Positions 1 through 64,000 of a stretch of DNA of 64,000 bases are shown here, piece by piece. A model generated the notes under the pieces. It was not told the origin of the DNA and did not search any database. It saw only the letters and a program-made list of their open reading frames with translations. This stretch comes from Opitutus terrae PB90-1 (GTDB lineage Bacteria; Verrucomicrobiota; Verrucomicrobiia; Opitutales; Opitutaceae), in the NCBI RefSeq assembly GCF_000019965.1, contig NC_010571.1:2117001-2181000 (forward strand), read 5' to 3'. Position numbers and translations under genes: made by a program. Position 1 is the stretch's first letter. Each line of letters starts with the position of its first letter.

Positions 1-2229
1 ATAGCCCGCGGTGCCGCCTGCGCCGATCCGGAGCGTGCCGCCGGAGATCGTGGTGGCGCCGCTGGCATTGTTGTTGGTCGCGAGCGTGAGCGTGCCGGTG
101 CCGGATTTCGTGAACGTGCCTGAGCCGCTAATGGCGGAGGTGAGCATGACGCTGTCGCTGCGATTGAACACGAGGGCGCCGTTGTTCGTGATCGCGTGGG
201 CGACGGAACTCCCAGTCTGGGCTTCGAAGGTGCCGGCGGAGATCGTGAGATTGCCCGTGCCGGAAAGACTACCGGTGAACTGGAGCGTGCCGGCGCCGGA
301 TTTGGTGACGGTGCCGGCGTTCGCGAGGGTGTTGGCGAAGGCGAAGTCGTCGCTGCGGTTGAAGGCGAGGGTGGCGCCGGCGCCGACGGTGACGGTGCCG
401 GACCAGGAGCCGGTGGTGCCGCCGTCGCCGATGGCGAGCGTCCCCTGGTTGACGGTGGACGTGGAGCCGTAGGAGTTCGAGCCGGTGAGCGTGAGCGTCC
501 CGGCGCCGAATTTGACGAGCGAGTTGGCGTTGAGCGCGCTGGCGAGCGTCACGGCCTGGCCGTTGGTATCGAGGCGGTAGGAGCCGCTGCTGGCGAAGCG
601 GGCGGAGTAGTCGGTGGTGTTCGCGCTGGTGAAGCGCAGCACGCCGCCGGAGAAGGTGAGCGTGCCGGCGGAGCCGAGGGCGTCGGCATGGCCGAGCTCG
701 AGCGCGCCGGCGGCGAGGATGGTGCCGCCGGTGTAGGAGTTGGCGCCGCCGAGCGACAGGTTGCCCGAGCCGGCTTTCGTCACGGAGCCGGAGCCGCTGA
801 TGACCTGGTTGAAGCTGGTGACGTTGGTGCGGTTGAAGACGAGGGCGGCGTCATTGACGATCGCGCCACCGACCGAGCCGCTGCTCGCGCTGCCATCGCC
901 GAGCTGGAGCGTGCCGGCGGAAATCGTGGTGGTGCCGGTCGCGGTGTTGTTCGCGGTGAGGATCGTGGTGCCGGTGCCGGCCTGGACGATTGCGCCGGTG
1001 CCGGAGATCGTGCCGCCGTAGTTGTAGGTGTCGGTGCGGGCGAAGCGCAGGGTGGCGTTGTTGGTGGTGTTGCCGGCGCCGAGGGAGCCGGTGGTGCCGT
1101 CGTTGCCGACCTGCAACGTGCCGGCGGAAATGGTGGTGGTGCCGGTCGCGGTGTTGTTCGCGGTGAGGATCGTGGTGCCGGTGCCGGTTTGGCTGAAGCC
1201 GCCGGAGCCGCTGAGGGCACTGGCGAGGACGAGGGTGTCGCTGCGATTGACGGCGAGCGTGGTGCCGCTGGCGAGCGTGGCGGCGCCCGAGCCGAGCGCA
1301 CCGGATGTGCCGCCGGCACCGAGTTGGAGGGTGCCCTCGGACAGCGTGATGGCGCCGGTGTTGGTGCTGTCGCCGGTGAGCGTGAGCGTGCCGGCGCCGA
1401 GCTTCGTGAGCGTGCCGCTGCCAGTGATCGGGCCGCCGTAGGTGCTGGCGTCGCTGCGATTGAAGAGGAGGCCGGTGGACGCGGCGAGATCGACGGGCGC
1501 GGAGCCGAGCGAGCCGGAGGTGCCGCCGTTGCCTACCTGAAGATTGCCGGCGGAGACGGTGAACGTGCCGGTGGCGGTGCTGTCGCCGGTGAACGTGAGC
1601 GTGCCGGCGCCGAGTTTGGTGGTGGTCCCGGCGCCCGTGATGGACCCGGTGAAAGTGGTGTCGTTGCTGCGATTGAAGATCAGCGCGCTGTCGTTGACGA
1701 TCGTCCCGTAGAGCCCGCCGGAGGTGCCGCCGTTGCCGATTTGGAGCGTGCCGTTGGTGAGGGCGAAGGTGCCCTGAAACAGATTGTCGGCCGTGAGGGT
1801 GAGGGTGGTGTTGCTGAACTTCGTGAACGTGCCCTCGCCGTGGAGCAGGTTCGCGTAGGTGAAGTCGGCGGCTAGATAGAGTTCGAAGGTGGCGCCGCTG
1901 GAAATCGTGAGACTCGAGCCTGGGATGGCGGGCGTGTTCGGGTATTGCAGGGTCAGCGTGCCCGCGGAGACCGCGGTGCTGCCGGTGTAGGTGAGTGGGC
2001 CGCCGAGAATCAGCTGGCCGAGGCCCCACTTGACGAAACTGCCTTCACCCGAGATCGAGCCATCGTTGTTGGCGCTGCCGGAGGCGACGCGGAAGTAGAG
2101 CGTATCGCCGGCGGTGATGGTCACGCTCTGTGCGACGTCATCGCCGTTGAAGAGCTCGACGTCGGTGGCGAGGCAGGCGGGGGCGAGGACGAGGAAGACG
2201 GCGAGGGGAAGGGAAGGGAAGCGTGGCAT
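1..2229 (-). CDS. Autotransporter-associated beta-strand repeat protein, C-terminus outside window
   Basis: The reading frame stays open from an ATG at 2229 to the window edge (743 codons, no stop seen). The N-terminus is a classic signal peptide: MPRFPSLPLAVFLVLAPACL, then ATDVELF. The rest is a Gly/Thr/Ser-rich succession of units containing variants of GAGTLTFTGDSTATGTFTVSAG and LQVGNGGTSGSLG, the pattern of autotransporter-associated (PATRR-type) beta-strand repeats that form a long beta-helix. At DNA level the units are close: the 70 bases from 911 and from 1118 differ at one position, an offset of 207 bp (69 codons). The product is therefore probably a secreted or surface beta-helical passenger. 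Whether a C-terminal translocator or PEP-CTERM-like anchor follows cannot be seen. The ligand or function is unknown. Confidence 0.88.
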   Translation of the reverse strand, partial: MPRFPSLPLAVFLVLAPACLATDVELFNGDDVAQSVTITAGDTLYFRVASGSANNDGSISGEGSFVKWGLGQLILGGPLTYTGSTAVSAGTLTLQYPNTPAIPGSSLTISSGATFELYLAADFTYANLLHGEGTFTKFSNTTLTLTADNLFQGTFALTNGTLQIGNGGTSGGLYGTIVNDSALIFNRSNDTTFTGSITGAGTTTKLGAGTLTFTGDSTATGTFTVSAGNLQVGNGGTSGSLGSAPVDLAASTGLLFNRSDASTYGGPITGSGTLTKLGAGTLTLTGDSTNTGAITLSEGTLQLGAGGTSGALGSGAATLASGTTLAVNRSDTLVLASALSGSGGFSQTGTGTTILTANNTATGTTTISAGTLQVGNDGTTGSLGAGNTTNNATLRFARTDTYNYGGTISGTGAIVQAGTGTTILTANNTATGTTTISAGTLQLGDGSASSGSVGGAIVNDAALVFNRTNVTSFNQVISGSGSVTKAGSGNLSLGGANSYTGGTILAAGALELGHADALGSAGTLTFSGGVLRFTSANTTDYSARFASSGSYRLDTNGQAVTLASALNANSLVKFGAGTLTLTGSNSYGSTSTVNQGTLAIGDGGTTGSWSGTVTVGAGATLAFNRSDDFAFANTLANAGTVTKSGAGTLQFTGSLSGTGNLTISAGTFEAQTGSSVAHAITNNGALVFNRSDSVMLTSAISGSGTFTKSGTGTLTLATNNNASGATTISGGTLRIGAGGTAGY
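911..1188. repeat. Near-identical 70-bp segments, 207 bp apart, in the beta-helix gene
   Basis: Bases 911-980 and 1118-1187 match with one substitution, in register with the reading frame. This is the tightest pair in a series of looser units across 1-1800. It suggests recent unit duplication or gene conversion within the passenger domain. Confidence 0.85.
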
Positions 2230-2301
2230 GACGAGCGGGGCTGGTCCGCAAGGATGCCAGAGATCCCAGCCAACGAATACCCCTCTAAACAGAGGGAGAA
2301 T

Positions 2302-3183
2302 TCAGCTGGTGCGTCCGAGCCACTGCGCCATGAGCGCAGCACGGCTTTTCACCCGGTGGCGCGTGTAGAGCGCCGTGACGTATTTGTGCAGCGTGGCCGG
2401 CCTCTGCCCGATGCGGGCGGCGATTTCCTTCTCGGAAAGCCCGGAGAGCAGTCCGTGCAGGATCTCGCGGGCGGCAGGGCTAAGCGGACGGTCACCGGTG
2501 AACAGGCCGTGGGTGAGAAAAAGTCGGCGATGCAGTTCCGGGATGCCACGTGCAGCGCCGCCGGCGAGCGCAGCCTCGCGCGCGGTGAACGGTCGCCGAC
2601 GCGGGCCCTGCCGGTCGATGAGGAGGAACGATTCGGCATCCGGCGTGGCCGGGAAGCCGATGGTCATCCGGTCCACGATGCCCTGGTCGCGGTAGTACAG
2701 TTGGTAGTGCAGCGTGCGCTTGAACGCGACGAAATCGATCCAGCCGTCGCGCAGCCGGTGCACGCGAAAGCGCCCGGCGCCGGCGAGCGAAGCGCGGCCC
2801 GGCATGCCGACGTGGGCATCGCGTCTTTCGTCGTGTGAACGGTCATGGAAGGCGGGCGTCAGTTTGCCGTTGTGATCAGGCGCGTAGTAGCCGGCGAGGA
2901 GTCGGCGGTAAGCGGCGGAGTCGGGCTGGAGCGGTCGGCGCGCGCGCAGCCGCCAGCCAGAAAAGGGATCGTCGCGGGCCGCCGGTCCATCGATCACGCG
3001 CACGGCGCCGACCCAAATGACGTTGTCGGCCGCGATCTTTCGGGCGAGCCACTCCTGCAGGTGGCGGAGTGCCGCTTCGGTCTGGTCGGCTGGAAACGCC
3101 GCCAGGCTCTGCCACAGGGCGAATGTCTCCTCGGTGACAAGAAACTCCGTTGGGGCTGGAAGCCGGTGCGCGGGGGCGCTCAT
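2302..3183 (-). CDS. LuxR-type helix-turn-helix transcriptional regulator
   Basis: A 293-residue protein if translation starts at the ATG at 3183, which has a G-rich stretch (GGGGGA) a short distance upstream; an in-frame start 60 bases further upstream is possible. The C-terminal 65 residues carry a LuxR/GerE helix-turn-helix: LSPAAREILHGLLSGLSEKEIAARIGQ followed by TLHKYVTALYTRHRVKSRAALMA. The preceding ~220 residues have no recognisable domain but include conserved-looking aromatic stretches (LHYQLYYRDQGIVDRM), so an effector-sensing domain is possible. It has no receiver domain. It lies between the beta-helix protein and the CobW gene, all on the minus strand; its target is not evident. 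Confidence 0.85.
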   Translation of the reverse strand: MSAPAHRLPAPTEFLVTEETFALWQSLAAFPADQTEAALRHLQEWLARKIAADNVIWVGAVRVIDGPAARDDPFSGWRLRARRPLQPDSAAYRRLLAGYYAPDHNGKLTPAFHDRSHDERRDAHVGMPGRASLAGAGRFRVHRLRDGWIDFVAFKRTLHYQLYYRDQGIVDRMTIGFPATPDAESFLLIDRQGPRRRPFTAREAALAGGAARGIPELHRRLFLTHGLFTGDRPLSPAAREILHGLLSGLSEKEIAARIGQRPATLHKYVTALYTRHRVKSRAALMAQWLGRTS

Positions 3184-3331
3184 GGGGGCAGCGGTCCCCC
3201 TAGGCACTGCTTTGCCCGGCGTCGAGCACCGAGCGCGGCACATGGAAACATTCCGGTGTGCCGGTCACCGCGATACACGGCGCGTCGAGACCGGGGTTAT
3301 GACACGCTCGAGTAGCCCGGCCCGGGACGAC

Positions 3332-4813
3332 CTACGCGAGGCAGCTCTTGAATGCTTCCGTGAGCGCGGCGCGATCGAGATTCTTGCCGATGAAGATGAG
3401 CTTGTTCTGGCGGGCGTCGCCATCCCACTCGCGATCAAACTTCGCGTCGAAGAGCATGTGGACGCCCTGAAACACGAGTCGCTTGTTCGCGCCCTTGACC
3501 GCGAGCACGCCTTTCATGCGGTAGATGTCGCCGCCCTTCACGCGCAGCAGCGTGCTGATCCAGTCGTTCAAGCGCTTGCCGTCGAGTTCGCCGTCGGCCG
3601 TGATGCCGACCGACGCGACGGCGTCGTTGTGCGAATGCTGCGCGTGATAATCGCGCTGCCAGACGGGCTTCGACACGTCGCCGTCCACGTGGATGTGCAA
3701 CGGGTCCTCGCCACAGCCTTCGAAGACGAGGTACTGGCCGGGCTCCTTGATCTCGAGCGGATAGTGGCCGTAGCCCTCGTCGAGCAGCAGCCGGTGCAGC
3801 GTGCCGCCCGGAGTGACGGTCTCGCCTGACTTCACCCGGTTTTCCCAATCGGAGAACACGAGTGCCGCGGCGGCGACAGCCGCATCAAGGCCGGACGATG
3901 TAGCCGGGCTCGTCGAGCCCGGGCCGGGGTCAGCGACCCCGGCTACAGGCAGAGCCGAGGCCGCGATGGGCATGATCACCACGTCCAGCTCGTTCTCGTT
4001 ACCGTGATGGTGATGATGGTGGTGTTCGTGATCGCCGTCTTCGTGGTCGTGACCGTGCTCATGGTCATGCTCCTCGCCGTGCTCGTGGTCGTGGTCATGA
4101 TCGCAATGGCCGATGACGAGCTCGTGCTTGCCCGCCGGCAGCTGGTAGGCGCCGGCCCATTCGAACGGATATTCCGGTTCGAGGAACTGCGGATCGAGCT
4201 CGGTGGCGCGCTCCAGATTGAAACCGCCGACATTGAGCACGCGCGTCAACGGCAGGTCGCAGTTCTGCGTGCGATGGATCTTCGCGACGGCGTTGATCCG
4301 GTGGATGCGTTTCTCGAGCGCATCGAGCTCGGCCGGCATCACAAGGTCGGTTTTGTTGAGCAGAATCACATCGGCGAACGCCACCTGCTTCTTCGCTTCG
4401 TCCTCCGTATCGAGGTGCTGGACGACGTGCTTCGCGTCGACGACGGTGACGATCGCATCGAGCCGGAAAGCCTGGCGCATTTCGTCGTCGGTGAAAAACG
4501 TCTGTGCGACCGGCGCGGGGTTCGCCATGCCGGTGGTCTCGATGAGAATGCCGTCGAGCTGGTCCTTGCGCTTCATCAGCCGGCCGAGGATGCGAATGAG
4601 GTCGCCGCGGACGGTGCAGCACAGGCAGCCGTTGTTCATCTCGAAGAGCTCCTCGTCGCTTTCGATCACCAGCTCGTTGTCCACGCCCACTTCGCCGAAT
4701 TCGTTTTCGATCACGGCGATCTTTTTGCCGTGCTGTTCGGTAAGGATGCGATTGAGGAGGGTGGTCTTGCCGGCGCCCAGGAAGCCGGTGAGGACGGTGA
4801 CGGGAATGCTCAT
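3332..4813 (-). CDS. CobW/G3E-family GTPase with a His-rich metal-binding loop
   Basis: 493 residues from [21 protein letters not shown], which contains the P-loop GxxGxGKTT. It also has the family's CLCC metal motif ([13 protein letters not shown]), the switch residues around [11 protein letters not shown], and the NKTD guanine-specificity motif. The C-terminus is a CobW_C domain ([23 protein letters not shown]). G3E GTPases deliver metals to enzymes. A stretch at about residues 252-285 is almost entirely His, Asp and Glu, typical of zinc- or nickel-handling members. Two features are odd. A palindromic element reading [16 protein letters not shown] is inserted right after this stretch (about residues 290-305). 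A heptamer tract lies in the 5' leader. The upstream extension of the frame (77 codons) runs through repeats and is not believed. The metal is uncertain, with zinc most likely. Confidence 0.93.
3900..3946 (-). repeat. Palindromic element, family B, inside the CobW gene
   Basis: Two adjacent hairpins, CCGGGCTCGTCGAGCCCGG and CCGGGGTCAGCGACCCCGG, are bounded by GTAGCC/GGCTAC. On the coding strand it reads [16 protein letters not shown] without breaking the frame. Closely related copies are at 21435-21484 and 22083-22132 in a different gene. Confidence 0.85.
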
Positions 4814-4831
4814 GTCGAAAGTCGGGGATCG

Positions 4832-4870
4832 GGAGTTCGGAGATCGGAGTTCGGAGTTCGGAGTTCGGAG
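4832..4870. repeat. Heptamer tract GGAGTTC upstream of the CobW gene
   Basis: Five consecutive 7-bp units (GGAGTTC, GGAGATC, then GGAGTTC three times), followed by GGAG, lie 19-57 bases 5' of the CobW start codon. The period is exactly seven. Similar degenerate tracts occur at 20213-20247, 21284-21318, 26732-26814 and 34979-35027. Confidence 0.85.
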
Positions 4871-4947
4871 TAGGGGTGCGGGAGCGAGGAAGAAGCGTGA
4901 GGGGCGGGGGAGGGAAACGCAAACGCCCGCGCTGCGCCGGCGGTTTG

Positions 4948-5072
4948 CGCTAGCCCTCCGGGCCGACTCTGTCGGGGCTGAATTGCCGCCCCGACAAGTC
5001 GGGGCTCCGCCGCAGGCGGACGGAAATTTCGGGCTTAGAGTCACTCCTGTTCATGAAATTTCCGGGCTAGCG
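4948..5072. repeat. About 125-bp dispersed element with terminal inverted repeats (copy 1)
   Basis: It begins GCTAGCCCTCCGGG and ends TCCGGGCTAGC, so its ends are inverted repeats. The interior holds further hairpins (for example CCCCGAC AAGTCGGGG). Its reverse complement matches most of 63354-63463, including the word TTTCATGAACAGGAGTGA and the words TTTCCGTCCGCC and TGCGGCGGAGC. It fills most of the gap between the CobW and CNNM genes, and the CNNM stop codon (5067-5069) lies in its terminal repeat. Confidence 0.82.
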
Positions 5073-6389
5073 CTCGGGCGTCGGCTCGAGCCGCTCGATC
5101 TTCACGCGTCGCGGCTTTTCGGCGCTGACTTCGAGCGCGGTCAACCGGTAGTCGCCCGCGATGATGTTTTCGTCGCGTCGCGGCGGTCGGCGGAGATTCT
5201 GGAGAAACCACACCGCGACGGTCTCACGCGGCTGCCACTCCAGCGGCCAGCCGGTTTCGGCCTGAAGCTCGCGGAGCGTGAGCGTGCCGCTGACCACGAT
5301 CGAGCGTTCGGTGCGTTCGTAAATGGGACCCGTGCCGAGGTCGAACTCGTCGCGGATGTCGCCGACGATTTCCTCGATGACGTCCTCGAACGTGACGATG
5401 CCCACGAGTTTCTTTTCGGCGTCGACGACGATCGCGAGGTGCGTACGTGCGTGGCGAAACCGTTCGAGCATGATCGACAGCGGCGTGCGGGGCTCGAAGC
5501 TCAGCACGTCGCGCAACAGCGGTTCGAACGACGCCTCGGGTCCGAGCGCCTGGATCTGCCAAAGCCATTCACGGACGAGGAGGATGCCCTTCACGTTGTC
5601 CAACGTGCCCTCACACACCGGGAACCGGCTGTAGCCCGTCGTTTGGGCGGTGCGCAGATTTTCACTCAGCGGCCGGTCGAGCCAGAGCGTGGTAACCTGC
5701 TCGCGCGGCAGCATGATCTGCTGCGCGAAGGTCGCGCGCACGCGGAGCGACTGAACCATCAGCTTGTTCACGAGCGCATCGCCGGGATGCGTGTGCCGGG
5801 CATGGCTGAAAACGTACTCGAGCTCCTCCGCGCTGAAGGCGTGCTCGCCCTCCGTCGCCGGCCCGAGCCCGGCCCAGCGAAGGAACCGGTTGGCCAGCCC
5901 GTTCAGCAGCCAGATGAACGGGAAGAACACGTAATAGAACACCATCAGCGGCGCCGAAATCCACAGGGAGACTTCCTTCGCGCGCTGGATCGCGAGCGAC
6001 TTCGGCGCGAGCTCGCCAAAGATGATGTGCATGAAAGTGATGATCGTGAACGCCACGGCGAACGAGATCGAGTGGACGGCGGTTGCGTCCGTGACCCCGA
6101 ACTCCGCCAGCACCGGCACGAGCCGCTTGGCGAGGAACGGCTCGCCGACCCAGCCCAACCCGAGGCTGGCGAGCGTGATGCCCAGCTGCGTCGCTGAGAG
6201 CGCCGCGTCGAGGTGCCGGGTGGCGCGCAGCGCGAATTTCACGCGCCAACCGCCGGTTTTTTCAAGCGGTCGAAGCTGGCTGGTGCGCACTTTGACCAGC
6301 GCGAACTCCGCGGCGACGAAGAAGCCATTCGCGGCGACCAACAGGATGATGACGAGCGTCTCCAGTGCGATGCCGAGAAAAGTCCCCAT
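5067..6389 (-). CDS. CNNM/CorC (HlyC/CorC)-type membrane protein with CBS pair
   Basis: 440 residues. The first ~200 form a DUF21/CNNM transmembrane domain that begins with MGTFLGIALETLVIILLVAANGFFVAAEF. It includes the GLGWVGEP segment typical of the family. The middle has a tandem CBS region (ending with LVGIVTFEDVIEEIVGDIRDEFD), and the last ~80 residues match the CorC_HlyC domain (SGTLTLRELQAETGW). Members are membrane proteins linked to magnesium or cobalt efflux and ion homeostasis; the haemolysin label is historical. The stop codon is provided at the border of the repeat at 4948-5072. It is minus-strand, like the neighbouring CobW gene, but the repeat between them argues against tight co-transcription. 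Confidence 0.93.
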   Translation of the reverse strand: MGTFLGIALETLVIILLVAANGFFVAAEFALVKVRTSQLRPLEKTGGWRVKFALRATRHLDAALSATQLGITLASLGLGWVGEPFLAKRLVPVLAEFGVTDATAVHSISFAVAFTIITFMHIIFGELAPKSLAIQRAKEVSLWISAPLMVFYYVFFPFIWLLNGLANRFLRWAGLGPATEGEHAFSAEELEYVFSHARHTHPGDALVNKLMVQSLRVRATFAQQIMLPREQVTTLWLDRPLSENLRTAQTTGYSRFPVCEGTLDNVKGILLVREWLWQIQALGPEASFEPLLRDVLSFEPRTPLSIMLERFRHARTHLAIVVDAEKKLVGIVTFEDVIEEIVGDIRDEFDLGTGPIYERTERSIVVSGTLTLRELQAETGWPLEWQPRETVAVWFLQNLRRPPRRDENIIAGDYRLTALEVSAEKPRRVKIERLEPTPER

Positions 6390-6470
6390 GGTTGGCGATC
6401 AGGATGGGTGGAATCGCCGCAGATGCGAGTGCGAGATTTTTTAGAAAGGGGGCGGAGGGGCGCGCGCACC

Positions 6471-6555
6471 GTGGCACGGGCATCTTGCCCGTGTCGTCCG
6501 CTGAGCGTGGCCAGTTGGCGCGGAGCGCCGTCCACGGGCTGGAGGCCCGTGCCAC
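6471..6555. repeat. 85-bp element with 11-bp terminal inverted repeats
   Basis: It starts GTGGCACGGGC and ends GCCCGTGCCAC. Inner hairpins CGGGCATCTTGCCCG and CGGGCTGGAGGCCCG lie just inside each end. It is intergenic, between the diverging CNNM and HtrA genes. It has no coding capacity and is probably a REP- or MITE-like sequence. Confidence 0.8.
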
Positions 6556-6648
6556 CTCAGGCCGTATCTTTCAAAACTGTAAGGATCGAGCAAGCCGCCG
6601 GAAGGCTGGCTGTGGCATCTTCGGCCTCGTTCCACGACTCTTTCCGCC

Positions 6649-8190
6649 ATGAATACTCGAATTCCCTCTTCTCGCGCGGTGCTCTTCGCGCTCGGACTGC
6701 TCGCCGCCGGCGGGCTCGGCTGGACCGCTTCGAATGCCGCCAATCCGTCCGTCTCCGTCAAGGTCGACGAACGTCCCATCAGCGCCAGCGTCAACTCGCC
6801 GCTCGGCGCCAGTTACGCCCCGATCGTCAAACGCGTCGCCCCCAGCGTCGTGAAAGTGCTGGTGACCGAGCGCGCCAAGGCGATCCCCGCCCAGGAGCTG
6901 CCGCCGTTCTTCAACCATCCCGGCTTCCGGGAATTCTTCGGTGACCAGTTCGGTCACAACTTTGGTGGCCGTCGCGGCACGCTCCGCCAGCCGCCGCAGG
7001 AAGGCCTCGGCTCGGGCGTGATCGTCAGCCCCGACGGCTACATCCTGACCAACAGCCACGTCGTGAAAGGCGCCGACACGATCAAGGTGACGTTCGGCGA
7101 CGGCCGCGAGTTGACCGCGAAGGTCGTCGGCACGGACCCGCAAACCGACCTCGCCGTGATCAAGGTCGAAGCAAAGGACCTGCCGGCGATCACGTTTGCC
7201 GACAGCGACAGCGTCGAGGTCGGCGACCGCGTGCTGGCGGTCGGCAATCCCTTTGGCATTGGGCAGACCGTCACCAGCGGCATGGTCAGCGGACTCGGCC
7301 GCGCGATGTTCGGCCTCGATTATGAAGATTTCATCCAGACCGATGCCGCGATCAATCCGGGCAATTCCGGCGGCGCGCTGGTCGACGCGGAGGGCCGACT
7401 GATCGGCGTCAACACCGCGATCCTGAGCCGGTCCGGCGGGTTTCAGGGCATCGGCTTCGCGATCCCGTCGAATCTCGCGCGCAACGTCATGGAACAGCTG
7501 GCGTCGACCGGCAAGGTCGTGCGCGGCTATCTCGGGGTGACGATCCAGGACATCACCGCCGAACTCGCGGAGCATTTCGACCTGCCGAATCGCGCGGGCG
7601 CGCTCGTCGCGGAGGTGCAGCCGGATAGTCCCGCCGCGAAGGCCGGACTCAAGGGCGGCGACGTCGTCACCAAGATCGACGGCAAGGCGATCAAGGATGC
7701 GCGCAACCTGAAGCTGATCGTCGGCTCGCTAAAGCCGGGCGAAAAAGTCACGGCCGAGGTGTTGCGCGATGGGAAGACGCAGACGATGGAGCTGAGCGTG
7801 ACCGCGCGGCCGAACGAGCGCTCGTTGTCGCGCTCGGGTGGCGGCTCCGGCGATGACGATGATCTTTCCGGTTCCGCCGAGGACACCGGTACGCTGAACG
7901 GCGTCGGCGTGGGCGATCTCGACGCGGATGCGCGGCGCGAGTTCGACATCCCGGCCAACGTGCGTGGTGCGCTGATCACGAGCGTCGAGCCCGATTCGGC
8001 CGCGGCCGAGGCCGGACTGCAGGCGGGCAACGTCATTCTCGAGATCAATCGCAAGCCGGTGAAGAACGCCGAGGACGCCGTGAAGCTGACGGAGAAGACC
8101 GAGTCGAAGAAGACACTGGTGCGGCTCTGGACGCCGAACGGCATCCGTTACGTGGTCGTCGACGAAACGGACGAAAAGTCCGGCTCGTAA
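6649..8190 (+). CDS. HtrA/DegP-type periplasmic serine protease
   Basis: 513 residues with an N-terminal signal segment (SRAVLFALGLLAAGGLGWTASNAA), a trypsin-like domain and two PDZ domains. The catalytic triad is visible: His137 in TNSHVV, Asp167 in QTDLAVIK and Ser240 in GNSGGAL. PDZ1 starts around residue 290 (GYLGVTIQDITAELAEHF) and PDZ2 around residue 420 (NGVGVGDLDADARREFDI), separated by an acidic linker (SGDDDDLSGSAEDTG). The family degrades or refolds misfolded envelope proteins. It is followed by a terminator and then an OmpR/kinase pair, so an envelope-stress grouping is plausible but inferred. Confidence 0.96.
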   Translation: MNTRIPSSRAVLFALGLLAAGGLGWTASNAANPSVSVKVDERPISASVNSPLGASYAPIVKRVAPSVVKVLVTERAKAIPAQELPPFFNHPGFREFFGDQFGHNFGGRRGTLRQPPQEGLGSGVIVSPDGYILTNSHVVKGADTIKVTFGDGRELTAKVVGTDPQTDLAVIKVEAKDLPAITFADSDSVEVGDRVLAVGNPFGIGQTVTSGMVSGLGRAMFGLDYEDFIQTDAAINPGNSGGALVDAEGRLIGVNTAILSRSGGFQGIGFAIPSNLARNVMEQLASTGKVVRGYLGVTIQDITAELAEHFDLPNRAGALVAEVQPDSPAAKAGLKGGDVVTKIDGKAIKDARNLKLIVGSLKPGEKVTAEVLRDGKTQTMELSVTARPNERSLSRSGGGSGDDDDLSGSAEDTGTLNGVGVGDLDADARREFDIPANVRGALITSVEPDSAAAEAGLQAGNVILEINRKPVKNAEDAVKLTEKTESKKTLVRLWTPNGIRYVVVDETDEKSGS

Positions 8191-8242
8191 TCGAACCTCT
8201 CTGATTTGTGTGGTGTAGTGTTCATAGTTGAAGTCGCAAACA

Positions 8243-8274
8243 GAGCTCCGGGCGGCAACGCCCGGAGCTCTTTA
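8243..8274 (+). terminator. Intrinsic terminator after the HtrA gene
   Basis: Perfect 12-bp stem GAGCTCCGGGCG / CGCCCGGAGCTC with a GCAA loop, followed by TTTAAT. It lies 53 bases after the stop and separates the protease from the response regulator. Confidence 0.85.
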
Positions 8275-8318
8275 ATGTCCGCGCGTAAAAGCTTCGCCTT
8301 TCTTCCTGCTCGCACACA

Positions 8319-9005
8319 ATGGCCGTGAACACCATGCGCGTGCTCGTCGTCGAAGATGACGCCAAGATTTCCTCCTTCGTGGTCAAGGGCCTGAAGCAGG
8401 AAGGTTATGCCGTGGACCACGCGCCCGACGGCGACACCGGACTCGCGCTCGCGACCTCGACGGCCTACGACGCGGCGGTCGTCGACATCATGCTGCCGGA
8501 GCTGGATGGGCTCAGCCTGGTGCGGCGACTCCGCGCCGAGCGCAGCGCAATGCCGGTCCTGTTTTTGAGCGCCCGTGCCAGCGTCGAAGATCGCGTGAAG
8601 GGATTGCAGGCCGGCGGCGACGATTATCTGACCAAGCCTTTCGCGTTTGCCGAGCTCTCGGCCCGGCTGCAGGCGCTGATCCGACGCGCCTCACGCTCGC
8701 CCGAGGCGACGCGGCTGAGTGCAGGCGATGTCACGCTCGATCTGGTTTCGCGCACGGTCACCGTCGGCGGCCAGCCGGTGGAACTGCAGCCGCGGGAATT
8801 CTCGTTGTTGGAATACCTGCTGCGACACGCCGGCCGGCCCGTGACGAAAGTCATGATTCTCGAGCACGTCTGGGACTACAGCTTTGATCCGCAGACCAAT
8901 GTGGTCGACGTGTTGATGTCGCGGCTGCGAAGCAAAATTGATCCGGACAAGACGCGGATCGAAACGCTGCGAGGAGTGGGTTATGTCTTCAAAGCCGGCC
9001 GTTGA
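8319..9005 (+). CDS. OmpR-family response regulator
   Basis: 228 residues: a receiver domain (acidic pocket VEDDAK near residue 12, phospho-acceptor Asp56 in AAVVDIMLPELDG, Lys in DDYLTKPF) and a C-terminal winged helix (LQPREFSLLEYLLRHAGRPVTK, ending RGVGYVFKAGR). A second start at codon 6 (MRVLVVEDD) is equally believable. The gene overlaps the kinase by 23 bases, indicating translational coupling. The sequence resembles heavy-metal-responsive CusR-type regulators, and a copper ATPase follows the kinase on the other strand; metal sensing is an inference. Confidence 0.95.
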   Translation: MAVNTMRVLVVEDDAKISSFVVKGLKQEGYAVDHAPDGDTGLALATSTAYDAAVVDIMLPELDGLSLVRRLRAERSAMPVLFLSARASVEDRVKGLQAGGDDYLTKPFAFAELSARLQALIRRASRSPEATRLSAGDVTLDLVSRTVTVGGQPVELQPREFSLLEYLLRHAGRPVTKVMILEHVWDYSFDPQTNVVDVLMSRLRSKIDPDKTRIETLRGVGYVFKAGR

Positions 9006-10482
9006 GGTGAACGCGTCTGCAGCGCCGGGCGGCAGCGACCGCGGGGACGGCGATGAGTCGGCGGTCGCGGGCTGGGGGCGCTTGCAGCGCTCACTGGCCG
9101 TGCGATTGAGCGTGTGGTTCGCCGCGCTGTTCGCGATCGGGTTCACCGCGATTTTTGCGCTGCTGTTCTGGACGCTGGCGCGTCAGCTCGAGACGCGCGA
9201 GACGGAGGCGCTCGAAGGCCGGCTGCAGCAGTATGCGAGCGTTTACGCCGCGTCGGGACTACAGGGCTTGCGGCTGCGGGTGGCGCAGGACAGCCAGGAG
9301 CCGAACGTCCGCTCGTTGTTCGTGCGCCTCGTCGGTCGCGAGGGCGACGCGATTTGGGGCAAGATTCCGGCGGACTGGATCGAAGAGGAGGCGCGCGCGG
9401 TCGCGGTGCCGGACGGCTGGGGCGGCTGGACGCAGCGCCGGACCTACTCCGTGCGCGTGCCGCAGGACGCGGCGCGCGATCTGGTGCTGGCCAGCCGGGT
9501 GCTGTTTGACGGCCGGCTGCTGCAGGTCGGGCGCACCACCGATAGCCGCGAGGTGTTGCTCGAACCGCTGCGGCGGACGTTCCTGTGGGTCGGCGCGGGC
9601 GTGGTCGTGGTCGGTTTTGGTGCCGGCGTATTTGCCGCGCGGCGCGCGACCAAGCCGCTGCGCGATGTGGTGGCCACGGCGCAGCGGATCATCCGCACCG
9701 GTGCGCTCGACGCGCGTGTGCCGCTGCCGCAGCGCAATGACGACGTGGCGGAGTTGGTGCGCGCGTTCAACACGGTGCTCGACAAAAATGCCGCGTTGCT
9801 GCGCGCGATGCGCGAGGCGCTCGACAACGTGGCGCACGATCTGCGCACCCCGCTCACGCGGCTGCGCGGCACGGCCGAGCTGGCGTTGCAGAACGCGGAG
9901 AACCGCGGGCCGCAAGCCGAGGCGCTGGCCGACTGCGTCGAGCAGGCCGACGACGTGCTGCGGCTGTTGCGTGCGCTGATGGAAATTTCCGAGGCGGAAG
10001 CCGGCATGCTGCGGCTCGAGAAAACGGAGACCGATCTCGCGGCGCTGGCGCGCGATGCCGTGGAACTTTACGCGGACGTCGCCGACGCGAAGTCGGTCGC
10101 GCTGAGCGTCGAGGCGGCGGCTGCCGTGCCGGTGCTCGCGGATGCGACGCGGCTCCGGCAGGCCATCGCCAACTTGATCGACAACGCGGTGAAATACACA
10201 CCGGCTGGCGGCGGCGTCGTGGTGCGGGTGGGGCCGGAGGCCGACGCCGCGGTGCTGAGCGTCAGCGACACGGGCCCTGGCGTGCCGGCGGCCGAGCAGG
10301 CACGCGTGTGGGAGCGGCTCTATCGCGGGGATGCGAGCCGCTCGGAGCGCGGGTTGGGTCTCGGGCTGAGCGTCGTTCGCGCGATTGTCGAAGCGCACGG
10401 CGGACGGGTTGCGTTGCGCAACGCTCCCGAAGCCGGCGCAGTGTTCGAAGTGCGGCTGCCGTTGCGACCGCAACCTTCGTGA
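8983..10482 (+). CDS. Sensor histidine kinase, partner of the upstream regulator
   Basis: 499 residues from the ATG at 8983, preceded by GAGGAG, inside the end of the response regulator gene. Two membrane segments (about 36-60 and 200-222) bracket a ~140-residue periplasmic domain. A HAMP domain follows (RRATKPLRDVVATAQRI), then HisKA with His285 in NVAHDLRTPLTRLRG, and an HATPase domain (NLIDNAVKYTPAGGG, SDTGPGVP, GLGLGLSVV). The layout matches CusS-like heavy-metal sensor kinases. The stop is followed within 10 bases by a perfect 35-bp palindrome. Confidence 0.95.
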   Translation: MSSKPAVEVNASAAPGGSDRGDGDESAVAGWGRLQRSLAVRLSVWFAALFAIGFTAIFALLFWTLARQLETRETEALEGRLQQYASVYAASGLQGLRLRVAQDSQEPNVRSLFVRLVGREGDAIWGKIPADWIEEEARAVAVPDGWGGWTQRRTYSVRVPQDAARDLVLASRVLFDGRLLQVGRTTDSREVLLEPLRRTFLWVGAGVVVVGFGAGVFAARRATKPLRDVVATAQRIIRTGALDARVPLPQRNDDVAELVRAFNTVLDKNAALLRAMREALDNVAHDLRTPLTRLRGTAELALQNAENRGPQAEALADCVEQADDVLRLLRALMEISEAEAGMLRLEKTETDLAALARDAVELYADVADAKSVALSVEAAAAVPVLADATRLRQAIANLIDNAVKYTPAGGGVVVRVGPEADAAVLSVSDTGPGVPAAEQARVWERLYRGDASRSERGLGLGLSVVRAIVEAHGGRVALRNAPEAGAVFEVRLPLRPQPS

Positions 10483-10490
10483 GCCGTGCC

Positions 10491-10525
10491 CCGGCTAGTT
10501 TCACGTAATACGTGAAACTAGCCGG
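10491..10525. repeat. Perfect 35-bp palindrome of the TTTCACGT/ACGTGAAA family
   Basis: 16-bp arms (CCGGCTAGTTTCACGT and its complement) around an AAT loop. It lies between two convergent genes (kinase and copper ATPase). With no T-run it is not a standard intrinsic terminator, though it could act bidirectionally. Its core recurs at 13132-13158, 23976-23994, 24246-24264 and, in variant form, 63464-63492. Confidence 0.9.
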
Positions 10526-10579
10526 TGGCCGCTGCGGCCGTAAATTGTCTCGCGGGCGAGCTGCGGGAGACGCGCGGCG

Positions 10580-12721
10580 CTACAATCGCGCGTGGCGGAG
10601 GCGGAGCGCGTTGGAAACGACGCTGATCGAGCTGAGGCTCATCGCCACGCCGGCGAACATCGGATTCAGCAGCCAGCCAAAAATCGGATACAGCGCGCCC
10701 GCGGCGAGCGGCAGCCCGAGACCGTTGTAGACGAAGGCGAAGAACAGGTTCTGCTTGATGTTGCGCAGCGTCGCCCGGCTGAGGTGCACGGCCTTCACCA
10801 AGGCGCCGAGATCGCCCTTCACGAGGACGAGCCCGGCGCTGTGCATCGCCACGTCCGTGCCGGTGCCCATCGCGATGGCGACGTCCGCCGCCGCGAGCGC
10901 CGGGGCATCGTTGAGCCCGTCGCCGGCGAAGACGACGCGCTCACCCGCCTGCTGGTGTTCGCGAACGAGCTGTTGCTTCCGCTCGGGCGTGACGCCGGCG
11001 TGATAGCCGTCGAGCTTGAGTGTCTCCGCCACGGTCCGCGCGGTCGACTCGCGATCGCCGGTGACCATGACGATTTTCAGGCCGAGCCGGTGCAGTTCGC
11101 GCAGCGCGTCCGGCGTGGTTGCCTTCACGGCATCAGCCAGCGCGATCGAGCCGGCGACGAGGCCATCGACAGCCACTTCAACGACGGTCGTTGCGGCATC
11201 GTGAACAGGCGCCACGGCCGCGTCGCGAGTCGTGTTGGTCACGCGGCCGACGGTCACCGATCGTGAATCGACATTGGCGCGTACTCCGCTGCCGGGTTCC
11301 GCCACGAAGTCGCGCGCGTCAGGCAGCGCGAGCCCGCGATCATGCGCGGCGGCGACGATCGCGCGGGCGAGCGGATGCTCGCTGGCGGATTCGGCGGCGG
11401 CGGCGAACCGCAGCACATCGTCAGCTGACAACGTGCCGAGGGGCGTCACGGCGACGACGCGCGGTTTGCCCTCGGTGAGCGTGCCGGTCTTGTCGATCAG
11501 CAGCGTGGTGGCCGAGGCGAGTCGCTCGAGCGCGGCGGCGTCTTTCACCAACACGCCGGCCTGCGCGCCGCGGCCAATGCCGGTGACGAGCGAGACCGGC
11601 GTGGCGAGCCCGAGCGCGCACGGGCACGCGATGATCAGCACGGCGACGGCGTTCACGAGCGCGTGGATGAATGCCGGCGTCGGCCCGAGCCACCACCAGA
11701 GCGCAAACGTGGCCGTGGCGATCGCGGCGACGGCGGGCACGAAGCGCGCCGATACGCGGTCGGCGAGCCGCTGGATCGGCGCTTCGCTCTCCTGCGCCTC
11801 CTCAACGAGCCGGATGATCCGCGCGAGCAGCGTGTCGCGTCCGACGCGCTCGGCGCGGAAGAGGAACGAGCCTGTGGTGTTGAGCGTGCCTGCGCTCACC
11901 GGATCACCCGGCTGCTTCGCGACCGGTACCGGTTCGCCGGTTAGCATCGACTCGTCCACGTTGCTCACACCTTCGGTGACGGCGCCGTCGACCGGCAGCT
12001 TTTCGCCCGGCCGGACCCGGAGCACGTCGCCCACTTGCACCGCGTCGAGCGGTACGTCGGTCTCGCGGCCGTCGACCACGCGATGCGCCGTCGCGGGGGC
12101 GAGGTTCATCAGCGCGCGAATCGCCGCGTCGGTGCGAGCGTGCGCGCGTTGTTCGAGAATCTGGCCGAGTAGCACGACGGTGGTGATGAAGGCGGTGGCT
12201 TCGAAGTAGAGCGGCACGCCATGCGCGTCGCGCAGCGCCGCCGGAAACGAATCGCCGAAGAGCAGCGCGGCCAGGCTGTAGAAGTACGCGGCGCCCGTGC
12301 CGGTGACCGTCAGCGTGAACATGTTGGGATCGCGCTCGCGAATCGACTTCCACCAGCGCCGAAGGAAGTATTTGCCCGACCAGAAAAACACCGGCGTGGT
12401 GAGGATCGCCTGCAGCCAGCCAGAGAGTTCGGGATCGAGCCGGTGAAACGCTGCCGGCGCGATCATCGGTCCCATGGCGAGCACCAACACCGGCAGGCTC
12501 AGGGCGAGCGCGACCCAGAACCGCGGCAGCAACACGCGGGCGGCGGGCAGGCCCATGTAAACGGGCGCGTCGGCCGCCGCCGCGTTGGCGGCTGGACGAT
12601 CCGTGTGACTGCAGCAGTTCCCGGGAGCCGCGGTCTTTGCGGTGTCGGCGGGAGCGAAAGACGCGGACGACGCGTCGGCGGTCGGTGGCGCGTGGTGGTG
12701 GTGATGGGCGTGTGACTTCAT
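10580..12721 (-). CDS. Copper-transporting P1B-type ATPase (CopA-like) without N-terminal HMA domain
   Basis: 713 residues. P-type landmarks are present: TGEPVP in the actuator domain, the transmembrane metal motif CPC in [22 protein letters not shown] with the phosphorylated Asp, SEHPLA (P1B His-Pro), TGDRESTA, and [10 protein letters not shown]. The last membrane helix carries [15 protein letters not shown], the MSxSS motif of Cu(I)-exporting CopA. The N-terminus has no CxxC HMA domain; instead it is His-rich ([13 protein letters not shown]) with a Cys-Cys pair (GNCCSHTD), probably a substitute metal-binding tail. A small HMA-fold gene is divergently placed just upstream (12895). The role is cytoplasmic copper efflux. 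Confidence 0.93.
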
Positions 12722-12894
12722 ACTCAGGCAGACGGAGACGTCCGCGACATCTTACAGAGATTCGGTGGGGTGTCGCGACGCACGTGCGATTTCTGGCGGT
12801 CAGAAGACCGCCGCAACCGATCCATTCGACGATCGGATATTGCCCCATGGCGCCGCCACCCCGGTCGGGCTAGGTTGAGGAACATTTCCTCACC

Positions 12895-13098
12895 ATGAAG
12901 GCCCTCCGCATCAAAGTGAATTCCGTCCGACCCGACCTGGCACCGCATCTCGAGAAATCCGTGGAGTCGGTGCCGCACGTGCAAGCGGTGCGCGTGGACA
13001 TTGACGACTCCTGCATCGTGGTGGAACACGACGGCGCGGATCCGGAGCAAGTCACCGCCGCGCTGCGCGCGGAAGGGTTCGAGCCGCGGAACGGCTGA
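12895..13098 (+). CDS. Small HMA-like protein lacking the CxxC metal motif
   Basis: 67 residues: MKALRIKVNSVRPDLAPHLE, then KSVESVPHVQAVRVDIDD and VEHDGADPEQVTAALRAEGF. Length and strand order (beta-alpha-beta-beta-alpha-beta, ending with EGFEP) match heavy-metal-associated domains such as CopZ. The loop that should hold MxCxxC reads NSVRPDLAP, with no cysteine. The only cysteine is in DDSCIVV. It is divergent from the copper ATPase with 173 bases between them. It could be a docking or regulatory relic of a copper chaperone, or it may bind another ligand. Confidence 0.75.
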   Translation: MKALRIKVNSVRPDLAPHLEKSVESVPHVQAVRVDIDDSCIVVEHDGADPEQVTAALRAEGFEPRNG

Positions 13099-13131
13099 CG
13101 CGCCGGCGAGCACCCGAGCGCGTGACTGCCA

Positions 13132-13158
13132 CGAGTTTCACGTGACACGTGAAACTCG
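13132..13158. repeat. 27-bp palindrome supplying the stop codon of the sigma factor gene
   Basis: CGAGTTTCACGT, GAC loop, ACGTGAAACTCG. The minus-strand sigma factor reads into it (residues VSRVT) and terminates at a TGA inside it (13138-13140), so the element forms the last codons of the protein. Confidence 0.88.
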
Positions 13159-13722
13159 CCTGGAGGTTGCGACACGCGACGACGGCGGACAATCGCAGTC
13201 GAGGCACGCGCCGCTCGCGCAGGCGCCGCAGAAGGCCTCGAGGCGTTCGCGCAGTTCACCCCGGGCGCGGTGGAGTGTGACGCTGGCCGCGTTGGTCGAG
13301 AGGCCAAGCGCGGCCGCGACCGCGGCCACGGGCTGGTCTTCGAACTCGACGCGCCGCAGCAGTTCCGCGTGCCGTGGTTTAAGCGTGGCGAGCAGCGGCT
13401 CGAAGCACCGGCAAAGCGCCTTTGCGGCCGCGGCGTCGGAGGTCAGGGCGAGCGCGGGATCTGTCGACCAACTCTGCTCCCGCGCCGCAGCCGCATTGCG
13501 CTGTCGCAGGTGATCGACGACCGCATGCCGCAGGATGCCATAGAACCAGGCGGACACCCGCGCCTCGTCGCGTAGTTCGCCGCCGTGTTGCCAGGCCTTC
13601 AGCAGGCTCGACTGCAACACATCCTCCGCATCGGACGCGTTGCCGAGCCGCGAGACGAGGAACGCTTTGAAGACGCCACGCTGCGCCAGCAGTGCGTCGG
13701 TGATCGCGCTCGAGGTGGTCAT
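13138..13722 (-). CDS. ECF-type sigma factor with a Cys-rich C-terminal tail
   Basis: 194 residues from MTTSSAITDALLAQRGVF. Region 2 is DAEDVLQSSLLKAWQHGG with ARVSAWFYGILRHAVVDHLRQ. Region 4 is LKPRHAELLRRVEFEDQPVAAVAAALGLSTNAASVTLHRARGELRERLE. After region 4 comes FCGACASGACLDCDCPP, a Cys cluster seen in a subgroup of sigma-70 proteins and suggestive of metal or redox sensing. It lies next to copper-handling genes, which fits a metal-responsive sigma factor (inference). The last codons and the stop come from a palindromic repeat, so the original C-terminus was probably different. No anti-sigma gene is adjacent. Confidence 0.9.
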   Translation of the reverse strand: MTTSSAITDALLAQRGVFKAFLVSRLGNASDAEDVLQSSLLKAWQHGGELRDEARVSAWFYGILRHAVVDHLRQRNAAAAREQSWSTDPALALTSDAAAAKALCRCFEPLLATLKPRHAELLRRVEFEDQPVAAVAAALGLSTNAASVTLHRARGELRERLEAFCGACASGACLDCDCPPSSRVATSRRVSRVT

Positions 13723-13856
13723 ACGCGAAGCTAACGAGCCGCCGAGGTGCGTCAAAAATTGGCGCGCTCGAATTGGCCCGAGCGACCTGAGAGGAGCGGT
13801 ACACCGCGCGGTCCGCGGTCCGCCGCGGTGACGCTCGCAGCGTGTCCGAGCGACGA

Positions 13857-14828
13857 TCAGGCGGCGTGGGCGAAAGCGGAGCGCGGCGCGAGTCCGTGAC
13901 TCGGACCGTGGATACGATCGCGATATACCGTCGGCGATTCGCCGGCGATGCGGCGGAACACCCGGTTGAACTGCGAGAGCGATTGGAAGCCGGAGGCGTA
14001 GGCGGCCTCGCTGACCCGCACATGCGGGTTGAGCAGCATTTCCTTGACCGTCTCGACGCGCAGCCGGGCGAGGTAGTCGGTGAAGGTGAGCCCTGTGGCA
14101 CGCTTGAACACCTTGCAGAAGTAGAATCCGCTCATGTTCACCGCACGGGCGACGTCGGCCAGCGAGATTTCCTCCGCCTTGTGCTCGGCGATGAACGCGC
14201 GGGCCTTGGCGATGGCGGGCATTTCCGCGGCGGCTTCGCGCACCAGCATCTGGTTGCTCAGCTCCGAAAGATGCTGTGCAAACACGCCGATCAGCCGGAC
14301 CATCGACTCGTATTGTTTTTTCGCGATGACGCGCGTCCCGAAGTAGGCGGCCTCGAGCTTCGCGAGGTCGACGTCGAGCTTCCACTCGGCGAGCTGGCGG
14401 ACGATCTTCTGGAAGCCGGTCTTCGTCGGCGCGCGGAACATCACCTGGCCGGTCTGCAAATGTCCGAGCACTTTTTCTCCCACCCGCACCGGCACGGCGG
14501 ATTCCGCCAGGCCGGCGAAGCATTCGAGCGTGCAGGCATCGTAGCTGGCCTCGGTTTCCATCCGGTGCTGCATGCGCAGGCACGCGGCGCACGACTGATT
14601 GCGCGCGGCCATCAGCGCACAGAACGGATTCACGTTGTGCGACTGGTGCAGCGGCGATTGAAACGAACCGAGTGGTCGGAGCGCGAGGGGCAGGCCGGTC
14701 GCCGACTCGAACGCCTTCACGTAATCGCGGAAAATCTCCGCACGTTCGAGATGGGGAACGATGCTGCGCTGGTGCTCAGCGGCAGCGGGCGCCGGGGTAT
14801 CGGCCAGGGGGAGGGACGTGTGTGGCAT
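13857..14828 (-). CDS. PocR-domain AraC-family transcriptional regulator
   Basis: 323 residues from the ATG at 14828 (a GTG seven codons upstream is also open). The N-terminal half resembles the PocR sensory domain, with its cysteine pattern (SCAACLRMQHRM, then DACTLECFAGLAESAVPVRV and LGHLQTGQVMF). The C-terminal 100 residues are an AraC helix-turn-helix: EISLADVARAVNMSGFYFCKVFKRATGLTFTDYLARLRVE, and VSEAAYASGFQSLSQFNRVFRRIAGESPTVYR. PocR domains sense small compounds. Its position beside the nitrate cluster is suggestive, but no operator can be assigned. Confidence 0.92.
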   Translation of the reverse strand: MPHTSLPLADTPAPAAAEHQRSIVPHLERAEIFRDYVKAFESATGLPLALRPLGSFQSPLHQSHNVNPFCALMAARNQSCAACLRMQHRMETEASYDACTLECFAGLAESAVPVRVGEKVLGHLQTGQVMFRAPTKTGFQKIVRQLAEWKLDVDLAKLEAAYFGTRVIAKKQYESMVRLIGVFAQHLSELSNQMLVREAAAEMPAIAKARAFIAEHKAEEISLADVARAVNMSGFYFCKVFKRATGLTFTDYLARLRVETVKEMLLNPHVRVSEAAYASGFQSLSQFNRVFRRIAGESPTVYRDRIHGPSHGLAPRSAFAHAA

Positions 14829-14974
14829 TGCGTGCGCAGCATACGACACAAAATGCGGCGAGATAATTGGGTTCGCGGCGCGTTCTGACTAGGGATTTTT
14901 CTTACGTCGTCCCCGCGGTTGCGGAAGTCGCGGCCGACGCGGAGATTCTGATGCGCTGGACGAGGCGGAGCGGA

Positions 14975-15940
14975 TCAGGCCACGTCAGGATGATCGGCAG
15001 AATCTGCCGGCACCTCGCCGAAATGCTCGGTCACCGAACGGCAGAGGCCGATGAACGTCTCCTCGCCGAGCGGCAGCCGCCGGCCGCGCAGATAGGCGAT
15101 GCCCCAGGTGCGCCGCAGCCGCTTGCGGCCGAGCGGGAAGCTGACGAGCGCGCCATTCTCCAGTTCGGCGCGGGCCACCCACGGCGCCAGCACCCCGACG
15201 CCGACGCCGATTTTCACCAGCTCCTTGATCGCGTCCATGCTGCCGAGTTCGATGAAATGGCCGATCGTCATCCGCTCCTGGCGAAAATAGTCCGTGACCA
15301 GCCGGAACGTGTAGCTGGCCTTGTTGTAGAGGACGATCGTTTCGGCAGCGAGCGAGCCGGGCGTCGTGCGCTCCTGCTGGACCCACGCGTGCACCGGCGA
15401 GGTGAGCAGCCGCAACTCGTCTTGGAACAGCGGGACGAAATCGAATTCCCCGCGCGTCTCCGGCTGGAGCATGATTGCGAGATCGATCCGGTTGCTTTGC
15501 AGCAGCTCGACCTGCGTGGCGTGATCACCCGGCTCGATCGTGATCACCGATTTCGGGAAGCTTTGCTTGAACTCGCGCAGCACGGTGGGGAGCAGATACT
15601 GGCAGGCGGTGGTACTGGCGCCGACGCGCAGCCGGCCGTGACCCCAGCGCGAGAGCGCGTCGAGTCCGGCACGCGCGGCCTCCATTTCGCGCAGAATTTT
15701 TTCGACGTGCCGCAGAAACTGCTCGCCGGCCTGCGTGAGGAGCACGCGGCGGTTGGCGCGATCGACGAGCCGGCTGCCGACCTCGGCCTCGAGCGCCTTG
15801 ATGGCGTGGCTCACGGCGCTTTGGGTGAGGAACAACTCCTTGGCGGCGAGCGTGAAGCTCTGGCAGCGCGCCAGCGCGGCGAAGGCGAGCAGCTGGCGGC
15901 TGTCGAGTGGGCGACTGGCCGATGAAAGAGCCTCATTCAT
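14975..15940 (-). CDS. LysR-family regulator, divergent from the nitrate cluster
   Basis: 321 residues from the ATG at 15940. The N-terminal winged helix is LDSRQLLAFAALARCQSFTLAAKELFLTQSAVSHAIKALEAEVGSRLV. The effector-binding domain follows (GHGRLRVGASTTACQYLLPTVLREF and LLQSNRIDLAIMLQPE). It is transcribed away from the nrtA-like gene with 73 bases between the starts, the usual LysR arrangement for controlling a divergent operon. It is therefore the best candidate for nitrate- or nitrogen-responsive control of 16014-28338. The effector is unknown. Confidence 0.93.
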   Translation of the reverse strand: MNEALSSASRPLDSRQLLAFAALARCQSFTLAAKELFLTQSAVSHAIKALEAEVGSRLVDRANRRVLLTQAGEQFLRHVEKILREMEAARAGLDALSRWGHGRLRVGASTTACQYLLPTVLREFKQSFPKSVITIEPGDHATQVELLQSNRIDLAIMLQPETRGEFDFVPLFQDELRLLTSPVHAWVQQERTTPGSLAAETIVLYNKASYTFRLVTDYFRQERMTIGHFIELGSMDAIKELVKIGVGVGVLAPWVARAELENGALVSFPLGRKRLRRTWGIAYLRGRRLPLGEETFIGLCRSVTEHFGEVPADSADHPDVA

Positions 15941-16013
15941 GAAATGAATTCTTTGCTCAGCACCAATCGCGCCACGCGCGCCGGCTGGCACGTCGGCGGC
16001 TCAACCGGCGCCG

Positions 16014-17099
16014 ATGACCGATCGTCCTCTCCACCGCACGTCACGCGCCGCTGTCCGGCCGCTCCGGATCGGTTTTCTCGCGCTGACCGACGCGGCGCCA
16101 CTGATCGTGGCGGAGGTGCGCGGGTTGTTTCGGCAGCGCGGGCTCGACGTGGTGCTCCAGCGCGAGGTGGGCTGGGCGACGATCCGGGAGAAAATTCTCT
16201 ACGGCGAGCTCGACGCGGCGCAGGCGCCGGCGCCGATGTTGTGGTCCACGCGGCTGGGGATCGAATGCGCCCCCAGCGCCGTGCTGACCGCGTTCGTATT
16301 CAATCTCCACGGCAGTGCGCTGACGCTGTCCAGCGCGCTGCACGCGGCCGGCGCGCAGGATCCGGCGACATTGCGCAGCCTTGCCCGGAGCCGACGGGGC
16401 GAAAGCCGGCTGACGTTTGGCATCGTCTTCCCGTTTTCCTCCCATCACCTGCTGCTCCGCCGCTGGCTGGCGGCAGCCGGGCTGCGGCCCGAGCACGACG
16501 TGCGGATCGTGGTCGTGCCGCCGGCGCAGATGTTTCGAAACCTGGAGGCGGGCACGATCGACGGCTATTGCGCCGGCGAGCCGTGGAATTCCGTCGCGGT
16601 GCGTGCGGGGCGCGGCTGGTGCCCGACGTGGAGTGCGGCGCAGTTTCCCGGACTGGCGGAGAAGGTGTTGATGGTGACCGAGGCCTTTGCGCGCCACCGC
16701 GGGCGCGAACACGCCGCACTGGTGAGCGCGCTGACGGAGGCGGCGGCGTGGTGTGATGCGCCGGCCAATCGCGCGGAGCTGGCGCGGCTGCTCAGCGGTG
16801 CGGCGTATCTCAACCTCCCGGAGCGAGTGATCACGCCCGCACTGAGCGGCGCGTTCGACTGCGGGTTCGGCCGAATTGAAGCGCTGCCGGACTTTTTGGT
16901 GTTCCATCGCGACGGCGCCAACGCCCCGGATCCAGCCAAGGCGCTCGCGTTGCAGCACGAGCTTGTCTCCGCCGGACTGGTACCGCCGAAGACGGATCCC
17001 CGCTTACCCCGCCAGCTGTTTCGCGAAGATCTCTTTCGCGAGGCGTTCCCATGCACCACTTATGAACTCATCGCGCCATCATGCTCCCACGGGCTCTAG
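16014..17099 (+). CDS. NrtA/CmpA-like nitrate-binding protein without a signal peptide
   Basis: 361 residues. It matches the NrtA/NasS-type periplasmic-binding fold: LRIGFLALTDAAPLIVAEVRGLFRQRGLDVVLQREVGWATIREKIL, GELDAAQAPAPM, FNLHGSALTLS, and PPAQMFRNLEAGTIDGYCAGEPWN. No signal peptide, lipobox or Tat motif is visible: the N-terminus is MTDRPLHRTSRAAVRPLRIG. The protein probably stays in the cytoplasm like NasS, a nitrate sensor that in other bacteria works with the antiterminator NasT. No NasT-like ANTAR gene is adjacent and no ABC permease follows. It is the first gene of the cluster and overlaps the transporter gene by 38 bases. Confidence 0.88.
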   Translation: MTDRPLHRTSRAAVRPLRIGFLALTDAAPLIVAEVRGLFRQRGLDVVLQREVGWATIREKILYGELDAAQAPAPMLWSTRLGIECAPSAVLTAFVFNLHGSALTLSSALHAAGAQDPATLRSLARSRRGESRLTFGIVFPFSSHHLLLRRWLAAAGLRPEHDVRIVVVPPAQMFRNLEAGTIDGYCAGEPWNSVAVRAGRGWCPTWSAAQFPGLAEKVLMVTEAFARHRGREHAALVSALTEAAAWCDAPANRAELARLLSGAAYLNLPERVITPALSGAFDCGFGRIEALPDFLVFHRDGANAPDPAKALALQHELVSAGLVPPKTDPRLPRQLFREDLFREAFPCTTYELIAPSCSHGL

Positions 17100-18300
17100 C
17101 TTCGTTCAACTGAGGGGGTCAGGTCACTGGCCGACGCTGCTCACGTCGTTCCTTTATTTCGACGCGAGTTTCATGGTGTGGACGATCCTCGGTGCGCTCG
17201 GCCCGATGATTGGTCCGTCGCTCCGACTGAACGCGCAGGAGAAGTTTCTGATGGTGTCGACACCGATTCTGGCCGGAGCGTTGCTGCGGATAGGGTTGAG
17301 CCTGCTGGTGGACCGGATCGGCACGAAGAGGACCGGCGTCATCGCTCAACTCGTCGTGATCGCGGGTCTCGCGATCGTTTGGCGGACCGGTCTTTCGTCG
17401 CTGGGAGAGAGCCTGGCGCTCGGGCTCGTGCTCGGCGTGGCGGGGGCGAGCTTCGCCGTCGCGTTGCCGCAAGCGGGCCGCTGGTATCCGCCGCACTTGC
17501 AGGGCGTTGTGCTCGGGCTCGCGGGCGCCGGCAATGTCGGCGTGGTGATCGACCACTTGCTCGCACCCCGCATCGCGGCGGTCTACGGCTGGCCGGCGGT
17601 GTTCGGCGTTGCGCTGGTCCCGCTCACGCTCGTGCTCGCGGCCTACGTGCTGTTCTCACAGGAGCCGCCGGGGCGCTTCAAACGGAAAAAGCTCCGGGAC
17701 TATCTGCACCTGCTGCGCGAGCGCGACGCCCACTGGTTTTGCCTCTTCTACACGATCAGCTTCGGCGGATTCGTCGGACTGGCCTCGGCGTTCGCGATCT
17801 ACTTTCGCGACGAGTTCGGCCTCGCGCCGGTGCAGGCGGGCGAGGTCGCGGCGTTCTGCACGCTGGTCGGTGCGCTGGGCCGGCCGATTGGCGGCGCACT
17901 GGCCGACCGCTTTGGCGGGATTCGGGCGCTGAGTTTTTGCTACACGGCCGCCGGGGTTGCGCTCGTGTGTGCCGCGATGGCTCGCGACCTCTGGCTGTGC
18001 GGAGCGGCGTTCTTCATCGCGTCGGGGGCGTTTGGCATGTGCAACGGCTCGGTGTTTCAATTGCTCCCGCAGCGGTTCGCCAAGGACATCGCGGTAATGA
18101 CGGGACTGGTCGGCTGCGGTGGCGGCATGGGCGGATTCGTGCTCGGCATGTTGTTTGGCGTGTCGAAAGAGCACACGGGCAATTACGTTTCCGGCATTCT
18201 GCTCTTCGCTGGGCTCTGCGTGGTCGCGCTGGCCGGCTTGACCTCCGTGAAGACCCGCTGGCGGACGACGTGGGGTGCGATGGCGGCGGCGCGCATCTGA
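17062..18300 (+). CDS. MFS nitrate/nitrite transporter (NarK/NasA type)
   Basis: 412 residues from the ATG at 17062, inside the end of the upstream gene. About twelve hydrophobic segments span the protein. Major-facilitator signs are visible: DRIGTKRTG between helices 2 and 3 and GRPIGGALADRFGG in the second half. The glycine-rich stretches GAGNVGVVIDH and GLVGCGGGMGGFVLGMLFG match the nitrate-signature helices of NarK-type carriers. It would import nitrate for NasA. The longer frame starting at 16876 is an overlap artefact of the nrtA-like gene. Confidence 0.93.
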   Translation: MNSSRHHAPTGSSFVQLRGSGHWPTLLTSFLYFDASFMVWTILGALGPMIGPSLRLNAQEKFLMVSTPILAGALLRIGLSLLVDRIGTKRTGVIAQLVVIAGLAIVWRTGLSSLGESLALGLVLGVAGASFAVALPQAGRWYPPHLQGVVLGLAGAGNVGVVIDHLLAPRIAAVYGWPAVFGVALVPLTLVLAAYVLFSQEPPGRFKRKKLRDYLHLLRERDAHWFCLFYTISFGGFVGLASAFAIYFRDEFGLAPVQAGEVAAFCTLVGALGRPIGGALADRFGGIRALSFCYTAAGVALVCAAMARDLWLCGAAFFIASGAFGMCNGSVFQLLPQRFAKDIAVMTGLVGCGGGMGGFVLGMLFGVSKEHTGNYVSGILLFAGLCVVALAGLTSVKTRWRTTWGAMAAARI

Positions 18301-18448
18301 TCACCCGAGTGTGGCGTGGCATCACCAGGCCGAGCCATGAAGGCAATTCATGCCCGCGATGAAAACTTTGGTCCGCATTTCTGCACCGCCGGCCTTTTCG
18401 CGGCACGGCGGCGGCTAAAGGTGTCGCCGCTCAACCACACTTCTCGTC

Positions 18449-19303
18449 ATGGACTACGTAAAACCTCTCGACGTCGTTAAGAACATGGTCGCCGTGGGCG
18501 ACCTGAAGGCCGGACTCACCGCGCGGGATCTGGTGATTCGCGGATTTCTCTCGGGAGCGCTGCTGGGCTTCGCCACCAGCCTCGCGCTCTCTGCCACGCT
18601 GCAAACGAACACGCCGCTCGTCGGCGCCTTGGTCTTCCCGGTGGGCTTCGTGATGATCGTGCTGCTCGGGCTCGAACTGGTCACCGGCAGCTTTGCGCTT
18701 GTGCCGCTGGCGGCGTTCGACGGCCGGCGCAGCTGGTCGACCGTCGTCGCCAATCTCGGCTGGGTGTTTCTCGGCAACCTGATCGGCAGCGTCGTTTACG
18801 GAGCGCTGCTGTATGTGGCGCTGACGAACATGGGACTCGCCGAACCGAGCGGGATCGCCACGCGGATCATCGCCGCCGCGGAAGCGAAGACGAACGCCTA
18901 CGCGGCGCTCGGCGAAGCGGGCATGGTGACGGTTTTCGTGAAGGCCGTGCTCTGCAATTGGATGGTCTGCCTCGGCGTGGTGATGGCGATGACCTCGCAG
19001 TCCACCGTCGGAAAAATCGCCGCGATGTGGCTGCCGATCCTGACGTTCTTTGCCCAGGGTTTCGAGCACTCGGTCGTGAACATGTTTCTGATTCCGACCG
19101 GCATGTTGCTGGGCGCAAAGGTGACCGTGGCCGACTGGTGGCTGTGGAACCAGATTCCCGTCACGCTGGGCAATCTCGTTGGCGGGCTCCTGTTCACCGG
19201 ACTGTTCCTCTACTGGACGTATTCGCCGGTGAAAAAAGCGGTCGCTGTAGCTGCACCCGAGCCGATCGCGGCGGCGACCACGACGGAACCGGCGCGAGCG
19301 TAG
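18449..19303 (+). CDS. Formate/nitrite transporter family channel (NirC-like)
   Basis: 284 residues with six hydrophobic segments. FNT hallmarks: GALLGFATSLALSATLQTNTP, FPVGFVMIVLLGLELVTGSFALVP, GNLIGSVVYGALLY, VLCNWMVCLGVVMAM and GFEHSVVNMFLIPTGM. The pentameric channel passes nitrite or formate. Between the nitrate carrier and nitrite reductase, nitrite is the likely substrate. The C-terminal ~20 residues are Ala/Thr/Glu-rich and poorly conserved. Confidence 0.93.
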   Translation: MDYVKPLDVVKNMVAVGDLKAGLTARDLVIRGFLSGALLGFATSLALSATLQTNTPLVGALVFPVGFVMIVLLGLELVTGSFALVPLAAFDGRRSWSTVVANLGWVFLGNLIGSVVYGALLYVALTNMGLAEPSGIATRIIAAAEAKTNAYAALGEAGMVTVFVKAVLCNWMVCLGVVMAMTSQSTVGKIAAMWLPILTFFAQGFEHSVVNMFLIPTGMLLGAKVTVADWWLWNQIPVTLGNLVGGLLFTGLFLYWTYSPVKKAVAVAAPEPIAAATTTEPARA

Positions 19304-19309
19304 TCGCCC

Positions 19310-19369
19310 GGGAGCGCGGCCACCCTCGGCCTCAATTTCACAGACGCGGACGAGGGCGTCCGCGCTCCC
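19310..19369. repeat. Family C inverted repeat between the nitrite channel and nirA
   Basis: Arms GGGAGCGCGGCCACCCTCG (19310-19328) and CGAGGGCGTCCGCGCTCCC (19351-19369) are imperfect complements. They are related to the GACGAGGGCGTCGCG elements inside the diflavin reductase gene (21752-21817) and a GH94 gene (30651-30710). A six-A run follows, so it may also affect transcript ends or mRNA stability. Confidence 0.75.
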
Positions 19370-19385
19370 AAAAAACCGATCCATC

Positions 19386-21212
19386 ATGTCCTCACCCGAA
19401 CCTATTTCCGCAACGCCATCCGCAGAGTTCACCGCCGAGCAGAAACAGTACCTCGAGGGTTTTCTCGCCGCGCTGGCCCGAGCGCCGTTTGTTGGGTTGA
19501 ACGCCGGCGGACAGCTCACCGCGGATCCAGCCGCTGTCCCCGGGGGAACGGGAAATCTTGCCGCGCCGCCGCCGGAGGATCGTGCGTCAGCGGAGCCCAC
19601 GGTGTTTGGCACGCCGCTCAGCGAGCTGGCGAAACCGGAGCGCTGGAAATACGACGAGAACCCGCTCGATATCTGGGAAAAACTCGTCGCGCACGCCGAC
19701 GCGGACACGTTTCCCGACGAGGCGGACACGTTTCGATTCAAGTTTCACGGGCTCTTCTACGTCACGCCGGCGCAGGACAGCTTCATGCTCCGGCTGCGAC
19801 TGCCCGCCGGTGAAATCGAGGCGCACCAACTCGCCGGTCTTGCGGAGATCGCCGAGTGGGGCGGCGGTTACGCCCACGTCACCACGCGGGCGAACCTGCA
19901 GATTCGCGAGCTGCGGCCGCACGATATCGTGCGCGTGCTCGTGCGGCTGCAGGAACTCGGGCTCACCTCGCGTGGCGCCGGTGCGGACAACGTGCGCAAC
20001 ATCACTGCCTCGCCCAACAGCGGGTTCGATCCGGACGAGCTGATCGATGTGCGGCCGTTCGCGAAGGCGCTGCATCACTACATCCTCAACCATCGCGATC
20101 TCTACGGGCTGCCGCGGAAGTTCAACGTCGCGTTCGACAACGGCGGCTCGCTGGCGACGGCGGCGGATACGAACGACATCGGGTTCATGGCGGTGCGCGT
20201 GAGGGAATCATCACTCTCAGCCCTCAACCCTCAACTCTCGACCCCGCCACAGGCGGGCATCTACTTCCGCGTGCAGCTCGGCGGAATCACCGGGCATGGC
20301 GATTTCGCGCGCGATGCCGGCGTGCTGCTGAAGCCGAACGAGGTGGTCGCGGCGGCGGCGGCGATGATCCGCGTATTCAACGAACATGGCGACCGAACCA
20401 ACCGGAAGAAAGCGCGGTTGAAATATCTGCTCGAGAAATGCGGCCGGGAGAAGTTTCTCGAGGAAACCCAGAAGAAACTCGCGTTCCCGCTCGTGCACCT
20501 GCCGCTCAGCGCGTGCGAACCGCGGCGAGCCTCGCTCAAGCACGGGTGGGTCGGAGTCTACAAGCAGGCGCAGCGCGGGCTGAACTCGATCGGCGTCGGC
20601 GTGCCGGTCGGCCGGGTGTCAGCCAAGCAGATGCGGCAGCTCGCCGAGATCGCGACGCACTACGGTCGCGGCGAGTTGCGGCTGACCGTGTGGGAGAACG
20701 TGATCTTGCCCCACGTGCCGGACGCGTTCGTCCGCACGGTTTGCCGACGGCTGCAGTGGCTGGGGTTCGCGACGGATGCCCACAGCCTCACGAGCGGAAT
20801 CATCACCTGCACGGGCAACAAGGGCTGTCGGTATTCGTCGACTGACACGAAGGGTCACGCGCTTGCGCTCGCGAAGGCGCTGGGCGGCTGGAAGCTCGCG
20901 ATCGAGCAGCCGATCAACGTGCACTTTACCGGCTGCCCGCATTCGTGCGCGCAGCACTACTGCGGGGATCTCGGCTTCCTCGGCGCGAAGCTGCAGGACG
21001 GCGCGGAGGGTTATCACGTCGTGCTCGGCGGCGGCATGGGCGACGAGCAAGGAATTGCGCGGGAGGTTTTTCGCGGCGTGCGCGCCGACGAGGTGCCGGC
21101 GCTCACCAAGAAGATACTTCAGACCTACGAGACCAAAAAGCAGCCGGGCGAGACGTTCGTCCAATGGACGCGCCGGCACAGCGTCGGCCAGCTGCAGGAG
21201 ATGCTGAGCTAA
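19386..21212 (+). CDS. nirA: Assimilatory nitrite reductase, siroheme / 4Fe-4S type
   Basis: 608 residues, the length of NirA/sulfite-reductase haemoproteins. It has the tandem ferredoxin-like and siroheme domains: FKFHGLFYVTPAQDSFMLRLRLPAGE, TTRANLQIRELRP, NITASPNSGFDPDELIDV, and a repeat of the fold around LRLTVWENVILPHV. The cluster- and siroheme-binding cysteines are in CTGNKGCRYSSTDTK and FTGCPHSCAQHYCGDLGF. It reduces nitrite to ammonium with six electrons. Its N-terminus carries FTAEQKQYLEGFLAALA, a motif also present in the downstream diflavin reductase. Residues about 276-288 (SSLSALNPQLSTP) come from a heptamer-repeat tract inserted in frame between conserved segments. Nitrite rather than sulfite is inferred from context. 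Confidence 0.94.
   Translation: MSSPEPISATPSAEFTAEQKQYLEGFLAALARAPFVGLNAGGQLTADPAAVPGGTGNLAAPPPEDRASAEPTVFGTPLSELAKPERWKYDENPLDIWEKLVAHADADTFPDEADTFRFKFHGLFYVTPAQDSFMLRLRLPAGEIEAHQLAGLAEIAEWGGGYAHVTTRANLQIRELRPHDIVRVLVRLQELGLTSRGAGADNVRNITASPNSGFDPDELIDVRPFAKALHHYILNHRDLYGLPRKFNVAFDNGGSLATAADTNDIGFMAVRVRESSLSALNPQLSTPPQAGIYFRVQLGGITGHGDFARDAGVLLKPNEVVAAAAAMIRVFNEHGDRTNRKKARLKYLLEKCGREKFLEETQKKLAFPLVHLPLSACEPRRASLKHGWVGVYKQAQRGLNSIGVGVPVGRVSAKQMRQLAEIATHYGRGELRLTVWENVILPHVPDAFVRTVCRRLQWLGFATDAHSLTSGIITCTGNKGCRYSSTDTKGHALALAKALGGWKLAIEQPINVHFTGCPHSCAQHYCGDLGFLGAKLQDGAEGYHVVLGGGMGDEQGIAREVFRGVRADEVPALTKKILQTYETKKQPGETFVQWTRRHSVGQLQEMLS
20213..20247. repeat. Heptamer tract inside nirA
   Basis: Consecutive 7-mers ACTCTCA, GCCCTCA, ACCCTCA, ACTCTCG, ACCCCGC. 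They encode the non-conserved stretch SLSALNPQLSTP in a loop of nitrite reductase and preserve the frame. Confidence 0.75.
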
Positions 21213-21222
21213 AAATCTTTCC

Positions 21223-21321
21223 CGTTCTCTTCATCGTTCCCGTTCTCGACCTGCCGGGAGCGAATGAATGAGGGATGAGAGAAAGAGAACGAGAAAAAGA
21301 GAGAACGAGAAAGAGAACGAA
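21223..21321. repeat. AC/AG-rich 7-bp-periodic inverted tract between nirA and the diflavin reductase gene
   Basis: CGTTCTC-containing words at 21223-21247 are matched by GAGAACG words at 21284-21318. The word AGAGAAC recurs with a 28-bp (4 x 7) spacing at 21284 and 21312. It fills the 114-base gap and covers the position where a ribosome binding site for the next gene would lie, so the GA-rich arm may serve as one. Confidence 0.65.
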
Positions 21322-21326
21322 GACCA

Positions 21327-23306
21327 ATGCACACCGTCCCCGTCCTTCCCGATTCCGCTCCCTTCACGCTCGAGCAGCGAGCGTGGCTGAACGGCTATCT
21401 CGCCGGATTATTCTCGCGCGGACCAGTTGCTGATGTTGCCGGGGGCGTCGACCTCGGCCGGCCGGCCTCAACGAGCCCGGCTACAGCCAAACCAACGCGG
21501 CTGGCGCCGCTCACGATCCTCTTCGGTTCGCAGACGGGCACGTGCGAGAGCCTGGCCAAGCGCGCGGCCAAGGAGGCCGGCAAGCGGGGATTCGCGGCGA
21601 CCGTGCGCGACATGGGCGCGTTCACGATCGAGCAGCTCGCGCAGGAGCAGAACCTCCTCGTGATCACCAGCACCTATGGCGAGGGCGAGCCGCCGGACAA
21701 TGCGAAGGCGCTGCATGCGGCGTTGACGGCGGCGACGAAAGCACCCAGCCGCGACGAGGGCGTCGCGGCTCCAGCGGCCGGAGAGGTCCTTCCTGGAGCC
21801 GCCACGCCCCCGTGGCGACTATTGGGTGCGCTCCGCTACAGCGTCTGCGCGCTAGGCGACACGAACTACGTGCATTTCTGCCAGTGCGGAAAAGAGTTCG
21901 ATGCGGCCCTCGAAAAACTCGGCGCCGCGCGTGCGGCGGCGGCGGCCGAGTGTGATCTGGACTATGAGGCAAAGTTCACGAGCTGGCTCGATGGGGCGCT
22001 GAGCGGGCTGACAGAGGTAGGGCGCGTTATCCCTAACGCGCCGTCGACGGCGAATTTGTCCGGCGCTGTCACCGCGGCCGGCGTAGGCGGGGTCGCCGAC
22101 CCCGGCCAGCCGAGCTCACCGAGCCCGGCTACACCGACGCAGACCGAAACGCTCACGCGTTCCGCTACGCCGGATGGCGCGAACGGGCCGCGCTTCTCGC
22201 GGCAGAATCCGTTCCCCGCGCTCGTGCTCGCGTCGCGGCGGTTGAACGGCGCCGGCTCGGCGAAACAGGTGCAGCATGTGGAGTTCGACCTCGGCGACTC
22301 CGGATTCGTCTACGCAGCAGGTGATGCGCTGGGCGTCTACGCGCACAACTGCCCGGAGTTGGTCGGCGACGTGTTGGCGGTGCTCGGCTGCGATGGCGAA
22401 GAGGCGGTCGCCGCACCGGATGGCAGCAGCATCACGCTGCGCCGCGCGCTGACGGAGTTCTATGATCTGGGCAAACCGACCGACGAGTTGCTGGCCGTCG
22501 TGAGCCCCTGTTTGCAGGCAGCTCGGGGACGCGACATGGGCGAGACGCCCGCGCTGCCGCGTTCGGCGCCGCATCACGTCATCGATGCGTTGCTAGCTGC
22601 GGGTGGGGGAAAGCTGGCGCCCGCGGAATTCGTGCGCACGCTGAAGCGGCTGCAGCCGCGGTTGTATTCGATTTCATCGTCGCCAAAGGCGCATGCGGGG
22701 CAGGTGCACCTGACGGTGAGTGCAGTGCGCTACGAGAAAGACGCCCGGGCGCGGAAGGGCGTGTGCTCGACGTTTTTGGCGGATCGCGTGCAGCCGGGAG
22801 AAACACGGATCGGCGTATTTGTGCACCGCAACGCAGCGTTCCGGCTGCCGGAGAGTGGCGACGTTCCGGTAATCATGGTCGGGCCTGGCACAGGGATCGC
22901 GCCGTTCCGCGCGTTCCTGCATGAACGCCGCGTGACCGGCGCGCGCGGTCGGAACTGGCTGCTGTTTGGCGACCAGCACGCTGCGACAGATTTCCTCTAC
23001 CAGGAGGAACTCGCGGAGTTGCAGCGCGGCGGCGTGCTGACGCGGCTCGACACGGCGTTTTCGCGCGACCAAGCCGAAAAAGTCTACGTCCAGCACCGGA
23101 TGCTGGAGAACGCGCGCGAGTTGCTCGCCTGGCTGGAGCAGGGCGCGCATTTCTACGTCTGCGGCGATGCGAGCCGGATGGCAAAAGACGTGGACGCCGC
23201 GTTGCAGCGCGTCGTCGAACTCGCCGGTGGCAGGACCGCGGAACAGGCAGCCGACTACGTGCAGACGCTCCGAACATCGAAGCGTTATCAGCGTGATGTC
23301 TACTAG
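21327..23306 (+). CDS. CysJ-like NADPH diflavin reductase, probable electron donor to NirA
   Basis: 659 residues. A flavodoxin domain (TILFGSQTGTCESLAKRAAKEA, TSTYGEGEPPDNA, SVCALGDTNYVHFCQCGKEFD) is followed by FAD-binding (RLYSISSSPKAH) and NADP-binding parts (GPGTGIAPFRAFLHERR, LLFGDQHAATDFLYQEEL, YVCGDASRMAKDV), ending YQRDVY like CysJ. It moves electrons NADPH-FAD-FMN-haemoprotein. Placement after nirA suggests NirA is the acceptor, though a sulfite reductase partner elsewhere is possible. The N-terminal FTLEQRAWLNGYLAGLFS mirrors NirA. The gene is full of in-frame palindromic insertions at about residues 37-53, 142-164 (inside the flavodoxin fold), 232-239, 253-269 and 404-409. All are in linkers or loops, so the enzyme is probably active. 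Confidence 0.92.
   Translation: MHTVPVLPDSAPFTLEQRAWLNGYLAGLFSRGPVADVAGGVDLGRPASTSPATAKPTRLAPLTILFGSQTGTCESLAKRAAKEAGKRGFAATVRDMGAFTIEQLAQEQNLLVITSTYGEGEPPDNAKALHAALTAATKAPSRDEGVAAPAAGEVLPGAATPPWRLLGALRYSVCALGDTNYVHFCQCGKEFDAALEKLGAARAAAAAECDLDYEAKFTSWLDGALSGLTEVGRVIPNAPSTANLSGAVTAAGVGGVADPGQPSSPSPATPTQTETLTRSATPDGANGPRFSRQNPFPALVLASRRLNGAGSAKQVQHVEFDLGDSGFVYAAGDALGVYAHNCPELVGDVLAVLGCDGEEAVAAPDGSSITLRRALTEFYDLGKPTDELLAVVSPCLQAARGRDMGETPALPRSAPHHVIDALLAAGGGKLAPAEFVRTLKRLQPRLYSISSSPKAHAGQVHLTVSAVRYEKDARARKGVCSTFLADRVQPGETRIGVFVHRNAAFRLPESGDVPVIMVGPGTGIAPFRAFLHERRVTGARGRNWLLFGDQHAATDFLYQEELAELQRGGVLTRLDTAFSRDQAEKVYVQHRMLENARELLAWLEQGAHFYVCGDASRMAKDVDAALQRVVELAGGRTAEQAADYVQTLRTSKRYQRDVY
21435..21484 (+). 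repeat. Family B palindromic element in the diflavin reductase gene (copy 1)
   Basis: It encodes VAGGVDLGRPASTSPAT, the same register and orientation as [16 protein letters not shown] in the CobW gene. Its hairpin arms are more degenerate. It lies between the N-terminal docking-like motif and the flavodoxin domain. Confidence 0.75.
21752..21817 (+). repeat. Family C inverted repeat within the flavodoxin domain
   Basis: Left arm CGACGAGGGCGTCGCGGCTC and right arm GAGCCGCCACGCCCCCGTGG are related as imperfect complements. It encodes DEGVAAPAAGEVLPGAATPPWR between KAP and LRYSVCALGD. CysJ proteins have only a short loop there. Confidence 0.8.
22022..22043 (+). repeat. Small perfect palindrome in the diflavin reductase linker
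   Basis: 8-bp arms GGCGCGTT / AACGCGCC around ATCCCT, encoding GRVIPNAP in frame. It sits 40 bases before the second family B copy. Confidence 0.7.
22083..22132 (+). repeat. Family B palindromic element in the diflavin reductase gene (copy 2)
   Basis: It contains the hairpin CGGGGTCGCCGACCCCG and ends GAGCCCGGCTAC. It encodes VGGVADPGQPSSPSPAT, again the same frame as in the CobW gene. It lies in the linker between the flavodoxin and FAD domains. Confidence 0.85.
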
Positions 23307-23346
23307 CGCCGCGCGAGTCGACCCGACGGAGCGCGCTTTCAACTGA

Positions 23347-25002
23347 ATGCTCGCGTCGCGCGATAATTTTCCGCTGCTCACCGAGCTGTTGGCCGAGCAG
23401 CAACGGCTCGCCACGCCTGTCGCGCGGTTCGCGGCAGCCTCCGGCGGGGCCCCGGCGCTGGAGCCGGTCTATCGTGATTTGATTCCGCTCAGCGCACCGG
23501 CGGCGGGCGAGCAGTATGCGTTCGAAGTCGATCTCGATGCCTGCACCGGCTGCAAGGCGTGCGTGGCCGCGTGCCATGCGCTCAACGGACTCGACGAACA
23601 CGAGTCGTGGCGCGACGTCGGACTGCTCGTGGCCGGAACCGAGCGCCGGCCGTTTCAGCAAACGATCACAACGGCGTGCCACCACTGTGCCGATCCCGCG
23701 TGTCTCAACGGCTGCCCGGTGCTGGCGTATGAGAAGGACCCGCTGACCGGGATCGTGCGGCACCTCGATGACCAGTGCATTGGCTGCCAGTATTGCATCC
23801 TGAAGTGCCCCTACGACGCACCGAAATACAACGCGCGGCTCGGCATCGTGCGAAAATGCGACATGTGCCACGACCGGCTCGCGCATGGGGAAGCACCCGC
23901 CTGTGTGCAGGCCTGTCCGACTCACGCGATTCGAATCGTCGCGGCACCGACGCCGCCGCGGCCGCCCGAGCCTAATTTCACGTATTACGTGAAAATCGCT
24001 GAGAGACGTCCGACTGCGGAGGTGGCCGCGTCGGCGGAGCTTCTCCCGGGAGCGCCATCTGCCAACTACACGCGGCCGATGACGCGCTACACGTCACAAC
24101 GTGGGCTGCCGGCCGGAATACGAGCGGCGGACGCCATGGCGCTCCGCCCTCAGCCGGCGCACTGGCCACTGGTGATCATGCTCACGTTGCTGCCTCTCGC
24201 GATTGGCTGTCAGGCCGTAGTCACGCTCGTGGCGATGCGAGCGAATTTCACGTATTACGTGAAAATAGGCTGGAACGTTGTCCCGGGGGAGTGGGCGGAA
24301 CGAGGCGCGTATGACTTGACCCTTTGCGGGGCGGTGGCGGGGGTGCTGGGGCTGGCGGCGAGCGTGGCGCACCTAGGCCAGCCGAGGCGGGCGTGGCGCA
24401 TCTTCCTCGGCTGGCGGCGTAGCTGGCTGAGCCGCGAGGCTATGGTATTCGGTGCGTGGTTGCCACTCACGCTCGCGACGCTGATCTGGCCAGCGCTCAC
24501 GCTTCCCGCCGCTGTGGTCGGCGCGGTGGGGCTGGGCTGCTCGGTGATGATCTACGCGGACACGCGGCGGGGGTTCTGGGCGGCGGCGCAAACCGCGCCA
24601 CGGTTTTTTGGAGGCGCCGCGGCGATGGGGGCATCGGTCGCGATCGCATTGGGTATTGAGGCAGCGGGAGCGGCGGTGGTGCTGGCGGCGGCGATGCTGA
24701 TCAAGCTCGCGTGCGACGCCCGCGTGGTGCGCGTGCTCGACGTTGCGGACGAGGAGGATCCGTCGGTGGGCTGGCTCGCGACGGCGCGGCTCTTGACCGG
24801 ACCGCTGCGGCGCGCGTTTGGCGGACGATTGGTAATTGCGCTGGTAGGCGGGTTGCTCCTCCCAGCGTGGATTCTGAGCGCGGACGTGCCGCCGTGGAGC
24901 CGCTGGCTCTGGTGCGCTGGAATGTTCGCCGGCGAGTTGGTGGAGCGTTGGCTGTTCTTCCGGGCGGTGGATGCGCCGAAAATGCCGGGACTCGTCGGAT
25001 GA
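23347..25002 (+). CDS. Fusion of DmsB-like Fe-S protein and DmsC-like quinol-oxidising membrane anchor
   Basis: 551 residues. Residues ~55-205 hold four clostridial-type 4Fe-4S motifs: [45 protein letters not shown] and [21 protein letters not shown], as in DmsB. From about residue 275 on there are about eight hydrophobic helices with GRP- and LGQPRRAWR-like motifs of DmsC. In DMSO reductase these two parts are separate proteins that carry electrons from menaquinol to the catalytic subunit. The gene overlaps nasA (ATGA), so the fusion most likely feeds nitrate reductase from the quinol pool. No Tat signal is seen, so the Fe-S domain faces the cytoplasm. Two copies of a palindromic element read NFTYYVKI, one in the linker (about 211-218) and one in the first membrane loop (about 301-308). 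Confidence 0.9.
23976..23994 (+). repeat. In-frame TTTCACGT/ACGTGAAA palindrome, copy 1 in the DmsBC fusion
   Basis: TTTCACGTATTACGTGAAA with 8-bp arms, inside the linker between the Fe-S and membrane parts. It is read as NFTYYVKI together with flanking bases. The identity to copy 2 extends over 23 bases (23974-23996). Confidence 0.9.
24246..24264 (+). repeat. In-frame TTTCACGT/ACGTGAAA palindrome, copy 2 in the DmsBC fusion
   Basis: Same 19-base palindrome as copy 1, 270 bases downstream, in the same reading frame (NFTYYVKI). It lies in the loop after the first membrane helix. The 23-base match spans 24244-24266. Confidence 0.9.
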
Positions 25003-27278
25003 GCACGATCGCCGAACGACTGCGCGCGCAGAGTGGACCGATGACGAGCGAACTCGTCCAGCGGCCGAGTGACTTCGGCTTGGGCCGGCTGCCGTCGCGA
25101 CTGGCGCCGGCGGCGACGATCACCTCGGTGTGCGGGTTCTGCAGCACCGGATGCGGACTGAAGATCCACCTCAACGACCGCGGTGAGGCGATCAATCTCA
25201 CGGCAGACCCGGGCTATCCGGTGAACCTCGGGATGGCGTGTCCGAAAGGCTGGGAGGCGCTGACGCCGCTCGTCGCGACGGATCGGGCCACGACACCGTT
25301 GCTGCGCGACGACGCAAGCGGCCGGCTCGTGCCAGTTTCGTGGTCGGTCGCGCTCGCGGCGTTCGTGCAGCGGTTCCGTTCGATCCAAGAGCGCTCGGGC
25401 AAGGCGGCGGTCGCGGTGTTGAGTACGGGGCAGATCGTCACCGAGGAAATGGCGCTGCTCGGTGCACTGGCGAAGTTCGGGATGGGCGTGCGGCACCTCG
25501 ACTCCAACACGCGTCAGTGCATGGCGACGTCGCACGTCGCCTATAAGCAGGCGTTCGGATTCGACGCGCCGCCGTTCACCTACGCGGATCTCGAGGAGAG
25601 CGACGCGCTGATTTTCATTGGGGCGAACCCGTGCATCGCGCATCCGATCCTGTGGCAGCGCGTGACGATGAACCGGCGGAATCCGGACATCGTCGTGATC
25701 GATCCGCGGCGGACAGAAACCGCCGAGGCGGCGACCTTGCACGTACCGTTGCGGCCGAAAAGCGATCTCGTGCTGCTCTACGGGCTGGCGCGGCGGCTGA
25801 TCGAGCGCGGCGCGGTCGATCAGGCGTTTGGCGCGGCGCACACGAGCGGTTTCGAAGCGTTCGCCGAGTTCGTGGCCGAGTTCACCGTCGACCGGGTCGT
25901 GCGCGACACTGGTTTGCCGCGCGAGATGCTGGAGCGGCTGGTGGAGGTCATCGCGACGCGCGAGCGGGTGTCGTTCTGGTGGACAATGGGCGTGAACCAG
26001 AGTCACGAGGCGACGCGGACGGCGCAGGCGATCATCAACCTCGCGTTGATGACGGGAAACATCGGCCGGCCCGGCACGGGCGCGAACTCGATCACGGGTC
26101 AGTGCAACGCGATGGGTTCGCGGCTGTTTGGCAATGCGACGTCGCTGCTCGGCGGCTATGATTTTGCCCGGCGCGAGCATCGCGCGCACGTCGCGCGTGT
26201 GCTGCAGATCGATCCGGCGGTGATCCCCGAGGCGCCCGGGCTGGCCTACGATCAAATCCTGGACGCGATCGAACGCGGCGAGATTCGAGGGTTGTGGATC
26301 GTGGCCACGAACACTGCGCATTCGTGGATCGGCTCGCAGCGGTTCGCCGCGCTGCGTGAGCGGCTGGAGTTCCTCGTCGTGCAGGACATGTATGCGACCA
26401 CGGAGACCGCGCAGCTGGCCGACCTCGTGTTGCCGGCCGCGGGCTGGGGCGAGAAAGACGGCGTGATCATCAACAGCGAGCGCCGGCTCGGGCTGGTGCG
26501 AAAAGTGGCGCGCGCACCCGGCGAGGCGCTGAGTGATTTCGCGATTCTCAAGCTGATCGCGGAGGGTTGGGGCTGCGGAGAGATGTTCCGGCGCTGGAGT
26601 TCGCCGGCAGCCGTGTTTCAGATCTTGAAGGAGGTTTCGCGCGGTCAGCCGTGCGATTTTTCGGGGGTGCGAGACTACTGGCAGATCGAGGAGGAAGGTG
26701 GAATTCAGTGGCCGCGGCCGGACATGCGTGAAATGCCGAATGGCGAGTGCCGAGGGTCGACTGAAGAAGACACATTGGAGGGGAGCCATTCGACATTCGA
26801 CGATCGGCATTCTTCGTTTCATGAGCGCCGGCTGTTCGAAGACGGAAAGTTTTTCACCCAGGATGGGCGGGCGCGGTTTTTCTTCGAGGCGCCGCGGCCG
26901 ATGCCGGAGCCGCCGGACCCGGAGTATCCGTTCCTGCTCATGACAGGGCGCGGGTCCTCGGCGCAGTGGCACACGGGCACACGGACGAACAAGAGCGCGG
27001 TGCTGCGCAAGCTCGCGCCACAGCAGTTGTATGCCGAGATCAACCCCGCGGATGCGGCCCGGCTCGGCGTGGTGAGCGGTGGAATTGTGCGCGTCATCTC
27101 CCGGCGCGGGAGCTGCGAGGCGCTCGCTTTTGTGACGGCGACGGTGCAACGTGGGCACGTGTTTCTTCCCATGCACTTCGCCCCCGCGAACCGGTTGACG
27201 TTTCCCTCCTTCGATCCGCACTCGCGGCAACCCAGCTACAAGGCCGCGGCGGTGCGCATCGAGCCGCGGCCATGCTGA
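24999..27278 (+). CDS. nasA: Assimilatory nitrate reductase catalytic subunit (molybdopterin, 4Fe-4S)
   Basis: 759 residues from the ATG overlapping the stop of the upstream fusion (ATGA). The 4Fe-4S motif is [12 protein letters not shown] with the fourth Cys in GMACPKGW. Molybdopterin-binding stretches follow: [82 protein letters not shown], and a C-terminal dinucleotide-binding domain ([18 protein letters not shown]). No Tat signal, hence cytoplasmic. It reduces nitrate to nitrite. Residues about 578-606, between IQWPRPD and [19 protein letters not shown], are a Ser/His/Glu-rich insertion encoded by a heptamer tract. It lacks the C-terminal BFD-type extra Fe-S domain of some NasA enzymes, consistent with a separate Fe-S partner. 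Confidence 0.94.
26732..26814 (+). repeat. Heptamer tract with inverted ends inside nasA
   Basis: 7-mers AATGCCG, AATGGCG, AGTGCCG, AGGGTCG open the tract, and CATTCGA, CATTCGA, CGATCGG, CATTCTT close it. AATGCCGA (26732) and TCGGCATT (26804) are inverted repeats. It encodes a 27-residue stretch absent from the flanking conserved NasA motifs. Confidence 0.78.
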
Positions 27279-27733
27279 GGATCGAGCATATCTTCATCGC
27301 GGACGGGCACAGCTATTTCGGCCGGCACGGGCAGCCGGCCGCGGTGTTTCCGATCGTCGAAAGGAGCGAGGCCGAATGCGTGGCTGGTCGCGGACTGCGC
27401 GGCGACCGTTTTTTTGGTTACAAGGACGACTACAAGGGCCAGGTCACGCTGTTTGCCGCGGAGGTGTTCGAACAGCTGTGTGAGGAACTGAAACTGACCG
27501 CGGCGCAGCCGGCGGCGCTGCGTCGAAATCTGGTCGTGCGCGGAGGTGACTTGAACGCGCTGATCGGCGAGGAGTTCGAGCTGCAGGGCGTCCGGCTGGT
27601 CGGAGCAGAGGAATGCCGGCCGTGTTACTGGATGGACCAGGCGCTCGCGCCGGGAGCGGAGGCGTGGCTGAAGGGCCGGGGCGGATTGCGCTGTCGCGTG
27701 CTCACGAGCGGGTGGCTCCGGCGGGAGGCATGA
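27272..27733 (+). CDS. MOSC-domain protein
   Basis: 153 residues from the ATG at 27272, overlapping the nasA stop by 7 bases. The pattern [61 protein letters not shown] matches MOSC domains, with the conserved Cys in CRPCYWM. MOSC proteins handle sulfur for the molybdenum cofactor or form parts of Mo enzymes. It lies between nasA and mobA in one operon, so a role in NasA cofactor maturation is likely. The exact reaction is not known. Confidence 0.88.
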
Positions 27734-28338
27734 GCGCGAACGCGTCGGCGCTTGCGGGCGCGGTGCTGGCCGGGGGCGAGTCACGGCGGATGGGCCGCGA
27801 CAAGGCGAGGCTGCGGCTGCGCGGCGAAACGTTGGCGCAGCGGCAGGTGCGGGTGTTGCGCGAAGCGGGGGCGGAGCCGGTGGTGATCGTTCGCCGAGCG
27901 GAGCAACGGATGAGCGTGCGCGCGGTGGAGCAGGTTTGCGATGAATTCGTCGGGGCGGGTCCGCTCGCGGGCGTGCAGGCGGCGTTGAAAGCCGCGGCGG
28001 CAGCAGGTGCGCGTTGGATCGCGGTGCTCGCGGTCGACATGCCGGCGATCGAGGCGGCGTGGTTCGGCGACTTGAGGCGAGCGTGCCGGAAGGGGAAAGG
28101 AGCGGTGGTGCGGCACGCGGACGGATTCGAGCCGCTGGCGGCGATTTATCCGATCAACGCGCTCGCGACGGCGGAGCGACGGTTGCGGCGGGGGGAGCGA
28201 TCGATGCAGCGGTTCGTAGCGGCGTTGGTTCGGCAGCGGAAGATGCGAGTGGTCGCGTTGCCGGAAGAGGAGCGGTGGCGAGTGGCGAATTGGAATCGGC
28301 CGGAGGATCGAGACCGCGAACGCAGAAAGCACGCCTGA
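27730..28338 (+). CDS. mobA: Molybdenum cofactor guanylyltransferase
   Basis: 202 residues from the ATG at 27730 (ATGA overlap with the MOSC gene). The nucleotidyltransferase signature AGAVLAGGESRRMGRDKARLRL is at the N-terminus, followed by DEFVGAGPLAGVQAAL, AVLAVDMPAIEA with the metal-binding Asp, and EPLAAIYP. MobA links GMP to Mo-molybdopterin, making the bis-MGD cofactor needed by NasA. It is the last gene of the nitrate operon; the downstream 130 bases hold repeats and then an insertion sequence. Confidence 0.92.
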   Translation: MSANASALAGAVLAGGESRRMGRDKARLRLRGETLAQRQVRVLREAGAEPVVIVRRAEQRMSVRAVEQVCDEFVGAGPLAGVQAALKAAAAAGARWIAVLAVDMPAIEAAWFGDLRRACRKGKGAVVRHADGFEPLAAIYPINALATAERRLRRGERSMQRFVAALVRQRKMRVVALPEEERWRVANWNRPEDRDRERRKHA

Positions 28339-28387
28339 GTGTCTGCAGTGCTGTAGCCCTGAGCCGGGCGGCCGGGAACCCCTCCTT

Positions 28388-28411
28388 CGCTAAAGCTACG
28401 GAGGGCAGGCC
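28388..28411. repeat. Small imperfect palindrome downstream of mobA
   Basis: CCTCCTTCGCT AA AGCTACGGAGG-type hairpin, followed by GCAGGC. Intergenic, between mobA and the insertion sequence. It may act at the operon end, but has no T-run. Confidence 0.6.
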
Positions 28412-28468
28412 GAACCCGGTTGCAGCAGCGCGGGCGAGAGGCACAGTGCCACATATTCGTTTACACTT

Positions 28469-29776
28469 AGTGCCATAAATCCGCTGACACTTTTTCTGGG
28501 GTGCGATGCCCTGGAAGATCAAAACGGCGGAGCAGCAGCGTCAGGCTCTCGCTCGGGAGATGACGCGAGGCACGGTGTCGGTGACCGCGTTGTGCGCGCG
28601 GTTTGGCGTGAGCCGCACGACCGCTTACAAGTGGGCGGCGAGGTATGTGGCTCAGGGGGTAAACGGGCTGGTTGCGCGACAACCGGGCCGCCCCAAACAG
28701 GTGAGCCAGGCGTTGGCGCGGTGGCACGCGCGCGTGTTGCTCGCGCGTCAGGCGCGGCCCAGTTGGGGTGCGCCCAAGTTGCGGTGGTGGCTCGAGCGGA
28801 CGCATCCCGGCGAGCGAGTGCCGTGTAGCCGGACGCTCCACCGGTGGCTGGTAGCCGCCGGTCGCGTGCACCAGCGACGTCGCAAGCTTAGAGCCGGACC
28901 GGGGCGGCCCGCCACCGTGCTCGCCGAGCGAGTGAACGCGGTCTGGACCGCGGACTTCAAGGGAGACTTTTACACCAAAGACGGAGCGTGGATCTTGGCT
29001 TTAACGGTGCGCGATCTGTACAGCCGCTTCATGCTTACGGCCCATCCCGTGCCCCGGCAGAGCGAGCCGGTGGTCCGCCGCGTGTTCGCGCGGCTGTTCC
29101 GCCGCTTCGGCGTGCCGCAGGCGATTCGGGTTGACCGCGGCACGCCGTTTTGCGGCAGCGGGCCGTATGGCCTGACCGCGCTGAGCCTATGGTGGCAGCG
29201 GCTGGGCATCGAAGTGCAGTTTGTCAGCCGCAAACGCCGCCTCGACAACAACGCTCACGAGCAGATGCACCGCATGCTCAAGGCCGAGGCCGCCACGCCC
29301 GTGTCCCGCTCCTACGGCGCGCAAGTCCGACGCCTGCAGCGCTGGTGCGGCCGGTACAACCACGACCGTCCGCATGAGGGTTTGGCCGGACGCACTCCGG
29401 CCAGCCTCTACCGCCCGAGCACCCGGCTGCTGCCCCGACTCGTGCCGCCACAGTACCCGCTCGGCTGCGTCACTCGCCGGGTCAGGCCTCACGGCTACGT
29501 GAAGCTGGACGGCAGCCATCGCCACATCGGTCGGGCCTTCGTTGGCCTGACCGTGGCGTTCACCCCTTACCGGCAGCTTTACCGCGTACACTTCGATTCC
29601 CTCCTGCTGGGCACGATCGACCCGCGGCTAACCAGATCCGGCCTCGTCCCCGTTCGTAGGTTCAGGTGAGGGAGGGGCTGCGCCCCTCCCTCAACCCTCC
29701 CCAAGCCTCATGGCTTCCTCTTCAAGACAAACGAACCCGGCTTGGTGCGAAAAAGTGTAAGCGGATTTATGTCACT
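28469..29776 (+). mobile_element. IS481-like insertion sequence, about 1.3 kb
   Basis: 28-bp terminal inverted repeats: 28469-28496 begins AGTGCCATAAATCCGCTGAC, and the complement of 29749-29776 begins AGTGACATAAATCCGCTTAC; two mismatches overall. It encloses one transposase gene. Directly outside the left end, 28445-28468 is a second, degenerate copy of the terminal sequence (19 of 24 bases match), so the left end is doubled. No clear target duplication is recognisable. Confidence 0.88.
28506..29669 (+). CDS. IS481-family transposase (DDE integrase core)
   Basis: 387 residues. An N-terminal helix-turn-helix (SVTALCARFGVSRTTAYKWAARY) and the linker GRPK are followed by an rve integrase core. 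The first catalytic Asp is in VWTADFKGDF, the second in IRVDRGTPF, and the Glu lies in NNAHEQMHRMLK. RYNHDRPHEGLAGRTPASLY is typical of IS481 transposases. The frame is intact and bounded by matching inverted repeats, so it may be active. It starts 10 bases inside the left terminal repeat. Confidence 0.93.
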   Translation: MPWKIKTAEQQRQALAREMTRGTVSVTALCARFGVSRTTAYKWAARYVAQGVNGLVARQPGRPKQVSQALARWHARVLLARQARPSWGAPKLRWWLERTHPGERVPCSRTLHRWLVAAGRVHQRRRKLRAGPGRPATVLAERVNAVWTADFKGDFYTKDGAWILALTVRDLYSRFMLTAHPVPRQSEPVVRRVFARLFRRFGVPQAIRVDRGTPFCGSGPYGLTALSLWWQRLGIEVQFVSRKRRLDNNAHEQMHRMLKAEAATPVSRSYGAQVRRLQRWCGRYNHDRPHEGLAGRTPASLYRPSTRLLPRLVPPQYPLGCVTRRVRPHGYVKLDGSHRHIGRAFVGLTVAFTPYRQLYRVHFDSLLLGTIDPRLTRSGLVPVRRFR

Positions 29777-29805
29777 CCACCAGACGCCCGCGCTCCCAGG
29801 AGAGA

Positions 29806-32277
29806 TCACCCGAGCGTTGCGACGACCTTGGTGCCGTCGGTCAGGCGGTCGAGCGGGGCGAGATTGCCGTCGATTTTTTTGCCGTTGATGACGAGCGAGC
29901 CGACGCCTTTCGAAACGCCGTTCGGATTCTTCACTTCAATCCTGATCGTTTTGCCACGGAACACGCGGGTCATCGTGAAGCCCGGCCACGATCTCGGAAT
30001 GCAGGGATCGATCCGCAACCCATCGAGCTCGGGCCGGACGCCGAGGATCCACTGCAGCGCGGTGTGATGACTCCACGACGCGGTGCCGGAGAGCCACGGC
30101 ACGCGCGACTTGCCGGCGTTGCGATTGCAGGTGGCGTAGGTCGTCTGGCAGTGGACGTAGGGCTCGATCTCGCGCAGCTCCGCACGGGTGTTGTAGGCCG
30201 CGGGCATGAATGCGCGGTAGTAGTCGTAAGCCTGGTCGCCGTTGCCGAGCATCGCCTCCGCGATCACCGCCCAGCTCTGCGTGTGGCAAAAGATGCCGGC
30301 GTTTTCCTTGATGCCGTGATTATAGATCACTCCGCCCATGACCGTGGGCGGCGTGTGCGTGAACGGCGGCGCGCTTAGCATGATGCCGTAGGGCGTGGCG
30401 AGATCCCGCTTCAGCGCGTCCATGCACTTTCGGCCCTGCTCTGGCGTAGCGGCTCCGGACATGACGGCCCAGACTTGCGTGTTGATGTAGATCTTGCCTT
30501 CGCTCTCGGTTTTCGAGCCATAGCGATAGCCGTCTTCGCCGATCGCCCAGAGGAACCATTCGCCGTCCCACGCGGCCTTCTGGATCGCGGCTTCGAGCCG
30601 GGTGAGCTCGGTGCGGGCCCAGGCGGCTTCGGCGAGGTAAGAAGAAGGCGCTGGAGCCGCGGCGTCCTCGCCGTGGTCAGGCGGACGCGACGAGGGCGTC
30701 GCGTCTCCAGGGCAGTAGACGGCGTGAAGCTTCTCCGCGATGGTGGCGTAGGTCGCGAGGCCGAAGCGGAGCTGTTCGGCAACCATCACCGACTCGCCGT
30801 TGTAGCCCATCTTCACGCAGTCGTTCCAATCGGCGTGCAGTCCGCAGGGGAGTCCGTTCTTGCCAGAACGCTCGAGGTTGAACTCCAGCGCGCGCCGCAG
30901 GTGACCGAGCACGGTCGCTTCGCCCTGATCGGCATAGGGAAGAACTTTTCTGTAGAAATCGAGATCGCCGGTTTCGGCGACGTAGTCGGGAATCGCATTG
31001 AAAAACCACTGGCAATCGTCGGAGCGATATTCCTCGCGTTTCGGCGGCGGCATTGTACCGGGCTGGTGGCTGAAGGGAGCGACGACGGGCATCGCGCCGC
31101 CATTGGACACCTGACCGGTGAGCATCAGCTCGAGCCGCTCGCGGATTTGTTCGCGCAGCATCGGCATCGCGCCGAGGAAATCCTGCACGGTATCGCGGAA
31201 CCCGAGACCGTCGCGTTCGCCGTTGTAGATGAGCGAGGCGTGCCGCGACCAGGTGTAGGTGATCAGCGCGTTGTAGGCGCCCCACGTGTTGGCCATCGCG
31301 TCGAACTCGGCATCGGGCGTCTTGACCTTCACGGCGCCGAGCAGGCTGTGCCAGTGTTGCTTCAGCTTCTGGAGCTCGGCTTCGCAGCGTTCCGGCGTGC
31401 CGAACTCGGCGCGGGCGGCGTAGCCGTGCGACTCCGGCGTGCCGAGCCCGAGCATCGCGATCAGCTCGCGCGTCTCGCCGGGTTGAAGCGTGATTTCCGT
31501 CTGCAGCGTGCCGATCGCATTCTCGCCTTCGGCGAGGAAGTTTGAGCACCGGCCTTCGATCACGGCCTGCGGATTGGCGTAGGTGTGGTAGACCGAGCCG
31601 AGGAAACGTTCCCGGACGGTCTCGTAGCCGATGAGTGGCGCGCCGACGAGCGTCATCCAGAGCCGGTGGCACCCCATCAGGTTTTGCGGATCGAACGCGT
31701 GATACGGATGCACCGCCATGCCGAGCATCTCCTGGTCGACGGTGGCTTTGGTGATGAACTGCGAATACTGGAGATTCGTGAGGTCGTTAGGCATGTGCCA
31801 CGGGCTCGCCATCTCGCAATAGGTGAAGAGCGCGAGCGTGCGCGGCTGCTTCGACTTGTTGGTCACCTTCAGCCGCCAGTATTCGAACGCCTGACCGAGC
31901 GGGACGAAGTAGGTGCTCTCCGTTTCGATCGCGGAGTAGCGCGAGGTGATGATCGTGTAGGCGGTGCCATGCCGGCAGGTGCTCTTGTATTTGGAAAGCG
32001 GTTTCCCGACCGGCTGCCACGACGAGGACCAGAAGTCGCCGGTCACCTGGTCGCGCAGGTAAAAGTAGCGGCCGGGCTGGTCCATCGGGACCGAGTTCGA
32101 GCGGAGCCGGAGGAAGCGGCTCGAGAGCGCGCTCTTGTAGAACGAGTAACCGCCGGCGTTGTTGGTGATGATGGCGCCGTAGTCGAGCGAGCCGAGATAG
32201 TTGCTCCACGGACGCGGGGTGTTCGGGCGCGTGATGACGTATTCCTTGGCGCGATCGTCGAAATGGCCGAATTGCAT
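29806..32277 (-). CDS. GH94 family glycoside phosphorylase, specificity unclear
   Basis: 823 residues from MQFGHFDDRAKEYVITRPNTPRPWSNYLG at 32277. It aligns along its length with GH94 enzymes (NNAGGYSFYKSA, GRYFYLRDQVTGDFWSSSWQPV, GLGFRDTVQDFLG, the catalytic region GLHADWNDCVKMG, KENAGIFCHTQSW, and the end FRGKTIRIEVKNPNGVSKGV). GH94 enzymes split beta-glucosides with phosphate to give sugar 1-phosphates. WNDCVKMGYNGESVMVAEQ differs from the WNDCLNLN of cellobiose phosphorylases, so the substrate is probably another disaccharide (chitobiose-, laminaribiose- or cellobionate-like). A family C palindrome adds about 20 residues near 523-543 (PGDATPSSRPPDHGEDAAAPA). Confidence 0.88.
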   Translation of the reverse strand: MQFGHFDDRAKEYVITRPNTPRPWSNYLGSLDYGAIITNNAGGYSFYKSALSSRFLRLRSNSVPMDQPGRYFYLRDQVTGDFWSSSWQPVGKPLSKYKSTCRHGTAYTIITSRYSAIETESTYFVPLGQAFEYWRLKVTNKSKQPRTLALFTYCEMASPWHMPNDLTNLQYSQFITKATVDQEMLGMAVHPYHAFDPQNLMGCHRLWMTLVGAPLIGYETVRERFLGSVYHTYANPQAVIEGRCSNFLAEGENAIGTLQTEITLQPGETRELIAMLGLGTPESHGYAARAEFGTPERCEAELQKLKQHWHSLLGAVKVKTPDAEFDAMANTWGAYNALITYTWSRHASLIYNGERDGLGFRDTVQDFLGAMPMLREQIRERLELMLTGQVSNGGAMPVVAPFSHQPGTMPPPKREEYRSDDCQWFFNAIPDYVAETGDLDFYRKVLPYADQGEATVLGHLRRALEFNLERSGKNGLPCGLHADWNDCVKMGYNGESVMVAEQLRFGLATYATIAEKLHAVYCPGDATPSSRPPDHGEDAAAPAPSSYLAEAAWARTELTRLEAAIQKAAWDGEWFLWAIGEDGYRYGSKTESEGKIYINTQVWAVMSGAATPEQGRKCMDALKRDLATPYGIMLSAPPFTHTPPTVMGGVIYNHGIKENAGIFCHTQSWAVIAEAMLGNGDQAYDYYRAFMPAAYNTRAELREIEPYVHCQTTYATCNRNAGKSRVPWLSGTASWSHHTALQWILGVRPELDGLRIDPCIPRSWPGFTMTRVFRGKTIRIEVKNPNGVSKGVGSLVINGKKIDGNLAPLDRLTDGTKVVATLG
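30651..30710 (-). repeat. Family C inverted repeat inside the GH94 gene
   Basis: Arms CTGGAGCCGCGGCGTCCTCG (30651-30670) and CGAGGGCGTCGCGTCTCCAG (30691-30710). On the coding strand it reads GDATPSS and EDAAAPA in a loop ahead of the helix LAEAAWARTELTRLEAAI. It is related to 21752-21817 and 19310-19369. Confidence 0.8.
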
Positions 32278-32334
32278 GGGAAGAGAGGCTGGAGAGGAGA
32301 TGAAGCGGAGGCGAGCAGACGAAGCTGGTGAGGC

Positions 32335-32458
32335 GGTAGGGCGCAGGCTGCTGCGCCCGAGGGGACACTCGGAAGGAAAAGGGCGCAGCAAGCCTGCGCC
32401 GCGACAAACGGAGCGGACGGCTCGGACCTTCGACCGGCTCGGGTCTGACGAGCCGTCG
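32335..32458. repeat. Composite palindromic sequence between the two GH94 genes
   Basis: GGCGCAGGCTGCTGCGCC (about 32339-32356) is complemented by GGCGCAGCAAGCCTGCGCC about 30 bases later. A second hairpin pair, GACGGCTCG / CGAGCCGTC, spans about 32418-32458. It fills almost the whole intergenic space, so no independent promoter is obvious. Confidence 0.7.
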
Positions 32459-32463
32459 CTACC

Positions 32464-34911
32464 TTACGCGCCGAGGGTGACCTCGACCTGCACGGCGGTG
32501 CGGCCGTCAGCCGGCGGTGTGAGCAGGTTGCCCGCGACCTTCCGGCCGTCGACGACGAGCGACTTCACGCCCTTCGACTTCCCCTTCGGGTTTTTCACCG
32601 TGATCGTGTAGGTGACGCCGCGGAATTTGCGGGTGACGCTAAAACCCGTCCAGGCCTTCGGCACGCACGGGTCGATCCGCAGACCCTCGAATTCCGGCCG
32701 CACGCCGAGGATGTACTGGCTGGCAACGACGAAGGACCAGGCACCGGTGCCGGTGAGCCACGAGTTCTTCGCTTCGCCGGGCGTGGGCGAGAACTGCGAC
32801 GCGGTCATCTGCGCGTAGACGTAAGGCTCCGAGCGGTAGACGTCGTGGTCCTTTTTCGCCGACGGGCAGATGCTGAGGTAGTAGTCGAGCGTGCGCTCGC
32901 CGTCGCCCTGCATCGCCCAACCGATGTGAATCCACGTGTTGTTGTGCGAGAACACGCCGGCGTTTTCCTTATAACCCGGCGGGTAGCTCGAGACCTCGCC
33001 GAGTTCGAGGTGATAGGTCGAGTAGGGCGGATACTGCAGCGCGCAGCCGAGGCCGGGCTTGTAGAGGTATTTTTCGACTGCCTGCAGCGCCTTCTTGGCG
33101 CGGCCGTTGGCCTGACCGGCGCCGCCGATCACACACCACGCCTGGCTCTCGATGTAGATTTTGCCTTCCTCGCACACCTTCGAGCCGACGGGCTTGCTCT
33201 CGGCGTCGAACGCGCGCGTATACCACGCGCCGTCCCACGCCTGCTCCTCGATCGTCTTCAGCATGTCGGCGTAGTAACCATCGACGCGCGTGGTGTCGTC
33301 GGACTTGCCGAGGAACCGATAAAGCGAAGCGAGATCGCGCGCGGCGTAGAGAAACAGGCCGGCGATCATGACCGACTCAGCCTTGGAGCCTTCGACGTCG
33401 CCCATGGTCTGGAATGACTCGTTCGGCTCCTTCGAGAAACAGTTCAGGTTGAGACAATCGTTCCAGTCGGCGTGGCCGATCAGTGGCAGTCCGTGCGGGC
33501 CGCGGTTGTTCAGCGTATAGCCGATCGAGGTCTCGATGTGGTGCAGCAGCGAGTCCTTCGAACCGGGCTTGTCGGCGTAGCCGCACGGTTCGTCGAGAAT
33601 CGTGGCGTCGCCGGTCTCGCGGATGTAGGCGCAGGTTGAGAGGACGAGCCAGAGCGGATCATCGTTGAAGTCGCCGCCGATGTCGGCGTTGCCCTTCTTC
33701 GTGAGCGGCTGGTATTGGTGATAACACGTGCCGTCGGAGAGCTGCGTCGACGCGATGTCGAGGATGCGCTGCCGGGCGCGCGCGGGCAGCAGGTGGACGA
33801 AGCCGAGGATGTCCTGGTTCGAATCGCGATAACCCATCCCGCGGCCGATGCCGGTTTCATAGCCGGAGGCGGAGCGCGAGAGGTTGAACGTCGCCATGCA
33901 CTGCACCTGATTCCAGGTATTGACCATCCGGCGCAGATGAGCGTTCGGCACGCTCGGCGCCTGATAGATTGAGAGCAAGTCGTCCCAACGCTGCTTCACC
34001 GCGGCGAACGATGCATCGATCGCCGAGAGGTCGGAGAATTTCTGCAGGATCTCGCGGCCCTTCGTCTTGTTGATCACGAACGGCGCGTCGAACTTCGGCA
34101 GGTCGCCCTGCTCGACGTAGGCGAGCACGAACGCGAACGTTTCCTCCGCGCCGGGCTTCAGGGTGAGATTGATCTGGTGCGCGCCGATCGGATTCCAACC
34201 GTAGGCGCGGCTGTTGGTGCACTTGCCAGTGAGGACCGCCTTGGGATCATGCAGTCCGTGGTGTACGCCGACGAACGCGTCGCGCGCGGTGTCGTAGCCG
34301 TTTACCTTCCGCGTGCAGCCAAAGAGCGTGTAGTGGTTCCGGCGCTCGCGATATTCGGTCTTGTGGTAAATCGCGCTGCCCTCGATCTCGACCTCGCCGA
34401 TCGAGTAGGTGCGCTGGTAATTGGTCATGTCGTTCAGTGCCTCGAACAGGCAGAACTCGACATACGAGAAGAGCGTGAGCCTTTGCGGCTGCTTTGTCTT
34501 GTTGCGGACCGAGACCTTCCAGACCTCGAGATTCTCGCCCGGCGGCACGAACATTAGTTGCTCGACCTCGACGCCGGCCTTCCGACCGGTGATGCGCGTG
34601 TAGCCGAGCCCGTGGCGGCATTCGAAGGCGTCGAGCTTCGCGCGCGTCGGCTTCCAGCCAGGATTCCAGATCACGTCGCCCTGCTTCACGTAGAGGAAGC
34701 GGCCGTCGTTATCCATCGGGTTGTTGTTGTAGCGATAGCGCGTGAGCCGGCGGAGCTTGGCGTCTTTCCAGAACGAATAGCCACCGGCGGTTTGCGTCAC
34801 GATGCCGAAGTAATCGTCCTGGCCGAGGTAGTTGAGCCACGGAAGCGGAGTGTCCGGGCGCGTGATCACGAACTCGCGTTGAGCATCGTCGAAGTAGCCG
34901 TAGGTAGCCAT
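32464..34911 (-). CDS. Cellobiose phosphorylase (GH94)
   Basis: 815 residues, the usual length for cellobiose phosphorylase. It follows the family closely from YGYFDDAQREFVITRPDTPLPWLNYLG through AGGYSFWKDAKLRRLTRYRYNN, SAIYHKTEYRERRNHY, ETGIGRGMGYRDSNQDILGFVHLLPARARQR, YHQYQPLTKKGN, FNDDPLWL, the catalytic segment HGLPLIGHADWNDCLNLNCF, GEVSSYPPGYKENAGVFSHNN, and NSWLTGTGAW. The general-acid Asp is in ADWNDC. It converts cellobiose and phosphate to glucose 1-phosphate and glucose in the cytoplasm; no signal peptide is present. It forms a minus-strand set with the second GH94 gene and the upstream mutarotase-like gene. Confidence 0.94.
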   Translation of the reverse strand: MATYGYFDDAQREFVITRPDTPLPWLNYLGQDDYFGIVTQTAGGYSFWKDAKLRRLTRYRYNNNPMDNDGRFLYVKQGDVIWNPGWKPTRAKLDAFECRHGLGYTRITGRKAGVEVEQLMFVPPGENLEVWKVSVRNKTKQPQRLTLFSYVEFCLFEALNDMTNYQRTYSIGEVEIEGSAIYHKTEYRERRNHYTLFGCTRKVNGYDTARDAFVGVHHGLHDPKAVLTGKCTNSRAYGWNPIGAHQINLTLKPGAEETFAFVLAYVEQGDLPKFDAPFVINKTKGREILQKFSDLSAIDASFAAVKQRWDDLLSIYQAPSVPNAHLRRMVNTWNQVQCMATFNLSRSASGYETGIGRGMGYRDSNQDILGFVHLLPARARQRILDIASTQLSDGTCYHQYQPLTKKGNADIGGDFNDDPLWLVLSTCAYIRETGDATILDEPCGYADKPGSKDSLLHHIETSIGYTLNNRGPHGLPLIGHADWNDCLNLNCFSKEPNESFQTMGDVEGSKAESVMIAGLFLYAARDLASLYRFLGKSDDTTRVDGYYADMLKTIEEQAWDGAWYTRAFDAESKPVGSKVCEEGKIYIESQAWCVIGGAGQANGRAKKALQAVEKYLYKPGLGCALQYPPYSTYHLELGEVSSYPPGYKENAGVFSHNNTWIHIGWAMQGDGERTLDYYLSICPSAKKDHDVYRSEPYVYAQMTASQFSPTPGEAKNSWLTGTGAWSFVVASQYILGVRPEFEGLRIDPCVPKAWTGFSVTRKFRGVTYTITVKNPKGKSKGVKSLVVDGRKVAGNLLTPPADGRTAVQVEVTLGA

Positions 34912-34978
34912 GGGAGAAGAGGAGAGTTTTGAGCGGGGGAGAGGACGGGGGTGAAGCGGCGATCGTTGAGTTTTTGGC

Positions 34979-35027
34979 GCCGAAAGCCGAGCGCCGAAAA
35001 TTGAGAACGGAAATTTCTGAATTGAGA
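34979..35027. repeat. Heptamer tract upstream of the cellobiose phosphorylase gene
   Basis: Seven consecutive 7-mers: GCCGAAA, GCCGAGC, GCCGAAA, ATTGAGA, ACGGAAA, TTTCTGA, ATTGAGA. It sits between the cellobiose phosphorylase start and the end of the mutarotase-like gene. Confidence 0.75.
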
Positions 35028-35037
35028 ACGTCGACTG

Positions 35038-35916
35038 CTACGCGTCCGCAGGTGGAGTTGCGGCGAGGAAGACCGAGCTGGCGCAGGCACCGGTGGCGTC
35101 GCCGCGAAGATAGGGGGTGAGTTGCTCTAGTTCGGCCAAGTCGTACTCCGGGCCGCCGACCCAGATCTGGCTGAGGTAATTCTTGTCGGGGGCGTCGTAA
35201 GTGGTGCCCTCGGTCGGCCCGGGGCGGAGCGAGAGCTGCCAGCCGCCGGGCCGGTCGACGGTGAGCGGTTGCGACGCGAACCCAACCTTGATGACCTTCT
35301 CGCCCGCGCGCAGCGTTGCCTGCGCCGTGTCGCACGTGAGGGCCGGATGCGGCAGAAAGCCGCTGCTGGCGGCGCCGTGCAGATTAACCTGCACCAAGCC
35401 GAGCGGCGCCTCGGGACTCTGGTGCAGCCGGGCGGTAGCAATGAACGGCAGATCGACCGCGATGACGTGCATGCCGAAGAGCTGGCGACCATCGTCGCGC
35501 CAGCGGGCGGTGCAGCGCAGGCCCTTGGCGGTCCACGCGTATTCGCGGGTGATCGCAGGGTAGGCAGGGTCCGAGCCGGGCAACCGCAGCGTGAGCGTAT
35601 CGCCCTCGGTTGAACTCGCGGCCGCTGCGGAATACTCCCATTGCGCCGGCGGGGGCCAGACCCAGTTGCTTTGTGGTCCCAGCCAGAAGCGATGTCCGCC
35701 TTGGTTGGGCCAGGGCGACTGCGCGCTCGGGAGCACGTGCGGATAGGGCGCGTTCAGCAAGTTGCGCGAACCGTCCAGCGCACCGAGATAAATCAACCGT
35801 GCCCGAGTGGTGGTCACGACGGCGAGCGCGCGCCCGAGTGCGGCTTGCCACGAGGGCTCGCCACGCCAAACGGTTGGTTGCCAGGCGGCGGAAAGGGGGA
35901 CGGGAAGAGACGTCAT
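35038..35916 (-). CDS. Galactose-mutarotase-like fold protein (DUF4380-like), cytoplasmic
   Basis: 292 residues from the ATG at 35916 (MTSLPVPLSAAWQPTVWRGE). The series ARLIYLGALDGSRNLLN, WPNQGGHRFWLGPQSNWVWPPPAQWEYS, LRLPGSDPAYPAITREYAW, LGLVQVNL and GWQLSLRPG resembles DUF4380/aldose-1-epimerase-like beta-sandwich proteins. It has no signal peptide. It lies upstream of two disaccharide phosphorylases and may isomerise or bind their sugar products; a true epimerase activity is unproven. Confidence 0.7.
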   Translation of the reverse strand: MTSLPVPLSAAWQPTVWRGEPSWQAALGRALAVVTTTRARLIYLGALDGSRNLLNAPYPHVLPSAQSPWPNQGGHRFWLGPQSNWVWPPPAQWEYSAAAASSTEGDTLTLRLPGSDPAYPAITREYAWTAKGLRCTARWRDDGRQLFGMHVIAVDLPFIATARLHQSPEAPLGLVQVNLHGAASSGFLPHPALTCDTAQATLRAGEKVIKVGFASQPLTVDRPGGWQLSLRPGPTEGTTYDAPDKNYLSQIWVGGPEYDLAELEQLTPYLRGDATGACASSVFLAATPPADA

Positions 35917-36209
35917 GAAGAACCCAAGCAACGGGGACGCCAGAATGGGCCCCGGTTCGATCTGGGGTGAGAACGACGCGCCGCAAAGACAAAAGCTGCT
36001 CTCGACAATAGGGTGAAACGAACTTGCTGCGGGCGCTGGCGGTCGTTCCGCCACGCGCGTCCGCACGCGGGAGTGCGATCCCGGCGTCCGAGTTAGGGCC
36101 GATGGATCGCAAAAAGCAGGCGCGACTTGGGCGCGGGTTTTCGTCTAAACTTAATGCCGCCCGGAGCCGAAGCGTAGAGCAGACCCTTCAGGCGCGACCC
36201 GTCGCTGCC

Positions 36210-39200
36210 ATGTTCTCCAACTCGAGCCGGACCTTCAGTGGCCGCAAGCGGTGGCTTGTGGCGGGGGCGGCGCTCGCGCTGTTCATGATCGTGCCGGCTG
36301 AATTGGCGGGGGAGGGGGCTTCGCCGCAGCCGGGGCCCAATGTGGTCGCGGGCAAACGGGTGCTCACCAGTTTCGAACAGATCTGGCAACTCCCGGAGGC
36401 GGAGCAGCGGGCGTGGCATCCGGTGAAGTTGAACTACGTCGTCTACTACTACGACCCGCTATGGATGGCGCTGTGGGGACGCGCGGGCGAATCGGACAGC
36501 TATCTTTCGCTCGGCGCGAAAGTTTTTCCGATCAAGGCCGGCCAGCGAATCCTGGTCGAGGGCGCGATGCAGCCGTCACGCGGCATGCGGGTGGAGGATC
36601 CGAAGGTGACGGTGCTGGACGAGGCGGTGCCACTCGTGCCGCTGGGCACGGCGGGCGAGGTGGCGAGTACGGAGCGCTTCAACAAACGGCTGGTGGTGAT
36701 CGAGGGATTGGTCGATCGGCAGGTGGCTCGCGATGCGAATCACCTGGAAATGTATTTGATCGCCGAGGGCCGTGTGGTGCTGGCGCAGCTGTTGTTGAAT
36801 AACGAGGTGCCGACGCCGCAGTTGAAAGGCACGGTGGTGCGGGCCACAGGCGTGTATTTTGCGCGAAGCGAACCGGACTGGCCGGGGCCGAAGATCGAGC
36901 TTTGGGTGCAACGTCCGGAAGACGTGGTGGCCGTCAGCACGCTGGAGCGCGACCCGCGGTTCGCGGCGCCACTGCGGGCGTTGGCGGACCTCGGCGGGGC
37001 GGCCGCGCGGCAGGATGTGCACGTGGCGGGAGTCGTCGTCGCACAGGATCCCGGCAAAACGATCACGATCCGCGAGGGCGCGCACTCGCTGGTGCTGCAC
37101 ACCCCGCAAACGCTGACCTTCCGGTCAGGCGAGGAGGTCGAGGCGATCGGCTGGCCGGAGCGCGAGGGCGACAGCTGGGTGCTGCGACGCGCGACGGTGC
37201 GCGGGGTGCGGACCACCTGCACGACGGTGAGCCAGCTCTGGGCCTTGCCCGACGCGGAGAAAACGAAATGGCATCCCGTGCGGATCGATCTGCTCGTCTA
37301 CTATTTTGATCCGGATTGGAAGGCGTTGTGGGGGCAGGTGGGCGACAGCGACGAGTTCCTCTCGCTCGGCAGCAAGGATTTCGCGCTCAAGCCGGGCCAG
37401 CGCATTCGCATCGAGGGGCTCGTGCGGCCGGCGGACGGCATCGTCGTCGAGGAGCCGCGGGTCACCGTGTTGCAGGAGTCGGTGCCACTCGTCGCGCTGG
37501 AGACACAAGGGCGGATCGGGGACACGGACCAGCTGAACAAACACTGGGTCGTGCTCGAGGGCTATGTGGATCGCCAGCAGGTGCGCGGCGTCGGCCATGT
37601 GGACCTTGATCTGATCGTCGAGGGGCGGCTGGTCGTCTGCCGGCTGCTGCTGCCGGCGGGCAAGGAGACCCCGACGTGGGAGGGCGCGATGGTGCGGGCG
37701 AGCGGCGTGTATTCTGCGACGCAGGATCCCGCAGGTTCGGTGCCGAGCCTTGAGTTGTGGACGCCAGGCCCGGATCACCTCAAGGTGATCGGCCACATCG
37801 ACAGCGATGCCCGGTTCGATCGGCCCGCGACGCCGATCGATCGGTTGGCGCAGGTCGATCAAAGCACGATGGTGCGCATCGTGGGCGTCGCGCGCACCCA
37901 GCAGCCCGGGAAACTCGTCACCGTGCGCGACGAAACCGGACAGCTCAACGTCGCCACGCTGCAGTCGCGTTCGCTGCGTTTGGGGGAGCAGGTCGAGGCA
38001 ATCGGGTATCCGCGGCTCGAGGGAGAACAGATGAGTTTGCGCGACGGATTGGTTCGACCCTCGCGTGCGGCACCGGCGCCGCCGGTGGCCGGCCTGCCGC
38101 AGCTGCGCCTCGCGGACCAGTTGCGCGAGTTGCAGCCGGAGGAGGCGGGGAGGGGCTATCCGGTGCATCTCTCAGGGGTCGTCACTTGGGCGCGGCCCAA
38201 TGCGGAGTTCTTCTATGTGCGCGACGTGAGCGGCGGGGTGTGCGTGTTCCGTCCGCCGGACAGCCACGTGTCGATGTTTGCGGGAACGAAGGTGGAGGTG
38301 TTTGGCGTGTCGGCCACGGGGCGGTTTACACCCGTGGTGTTGGCGTCCATTGTCCAGACCTCCGCCTCGATCGAGTTGCCCGAGGCGCCGCAGGTGACGC
38401 TCGAACAGGCGTTGACCGGCGTGGAGGAAGCCCAGTGGGTCAGCATGCGGGGCTACGTGCGCGCGGTGACGCCCGAGGCTCCCTGGGTGCGGCTCGAGAT
38501 GACTGCGTCGGGAGGCGAATTTCACGCCTTGATGCCGCCGCACGATCTGACCGCGAAATTGGTGGGCGCGGTGGTGCGGGTACGCGGTGTGTGCAGCGCG
38601 ATCACCAACGACAAGCGGCAGCTGACCGGCATTCGCGTGTGGGTGCCGTCGTATCGCTATGTCGACATTGAAGACGCGGCGCCGAGCGATCCGTTCGCCT
38701 TCCCGGAACGCTCGATCGCGAGCCTGCGGCAATTTAATTCGCTCGAGGCGCTGAATCGCCGCGTGCGCGTATCGGGCACGGTAAGCCACCAATCGCCGGG
38801 CCGGCTGATCTACCTCCAGGACGAAACGGAAGGGCTGCTGGCGTTGAGCCGGGATCAGACTCGGCTGGAGCCGGGCGATCACGTCGAAGTGGTGGGTTTT
38901 CCCGGTCGGGAGAACCGCCGCGTGGTGTTGCGCGAAGCGGTGTTTCGGCGGACGGGCCCGGGGACCGAGCCGGTGCCGGTGCCATGGCGCGCGCGGGCGA
39001 TGTTCCACGAGGAATTGGACGGTCGGCTGGTGCGAGTCGAGGCACAGTTGCTCGATGTCGGCTCGTCGTCGAACGGCGTGCGGCTGCTCAACCAGCGGGA
39101 TCAGGTGCTTTTCGAAGCGGTGCTCGAATCGCAGCGGGAGGTGCCGAGCGCGTGGGTACCGCGCAGCCGCGTGGCGCTGACCGGAGTCTACCAAATCCAG

Positions 39201-40568
39201 TTCGATGAATATCGGCGACCACAGGCGGTGCGGCTGCTCCTGCGCCGGCCCGGCGACGTGACGATTCTCGAGCGGCCCTCGTGGCTCACCGTGCGGCGCG
39301 TGCTCGCCGTCACCGGCGTGCTGGTGATCGTGGTGCTGCTGGGCTTCGCGCGGGTGATGGCGTTGCGTCGCCGGGTGCGGCACCAGACGGGCATCATCAA
39401 GGAACAGGAGGAGAGCGAACGCGCGGCGCGGCTCGAAGCGGCGCTGGCGCGGGCGTCGAAGCTGGAATCGCTCGGCGTGCTCGCCGGTGGCATCGCGCAC
39501 GATTTCAATAATTTGCTCACGGTGATCATGGGCAATCTGTCGCTCGCGAAGATCGACCCGAAGATCGAGCCCGACACGGTGCGCTGCCTGAGCGAGAGCG
39601 AGCGCGCGGCGGCGCGGGCGCGCGACCTGACGCAGCAGCTGCTGACCTTCGCCAAGGGCGGCGAGCCGATGCGCATGCCGACGCGGCTGCCGGACCTCGT
39701 GCGCGAGGCCGCGCAGTTTGCGCTGCACGGCGCGAAGGTGCGCTGCGACTACCAAATCGCCTCCGATCTCTGGCCGGCCAGCGTGGATCGAGGGCAGATC
39801 GCGCAGGTGGTGCACAACATCGTGATCAACGCGAACCAGGCGATGCCCACGGGCGGACGCATCGAGATCGGGCTGCAGAATGAAATGGTGTTGGAACCGC
39901 GGTCAGGACTGGAGCCGGGCCGGTATGTGCGGATGACGGTTGCCGACTCCGGCGCGGGCATTCCGGCAGAAACCTTGGGGCGGATTTTCGAGCCCTACTA
40001 TTCGACGAAACCACAGGGCACCGGGCTGGGCCTCGCGACCGTTTACTCCATCGTCCGCCGTCACGAGGGGCACATCGAAGTTCGCTCGATCGTCGGCGAA
40101 GGCACGACGTTCACGACCTGGCTGCCGGCGGCGACGGTCCCGATGGCGGCCAAGGCTCCGGAGGAGAGCACGCGCCCGCGAGCCTCGCGAGTGTTGCTCA
40201 TGGACGACGATGCCGCGATCCGGCTGCTCGGGACGACCATTCTCAAGAAAGCGGGTTATGACGTAACGGCGGTCAGTGACGGTGCCGCCGCGGTGAGCGA
40301 GTATGCGGCGGCGGCTGCCGCCGGCCGGTCGTACGATCTGGTCGTGCTCGACCTGACGGTGCCGGGGGCGATGGGCGGAGTGGAGGCGATGGCGAAACTC
40401 AAGGAAATGAATCCGCAGGTGCGGGCGATTGTCTCGAGCGGCTACTCCAGCGACCCGATCATGGCCAACTACCAGGCGCATGGGTTTCGGGCGCGGGTGC
40501 CGAAGCCCTATCTGGCCAGTGATTTGATCTCCGCGGTGAGGGCCGTGCTGGAAGCACCTGCCGGGTGA
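36210..40568 (+). CDS. Hybrid sensor histidine kinase with internally duplicated ~1030-residue sensor
   Basis: 1452 residues from MFSNSSRTFSGRKRWLVAGAALALF at 36210, a likely signal anchor (ATGs at 36102 and earlier are possible). The extracytoplasmic part has two ~295-residue tandem copies: IWQLPEAEQRAWHPVKLNYV matches LWALPDAEKTKWHPVRIDLL, and VLDEAVPLVPL matches VLQESVPLVAL. Two further OB-like beta units follow (PVHLSGVVTWARPNAEFFYV and RVRVSGTVSHQSPGRLIYL). A membrane helix (VLAVTGVLVIVVLLGFARVMAL) leads to a coiled linker and HisKA with His1097 in GGIAHDFNNLLTVIMGNL. An ATPase domain (GTGLGLATVYSIVRRH) and a C-terminal receiver with Asp1381 (VVLDLTVPGAMGG) complete it. Adjacent sugar genes suggest a carbohydrate signal. 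No DNA-binding output is in the protein. Confidence 0.93.
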   Translation: MFSNSSRTFSGRKRWLVAGAALALFMIVPAELAGEGASPQPGPNVVAGKRVLTSFEQIWQLPEAEQRAWHPVKLNYVVYYYDPLWMALWGRAGESDSYLSLGAKVFPIKAGQRILVEGAMQPSRGMRVEDPKVTVLDEAVPLVPLGTAGEVASTERFNKRLVVIEGLVDRQVARDANHLEMYLIAEGRVVLAQLLLNNEVPTPQLKGTVVRATGVYFARSEPDWPGPKIELWVQRPEDVVAVSTLERDPRFAAPLRALADLGGAAARQDVHVAGVVVAQDPGKTITIREGAHSLVLHTPQTLTFRSGEEVEAIGWPEREGDSWVLRRATVRGVRTTCTTVSQLWALPDAEKTKWHPVRIDLLVYYFDPDWKALWGQVGDSDEFLSLGSKDFALKPGQRIRIEGLVRPADGIVVEEPRVTVLQESVPLVALETQGRIGDTDQLNKHWVVLEGYVDRQQVRGVGHVDLDLIVEGRLVVCRLLLPAGKETPTWEGAMVRASGVYSATQDPAGSVPSLELWTPGPDHLKVIGHIDSDARFDRPATPIDRLAQVDQSTMVRIVGVARTQQPGKLVTVRDETGQLNVATLQSRSLRLGEQVEAIGYPRLEGEQMSLRDGLVRPSRAAPAPPVAGLPQLRLADQLRELQPEEAGRGYPVHLSGVVTWARPNAEFFYVRDVSGGVCVFRPPDSHVSMFAGTKVEVFGVSATGRFTPVVLASIVQTSASIELPEAPQVTLEQALTGVEEAQWVSMRGYVRAVTPEAPWVRLEMTASGGEFHALMPPHDLTAKLVGAVVRVRGVCSAITNDKRQLTGIRVWVPSYRYVDIEDAAPSDPFAFPERSIASLRQFNSLEALNRRVRVSGTVSHQSPGRLIYLQDETEGLLALSRDQTRLEPGDHVEVVGFPGRENRRVVLREAVFRRTGPGTEPVPVPWRARAMFHEELDGRLVRVEAQLLDVGSSSNGVRLLNQRDQVLFEAVLESQREVPSAWVPRSRVALTGVYQIQFDEYRRPQAVRLLLRRPGDVTILERPSWLTVRRVLAVTGVLVIVVLLGFARVMALRRRVRHQTGIIKEQEESERAARLEAALARASKLESLGVLAGGIAHDFNNLLTVIMGNLSLAKIDPKIEPDTVRCLSESERAAARARDLTQQLLTFAKGGEPMRMPTRLPDLVREAAQFALHGAKVRCDYQIASDLWPASVDRGQIAQVVHNIVINANQAMPTGGRIEIGLQNEMVLEPRSGLEPGRYVRMTVADSGAGIPAETLGRIFEPYYSTKPQGTGLGLATVYSIVRRHEGHIEVRSIVGEGTTFTTWLPAATVPMAAKAPEESTRPRASRVLLMDDDAAIRLLGTTILKKAGYDVTAVSDGAAAVSEYAAAAAAGRSYDLVVLDLTVPGAMGGVEAMAKLKEMNPQVRAIVSSGYSSDPIMANYQAHGFRARVPKPYLASDLISAVRAVLEAPAG

Positions 40569-40701
40569 ACGCGGCCGGCCGGCGCGGGCCCAGTTAATGG
40601 GAGAAACGCGGTTGGAGCGCGAGTGATGCTGCCTAGTAATTTAAGGCTAAATCTTTCTTTGCTTTGCCGCGCGTTTTCTGGTTACCGTGCCCGCCAAGCT
40701 C

Positions 40702-42147
40702 ATGGCCCGCCCCCGCCAGATCGCATGTACTCCGACTCGGCCGGTTCTCCGGCGGGCGCGGTGGGCGGGAGCGTTGCTCGTGGCCCTCCTGGCGGGGCGA
40801 CTGGCCACGGCGACGGTCGACGCCGCCGAGCGTGAGCCGCGCGGGCGGATTCACGTCACCTATTGGGAAAAATGGGTCGGACCGGAAGAGGCGGCGACGC
40901 GCGCGGTCGTCGAGGCGTTTAATCGCTCGCAGGATCGAATTACCGTCGAGTATTTCGTGCAGAACCCGGTCGATCGAAAGACCATTGTGGCGGCCGCGGG
41001 TGGAGATCCGCCGGACGTGGCCGGACTCTGGATCCAGAACATCGCCTCGTTTGCGGACGCGGAGGCGCTGACGCCGCTCGACGATTTCATTCGGCGCGAC
41101 GGGATGACGGTCGAGCAGTGGTTGAGCCGCTACTATCCCGTCTACGCGCGGATGGTGCAGCATGGCGGGCACGTGTATGCGGGGATCAGCACGCCGGCGA
41201 CGATCGCGCTGCATTGGAACAAGACGCTTTTCCGCGAAGCGGGGCTCGATCCCGAGCGGCCGCCGCGCACGATCCAGGAGCTCGATGAGTTCGCGCGGCG
41301 CTTGACGAAGCGCGATCCGAAGACTGGCGAGTTGTTGCAGGTTGGGTTCCTGCCGCAGGAGCCGGGCTGGTGGCCGTGGATTTTCTGTCGCTGGTTTGGC
41401 GGCCGATTGTTCGACGGCGACAAGATCACGCTGGCGACCGATCCGCGCAATGTCGCCGCGATGGAATGGGTGGCGAGCTACACGCGCGCGCTGGGCCGGG
41501 ATGCGGTGACGTCGTTCGCGTCGGGGTTCGCCGGTCAGTGGGCGTCGCCGCAGTCCGGGTTTTTTAGCGGGAAGGTCGCGATGATTTTCCAGGGCGTGTG
41601 GTTCAACAACTACATCCGGCAATACAAGCCCGGGCTGGACTACGGCGTGGCGCCGGCCTGGCCCGCGGCGGTGCCGGGCATCGAGGATTTCGCGATGGCC
41701 GAGGCGGACATGCTGGTGATTCCGCGCGGAGCGAAACATCCGGAAGCTGCGTGGGAGTTCGTGAAATACATGAACTCGGCCAATCCGCGGGCGCAGAGCC
41801 GCGAGGAACTGCAGGGAATGGAACTGCTGTGTTTCCTGCAGGAGAAAAACTCCGCGCTGCGCGAGTGGAGCCCGTATTTTGCCGGGCACCATCCGCATCC
41901 GCGAATCGATGTGTTTCGCCGGCTGTCGGCGAGCCCGCACGCCGAGTTCGTGCCCGACATGGGAATCTGGACCGAGTATGAGCGCGAGGTGCTGGCGGCG
42001 TTTGCGGAAGTTCGGCTGCTGATGGCCCCGCCGCAGCAGGCGCTCGAGCAGGCTCAGGCGCGGCTGCAGAAAAGCTGGGATCGACATTTCCGCAGCCTGG
42101 CCCGGCACGGCCAGCCGCTGCCACCAAGCACGGGGGCGACGCCATGA
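40702..42147 (+). CDS. Sugar ABC transporter substrate-binding protein
   Basis: 481 residues from the ATG at 40702 (a GTG at 40687 is also in frame). The N-terminal signal peptide is Arg-rich, with a hydrophobic core (WAGALLVALLAGRLATATVDAAE). The mature part begins HVTYWEKWVGPEEAATRAVVEAFNRSQDRITVEYF, typical of family 1 (MalE/UgpB-like) binding proteins, with GDPPDVAGLW and GKVAMIFQGVWFN. It overlaps the first permease gene (ATGA). The likely ligand is an oligosaccharide from the adjacent GH2/GH31 pathway. No ATPase gene is in the operon, so a shared MsmK-type ATPase elsewhere is expected. Confidence 0.92.
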   Translation: MARPRQIACTPTRPVLRRARWAGALLVALLAGRLATATVDAAEREPRGRIHVTYWEKWVGPEEAATRAVVEAFNRSQDRITVEYFVQNPVDRKTIVAAAGGDPPDVAGLWIQNIASFADAEALTPLDDFIRRDGMTVEQWLSRYYPVYARMVQHGGHVYAGISTPATIALHWNKTLFREAGLDPERPPRTIQELDEFARRLTKRDPKTGELLQVGFLPQEPGWWPWIFCRWFGGRLFDGDKITLATDPRNVAAMEWVASYTRALGRDAVTSFASGFAGQWASPQSGFFSGKVAMIFQGVWFNNYIRQYKPGLDYGVAPAWPAAVPGIEDFAMAEADMLVIPRGAKHPEAAWEFVKYMNSANPRAQSREELQGMELLCFLQEKNSALREWSPYFAGHHPHPRIDVFRRLSASPHAEFVPDMGIWTEYEREVLAAFAEVRLLMAPPQQALEQAQARLQKSWDRHFRSLARHGQPLPPSTGATP

Positions 42148-43067
42148 CCGCACGCGAACGTCGCCAACTCTTCGCCGGGCTCGGGTTCACCAGCCTGTGG
42201 ATCGTGGGGCTGGGCGTGTTCACGGCCTATCCAGTGCTGGCGTCACTGTATTATAGTTTCTGCGACTACTCGATCTTGAAGTCGCCGGTTTGGTGCGGTC
42301 TCGAGAACTATCGCGAGCTCTTCAGCGACGATCTGTTCTGGCGCTCGCTGCGAAACACGCTGTTCTACGCGGGGCTGTCGGTGCCGCTGGGCACGGTAGT
42401 GTCGCTCGCGCTGGCGCTCCTGCTGAACTGCGACGTGCGCGGACGTCCGTTCTTCCGGGTGGTTTTCTATATGCCGTCGATCGTGCCGGTGGTGGCGGCT
42501 TCGATGTTGTGGCTGTGGATTTTCAACGGCCAGGTGGGGCTGCTGAACTGGGCGTTGTCGCCGCTGCTGGCGCTGTTCGGCCAGGCGCCGCCGGCGTGGC
42601 TGGTGGATCCGAACTGGGCGAAGCCGGCGCTGGTCATCATGAGCCTGTGGGGCACCGGCAACGCGATGGTGATTTACCTTGCGGGACTGCAGAACGTGCC
42701 GAAGGAGCTCTACGAGTCGGCGGCGATCGACGGCGCGACCGGCTGGCGGCGATTCCGGCACGTGACGCTGCCGATGATCGCGCCGGTGGTGTATTTCAAC
42801 GTCATCATGAGCCTGATCGGCGCGCTGCAGGTGTTCACGCAGGCGTTCATCATGTCGGCGGCGGCGGGCGGCGGCACGGGCACGGGGACGGACGGATTTC
42901 CGGCGCGGTCGACGTTATTCTATACGATGCACCTGTTCGCGACCGCGTTCTACGACCTGCGCATGGGCTATGCGAGCGCGATGGCCTATGTGCTGTTCAT
43001 CATCATCGCCACACTGACCTGGCTGGCGACGCGCTGGTCGCGCGAGCGGATGAGCCACGTGCAATAG
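42144..43067 (+). CDS. Sugar ABC transporter permease, MalF-like
   Basis: 307 residues with six hydrophobic segments. The EAA loop reads ELYESAAIDGATGWRRFRHVTLPMIAPV, the contact site for the ATPase. The N-terminus (GLGFTSLWIVGLGVFTAYPVLASLYYSFCDY) is standard for CUT1-family permeases. It is translationally coupled to the binding-protein gene and followed after 12 bases by the second permease. Confidence 0.95.
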   Translation: MTARERRQLFAGLGFTSLWIVGLGVFTAYPVLASLYYSFCDYSILKSPVWCGLENYRELFSDDLFWRSLRNTLFYAGLSVPLGTVVSLALALLLNCDVRGRPFFRVVFYMPSIVPVVAASMLWLWIFNGQVGLLNWALSPLLALFGQAPPAWLVDPNWAKPALVIMSLWGTGNAMVIYLAGLQNVPKELYESAAIDGATGWRRFRHVTLPMIAPVVYFNVIMSLIGALQVFTQAFIMSAAAGGGTGTGTDGFPARSTLFYTMHLFATAFYDLRMGYASAMAYVLFIIIATLTWLATRWSRERMSHVQ

Positions 43068-43079
43068 CGAGAGCGAGCG

Positions 43080-44225
43080 ATGAAACCGCACGGCCCCGTT
43101 TCCCGGACGTTTATTTACCTGATGCTGATTGTCGCGTCGGGCTTGTTCCTCACGCCGTTCGTGTGGCTGGTGTCGACGTCGCTGAAACCGGTGGAGCAGA
43201 CGATGGTGCTGCCGCCGACGTTCCTGCCGCGGGCGCATTATGTGGAGATCGACGGACGCAGGATGGAGGTCGTGATCGATTACACGATGAACCAGCCGGG
43301 CGTTGTGGCCGACGTGGTGAGTGGCCCGGACGCGGGCAAGCGAGTGTTCCTGCTGCCAGACCAGGCGATCGCGCGTGCGGCGGAGCTGAACGGTGCGCAC
43401 CGCGTGGCCGCCGGGTGGACGCATGTGACGGAACGGCTCGAGCAGGGAGCCGGACGCGAGCGGCAGCCGCGCTGGGACATCGTGCCGCCGGGCGCGGTGC
43501 AGAGCGAAATCAAGTTCCGCTGGTCGAACTACCCGAACGCGCTCGCTTCGATGGGCGGCGGCGCGGCGGCCGGCAGCGGCAACGTGAGTTTCTGGGTTTT
43601 CCTGAGCAACACGCTGATCGTTTGTGTGCTCGGGGTGATTGGCACGGTGCTGTCGAACGCAATCGTCGCCTACGGCTTTGCGCGGCTGCGCTGGCGCGGT
43701 CGGGATGCCTTCTTCGCGCTGACGCTCGCCACACTGATGGTGCCGTTCCCAGTGCTGATGGTGCCGCTCTACGGCGTGTTCCGGGAACTCGGCTGGATTG
43801 GCACGTTGATGCCGCTGTGGGTGCCGGCGTTCTTCGGGAGCGCGTTCAACATTTTCCTCATGCGGCAGTTTTTCCTCACGATCCCGGAGGAGCTGAGCGA
43901 AGCGGCGCGGATCGATGGCAGCAGCGAATGGCGGATTTTCTGGCGGATCATTCTGCCGCTGAGCAAGCCGGTCCTGGCGGTCGCGGCGCTGTTCCACTTC
44001 CTCTATGCGTGGAACGATTTCATGGGGCCGTTCCTGTATCTGACGCGCAAGGAAACATTCACGCTCTCGATCGCGCTGCAGAACTACCAGTCGCAGACCG
44101 GCGGAGTGCAGTGGCACTACCTCATGGCGGCGAGCACGGTCACCGTGCTGCCGATCATCGTCCTGTTTTTCTTTGCGCAGCGGACCTTCATCCAGGGGAT
44201 CGCCACCACGGGGAGCAAAGGCTGA
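43080..44225 (+). CDS. Sugar ABC transporter permease, MalG-like, with a large extracytoplasmic insert
   Basis: 381 residues, about 100 longer than typical MalG-type permeases (about 280). After the first helix (TFIYLMLIVASGLFLTPFVWLVSTSLKP) comes an added stretch of roughly 100 residues (about 45-150: YVEIDGRRMEVVIDYT, FLLPDQAIARAAELNG, RQPRWDIVPPGAVQSEIKFRW). The usual NYPNALASMG and permease core follow. The EAA loop is EELSEAARIDGSSEWRIFWRIILPLSKPV. The insert faces the periplasm by topology and may contact the binding protein. Confidence 0.93.
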   Translation: MKPHGPVSRTFIYLMLIVASGLFLTPFVWLVSTSLKPVEQTMVLPPTFLPRAHYVEIDGRRMEVVIDYTMNQPGVVADVVSGPDAGKRVFLLPDQAIARAAELNGAHRVAAGWTHVTERLEQGAGRERQPRWDIVPPGAVQSEIKFRWSNYPNALASMGGGAAAGSGNVSFWVFLSNTLIVCVLGVIGTVLSNAIVAYGFARLRWRGRDAFFALTLATLMVPFPVLMVPLYGVFRELGWIGTLMPLWVPAFFGSAFNIFLMRQFFLTIPEELSEAARIDGSSEWRIFWRIILPLSKPVLAVAALFHFLYAWNDFMGPFLYLTRKETFTLSIALQNYQSQTGGVQWHYLMAASTVTVLPIIVLFFFAQRTFIQGIATTGSKG

Positions 44226-44236
44226 CGCGACGAACC

Positions 44237-47200
44237 ATGCTCTCTTTTCCCCTCCAGATTCGCAGTATTGGCTGGTCGGCGATGCAACGGCGCTTGCTTA
44301 GGCTGGGTGGGTGCTCTGCGATGTTGGGTCTGCTTGGCTCCTCCATGTTGACTGCCTCTCCTTTCACGACTGAACGAATGAACCTCGCGGGCGAATGGCG
44401 CTTCGCGCTCGCGGCGCCAGACCCCTCATTTCCGCAGCAGCCGCTCCCGCAAGTAGCGTTCGCCGACGCCATTGCCCTGCCCGGAACGACCGAGACGAAT
44501 AACAAAGGTCCGGAGAATTCAGCGCGCGAGCTCGGTGGGTTGACCCGCGTGCGGCGGTTCGAGGGCGCTGCGTGGTATGAACGCGAGATCGAGGTGCCCG
44601 CATCGTGGTCCGGCCGGCAAATCGAGCTGCTGCTCGAGCGGACGAAATACACGCAGCTGTGGCTCGATGGCGAAGCGGTTGGTGAGCAGCGGCTGTTCAC
44701 CGCACCGCAGGTTTACGATCTCACCCACCGGCTGCAGCCGGGCCGGCATCGACTCACGCTGATGGTCGACAATCGCGTCGAGCGAATCCCGTTCACGCCG
44801 AATGTGCACCAGTTCAACAGCGACAACACGCAGACGAACTGGAACGGCGTGCTCGGCCGGATCGAGTTGATCGCGCGGCCGGCCGTTTGGCTCGCCGACG
44901 TGCAGGTGTGGCCCGAACTCGCCTCGCGCAGCCTGCGGGTTCGGTTCACTACGCAAGCACTGGCGGGGGTGGTTGCAGAGCGGTCGCGCGTGATGGTCCG
45001 CGCCACGAGCTTCAATCACGACGGCGCGCCGCACCAACCTGCGCCGGTCGAGCTGGAATGGTCAGACGCGGCGACGAGAGACCATGAACTGACGTTGCCA
45101 CTCGGTCCCGCGGCGAAACTCTGGGACGAGTTTGAGCCGGCGCTCTATCGCATGACGGTCACACTCAAAACGGCCGCCGGCCGCGATGAGCGTGAGATCG
45201 AAACGGGGCTGCGCGAGTTCAAGGGCGCTGGGGCGCACTTCACGATCAACGGGCGGCCGACCTTCCTGCGCGGCCGGCACGAGGGCGGCACGTTCCCGCT
45301 GACCGGACATCCGCCGATGGATGTGGAGGGGTGGATCCGCTACCTGCGAATTTGCCGCGACTACGGACTGAATCACATTCGCTGTCACACGTGGACGCCG
45401 CCCGAGGCGGCGTTCGCGGCGGCGGACCGACTGGGAATTTACCTACAGGCCGAGCTGCCGTTCTGGGGGACGTTCGATGAGCGCGTGAGAGATTTCCTGC
45501 AGCCCGAGGCGGACGCGACGCTGCGCGCCTACGGCAATCATCCATCGTTCGTGATGCTGACTCTGGCGAACGAGGCCGGCGGCGATCGCGGGCTGATGAA
45601 CGCGATGGTCGCACAGCTACGCGCGCAGGATTCGCGGCGGCTCTACTCGGACGGTTGCAACAACGTGCTCTGGGATCCGCGGCATCAACCGACGAACGAA
45701 TTTTGGGTGACCGCCAAGACCCGCACTCCGGCAAGTGGTGAGCGCCAACTCCCCGCGCGCGGCAGCTTCTATTTTGGCGATGGCTACGACGGGGTGGTTC
45801 AGTGGGGCGAGGCGCAGACCCGCCAGGATCTCTCGGAGGCCGTGACCGGTCTGCCGGTGCCGGTGGTCGGGCACGAGATTGGCCAATACACGGTTTATCC
45901 CGATTTCCGTGAGATCGCGAAATACACCGGGGTGACGCAGGCGCGAAACCTCGAGCATTTCCGGGACGTGCTCGCGCGGCGCGGACGCTTGGAGCAGGCG
46001 AACGACTTCTTTCGTGCGTCGGGTGCCCTCACGGCGGAGTTGTATCGGGAGGAGATCGAACTCGCGTTGCGCACGGCCGACTTTGGCGGATTACAATTGC
46101 TCGATCTGCAGGACTACCCCGGTCAGGGCACCGCGTTGGTGGGCATGCTGGACGCGTTCATGGACAGCAAGGGCTTGGTGACGCCTGAACGCTGGCGGGA
46201 GTTTTGCGGGCCGGTGGTGCCGCTGGCGCGGTTTGATCGTTACGCGTGGACGACCAACGAGAGCTACGCCGCCGACATCCAACTAGCGCACTATGGCCGG
46301 GACGACCTTCGAGGCGTGGTGACGACATGGCGGCTGGTTGACGAAGCGGGGAAAGAGCGGGCGCGTGGAGAATGGCGGGCTGACGTCGTCACGCAGGGCG
46401 GGCTCCGGTCGCTGGGACGTGTCGCTGTGGCGTTGAAGGACTGTGCGACGCCGAGGCGTTATGATTTCGTGGTCGAGGTCACCGCCAATCCGACTTTGCC
46501 AAGCGGCGAGCGGTTGAGATTCGCGAACCGCTGGCCGCTCTGGGTCTACCCGCCGCAGACCGAACTTGCGCCCGCGGCCCACGTTCACGTCGTGCGAGCG
46601 TTTGACGCGAAGGCGAAGAGGCTTTTGGCGTCAGGGGAGCGCGTCGTGCTGATGCCGGACGCGGCGAACCGCGGTTACACGCTGCGCGGCGCGTATGCGA
46701 CGGATTTCTGGTGCTGGCCGATGTTCAATGGCACGCCGGGGACGATGGGACTCTTGATCAACGCGGCACATCCGGCCCTGGCGCAGTTCCCGACGGCAAC
46801 GCACAGCGAGCGGCAATGGTCGCGGATCGCGCACGGCTCCGCTGCGGTCGTGCTCGCTTCGGTGCCGGAGCATTTCCGGCCGATCGTGCAGGTGATCGAC
46901 AACCTGGAGCGCAATGAACTCCTCGGGCTCGTCTTCGAAGCTAGGGTGGAGACGGGCTCATTACTCGTCGTGGCCAGCGATCTTCTCGCGCTGTCGGCGG
47001 CCCCCGAAGCGCGACAGCTGTGGTCCAGTCTGCTGGCCTATGCCGGCTCGCCGGCGTTCGCCCCGCAGCAGGCCTTGAGCGTTGCGGAACTCGACCTCTG
47101 CCTGAGACCTTCGCTCGCGTTGGGGCGCCAGGCGACCGCCTCGAGCTCGTTCACGCCGCCGTGGGGCTTCGTGCCGAAGCCGGAGAGTGCGATCGACGGC

Positions 47201-47548
47201 GACATCAATACCCGCTGGCAGGCCGAGCCGACGGACGCCAGGCCGGTCCTTACGATCGATCTTGGGCGCACCTGTGTCCTGGATACAGTCGAGCTCCTCT
47301 GGCAGCACGACGAGCCGGGTTATCGCTACCTCGTCGAGGCTTCGTCCGACGGTGCGCATTGGCAGGGATTGAGCGATCAACGGGAAAACGCCTTCGCGGG
47401 AGGACGGCACACCCTGCCGGTCGCTCCTGCGGCGGGCGCGCGGCAGGTGCGCGTAACGATCACAGGCTGGCCCGCGGGGCGCGCGGCGGCGTTGCGCGAC
47501 GTGCGCGTGCTGGGCACGCCAGCGGCCGAATCGGCGGGCACGCCCTAA
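44237..47548 (+). CDS. Exported GH2-family glycoside hydrolase with C-terminal discoidin-type module
   Basis: 1103 residues from the ATG at 44237 (an internal ATG 15 codons on, MQRRLLRLGGCSAMLGLLG, gives a cleaner signal peptide). The N-terminal sugar-binding jelly roll (NLAGEWRFAL, AWYEREIEVPASWSGRQIELLLERTKYTQLWLDG) and immunoglobulin-like domain precede a TIM barrel. Candidate catalytic residues are Glu446 in LTLANEAGG (acid/base) and Glu547 in VVGHEIGQYT (nucleophile). Residues ~960-1100 are an F5/8 type C-like carbohydrate-binding module (ATASSSFTPPWGFVP, SAIDGDINTRWQAEP, LGRTCVLDTVELLWQ). GH2 members include beta-galactosidases, glucuronidases and mannosidases; the substrate is not decided by sequence. 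Confidence 0.9.
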   Translation: MLSFPLQIRSIGWSAMQRRLLRLGGCSAMLGLLGSSMLTASPFTTERMNLAGEWRFALAAPDPSFPQQPLPQVAFADAIALPGTTETNNKGPENSARELGGLTRVRRFEGAAWYEREIEVPASWSGRQIELLLERTKYTQLWLDGEAVGEQRLFTAPQVYDLTHRLQPGRHRLTLMVDNRVERIPFTPNVHQFNSDNTQTNWNGVLGRIELIARPAVWLADVQVWPELASRSLRVRFTTQALAGVVAERSRVMVRATSFNHDGAPHQPAPVELEWSDAATRDHELTLPLGPAAKLWDEFEPALYRMTVTLKTAAGRDEREIETGLREFKGAGAHFTINGRPTFLRGRHEGGTFPLTGHPPMDVEGWIRYLRICRDYGLNHIRCHTWTPPEAAFAAADRLGIYLQAELPFWGTFDERVRDFLQPEADATLRAYGNHPSFVMLTLANEAGGDRGLMNAMVAQLRAQDSRRLYSDGCNNVLWDPRHQPTNEFWVTAKTRTPASGERQLPARGSFYFGDGYDGVVQWGEAQTRQDLSEAVTGLPVPVVGHEIGQYTVYPDFREIAKYTGVTQARNLEHFRDVLARRGRLEQANDFFRASGALTAELYREEIELALRTADFGGLQLLDLQDYPGQGTALVGMLDAFMDSKGLVTPERWREFCGPVVPLARFDRYAWTTNESYAADIQLAHYGRDDLRGVVTTWRLVDEAGKERARGEWRADVVTQGGLRSLGRVAVALKDCATPRRYDFVVEVTANPTLPSGERLRFANRWPLWVYPPQTELAPAAHVHVVRAFDAKAKRLLASGERVVLMPDAANRGYTLRGAYATDFWCWPMFNGTPGTMGLLINAAHPALAQFPTATHSERQWSRIAHGSAAVVLASVPEHFRPIVQVIDNLERNELLGLVFEARVETGSLLVVASDLLALSAAPEARQLWSSLLAYAGSPAFAPQQALSVAELDLCLRPSLALGRQATASSSFTPPWGFVPKPESAIDGDINTRWQAEPTDARPVLTIDLGRTCVLDTVELLWQHDEPGYRYLVEASSDGAHWQGLSDQRENAFAGGRHTLPVAPAAGARQVRVTITGWPAGRAAALRDVRVLGTPAAESAGTP

Positions 47549-47574
47549 ACCTTCGTTCACCCTTTCGAATCACC

Positions 47575-49902
47575 ATGAAATTCACTGATGGCCAATGGCT
47601 GCTCCGTCCGGGGGTAACCGCCCACTACGCCGCCGAGGCGCACACCATCGCGGTCGAGCCTGACCGGCTCGTGATCAGCGCGCCGGTGCGTCCGATTCAG
47701 CATCGCGGCGACACGCTGCAGGGGCCGCTGCTCACGGTCACGGTCAGCTCGCCACTGCCGGATGTCGCGCGAGTGCGGATCGAACATTTCACGGGTGCGG
47801 CCGAACGCGGGCCCAACCTTCCACTGGTGACGAATGACTCGGCCCCGGTAGCCATCCAAGATTCCGCGGAGGCGGTCACTTTGCAATCCGGCGCGCTGAC
47901 GGTGCGCGTGAAGAAGCCGGGCTGGGAACTCGCGTTCGAGGCTGATGGCCGCGTGCTGACGCGCAACGGCTGGCGCGCGACGGGCTATGTGCAGCTGGAG
48001 CGGGATCGGACCCACGTGCACGAGCAGCTCTCACTCGGCGTCGGCGAATGTGTCTACGGGCTCGGTGAGCGGTTCACGGCCTTCGTGAAAAACGGACAGG
48101 TGGTGGAGTGCACGAACAAGGACGGCGGCACCGCGAGCGAGCAGGCCTACAAGAATGTGCCGTTCTATCTCACGAACCGCGGTTACGGCGTGCTGGTCAA
48201 CGAGACCGGGCCGGTGTCGTTCGAGGTCGCCTCGGAGAAAGTGGCGCGCGTGCAGTTCTCCATTCCCGGCGAGAGCCTGGAGTATTTCGTCATCTACGGA
48301 CCGACGCCCAAGGACATCCTGCGCAAGCTCACCGCGCTGACCGGCCGGCCGGCGCTGCCGCCACCGTGGTCATTTGGCCTGTGGCTCTCGACCTCGTTCA
48401 CCACAAATTACGACGAGGCGACGGTGACGAGCTTCATCGACGGCATGAAGCAGCGGGACCTGCCGCTGCATGTTTTCCATTTCGACTGTTTCTGGATGCG
48501 CGAGTTCGACTGGTGCAATTTCGAGTGGGATCCGCGCGTGTTTCCCGATCCGCGAGGAATGCTGCAGCGGTTGCACGCCCGCGGGCTGAAGCTGTGCGTG
48601 TGGATCAATTCGTATATCGGCCAGCGTTCGCGGCTGTTCGCGGAGGGGCGCGAGAAAGGCTACTTCATCAAGCGCACCGACGGCAGCGTGTGGCAGACAG
48701 ACCTGTGGCAGCCCGGCATGGCGATCGTGGATTTCACGAACCCGGCGGCGCGCGCGTGGTTCGCGGGACACATCGAGCGGCTGCTGGACATGGGCGTCGA
48801 TGCGATCAAGACGGACTTCGGCGAACGCATTCCGACCGAAGGCGTGGTTTACCACGACGGCTCCGATCCGGTGAAGATGCACAACTTCTATCCGGTGATT
48901 TACAACGAGACGGTGTTTCGCGCGATCGAGGCGAAACGCGGTCGCGGCGAAGCGGTGCTGTTCGCGCGCGCGGCGTATGCCTCGGGCCAGCGGTTCCCTG
49001 TGCACTGGGGCGGCGATTGCTGGTCGACGATGGAGTCGATGGCGGAATCGCTTCGCGGCGGACTGTCGCTCGGGATGTGCGGCTTCGGATTCTGGAGTCA
49101 CGACATCGGCGGATTCGAGGGCACAGCCCCGGCCTACATCTACAAGCGCTGGGCGGCGTTCGGGCTGCTGTCATCACACAGCCGGTTGCACGGCAGTTCG
49201 AGCTATCGGGTGCCATGGGCTTACGATGACGAGGCGTGCGACGTCGTGCGCTTCTTCACGAAGCTGAAGTGCCGGCTGATGCCTTGTCTCTGGTCGGCCG
49301 CGCTGACGGCGCATCGCGAAGGTGTGCCGATGATGCGCGCGATGCTGCTCGAGTTCCCGGGCGATCCGGCGTGCGACACGCTGGATCGGCAATACATGCT
49401 CGGCGACGCGCTGCTCGTGGCGCCGGTCTTCACGGAAGACGGCACGGTGGACTACTACTTGCCGGAAGGGAAGTGGACGCATCTGCTGACGGGCGAAACA
49501 CAAGAGGGCGGGGGATGGCGTCGCGGACGGCATGGCTTCCTGAGTCTGCCGCTGTTCGTGCGGCCGGGCACCGTGCTCGCGCTGGGCGCGACCGACGATC
49601 GGCCGGACTACGATTATGCGGCGGACACCACCTTCCGCGTCTATGAGTTGGCGGAGGGAGCGAAGTCGACCGCGGTGATCTGCGGCGCCGACGGAACCGA
49701 GCAGGCGCGCGTGCAGGTGCAGCGCTCGGGTCAGCGGATTCGCGCGAAGCTCACCGGCGAGGTCCGTGGCGCGTGGAATCTGCAGCTCGCCGGGGTGAAG
49801 ACCGTGCGCCCGGGCAAGGGTGCGGCGGCTTCCGCCGATCCGTTGGGTGTGATCATCCGCGTCGAACCCGGCATCAACGAAGTGGAGTGCGAGTGCGGCT
49901 GA
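47575..49902 (+). CDS. yicI: Alpha-xylosidase, GH31 (YicI-like)
   Basis: 775 residues from MKFTDGQWLLRPGVTAHYAAEA, the length of E. coli YicI. The nucleophile Asp414 is in DAIKTDFGERIPTEGVVYHDGSDP and the acid/base Asp481 in HWGGDCWSTMESMAE, positions nearly equal to YicI Asp416/Asp482. The YicI-like FHFDCFWMREFDWCNFEWDPRVFPDP and RAAYASGQRFPVHWGGD are clear. No signal peptide, so cytoplasmic. It removes alpha-xylosyl units such as those of isoprimeverose from xyloglucan. The presence of xylose isomerase downstream fits. It follows the GH2 gene with a 26-base gap. Confidence 0.95.
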   Translation: MKFTDGQWLLRPGVTAHYAAEAHTIAVEPDRLVISAPVRPIQHRGDTLQGPLLTVTVSSPLPDVARVRIEHFTGAAERGPNLPLVTNDSAPVAIQDSAEAVTLQSGALTVRVKKPGWELAFEADGRVLTRNGWRATGYVQLERDRTHVHEQLSLGVGECVYGLGERFTAFVKNGQVVECTNKDGGTASEQAYKNVPFYLTNRGYGVLVNETGPVSFEVASEKVARVQFSIPGESLEYFVIYGPTPKDILRKLTALTGRPALPPPWSFGLWLSTSFTTNYDEATVTSFIDGMKQRDLPLHVFHFDCFWMREFDWCNFEWDPRVFPDPRGMLQRLHARGLKLCVWINSYIGQRSRLFAEGREKGYFIKRTDGSVWQTDLWQPGMAIVDFTNPAARAWFAGHIERLLDMGVDAIKTDFGERIPTEGVVYHDGSDPVKMHNFYPVIYNETVFRAIEAKRGRGEAVLFARAAYASGQRFPVHWGGDCWSTMESMAESLRGGLSLGMCGFGFWSHDIGGFEGTAPAYIYKRWAAFGLLSSHSRLHGSSSYRVPWAYDDEACDVVRFFTKLKCRLMPCLWSAALTAHREGVPMMRAMLLEFPGDPACDTLDRQYMLGDALLVAPVFTEDGTVDYYLPEGKWTHLLTGETQEGGGWRRGRHGFLSLPLFVRPGTVLALGATDDRPDYDYAADTTFRVYELAEGAKSTAVICGADGTEQARVQVQRSGQRIRAKLTGEVRGAWNLQLAGVKTVRPGKGAAASADPLGVIIRVEPGINEVECECG

Positions 49903-50060
49903 GCCGCTGGTGAATGACCGACCCTGTGCGGTGGATTGGCCGGCGCTCGCCGGCCGACCGCCGCGGGGGCGGCGGTTCGGCATTGTCATCCGGAAAGCGT
50001 TCTTGCCAGAGTGACGGCGTCGCGCCCGAACCTGGGCCGGACCACGCTTGCTCCATCCTC

Positions 50061-50618
50061 ATGAATCCTGCCAACACTTTCCCGCCACCGTTCGTTCGTT
50101 CGTTTGGGCTCTGCGCCGCATTGCTGCTCGGGTTGGTGCTGAGCGGCTGCGCGACGTCGGAATACAAATACACGACGAAGATCTCATCGGGGGAGCGGCT
50201 GAGTTTCCGGCTGGTGAACGGACGCGTGGACGACGCGGTTGCCGACGGGTTCGAAGCTCGCGCGCCGGTCATTCTGCCCGGAGAAAAGGAGAAGAAGCTT
50301 CAGTTCGCGTTTGGTGTGGTGGCCAAGAACAAGCCTCCCCGCCGCGTGCAGGTGGAGGATGTTTCCGAAGAACAGCCGATGCTGCTGGTGGATGACACCG
50401 ATCCGCAGCTGAAGGGCCAGCTATGGACGGGGCAATCCGCTTGGTTCGACCTGGAAGACCCGCAGGCGCACTGGATCAGTTATCTGGGCGAAACGTTTAG
50501 GGTTTACCGGATCACCATCACGACGGCGGATGGGGCGACGGTGGTGCTGCACGAAGGCAGCGTGACGCCTGCGTTCATGAAGGCGATGATGCGGAAGTTT
50601 TTTGGGAAGGAATATTAA
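50061..50618 (+). CDS. Small lipoprotein of unknown function
   Basis: 185 residues from MNPANTFPPPFVRSFGLCAALLLG. The lipobox LVLSGC gives lipid attachment at Cys31. The mature part (ATSEYKYTTKISSGERLSFRLVNGRVDD) is beta-rich. A segment reads FGVVAKNKPPRRVQVEDVSEEQPMLLVDD. I do not recognise a family. It is located between the alpha-xylosidase and TonB receptor genes with 158 bases before it, so it may be separately expressed. It could be a general envelope protein unrelated to sugar use. Confidence 0.75.
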   Translation: MNPANTFPPPFVRSFGLCAALLLGLVLSGCATSEYKYTTKISSGERLSFRLVNGRVDDAVADGFEARAPVILPGEKEKKLQFAFGVVAKNKPPRRVQVEDVSEEQPMLLVDDTDPQLKGQLWTGQSAWFDLEDPQAHWISYLGETFRVYRITITTADGATVVLHEGSVTPAFMKAMMRKFFGKEY

Positions 50619-50987
50619 CGTCGCCTGCTGAAGAGGTCGCGACCTGCGTATCGAGGGGAGGGCTGCCTGATCGAGGTGCCGTGCGGGCAAGCCGGCGGAC
50701 GGATCAGCGTGGCCTCGCTGCCGGTGCTCAGTGAGCGTGCGAAAAAGATTGCACCCGGCGATTTAACGGTAAAGTTAATTTAACGCTAAACCACAGCGTT
50801 TCGTTACCCGTTACCCACCCATGACGCTCCGTGCCCGCGGTTTCCAGCCGTGCTTTCGCGGCTGTACTCCTTCCGCTTCGAGGCTGTCTGCCTGGCAGCG
50901 GGATGGCGACCTGTGGTTTGCCCCTCCTGCAGTGACTCCGCCGGCTGCCGGCGGGATTTCTGCGACTACAAACAGCAACACCCCATC
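50619..50987 (+). promoter_or_regulatory. Leader region of the first TonB receptor gene
   Basis: 369 bases without a convincing gene. From about 50760 it matches the leader of the second receptor: paired TTTAACGSTAAA sites, then CGTTACCCG...CCCATGACGCTCC, and CTACAAACA just before the start. A 56-codon ORF from 50821 overlaps the receptor start as ATGA, but the matching ORF in the other leader is only 29 codons, so it is probably not a gene. Confidence 0.6.
50762..50790 (+). promoter_or_regulatory. Pair of operator-like sites upstream of TonB receptor 1
   Basis: TTTAACGGTAAA (50762-50773) and TTTAACGCTAAA (50779-50790), 17 bp from start to start. Each is a near-palindrome with central CG, as in LacI-family operators. 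The same pair with the same spacing is at 54967-54995. A LacI gene lies 8.5 kb downstream. A conserved promoter is the alternative reading. Confidence 0.6.
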
Positions 50988-51071
50988 ATGAACAAACCTA
51001 GGTTCACTCGATACGTGCTCGCGTCCGCTCTGACGCTGGCACTTTCGTCGGCCCGCATCGTGGCGCAGACA
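50988..51071 (+). repeat. 84-base signal-peptide cassette identical to that at 55207-55290
   Basis: The first 28 codons match base for base, including all third positions, between the two receptor genes, and then similarity falls sharply. The match extends weakly upstream (ACAAACA, CAACACCCC). Confidence 0.95.
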
Positions 51072-54000
51072 GCCACGCCGTCGGATCCGACCGTCAATTC
51101 CGAGGACGATCAGCCCATCGTGCTGTCTCCGTTCGTTGTCGACGCTTCGGAAGACCGGGGCAGCTATCAGGCCACCTCCACGCTGGCTGGCTCGCGCGTG
51201 AAGACCGACCTGAAGGACGTCGCCTCGTCCATCAGCGTCATCACGGCCGACTTCCTCAAGGACACCGGCGCGCGGAACTCGCAGGACCTGCTCGTTTACA
51301 CGACGAACACGGAAGTCGGCGGCGTCTACGGCAACTACGGCGGCGTGGGCAACACGTTCATCGATGGTGCGAACGAGAACGCCAACCTCGTGCGGCCGAG
51401 CAACAACAACCGCGTGCGCGGCCTGGACTCGGCGGACAATACCCGCGACTTTTTCCAGACCGACATTCCGTGGGACTCCTACAACGTCGGCCGCGTCGAC
51501 CTGCAGCGCGGGCCGAATTCGATCCTGTTCGGTATCGGCAGCCCGGCGGGCATCATCAACAGCAGCCTCAACCTGGCCACGTTCGGCAAGAACGGCGGCA
51601 GCGTGGAGAATCGCATCAGCAGCTTCGGCTCCGTCCGCAATTCGATCGACTACAACTATGTCGTGTTGAAGGACGAACTGGCGCTCCGACTCGCGTTGCT
51701 CGACGATCACACAAAGTATCGTCAGCGGCCCGCGTTCAATCGCGATCAGCGCGCCTATCTCTCGGGTCGGTGGGCGCCGAAGTTCCTCAACACCGGCAGC
51801 TCCCGCACGAGCGTGCGCTTCAACTACGAGAATGGCGACATCAAGGCGAACCGCCCGCGCGCGCTGCCGCCGTGGGACAGCATCACGCCGTATTTCGATT
51901 CCACGGCGATCAACAAGAAGGTCTATGATCCCTACTACGCCTGGGAGTCGCAGGCGATCGGTTATCCCTCCTCCGAGCCGCAAAACGCGATGGAGCCGAA
52001 GAATTACTGGGTGGTGCAGTATATGGTGCCCGGCACCCAAGCCACGGCGAATCCCATGTTCTTCTACGACATGGCCAACTCGACCACCCATGCTTATGTG
52101 ACGCAGGCGGGGCCAACCACCTACTACGGGTTGAGCAGCAATGGCGACCGCGACGCCGGGATCGACGGCTTCCCCTACGGCAGCAACATCGGCATCGCGA
52201 GCTTCAACGAGGCGGCCTACAACAGCTGGCGTACGCTCGGTCAGGCCGCGACGCCGTATCCAGCTGCGGACAAGGGCTTCTACAAGCGGAAGTCCCTCGT
52301 CGATGAATCGATTTTCAACTTCTACGACAACCTGATCGACGGCCCGAACAAGGGCGAGTGGCAGAAGTGGGACGCGTTCAACATCGCGGTCGAGCAGACG
52401 TTCCTGGACAACCGGCTCGGCTTCGAACTCGTCTACGACTATCAGGACTACCGCGACGGTTCCTATCGGACCATCGGCAACCCGACCATCACGGTGGACA
52501 TTCGGGCGAACCTGATGAACTACCCGTGGACGTATCCGGAACTCGGCGTCGTCAAGAATCCGAACGTGAATCGCGCGATGGTTGGCGGCAGCGGCCGCGG
52601 CGGTGGCAATGCGTTCTTCAGCACGCGCGACGACATCCGGTTCACCGGCTTCGGCGAATTCCGCTTCAAGGATGTGCTCGGCAATTCGCTGCTGAGCACG
52701 ATTCTCGGCACGCATCGGCTGACCGGGCTCTATTCCCGCGACACGGTCCAGCAGGAAAACCGCACCTGGACGCTCTGGAAGGTGGAGCAGAAATGGTCCG
52801 ACGTGCTCGGCAACGGCACGGTCAACGGCGGCTCCGGCATCGGCGGATTGGTCAACGGTGACGTGGTGCCGGACGTGGTTACCTACATCAGCGGCGACCT
52901 GAGCCCGCGCTCCAGCGCGGCCGGCTTGAATCTGCCGCGGCTTGCGACGGTGCAGGAACCGACGGCGGGCGGCTATGTGATCCCGTATTTCGACTCGCAC
53001 TGGAACGCGACCAACGTGAACCCGGCGGATCCGTGGACCAATCCGGCGCGGCAGTTCTGGCCGGGCGGCAACCAGGTCGGTTTCCAATCCGACAATCCCG
53101 CCAACTACGTCGGCTGGGTGCAGGACAAGTTCAACCTCCTCAACTGGCGGAGCGGAGACGACATCAATCAGCTCTACACGGACGTCAGCAAGGTCCGGAA
53201 GGTGACGGATTCCCAAGCCTTCACCTGGCAGGGCTTCCTGTTCGAAGACACGGTGGTGGGCACGTTCGGCTGGCGCCGCGACGAGCAGGACCTCGAGTCG
53301 GGTGACTCGTCGGCCAGCGATGTCGGCGGGTCCGGTTATGCGCACACGGATCCGGCGTTCGAAAAAGGGCCTGATCGCAGTGCGGGCGAAAGCAAGAGCT
53401 GGGGTGTGGTGGTTCACACGCCGAAGCGCTTCCGGACGCTGCTGCCGGGCAACTCTTACCTGAGCTTCAGCTACAGCGACGGCACGAACATGCGCGTGGA
53501 GAATCGCTATGGGTTCAGCGGCAACGCGCTCCCGAATGCCCGCGGCAAGACCAAGGATTTCGGTGTGGCGCTCAGCACGCTCAACGAGCGGCTCGTCCTG
53601 AAAGCCACCTGGTACAAGACGACGGTCAAGGACGCCAACCTGTCCACCGTCACGACCGAGACCACGACGCTCGGCAACAACACGTACTACCTCCGCAATC
53701 TCGAAGCGTGGGGCACGACCTCCGCGCTGATCGATCTGGCGGGCCGTCAAGGCGGCGCCCCGGGCTGGGAGTGGTATTGGAACTGGGCCCTGATCGACAA
53801 CGGCTGGGACGGCATCTACAACGATCCGAACGGCGACGCGTTCCGCGACTCACCGTCGACGGCGAAGCAGACCGCGGCGATCAACTCGTGGTTGTCGCAG
53901 ATGCCCGACCAATCGTGGTTCGATGCCTATGGTTTCCCGATCGACGTCGCGGCCGCCAAGGCCGGCAACTGGCAGAACGCGATCCGCGGTTGGACCCCGA

Positions 54001-54719
54001 GCGCCGGGGTCGGCGGCGTCCAGCCCTCGGGCGGCGGCCGCATCAACGGCGTGTATCCGACCGGCACCGCTGACAACGAATCGAAGGGCGTAGAGTTCGA
54101 GCTGATCGGCCAGGTCACCAAGGGCCTGAACATCTCGATCAACGCTTCCAAGCAGAACGCGTCGCAGACGGCGCTGGGCCAGGATCTCGTGACGTTCATT
54201 GAAGCGACCCACGCGAAGTATGAGTCACCGGCCGGCGATCTTCGCCTCTGGTGGGGTGGTGACGCGACCCTCCGCGAATACTTCAACAACAACATCTGGT
54301 CGGCCTACCTCTTCCAATTGGAGACGAATGGCCGGATGGTCGCCGAAATGTCCCCGTGGCGCTTCAACAGCACGGCGAACTACTCGTTCGACAAGGACAG
54401 CCGTTTCCGCGGCGTGAACGTTGGCCTCAGCTATCGCTGGCAGGACAAGCGCATCCTCGGTTACCGGCTGAATGCCGACAAGTCGAACCTCGACATCAAC
54501 TCCCCGATCTGGAGTGAGACCGAGGACTACATCGACATGTGGGTCGGCTATGAGCGGAAGCTGACGCCGAAGATCGGTTGGCGCGTGCAGCTCAACCTGC
54601 GCAACGTCGGCGACGATGCCCGCCTGCTGCCGCTCAGTGTGCAGCCGGACGGTTCTCCGGCGATGTTCAAGATCCAGGAAGGCATGACCTGGTCGCTCAC
54701 GAACACGTTCACGTTCTAA
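50988..54719 (+). CDS. TonB-dependent receptor (outer membrane), tandem copy 1
   Basis: 1243 residues from MNKPRFTRYVLASALTLALS, a signal peptide ending near ARIVAQT. Plug domain: LSPFVVDASEDRGSYQATSTLAGSRVKTDLKDVASSISVITADFLKDTGARNSQDLLVYT, NRVRGLDSADNTRDFF and VDLQRGPNSILFGIGSPAGIIN. A long beta barrel follows, and the C-terminus TNTFTF ends in the aromatic residue typical of outer membrane proteins. It would import an oligosaccharide using TonB energy. No SusD partner lies next to it. Its first 84 bases are identical to those of the next gene, and it has the same terminator, but the barrel has diverged. Confidence 0.94.
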   Translation: MNKPRFTRYVLASALTLALSSARIVAQTATPSDPTVNSEDDQPIVLSPFVVDASEDRGSYQATSTLAGSRVKTDLKDVASSISVITADFLKDTGARNSQDLLVYTTNTEVGGVYGNYGGVGNTFIDGANENANLVRPSNNNRVRGLDSADNTRDFFQTDIPWDSYNVGRVDLQRGPNSILFGIGSPAGIINSSLNLATFGKNGGSVENRISSFGSVRNSIDYNYVVLKDELALRLALLDDHTKYRQRPAFNRDQRAYLSGRWAPKFLNTGSSRTSVRFNYENGDIKANRPRALPPWDSITPYFDSTAINKKVYDPYYAWESQAIGYPSSEPQNAMEPKNYWVVQYMVPGTQATANPMFFYDMANSTTHAYVTQAGPTTYYGLSSNGDRDAGIDGFPYGSNIGIASFNEAAYNSWRTLGQAATPYPAADKGFYKRKSLVDESIFNFYDNLIDGPNKGEWQKWDAFNIAVEQTFLDNRLGFELVYDYQDYRDGSYRTIGNPTITVDIRANLMNYPWTYPELGVVKNPNVNRAMVGGSGRGGGNAFFSTRDDIRFTGFGEFRFKDVLGNSLLSTILGTHRLTGLYSRDTVQQENRTWTLWKVEQKWSDVLGNGTVNGGSGIGGLVNGDVVPDVVTYISGDLSPRSSAAGLNLPRLATVQEPTAGGYVIPYFDSHWNATNVNPADPWTNPARQFWPGGNQVGFQSDNPANYVGWVQDKFNLLNWRSGDDINQLYTDVSKVRKVTDSQAFTWQGFLFEDTVVGTFGWRRDEQDLESGDSSASDVGGSGYAHTDPAFEKGPDRSAGESKSWGVVVHTPKRFRTLLPGNSYLSFSYSDGTNMRVENRYGFSGNALPNARGKTKDFGVALSTLNERLVLKATWYKTTVKDANLSTVTTETTTLGNNTYYLRNLEAWGTTSALIDLAGRQGGAPGWEWYWNWALIDNGWDGIYNDPNGDAFRDSPSTAKQTAAINSWLSQMPDQSWFDAYGFPIDVAAAKAGNWQNAIRGWTPSAGVGGVQPSGGGRINGVYPTGTADNESKGVEFELIGQVTKGLNISINASKQNASQTALGQDLVTFIEATHAKYESPAGDLRLWWGGDATLREYFNNNIWSAYLFQLETNGRMVAEMSPWRFNSTANYSFDKDSRFRGVNVGLSYRWQDKRILGYRLNADKSNLDINSPIWSETEDYIDMWVGYERKLTPKIGWRVQLNLRNVGDDARLLPLSVQPDGSPAMFKIQEGMTWSLTNTFTF

Positions 54720-54729
54720 CGGACGTTTT

Positions 54730-54808
54730 GATTCCAGCCGGCGGTTGCAAGTCGCCGCCGGCTGAGGGTGGGGACTTGCGTGGCGCCACGGCCTAGCCTT
54801 GGCGCCAC
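54730..54808 (+). repeat. Conserved 3' cassette of receptor 1, matching 59085-59164
   Basis: 79 bases that differ from the second copy by one substitution and a one-base indel in the alignable part. It starts 11 bases after the stop codon and contains two hairpins: AGCCGGCGG/CCGCCGGCT and the terminator stem. Confidence 0.92.
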
Positions 54809-54815
54809 TTTTTTT
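54780..54815 (+). terminator. Intrinsic terminator after TonB receptor 1
   Basis: Stem GTGGCGCC / GGCGCCAC with loop ACGGCCTAGCCTT, then seven T. Preceded by another GC-rich hairpin at 54736-54763. Confidence 0.9.
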
Positions 54816-54966
54816 GCTCCGACGGAGAGAACCGTGTGGGGCGCAGGCATCGCAGAGATGCCCCGGGGGACAGTGGCGGTGCCGGGCGGCCGGCGCGGGT
54901 GGGGGCCACACCTTGGAACCCGGCCAGTAGACAGACAAATCGCGAGAATAAGATTGCTTTCCACGA

Positions 54967-54995
54967 CTTAACGGTAAAAGGAATTTAACGGTAAA
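54967..54995 (+). promoter_or_regulatory. Pair of operator-like sites upstream of TonB receptor 2
   Basis: CTTAACGGTAAA (54967-54978) and TTTAACGGTAAA (54984-54995), again 17 bp apart. They sit in the same position relative to the conserved CCCATGACGCTCC word as the pair before receptor 1. Confidence 0.6.
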
Positions 54996-55206
54996 CGCTT
55001 AACCCCATTCTGCGTTTTCGTTCCCCCGTTACCCCACCCATGACGCTCCTGGCTGCGCGGCTTTCGGCTGCACGCGTACCGCGGCCTGCCCGTGCCCCGA
55101 GTTATCGTGGTTGGTGGCGACGAGCGTAAACGCACGACGGGACCACGCACTGATACACCCCACCGGCCTTACCTCCGGCGGACTCGCTACAAACATCAAC
55201 ACCCCC

Positions 55207-55290
55207 ATGAACAAACCTAGGTTCACTCGATACGTGCTCGCGTCCGCTCTGACGCTGGCACTTTCGTCGGCCCGCATCGTGGCGCAGACA
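55207..55290 (+). repeat. 84-base signal-peptide cassette identical to that at 50988-51071
   Basis: Second copy of the identical leader. The exact match stops at CAGACA, and the next codons differ (ACCAATACC versus GCCACGCCG). Confidence 0.95.
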
Positions 55291-58200
55291 ACCAATACCG
55301 CCGCATCCGACGCAACTGTGCCAGCGAACCAGGACGAAGAAGTCGTCGTCCTTTCCCCCTTCGTCGTCGAATCCACCGAAGACGAGGGCAAATACCGTGC
55401 CTCCGCCACGCTCGCCGGCTCACGCCTCCGTACCGACCTGAGAGACATCGCCTCGCCGCTCAGCGTGGTGACCTCGCAGTTTCTGCAGGACACGGCCGCG
55501 ACCAGCAACCAGGACCTGCTGACCTACACGACCAGCACTGAAGTCGGCGGGTTGTTTGGCAACTGGGGCGGCTTCGGCAACGCCCAGGGCGTTAGCGACC
55601 GCAACACGTTGCTGTCGCCCAATCAGAACACCCGCGTCCGCGGTTTGGATCAGGCCGACAACACCCGCAACTTCATGCTCACGGATATTCCGTGGGACAG
55701 CTACAACACCGAGCGCGTCGAGATCCAGCGCGGGCCAAACTCGATCCTCTTCGGCGTCGGCAGTCCGGCTGGTATCATCAACGCCAACACCATTCAGGCG
55801 CGCTTCGACGGCAACTCCGGCAAGTTCGAGAACCAGATCGGCAAGTACGCGTCGGTTCGCTGGGTGGCGGACTACAATGTGGAGGTGGTCGACGATCTCC
55901 TGGCCATCCGGGTGGCGGGGCTGTTCAACGACCAAAAATTCCGGCAGGAGCCCGCGTTCAACGACGACCGGCGTGGGTACATCACGGCGACGTTCCAGCC
56001 GCAGGTGTTGCCGCAAAGTTGGGCCGGCAAGCTGACGGTGCGTGCGAACTACGAGAAGGCCAAGATCACCGCCAATCGGCCGCGCATCCTTCCCCCGGAA
56101 GACGGGATCTCCCTGTGGTTCGAAGACTATGCCGGTGACGGCGTGAACAACAAAATCGGGTTCAGCAAGCAGGTCTACGACATGTTCCTCTGGAGTCAGA
56201 CCGGTGGTGGCGATGCCAGTCGTGGTACCTTGGCGACGGCCGCGGCGACCGTGCTGAATCCCCTGCCGTATCAGCCGGCGGTTTCCGTGCTCGATGGTGG
56301 CGCGCTGAACAACGGTGGCATTGGCTTCTGGTTCCGGAACGGTGACTCGCGGCCCTTCTTCGTCTCACGGCAGGCGCCGCGCGAGAATCCGGGCGCGTTG
56401 AACGCCTCCGGTGGCGTGGACAATGCGATCGATATTCCGTATGGCTCGCCGATGCGGGTGGGCGGATTGAACGCTTATGCCTTGTCGATCGACAAGATCG
56501 ACGAAGTCGAACATCAGGCCTCGCGTTATCCGCTGGCGACCCGCGGCTACTACAAGGACCAATCGCTGACCGATCCCACCATCTTCAACTTCTACGATCA
56601 CTTGATCGATGGTGACAACAAGCGGGAACATCAGGAATGGGACGCGACCAATATTTCGGTGGCGCAGACCTTCTTGGACAACCGGCTGGGCCTGGAGTTT
56701 GTCTACGACTCGCAGAGCTACTCCGAGTGGCGTTCAGGAGCGACCTGGAGCCGGCCCTACATCTCCATCGATATCAACAAAAACCTCCAGAACCAGCTCA
56801 CACAGTACACCCGCGTCAATGCGGCTGGGCAGCCGGATCCGGCGGCCGGGCTGATCGACACCAGCTCGTATCAAGCTTATGGCTTCACGCCTTCGGCCGC
56901 ACAGCCCTACGTCAATCCGATGGCGGGCGCGGCGTTCACTGCGGGCAGTTTCTCCAACAACAACCGGACCGACCGGGAGCGGGAAAATTACCGCCTGACG
57001 ACCTTTGCCGAATTTCGGGCGGAGGATTTCTTCAATCGGAATTCGCTGCTGACGCGCATCCTCGGCCGACACATTGTCACCGGCTTGCTCTCGCGCGAGG
57101 AGCGTCGCGAAGAGCAGACGCAATGGGCGCCGAGCGCGACGCCGTATGACTGGGCGTTGGGGCTGTCGGTGGCGGGCGCGGACACGAACCTCACCGGCGC
57201 CACCCGCGGCATCACGCCGGTCATCTATCTCAGTGAGCCGCTCTTCGATCGCACGACGGCCCACGGTCTCAACCTGGGTGCGATCCAGACCTACTACAAC
57301 CCCTCCGGCACCTATCAGGTGGATTACTTCAAAACCGAATGGCTGCCTTCGCGCAATCCGGCCGATGCCAGCTACGTCGATCCGGGTGCGCAGTGGATCA
57401 ACCTTCTCGGCGGAGTCGGCGTTCAAGCGGACAATCCGTTCAATTATCGCGGCCGCACCAACGCCCCGGTTGACATCCTCAATGCGGATACCGGCGACTA
57501 TGCCGAACTTGTCACCAACTTCGGCGTGGCCGAGCAGATCGTCGACTCGGCTGGTTTGGTCTGGCAGGGCCATCTCCTCGGCGGAAACATTGTGCCGACG
57601 GTGGGTTGGCGTAAGGACAAGCTTCGCACCTACACCGCCACGGGGGCCAAGGATGCCACTGGCATCTCTGCGACCGAGGTCGGCAAGACCGAGCAGGTCC
57701 TCGACAACGAGGGCCGGACCACCTCCTGGGGCGTCGTCGCGCACGTGCCCAAGTCCTGGATGCAGAATGTTCCGGTTCTGTCCGGGCTCAGCGCCTACTA
57801 TAATTACGGCGAGAACAACCGGGTGGAGGCTCGCTACAACTACGATGGCGAGCCCTTGGACAACCCGTCCGCCGAGAGCAAGGACTACGGGATCGTGCTG
57901 AGCGCCTTCGAGGACAAACTCAGCATCAAGGTGGGCAAGTACGAGACCAAGGTGAAGAACGCCAACCTGCCGGGCGGCAGCTCCATTCTCGGATCCAACC
58001 AATACTACCTCTACCAGCTCGAAGCCTGGGGCACGGCGAATACGCTGTTGTACGCCTTCGGCCGTGCCGGCCTCGACCCGAACCAGTCGTGGCACTGGAA
58101 CTGGGCCGGGATCGATGCGACCGGCGACGGTGGCAATCCTGCCTACGCCCCGACGACGGATCTCTTCCTCAACCATCCCAGCTCTCAGAGACAGTTGGCG

Positions 58201-59076
58201 GCGATGGATGCCTGGATGGACGGCCTCGATGCGCAGTTCTTCACAAACTATGCGATCAACGCCAACGTCCAGGCATTGAAGACCGCCTACACCACATGGC
58301 GGTCGAGCGGCAACATTCAGCCGCTCGTCGATGCCGCCAAAGCCAGCGGTTTCAACGTCGGCACCTACACCACTGGATTCTCGTCGCAGAACAACGGCCA
58401 GATCAACGGTATCAGCCCCAACGGCACGATCGATAACACCTCGAAGGGTTACGAGATCGAGGTCAATTGGACGCCGACCCCAAGCTGGAACATTCAGGTG
58501 AATGCCGCCAAAACCGATGCTTTCCGCGAGAGTCTGGGCAAGCCGATGCTCGATTACATCGACAAGCAATGGTCTCGTCTGCAGGGCCCGGCGGGCGACA
58601 TCCGACTCTGGTGGGGTGGCGACAACCCGGTCCGTCGCTACTACTCGGACAACATCGTTTCCGCGGTGGAATTCCAGAAGGAGTCCATCGGCTTCCAAGT
58701 CCCCGAAATGCGCCCGTGGCGTTTTGGTGCGATTACCAACTACAGCTTCAAGGAAGGCACCTTGAAGGGCTTCAACGTTGGCGGCGCTTATCGTTGGGAG
58801 GACAAGCAGATCCTCGGCTATGGGCTGAAGGCCGACCTCACCGGGCTCGATGTCCGCAAGCCGCTCTTCGGCGAGACCGAAGACCACGTCGATCTCTGGG
58901 TCGGCTACCAGCGCAAGCTCAACCGGGATATCACGTGGCGCATCCAGCTCAACCTGCGTAATGTCGGCGAATCCGAGGGACTGACGCCCATCTCGGTCAA
59001 TCCCGACGGCGTGGTCGCGGCGCAGCGTATCACCGAAGGCATGTCGTGGCTGGTCACGAACACGTTCTCGTTCTGA
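55207..59076 (+). CDS. TonB-dependent receptor (outer membrane), tandem copy 2
   Basis: 1289 residues from the ATG at 55207. The signal peptide is identical to copy 1 (MNKPRFTRYVLASALTLALS). Plug: LSPFVVESTEDEGKYRASATLAGSRLRTDLRDIASPLSVVTSQFLQDTAATSNQDLLTYTTSTEVGG, NTRVRGLDQADNTRNFMLTDIPWDSYNTERVEIQRGPNSILFGVGSPAGIIN. The barrel shares blocks such as FNFYDHLIDG, TFLDNRLGLEFVYDSQ and NISVAQ with copy 1, but there is much divergence and different loops, suggesting altered ligand range. The C-terminus TNTFSF is typical of outer membrane beta-barrels. It is followed by the same terminator and then the LacI gene. Confidence 0.94.
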   Translation: MNKPRFTRYVLASALTLALSSARIVAQTTNTAASDATVPANQDEEVVVLSPFVVESTEDEGKYRASATLAGSRLRTDLRDIASPLSVVTSQFLQDTAATSNQDLLTYTTSTEVGGLFGNWGGFGNAQGVSDRNTLLSPNQNTRVRGLDQADNTRNFMLTDIPWDSYNTERVEIQRGPNSILFGVGSPAGIINANTIQARFDGNSGKFENQIGKYASVRWVADYNVEVVDDLLAIRVAGLFNDQKFRQEPAFNDDRRGYITATFQPQVLPQSWAGKLTVRANYEKAKITANRPRILPPEDGISLWFEDYAGDGVNNKIGFSKQVYDMFLWSQTGGGDASRGTLATAAATVLNPLPYQPAVSVLDGGALNNGGIGFWFRNGDSRPFFVSRQAPRENPGALNASGGVDNAIDIPYGSPMRVGGLNAYALSIDKIDEVEHQASRYPLATRGYYKDQSLTDPTIFNFYDHLIDGDNKREHQEWDATNISVAQTFLDNRLGLEFVYDSQSYSEWRSGATWSRPYISIDINKNLQNQLTQYTRVNAAGQPDPAAGLIDTSSYQAYGFTPSAAQPYVNPMAGAAFTAGSFSNNNRTDRERENYRLTTFAEFRAEDFFNRNSLLTRILGRHIVTGLLSREERREEQTQWAPSATPYDWALGLSVAGADTNLTGATRGITPVIYLSEPLFDRTTAHGLNLGAIQTYYNPSGTYQVDYFKTEWLPSRNPADASYVDPGAQWINLLGGVGVQADNPFNYRGRTNAPVDILNADTGDYAELVTNFGVAEQIVDSAGLVWQGHLLGGNIVPTVGWRKDKLRTYTATGAKDATGISATEVGKTEQVLDNEGRTTSWGVVAHVPKSWMQNVPVLSGLSAYYNYGENNRVEARYNYDGEPLDNPSAESKDYGIVLSAFEDKLSIKVGKYETKVKNANLPGGSSILGSNQYYLYQLEAWGTANTLLYAFGRAGLDPNQSWHWNWAGIDATGDGGNPAYAPTTDLFLNHPSSQRQLAAMDAWMDGLDAQFFTNYAINANVQALKTAYTTWRSSGNIQPLVDAAKASGFNVGTYTTGFSSQNNGQINGISPNGTIDNTSKGYEIEVNWTPTPSWNIQVNAAKTDAFRESLGKPMLDYIDKQWSRLQGPAGDIRLWWGGDNPVRRYYSDNIVSAVEFQKESIGFQVPEMRPWRFGAITNYSFKEGTLKGFNVGGAYRWEDKQILGYGLKADLTGLDVRKPLFGETEDHVDLWVGYQRKLNRDITWRIQLNLRNVGESEGLTPISVNPDGVVAAQRITEGMSWLVTNTFSF

Positions 59077-59084
59077 GAAACATC

Positions 59085-59164
59085 GATTCCAGCCGGCGGT
59101 AGCAAGTCGCCGCCGGCTGTAGGGTGGGGACTTGCGTGGCGCCACGGCCTAGCCTTGGCGCCAC
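59085..59164 (+). repeat. Conserved 3' cassette of receptor 2, matching 54730-54808
   Basis: 80 bases with the same two hairpins as in copy 1. It starts 9 bases after the receptor 2 stop codon. Confidence 0.92.
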
Positions 59165-59171
59165 TGTTTTT
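59136..59171 (+). terminator. Intrinsic terminator after TonB receptor 2
   Basis: Stem GTGGCGCC / GGCGCCAC followed by TGTTTTTATT; same loop as the terminator at 54780. Confidence 0.88.
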
Positions 59172-59306
59172 ATTGGAAGCCACTGCGGCGGAGAGGGGCG
59201 GTGGCGCCCGCTTCGACGGCGGTTCGGCTCTGCGGCTGAACTCGGGCTTGTAGTGCAAATGCTCAGCTCGTAAATACGTATGCGTCTGTGCAGATTCCCC
59301 GCTGAC

Positions 59307-60419
59307 ATGACCAACTCCAATCGATCCAAACCGGTGCGTGCGGCCACCCTCGCCGATGTGGGCCGCGCGGCGGGTGTCTCAGCGATGGCGGCGTCGGCGG
59401 TGCTCAACGGCGCCCGCACGTCCTCGCGGATCGCGGCCGAAACGCGGGCGCGGATTCTGGAGGCGGCGGCCCGCCTGCGTTACCGCCCCAACGCGACGGC
59501 CCGTGCGCTGGTGAATCGCCGGATGAACACCATCGGCGTCACGGCCGTCATCGGCGGGGGCGAGCTCAACGCGTACGCGATGGAGATCTTCACCGGCATC
59601 CTCAGCGCGGCGGCGCACGCGAATCAGAACACCACGATGTTCACGCTGCACGACTGGGGACGTGACACGGCTCGCTTGCAGGGATGGTGCGATGGTCGCA
59701 TCGACGGCATGATTCTGATTGCACCGACGCTCGACCTCGAGGCGGCCAAGCTGCTGCCGACGCACACCCCTTTCGTGGCGTTGCATGCCAACACCGTGCT
59801 GCCGAACGTCATCAACATCGAGAGCGACGAGGAGCGCGGCGCCTACGAGATGGTGCGGCACCTGATCAGTCTCGGGCACCGCCGGATCATGCACGTGAGC
59901 GGTAACCGCGGTTTTATCGGCGCCGAGCGCCGGATCAACGGCTACAAGCGCGCGCTGGCCAACGCCGAGATCCCCTTCTCCGAATCTCTGTTGGTGCCGG
60001 CTACCTACGTCGGCGACACCGCCCGGGCGGCCATGTCGGCTTGGCTGAAGCGCAATGCCGGCCAGCCGCTACCCGATGCGGTCTTCTGCGCGAACGACGG
60101 GATCGCGATCGGCTGTCTCGAGGCCTTTGCCGAACTCGGCCTGCGCGTGCCGGATGATATTTCCGTGGCGGGGTTTGACGATACTCTCGCGGCGCGCACG
60201 ACCGTGCCGCAGCTGACGACGGTGCGGCAGCCGTTGCAGGCAATGGGCACGCGGGCCGCTGAAGTACTGCTCAGCCTGATCGCACGACACGCGGACGGCG
60301 GCGTGCTCGACTTTCCCAATCCGATCGTTTTCCCGGTCGAGATGGTGATGCGTAGCTCCGTGGCGGCGGCGCGGGGAAGCGCCCGGATCGTGCCGGGAAA
60401 TCCTCCAGTCCGCAGTTAG
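59307..60419 (+). CDS. LacI-family transcriptional regulator
   Basis: 370 residues from MTNSNRSKPVRAATLADVGR at 59307. The N-terminal helix-turn-helix is ATLADVGRAAGVSAMAASAVLNGAR...TRARILEAAARLRYRPNATARAL. The recognition-helix segment has AMAASAVLNG where TVSRVLNG is usual, so operator preference may be shifted. The periplasmic-binding-like effector domain includes IGVTAVIGGGELNAYAMEIFTGIL, VINIESDEERGAYEMVRHLISLGHRRIMHVSG, PDAVFCANDGIAIGCLEAF and ISVAGFDDTLAARTTVPQLTTV. It sits between the receptor pair and xylA, so a xylose- or xyloside-type effector is likely. The candidate operators are the paired TTTAACGSTAAA sites before the receptors. Confidence 0.94.
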   Translation: MTNSNRSKPVRAATLADVGRAAGVSAMAASAVLNGARTSSRIAAETRARILEAAARLRYRPNATARALVNRRMNTIGVTAVIGGGELNAYAMEIFTGILSAAAHANQNTTMFTLHDWGRDTARLQGWCDGRIDGMILIAPTLDLEAAKLLPTHTPFVALHANTVLPNVINIESDEERGAYEMVRHLISLGHRRIMHVSGNRGFIGAERRINGYKRALANAEIPFSESLLVPATYVGDTARAAMSAWLKRNAGQPLPDAVFCANDGIAIGCLEAFAELGLRVPDDISVAGFDDTLAARTTVPQLTTVRQPLQAMGTRAAEVLLSLIARHADGGVLDFPNPIVFPVEMVMRSSVAAARGSARIVPGNPPVRS

Positions 60420-60499
60420 ACCGACGCCCGCGCTTATTTCGCTTCCCATTCGAAAGGCGTCGGATTTCATCGGCAGTCTCGGTCTATTTATAGCCTCCC

Positions 60500-61834
60500 A
60501 TGAAGAAAGCTCGCCTGCACTTCCCCCGCATCCGGCCCATCGCCTACGAGGGCCCCACATCGTCGAGCGCGCTCGCGTTTCGACATTACAACCCCGAAGA
60601 GGTGATCGACGGAAAGACGATGGCGCAGCACATGCGCTTCTCCATCGCCTACTGGCACACGTTCGCCAGCGACGGCCGCGACCAGTTTGGCGCGGGCACG
60701 CTGCACCAAGGCCGCCCGTGGGAACGGAGCGGCGATGCGATGTCGGTCGCGCTCGCCCGGCTCGATGCCGGTTTTGAATTCTTCCAGAAAATCCAGGCGC
60801 CGTTCTGGTGCTTCCACGATCGCGACATCGCCCCGGAGGGCCGCTCGCTCGCGGAGTCGAACCGGCTGCTCGACCGTGTCGTCGCGCACGCGAAGGAGCT
60901 TCAGAAGGAGACGGGCATCAAGCTGCTGTGGGGCACGGCGAACCTGTTCAGTAATCCGCGCTACATGTCGGGGGCGTCAACCAACCCGGACGCTCACGTT
61001 TTCGCCTACGCCGCGGCGCAGGTGAAGAAGGCGCTCGAGGTCACGAAGCAGCTCGGCGGCGAGAACTACGTTTTCTGGGGCGGCCGCGAAGGCTACGAGA
61101 CGCTGCTCAACACGAATCTCAAGCGCGAGCAGGATCATCTCGCGGCGTTCCTCCACATGGCGGTCGATTACGCGAAGGAGATCGGCTTCAAGGGCCAGTT
61201 CCTGATCGAGCCGAAGCCGAAGGAACCGACGAAGCACCAATATGACTTCGACGTGGCCAGCGGGATCGCGTTCCTGCGCACCTACGGGCTGGAAAAGTAT
61301 TTCAAGTTCAACATCGAGACCAATCACGCCACGCTTGCCGGCCACACGTTCAGCCACGAGATCGAGGTGGCCGCGTCGCAGGGCATGCTCGGCTCCATCG
61401 ATGCGAACACCGGCGACCTGCTACTCGGCTGGGACACCGACCAGTTCAACACCGACGTCAAGGAACTCACGCTCGCGATGGTCTCGATCCTCAAGGCGGG
61501 CGGCCTGGGCTCGGGCGGTTTCAACTTCGATGCGAAGGTCCGTCGCCAGTCCATCGATCTCGACGATCTGTTCCACGCGCATATCGGCGGAATGGATGCC
61601 TACGCGCTGGCGTTCAAGATCGCGCGTCGGATCCTGGCCGATGGCAAGTTCGAGCAGTTCGTGGCGGACCGCTATGCCAGCTTCGATTCCGACTACGGCC
61701 GCGACATCGAGAAGGGCCGCATCGGATTCAAGGAGCTGAACAAACTCGTGCTGAACAAGCTCGGCGAGCCGAAGCCTCGCTCCGGCAAGCAGGAGTATCT
61801 CGAGAACCTCCTCAACAGCTACCTGCACGGCTGA
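60500..61834 (+). CDS. xylA: Xylose isomerase
   Basis: 444 residues, class II length (about 440). Signatures: [32 protein letters not shown] with the catalytic His, [22 protein letters not shown] with a metal Glu, [36 protein letters not shown] and [16 protein letters not shown]. It interconverts xylose and xylulose in the cytoplasm. It stands alone behind the LacI gene, 80 bases downstream, and is followed by its own terminator. No xylulokinase (xylB) is adjacent. Confidence 0.97.
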
Positions 61835-61880
61835 GCCGGGCGGGAGCACGCGCGGAGGCGCCAGGTCCTCCCTCTCTTCA

Positions 61881-61912
61881 CGGCGGCGATCCCATGGATC
61901 GCCGCCGTTTTC
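61881..61912 (+). terminator. Intrinsic terminator after xylA
   Basis: Perfect 12-bp stem CGGCGGCGATCC / GGATCGCCGCCG with loop CAT, followed by TTTTCTT. It also faces the end of the convergent YbaK-type gene. Confidence 0.9.
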
Positions 61913-61922
61913 TTGTGGCGAG

Positions 61923-62387
61923 TCACGCCATCACGAAATCGAGCACTATGGGTTTCACCAGATCGGCGTAGTCCGCGTACGACATCTTGATCACCTCGCG
62001 ATGCGTCCCGGCGTTGAACGCGATCTCGCGCTCCTCCGCCAGGCTCTGCGCGAGGTAAACCGGAAGTCCGTAGAGGTTGCCGAAGGGCGGCATGGCGCCG
62101 AGCTCGCAATCCGGAAAGCGACCGCGGAACTCGTCCTCGGTGGCGAGCTCGAGATCGTCGCGTTCGAGCAGTTCGCGCAGTTCAGCCAACGCGATCTTCC
62201 GGTTGGCGGGCAGCACGACCATCGCCATTTCTCCCGCCATTTTGACGATGACGGTCTTGGCGAAATCGCGTCCGTCAACGTGGACGAACTCCGCGGTTTC
62301 CGGCGCGGTGAACGCCGGCTGGTGGCCGATCGAGGTGTAGGTGACGCCGTAACGATCGAGAAACTGTTTCAGTTTGCGCGCAGGCAT
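61923..62387 (-). CDS. YbaK/ProX-type aminoacyl-tRNA deacylase-like protein
   Basis: 154 residues from MPARKLKQFLDRYGVTYTSIGHQPAFTAPETAEFVHVDG. The YbaK/EbsC fold is marked by GRDFAKTVIVKMAGEMAMVVLPANRKIALAELREL, DLELATEDEFRGRFPDCELGAMPPFGNLYGLPVYLAQSLAEEREIAFNAGTHREVIKMSYADYADLVKP. The catalytic-site Lys (in FAKTVI) and the GAMPPFG loop are present. This family hydrolyses mischarged tRNA in trans; the exact substrate is uncertain. The upstream 37-codon extension of the frame is not convincing. Confidence 0.9.
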   Translation of the reverse strand: MPARKLKQFLDRYGVTYTSIGHQPAFTAPETAEFVHVDGRDFAKTVIVKMAGEMAMVVLPANRKIALAELRELLERDDLELATEDEFRGRFPDCELGAMPPFGNLYGLPVYLAQSLAEEREIAFNAGTHREVIKMSYADYADLVKPIVLDFVMA

Positions 62388-62472
62388 GGTGGTTGGGGGG
62401 GTGAGGTTGGGGTGGCGTGGCAAGAACGGATGTGACTGTTCCGCTCGCGAGCCGGCGCAGCGGTCCGGCCGC

Positions 62473-62847
62473 TCAGCGTCCTGACATGTCGCTCGCAAAC
62501 ACGGAACTGTCCGCGACGGTGAAGATCGGCGCCGCGGCCGGCTCGCGGGCGGGCAGGTCGAGGCGCAGCAGCTTCAACCAGCTGTCGCTCGCGTTGCGAA
62601 TGGCTTCGGATTTTCCGCTGGCCACGTACAACGCCTGATCCTTTTTCAACAGGAAGTTCAGTTCGTCCAGTTGGACATTGGCCGAACCCTCGATGACGAA
62701 CAGCACGTGATCCTGGGTGGATTTTTCATTCTCCGGGAGCGTGTCGCCGGGGCCGAGGAGGGAAAGGGTGGCCGTGACACCGTCTTGTTGCAGCAGCCGC
62801 CGCGTGGGGCTGGTGGAGGTCGGGCTGATCGGGAAATCCTGATTCAT
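62473..62847 (-). CDS. Small cupin-domain protein
   Basis: 124 residues from MNQDFPISPTSTSPTRRLLQ. Cupin-like strands: ATLSLLGPGDTLPENEKSTQDHVLFVIEGSANVQLDELNFLLKKDQALYVASGKSEAIRNASDSWLKLLRLDLP. The metal-binding His set is only partly present (one His in QDHVLFVIEG; the second motif has none), so metal binding and catalysis are doubtful. It lies head-to-tail with the YbaK-type gene on the minus strand. Function unknown. Confidence 0.78.
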   Translation of the reverse strand: MNQDFPISPTSTSPTRRLLQQDGVTATLSLLGPGDTLPENEKSTQDHVLFVIEGSANVQLDELNFLLKKDQALYVASGKSEAIRNASDSWLKLLRLDLPAREPAAAPIFTVADSSVFASDMSGR

Positions 62848-63220
62848 GATGGAAGTGGGTTGAGGATGAGAAGACAGGCCGAACGGCAATTCGTGGACAC
62901 GAACTGCGAGCGACGATCGCGCTGCGAGGCAGCGACTCACCGGCTGGGGAATCCGCGCGCGGCACAAAGCTGCAGGCCGGCTTCGCCGCGATCCGCGTCC
63001 CGAGCCGGCCTCAGTGAGGACAGACGGCGCGCAAGCGACTGCCGAACCAGAGGGAGAAATTGGGGCTCCAAACCATGGGTGGCTTCCTCCTTCAACGTTC
63101 AACCTAGCCCGTTTCGATGGATGTCAACCGCTGAGTGGCCGGCGTGGGCAAATGCTGCGAAACGGGAATTCAGATAAGGCTCGCCGGCCGTCCGGAGTCC
63201 CGCGTCTGCGGAACGAAGAA
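62848..63220. other. 373-base region with no recognisable gene
   Basis: I see no conserved reading frame, hairpin terminator or repeat family here. It may hold the promoter of the cupin gene (to its left, minus strand). Confidence 0.5.
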
Positions 63221-63306
63221 TGGTGCCCGGGGCGGGGCTCGAACCCGCACGCTCTTACGAGCAAGGGATTTTAAGTCCCTAGTGTCTGCCATTCCACCAC
63301 CCGGGC
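63221..63306 (-). tRNA. tRNA-Leu (UAA)
   Basis: 86 bases including an encoded CCA end. The acceptor stem is GCCCGGG / CCCGGGC. The D arm is GTGGAATGGCAGAC. The anticodon stem-loop AGGGACTTAAAATCCCT carries TAA. A long variable arm (GCTCGTAAGAGC) is typical of class II tRNA-Leu. The T arm reads GCGGGTTCGAGCCCCGC. Confidence 0.96.
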
Positions 63307-63353
63307 GCGGCGCGCCAACATTCGGGCGTCGGCCGGGCACCGTCAATGCCGGT

Positions 63354-63500
63354 CCTAGCCCCGGAAATTTCATGAACAGGAGTGAAGCTCAGCTCGAAGT
63401 TTCCGTCCGCCTGCGGCGGAGCGACCTTGTCGCGGCTAGCCCGACAGAGTCCGCCCGGGGGACGGATATTTCACGATTCCCGTGAAATATCCGGGCTAGC
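63354..63500. repeat. Dispersed element (copy 2, inverse of 4948-5072) ending in a TTTCACG palindrome
   Basis: It starts CCTAGCCCCGGAAATTTC and ends CCGGGCTAGC, giving inverted ends. 63354-63463 matches the reverse complement of copy 1. The last part, 63464-63492, is a palindrome: GGATATTTCACG, loop ATTCC, CGTGAAATATCC. It lies between tRNA-Leu and nadD. Confidence 0.8.
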
Positions 63501-63577
63501 TGCAACCCAGTGCCGTCAAAACGAAACGCCCAAATGATCCTTGCCGGCCTGTCGGGCGCCGATCACGTTGCGCAGCA

Positions 63578-64000
63578 GTGAAAATTGGATTCCTCGGGGG
63601 GAGTTTCGATCCCGTGCATTTCGGGCATCTGATCGCGGCGCAGGATGCGTTCGAACAATTCCGCCTGGACCGGTTGATCCTCGTGCCCGCCGCACAGGCG
63701 CCGCTGAAGCCCAACGACGTCCAATCTTCACCCGAAGATCGTTTCGCGATGCTTCGGGCCGCGGTGGAGTGGGATCAGCGCTTCGAGGTCTCGGATGTCG
63801 AGCTGCGACGCGGCGGCACCAGCTACACGATCGACTCGGCCCGTTATTTCCGGAAACAGTTTCCCCGCGACGAACTTTACTGGATCATCGGCGGGGACCA
63901 GCTGCCGCAACTGCATTTGTGGCGCGACGTCTCGGAACTCGGCCAACTCGTCGATTTCATCTTCCTCGAACGGCCGGGCTTTCCGATCAAAGCGCGCGTG
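63578..64000 (+). CDS. nadD: Nicotinate-nucleotide adenylyltransferase, 3' end outside window
   Basis: 141 codons visible from a GTG at 63578; the frame is open at the window edge. The protein begins with KIGFLGGSFDPVHFGHLIAA, the nucleotidyltransferase signature of NadD with the HxGH variant HFGH. Further family stretches: LILVPAAQAPLKPND, EDRFAMLRAAVEWDQRFEVSDVELRRGGTSYTIDSARYF, and YWIIGGDQLPQLHLWRDVSEL. It makes nicotinic acid adenine dinucleotide in NAD synthesis. No in-frame ATG lies upstream, and the ribosome binding site is weak. It is unrelated to neighbouring genes. Confidence 0.95.
   Translation, partial: MKIGFLGGSFDPVHFGHLIAAQDAFEQFRLDRLILVPAAQAPLKPNDVQSSPEDRFAMLRAAVEWDQRFEVSDVELRRGGTSYTIDSARYFRKQFPRDELYWIIGGDQLPQLHLWRDVSELGQLVDFIFLERPGFPIKARV

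What the first reader, a model, noticed from the sequence alone, without database searches (positions are those of the whole stretch)
50988..59171. Tandem TonB receptors with identical 5' and near-identical 3' cassettes but diverged bodies
The first 84 coding bases are identical, including third codon positions, and the 79/80-base terminator regions nearly so, while the barrels differ greatly. Simple tandem duplication cannot leave such a pattern unless ends are homogenised by gene conversion or are supplied as a modular export-and-termination cassette.
Basis: seen in the sequence. Interest (0 to 1): 0.7.

Follow-up and report, generated by a model that had tools for sequence, protein, structure and literature searches.

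The report
Neighbouring receptor genes sharing start sequences
Two adjacent nutrient-receptor genes in an Opitutus bacterium have the same start sequence but very different bodies, because neighbouring receptor genes in this group appear to copy their export-signal ends onto each other while the rest of each gene evolves on its own.

Summary
Two TonB-dependent receptors, A (50988-54719) and B (55207-59076), have 84 of 84 identical opening bases and an 84/87 identical double-hairpin 3' block. Their bodies are about 41-44% identical in protein. The step is sharp: the longest identical codon run is 28, and none outside it exceeds 4.

The best evidence is comparative. The only other held genome of the genus carries both receptors, in swapped order between the same flanking genes. 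Its two receptors also share a leader and signal peptide, but a different one. So the signal peptide matches the neighbour rather than the orthologue.

In a survey of 126 related receptor genes, 10 of 16 neighbouring same-strand pairs with bodies under 60% identical share this leader block, against 13 of 7,735 other pairs. In one Pelagicoccus-group genome the transfer can be polarised.

Best explanation: short-tract gene conversion homogenises translation start plus signal peptide between tandem receptors. The mechanism is inferred. The terminator half is not general (3 of 15 loci), and no mobile cassette was found. This is a new variant of segmental concerted evolution, known from Helicobacter outer-membrane proteins.

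The parts
50988..54719 (+). TonB-dependent receptor A, 1243 aa, Plug domain at residues 75-189
55207..59076 (+). TonB-dependent receptor B, 1289 aa, Plug domain at residues 78-190
50966..51071 (+). shared leader plus signal-peptide block, copy 1 (coding part 50988-51071 identical to copy 2)
55187..55290 (+). shared leader plus signal-peptide block, copy 2
54730..54815 (+). shared 3' block after A: two hairpins and a T run (intrinsic-terminator-like by eye; the consensus scan did not list it), 84/87 to copy 2
59085..59171 (+). shared 3' block after B
50736..50791 (+). promoter-region block before A with two TTTAACGnTAAA sites (50762-50773, 50779-50790); operator role inferred from the LacI-family gene nearby
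54941..54996 (+). matching promoter-region block before B (sites 54967-54978, 54984-54995), 77% to the A copy
59280..60419 (+). LacI-family regulator gene next to the pair (context)

Best explanation
The pair is under segmental concerted evolution. A and B are old paralogues whose TonB-box, plug and barrel regions now differ too much to recombine readily. A short island, from about 20 bases before the start codon to the signal-peptide cleavage region, is copied from one tandem gene to the other by homologous recombination (gene conversion). In this strain the terminator block, and less recently the promoter block, were probably copied too. The copying does not change what the receptor binds, because the signal peptide is removed on export, so it is tolerated; copying into the body would mix specificities. 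Shown here: the sharp block, its within-genome sharing and between-genome difference, its dependence on neighbourhood, and one polarised transfer in a relative. Inferred: that the enzyme route is ordinary RecA-type recombination, that it recurs, and that lack of homology on both sides (with selection against mixed bodies) sets the borders.
For: Sharp step, 28 identical codons and no other run over 4. In the congener G173 (JANPZY010000001.1, Opitutus sp. MAG) both orthologues lie between the same GH31 and LacI-family genes. Their bodies align at 74-76% DNA to A and B, but alignment starts only about 130-140 bases into the genes. Its two genes share their own leader (70 of 84 coding bases; 91 of 108 with the leader), while A against its orthologue is 36% in the first 28 residues and 71.5% after. 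Survey: leader score at least 60 in 10 of 16 neighbouring same-strand pairs with bodies below 60%, in 13 of 7,510 other pairs and in 0 of 225 non-neighbouring pairs of this genome; neighbouring bodies go down to 35%. Leaders otherwise fade: among cross-locus pairs 8 of 39 with bodies 60-70% identical, 2 of 20 at 70-80% and 6 of 9 at 80% or more reach that score, and the one own-genome pair at 81% does not. Polarised case: the A-type gene of G192 is 76%, 76% and 65% identical in body to three relatives that share one signal peptide, yet it carries its neighbour's (84 of 91 bases; neighbour body 36%), and the tract ends inside the signal peptide. B's orthologue in G042 (75%) shares its leader with a different neighbour.
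Against: No strain-level series was available, so no conversion event was seen directly, and for A and B the direction is unknown. 6 of 18 neighbouring pairs (6 of 16 loci) do not share the leader, nor does another adjacent pair of this genome at 4841/4844 kb (leader score 24; not in the survey). 13 pairs of different loci also share leaders despite bodies below 60%; at least two groups of them are syntenic loci, which fits body replacement as well. The swapped gene order in G173 leaves room for independent assembly of the pair. In one pair (L261) the peptide is identical while silent sites differ, so selection on the peptide also plays a part. Survey pairs are not independent, and for some (L112, L182, L216, L241) body identity rests on 228-288 aligned residues.
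Confidence: 0.7

Rival explanations
1. Body replacement: the leader and signal peptide belong to the locus, and a new receptor body is recombined in behind a duplicated leader, so both genes carry the same start from that moment.
For: L204 and L253 are syntenic loci with alike leaders (score 171 and 86) but bodies 35-38% identical, and L204's body relatives (66%, 63%) have other leaders. L254, L234 and L235 share a leader that was found once in each of their genomes, with bodies of 47-69%. Two dispersed paralogues of this genome (L052, L190) are 78% identical in DNA from about the TonB box to the stop codon and unrelated in leader and terminator.
Against: In Opitutus both bodies are orthologous in the two genomes and in the same locus, so the leaders changed while the bodies stayed. 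In G192 the body is the old one and the leader is new.
Confidence: 0.2
2. Selection alone: both receptors need the same translation start and signal peptide for matched expression and export, so the two starts stay alike without recombination.
For: L261 has an identical 25-residue signal peptide with silent differences; the two promoters also look co-regulated.
Against: 27 of 27 synonymous choices agree and the untranslated leader is shared too; the sequence is free to differ between genomes; sharing follows neighbourhood, not body relatedness.
Confidence: 0.07
3. The block is an RNA element (structured leader or small-RNA target) shared for joint control.
For: The block starts before the start codon and covers silent positions.
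Against: No Rfam match at gathering thresholds in 50000-60000; folding z-scores of the four leaders are -0.9, -1.7, -1.5 and +0.4; silent sites drift in other pairs. Small-RNA targeting itself was not tested.
Confidence: 0.03

Closest known systems
Helicobacter pylori babA/babB and homA/homB segmental concerted evolution (review PMC3960876, passages seen; it cites Pride and Blaser 2002, not seen)
   Same: Duplicated outer-membrane protein genes in which one segment is alike within a strain while other segments are alike between strains, explained there by intragenomic recombination and gene conversion.
   Different: There the 3' segment is concerted and the 5' segment is not, and chimeric bab genes arise by gene conversion. 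Here the concerted part is the leader plus signal peptide, in TonB receptors of Opitutales, with bodies as low as 35% identical.
Mycoplasma agalactiae Vpma surface-protein switching (PMC2268961, search listing; conserved 5' ends and Xer-type recombinase recalled)
   Same: Surface-protein genes with alike starts and unlike bodies (recalled).
   Different: That is phase variation by a dedicated site-specific recombinase (recalled). The neighbours of A and B that I scanned (GH31, 234-aa ORF, LacI, isomerase-like, tRNA-editing domain) include no recombinase; the rest of the window was not scanned for one.
SusC/TonB receptor shuffling by DNA inversion in Bacteroides (recalled; the 15 listed of 4,087 papers hold nothing on it)
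   Same: Recombination acting on TonB-type receptors (recalled).
   Different: Here the repeats are direct and short; a link to an invertase was not tested.

Membership tests
TonB-dependent receptor | Plug domain over the curated cut-off | tested here: met
   PF07715 41.5 and 41.3 bits against a cut-off of 23.9
TonB-dependent receptor | 22-strand outer-membrane barrel | not tested
   no fold was run; no Pfam barrel model matched at E <= 0.001
Segmental concerted evolution by gene conversion | Segment more alike within a genome than between orthologues, flanks the reverse | tested here: met
   A, B and their G173 orthologues
Segmental concerted evolution by gene conversion | Identity extends to silent and untranslated positions | tested here: met
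   27 of 27 synonymous codons; leader before ATG shared
Segmental concerted evolution by gene conversion | Polarised replacement of one copy's segment by the other's | tested here: inconclusive
   met for the G192 gene against three outgroups; not testable for A and B themselves
Segmental concerted evolution by gene conversion | Dependence on RecA-type homologous recombination | not testable with these tools
   needs a genetic experiment
Mobile cassette | Copies of the ends elsewhere in the genome | tested here: not met
   no further copy of the 5' block or of the full 3' block at E <= 10
Helicobacter Hop outer-membrane proteins | Hop-family homology | not tested
   not compared; the likeness is in the manner of evolution only

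The most novel reading that the evidence does not exclude
The shared leader blocks are standing recombination handles: an exchange within them leaves a complete, exportable receptor gene, so Opitutales can swap, reorder or replace receptor bodies behind a locus-bound leader. The reversed A-B order between two Opitutus genomes, the syntenic loci with one leader and different bodies, and the dispersed bodies with different leaders would then be products of one process that drives receptor-repertoire turnover.
Probability: 0.25. Interest if true: 0.65.

Novelty: new variant of a known kind. Interest (0 to 1): 0.5.

Why it matters
It shows that in receptor-rich Opitutales the export end of a receptor gene often reports its neighbour and not its ancestry. 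Signal peptides or 5' ends should therefore not be used to judge orthology there. It also offers a natural system in which recombination seems to keep a roughly 100-base island alike between genes that are otherwise only 35-44% identical in protein, which makes the minimum homology and the selective limits of gene conversion testable. If the handle reading is right, it would help explain how carbohydrate-receptor repertoires turn over.

Tried and rejected
Recent tandem duplication with relaxed bodies: rejected. The bodies are 56% identical in DNA with no gradient, and both have orthologues in the congener. Genome-wide leader cassette: rejected. RNA element: no Rfam match at gathering threshold and no consistent fold. 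Position-bound promoters explaining the swapped order in G173: undecided, the upstream and downstream regions of the two genomes barely align. A chimeric plug in L204: considered after and rejected by windowed identities (0.82 to L212 against 0.73 to L253 in the first 60 residues). Dispersed spread of the L235-type leader: one copy in each of three genomes, none in the fourth. Homology of the two Opitutus signal peptides: the codon-shuffle test favours it (0 of 500), but shuffling also breaks the normal order of a signal peptide, so I count it as inconclusive. Leader and terminator hits outside the own genome in the wider family (252 genomes) were short matches, the best at E 3.8e-5, and were not followed. 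A plug search of six genomes listed only part of its matches and was not used for counts. The family searches with A and B scored only the two best candidates per genome, so they are no census.

Literature: 8 searches. Searches, on TonB-dependent receptors with gene conversion, hold 1 and 7 papers, all listed; searches list 15 of 39, of 4,087 and of 24. None of the listed titles or abstract openings reports leader or signal-peptide conversion between TonB receptors. This covers only the open library named by the tool; beyond listings I saw passages of one review.

Survey rows dropped or added: of 139 receptor hits in 116 loci, 131 had a recognisable TonB-box motif; 1 was dropped for a short upstream region and the middle gene of the L188 trio was added by hand because the motif search missed it; 126 remained after dropping identical regions. 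L193 was left out as the same place as L112. Pairs on opposite strands were not counted. Neighbouring means same locus and strand, starts 3.0-13.7 kb apart, other genes between them allowed. Pairs without a protein alignment of 200 residues were dropped from the body-identity table.

Full report
WHAT IS THERE. The window is part of a 5,957,605-base single-contig genome. That size matches Opitutus terrae PB90-1 from memory. The genus is supported because the only same-genus genome held, G173, has a contig of the same length (2,689,941) as the named record JANPZY010000001.1, Opitutus sp. MAG. Receptors A (50988-54719) and B (55207-59076) follow each other on the + strand. Upstream lie a GH31 glycosidase gene and a 234-aa ORF without a Pfam match; downstream lie a LacI-family regulator (59280-60419) and a gene with a xylose-isomerase-like barrel (60500-61834). 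Both receptors carry a TonB plug domain. A role in uptake of plant sugars is inference from these neighbours.

CHECKING THE OBSERVATION. The first 84 coding bases of A and B are identical. The rest is 56% identical in DNA and 44% in aligned residues. The longest run of identical codons is 28, against at most 13 in 10,000 permutations of codon columns, and no run outside the first 28 codons exceeds 4. Synonymous choice agrees in 27 of 27 codons in the block and in 282 of 498 outside (p 5.6e-7). The match extends about 20 bases before ATG. The 3' block is 84 of 87 and folds as two hairpins followed by T residues; the simple terminator scan did not list it, so 'terminator' rests on the fold and the T run. 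The promoter regions also match more weakly and each carries two TTTAACGnTAAA-like sites; that they bind the neighbouring LacI-family protein is inference. Neither end was found elsewhere in the genome in full, although the genome has 45 plug-domain matches.

THE CONGENER. G173 holds orthologues of both genes between the same neighbours, but in the order B-A. Bodies align at 74-76% DNA identity, starting about 130-140 bases into each gene. The two G173 genes share 70 of 84 opening coding bases and 91 of 108 with the leader, yet their common signal peptide is unlike that of the window. A against its orthologue is 36% identical in the first 28 residues and 71.5% afterwards. The G173 3' ends are not alike, so terminator sharing is a separate and less general matter.

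THE SURVEY. I collected related loci from the family and 80 named loci. From 116 loci came 126 distinct receptor genes with a recognisable TonB box. The DNA from 330 to 24 bases before the TonB box was compared locally. There were 18 same-strand, same-locus pairs in 16 loci, starts 3.0-13.7 kb apart. The score was 60 or more in 12 of 18 pairs (10 of 16 loci), and 34 or less in L182, L190, L216, L241, L256 and L268. With bodies below 60% identical the counts are 10 of 16 neighbouring, 13 of 7,510 other and 0 of 225 non-neighbouring own-genome pairs (Fisher 4e-23 for 10/16 against 13/7,735). Pairs are not independent: the L188 trio gives three, and the window and L112 are orthologous loci, so the p value overstates. 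Shared leaders occur with bodies of 35-41% in the window, L173, L181, L242 and L261. Among cross-locus pairs, leaders reach the score in 8 of 39 with bodies 60-70% identical, 2 of 20 at 70-80% and 6 of 9 at 80% or more, so leaders normally fade before bodies do. The shared 3' end scores 45 or more in 3 of 15 loci tested (window, L253, L188); L225 and L261 score 38 and 39, just above the background's 99th percentile of 35. One more adjacent pair of the own genome, at 4841/4844 kb, was looked at apart and does not share its leader (score 24).

A POLARISED EVENT. In G192 the A-type receptor is 76%, 76% and 65% identical to those of Pelagicoccus mobilis (L208), G188 (L180) and G187 (L183), which belong to the same genus group in the genome table. 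Those three share one signal peptide. G192 instead has, over 91 bases, the leader and part of the signal peptide of the receptor 7.5 kb upstream (84 of 91), whose body is 36% identical. The tract stops inside the signal peptide. That is what a recombination tract would do, and it argues against a strictly bordered module.

OTHER DIRECTIONS. Some loci of different genomes share a leader with unlike bodies. L204 and L253 are syntenic loci, as are L254, L234 and L235. In the own genome two dispersed paralogues match at 78% from about the TonB box to the stop and not in leader or terminator. These fit body exchange behind a locus-bound leader, either in addition to conversion or instead of it in those loci.

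EXPLANATION. The simplest account of A and B is short-tract gene conversion between tandem genes, limited by lack of homology on both sides and by selection against mixing bodies. Shown: the block, its concerted pattern, the link with neighbourhood and one polarised transfer elsewhere. Inferred: the RecA route, recurrence in this pair, and the direction in this genome. Selection for a common signal peptide probably helps to keep converted copies alike (L261) but does not explain silent and untranslated identity.

KNOWN KIND AND NOVELTY. Segmental concerted evolution of outer-membrane protein genes is described for Helicobacter pylori babA/babB and homA/homB, where the 3' segment is concerted (PMC3960876, passages). 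I found no report for TonB receptors or for leader and signal peptide in the listings seen (three of these lists were capped at 15). I therefore rate this a new variant of a known kind.

Noticed in passing
L112 (G173) 9391-13274, minus strand: The B orthologue of the congener is split into two overlapping reading frames near 12297; it may be a real frameshift or an assembly error of the MAG.
   Followed up: no
window 47575-60262 against L112: Receptor order is A-B in the window and B-A in the congener between the same flanking GH31 and LacI-family genes.
   Followed up: partly
window 50762-50790 and 54967-54995: Two TTTAACGnTAAA-like sites 17 bases apart before each receptor, with one such site found in G173 before its second receptor; possible operators of the adjacent LacI-family gene.
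   Followed up: partly
L052 (G000:C1:2549.6 kb) and L190 (G000:C1 near 718 kb): Dispersed receptor paralogues 81% identical in protein from TonB box to end but with unrelated signal peptides and terminators.
   Followed up: partly
window 63221-63306 and L112 2215-3573: A tRNA-Leu gene lies near the window end; the congener has an ORF weakly like a phage-type integrase (21.7 bits, below the 27.1 cut-off) close to the matching region, which may mark an island insertion site.
   Followed up: partly
G081, G079, G098: These family genomes give 382, 287 and 241 first-look receptor candidates, a very large receptor repertoire if they are real.
   Followed up: no
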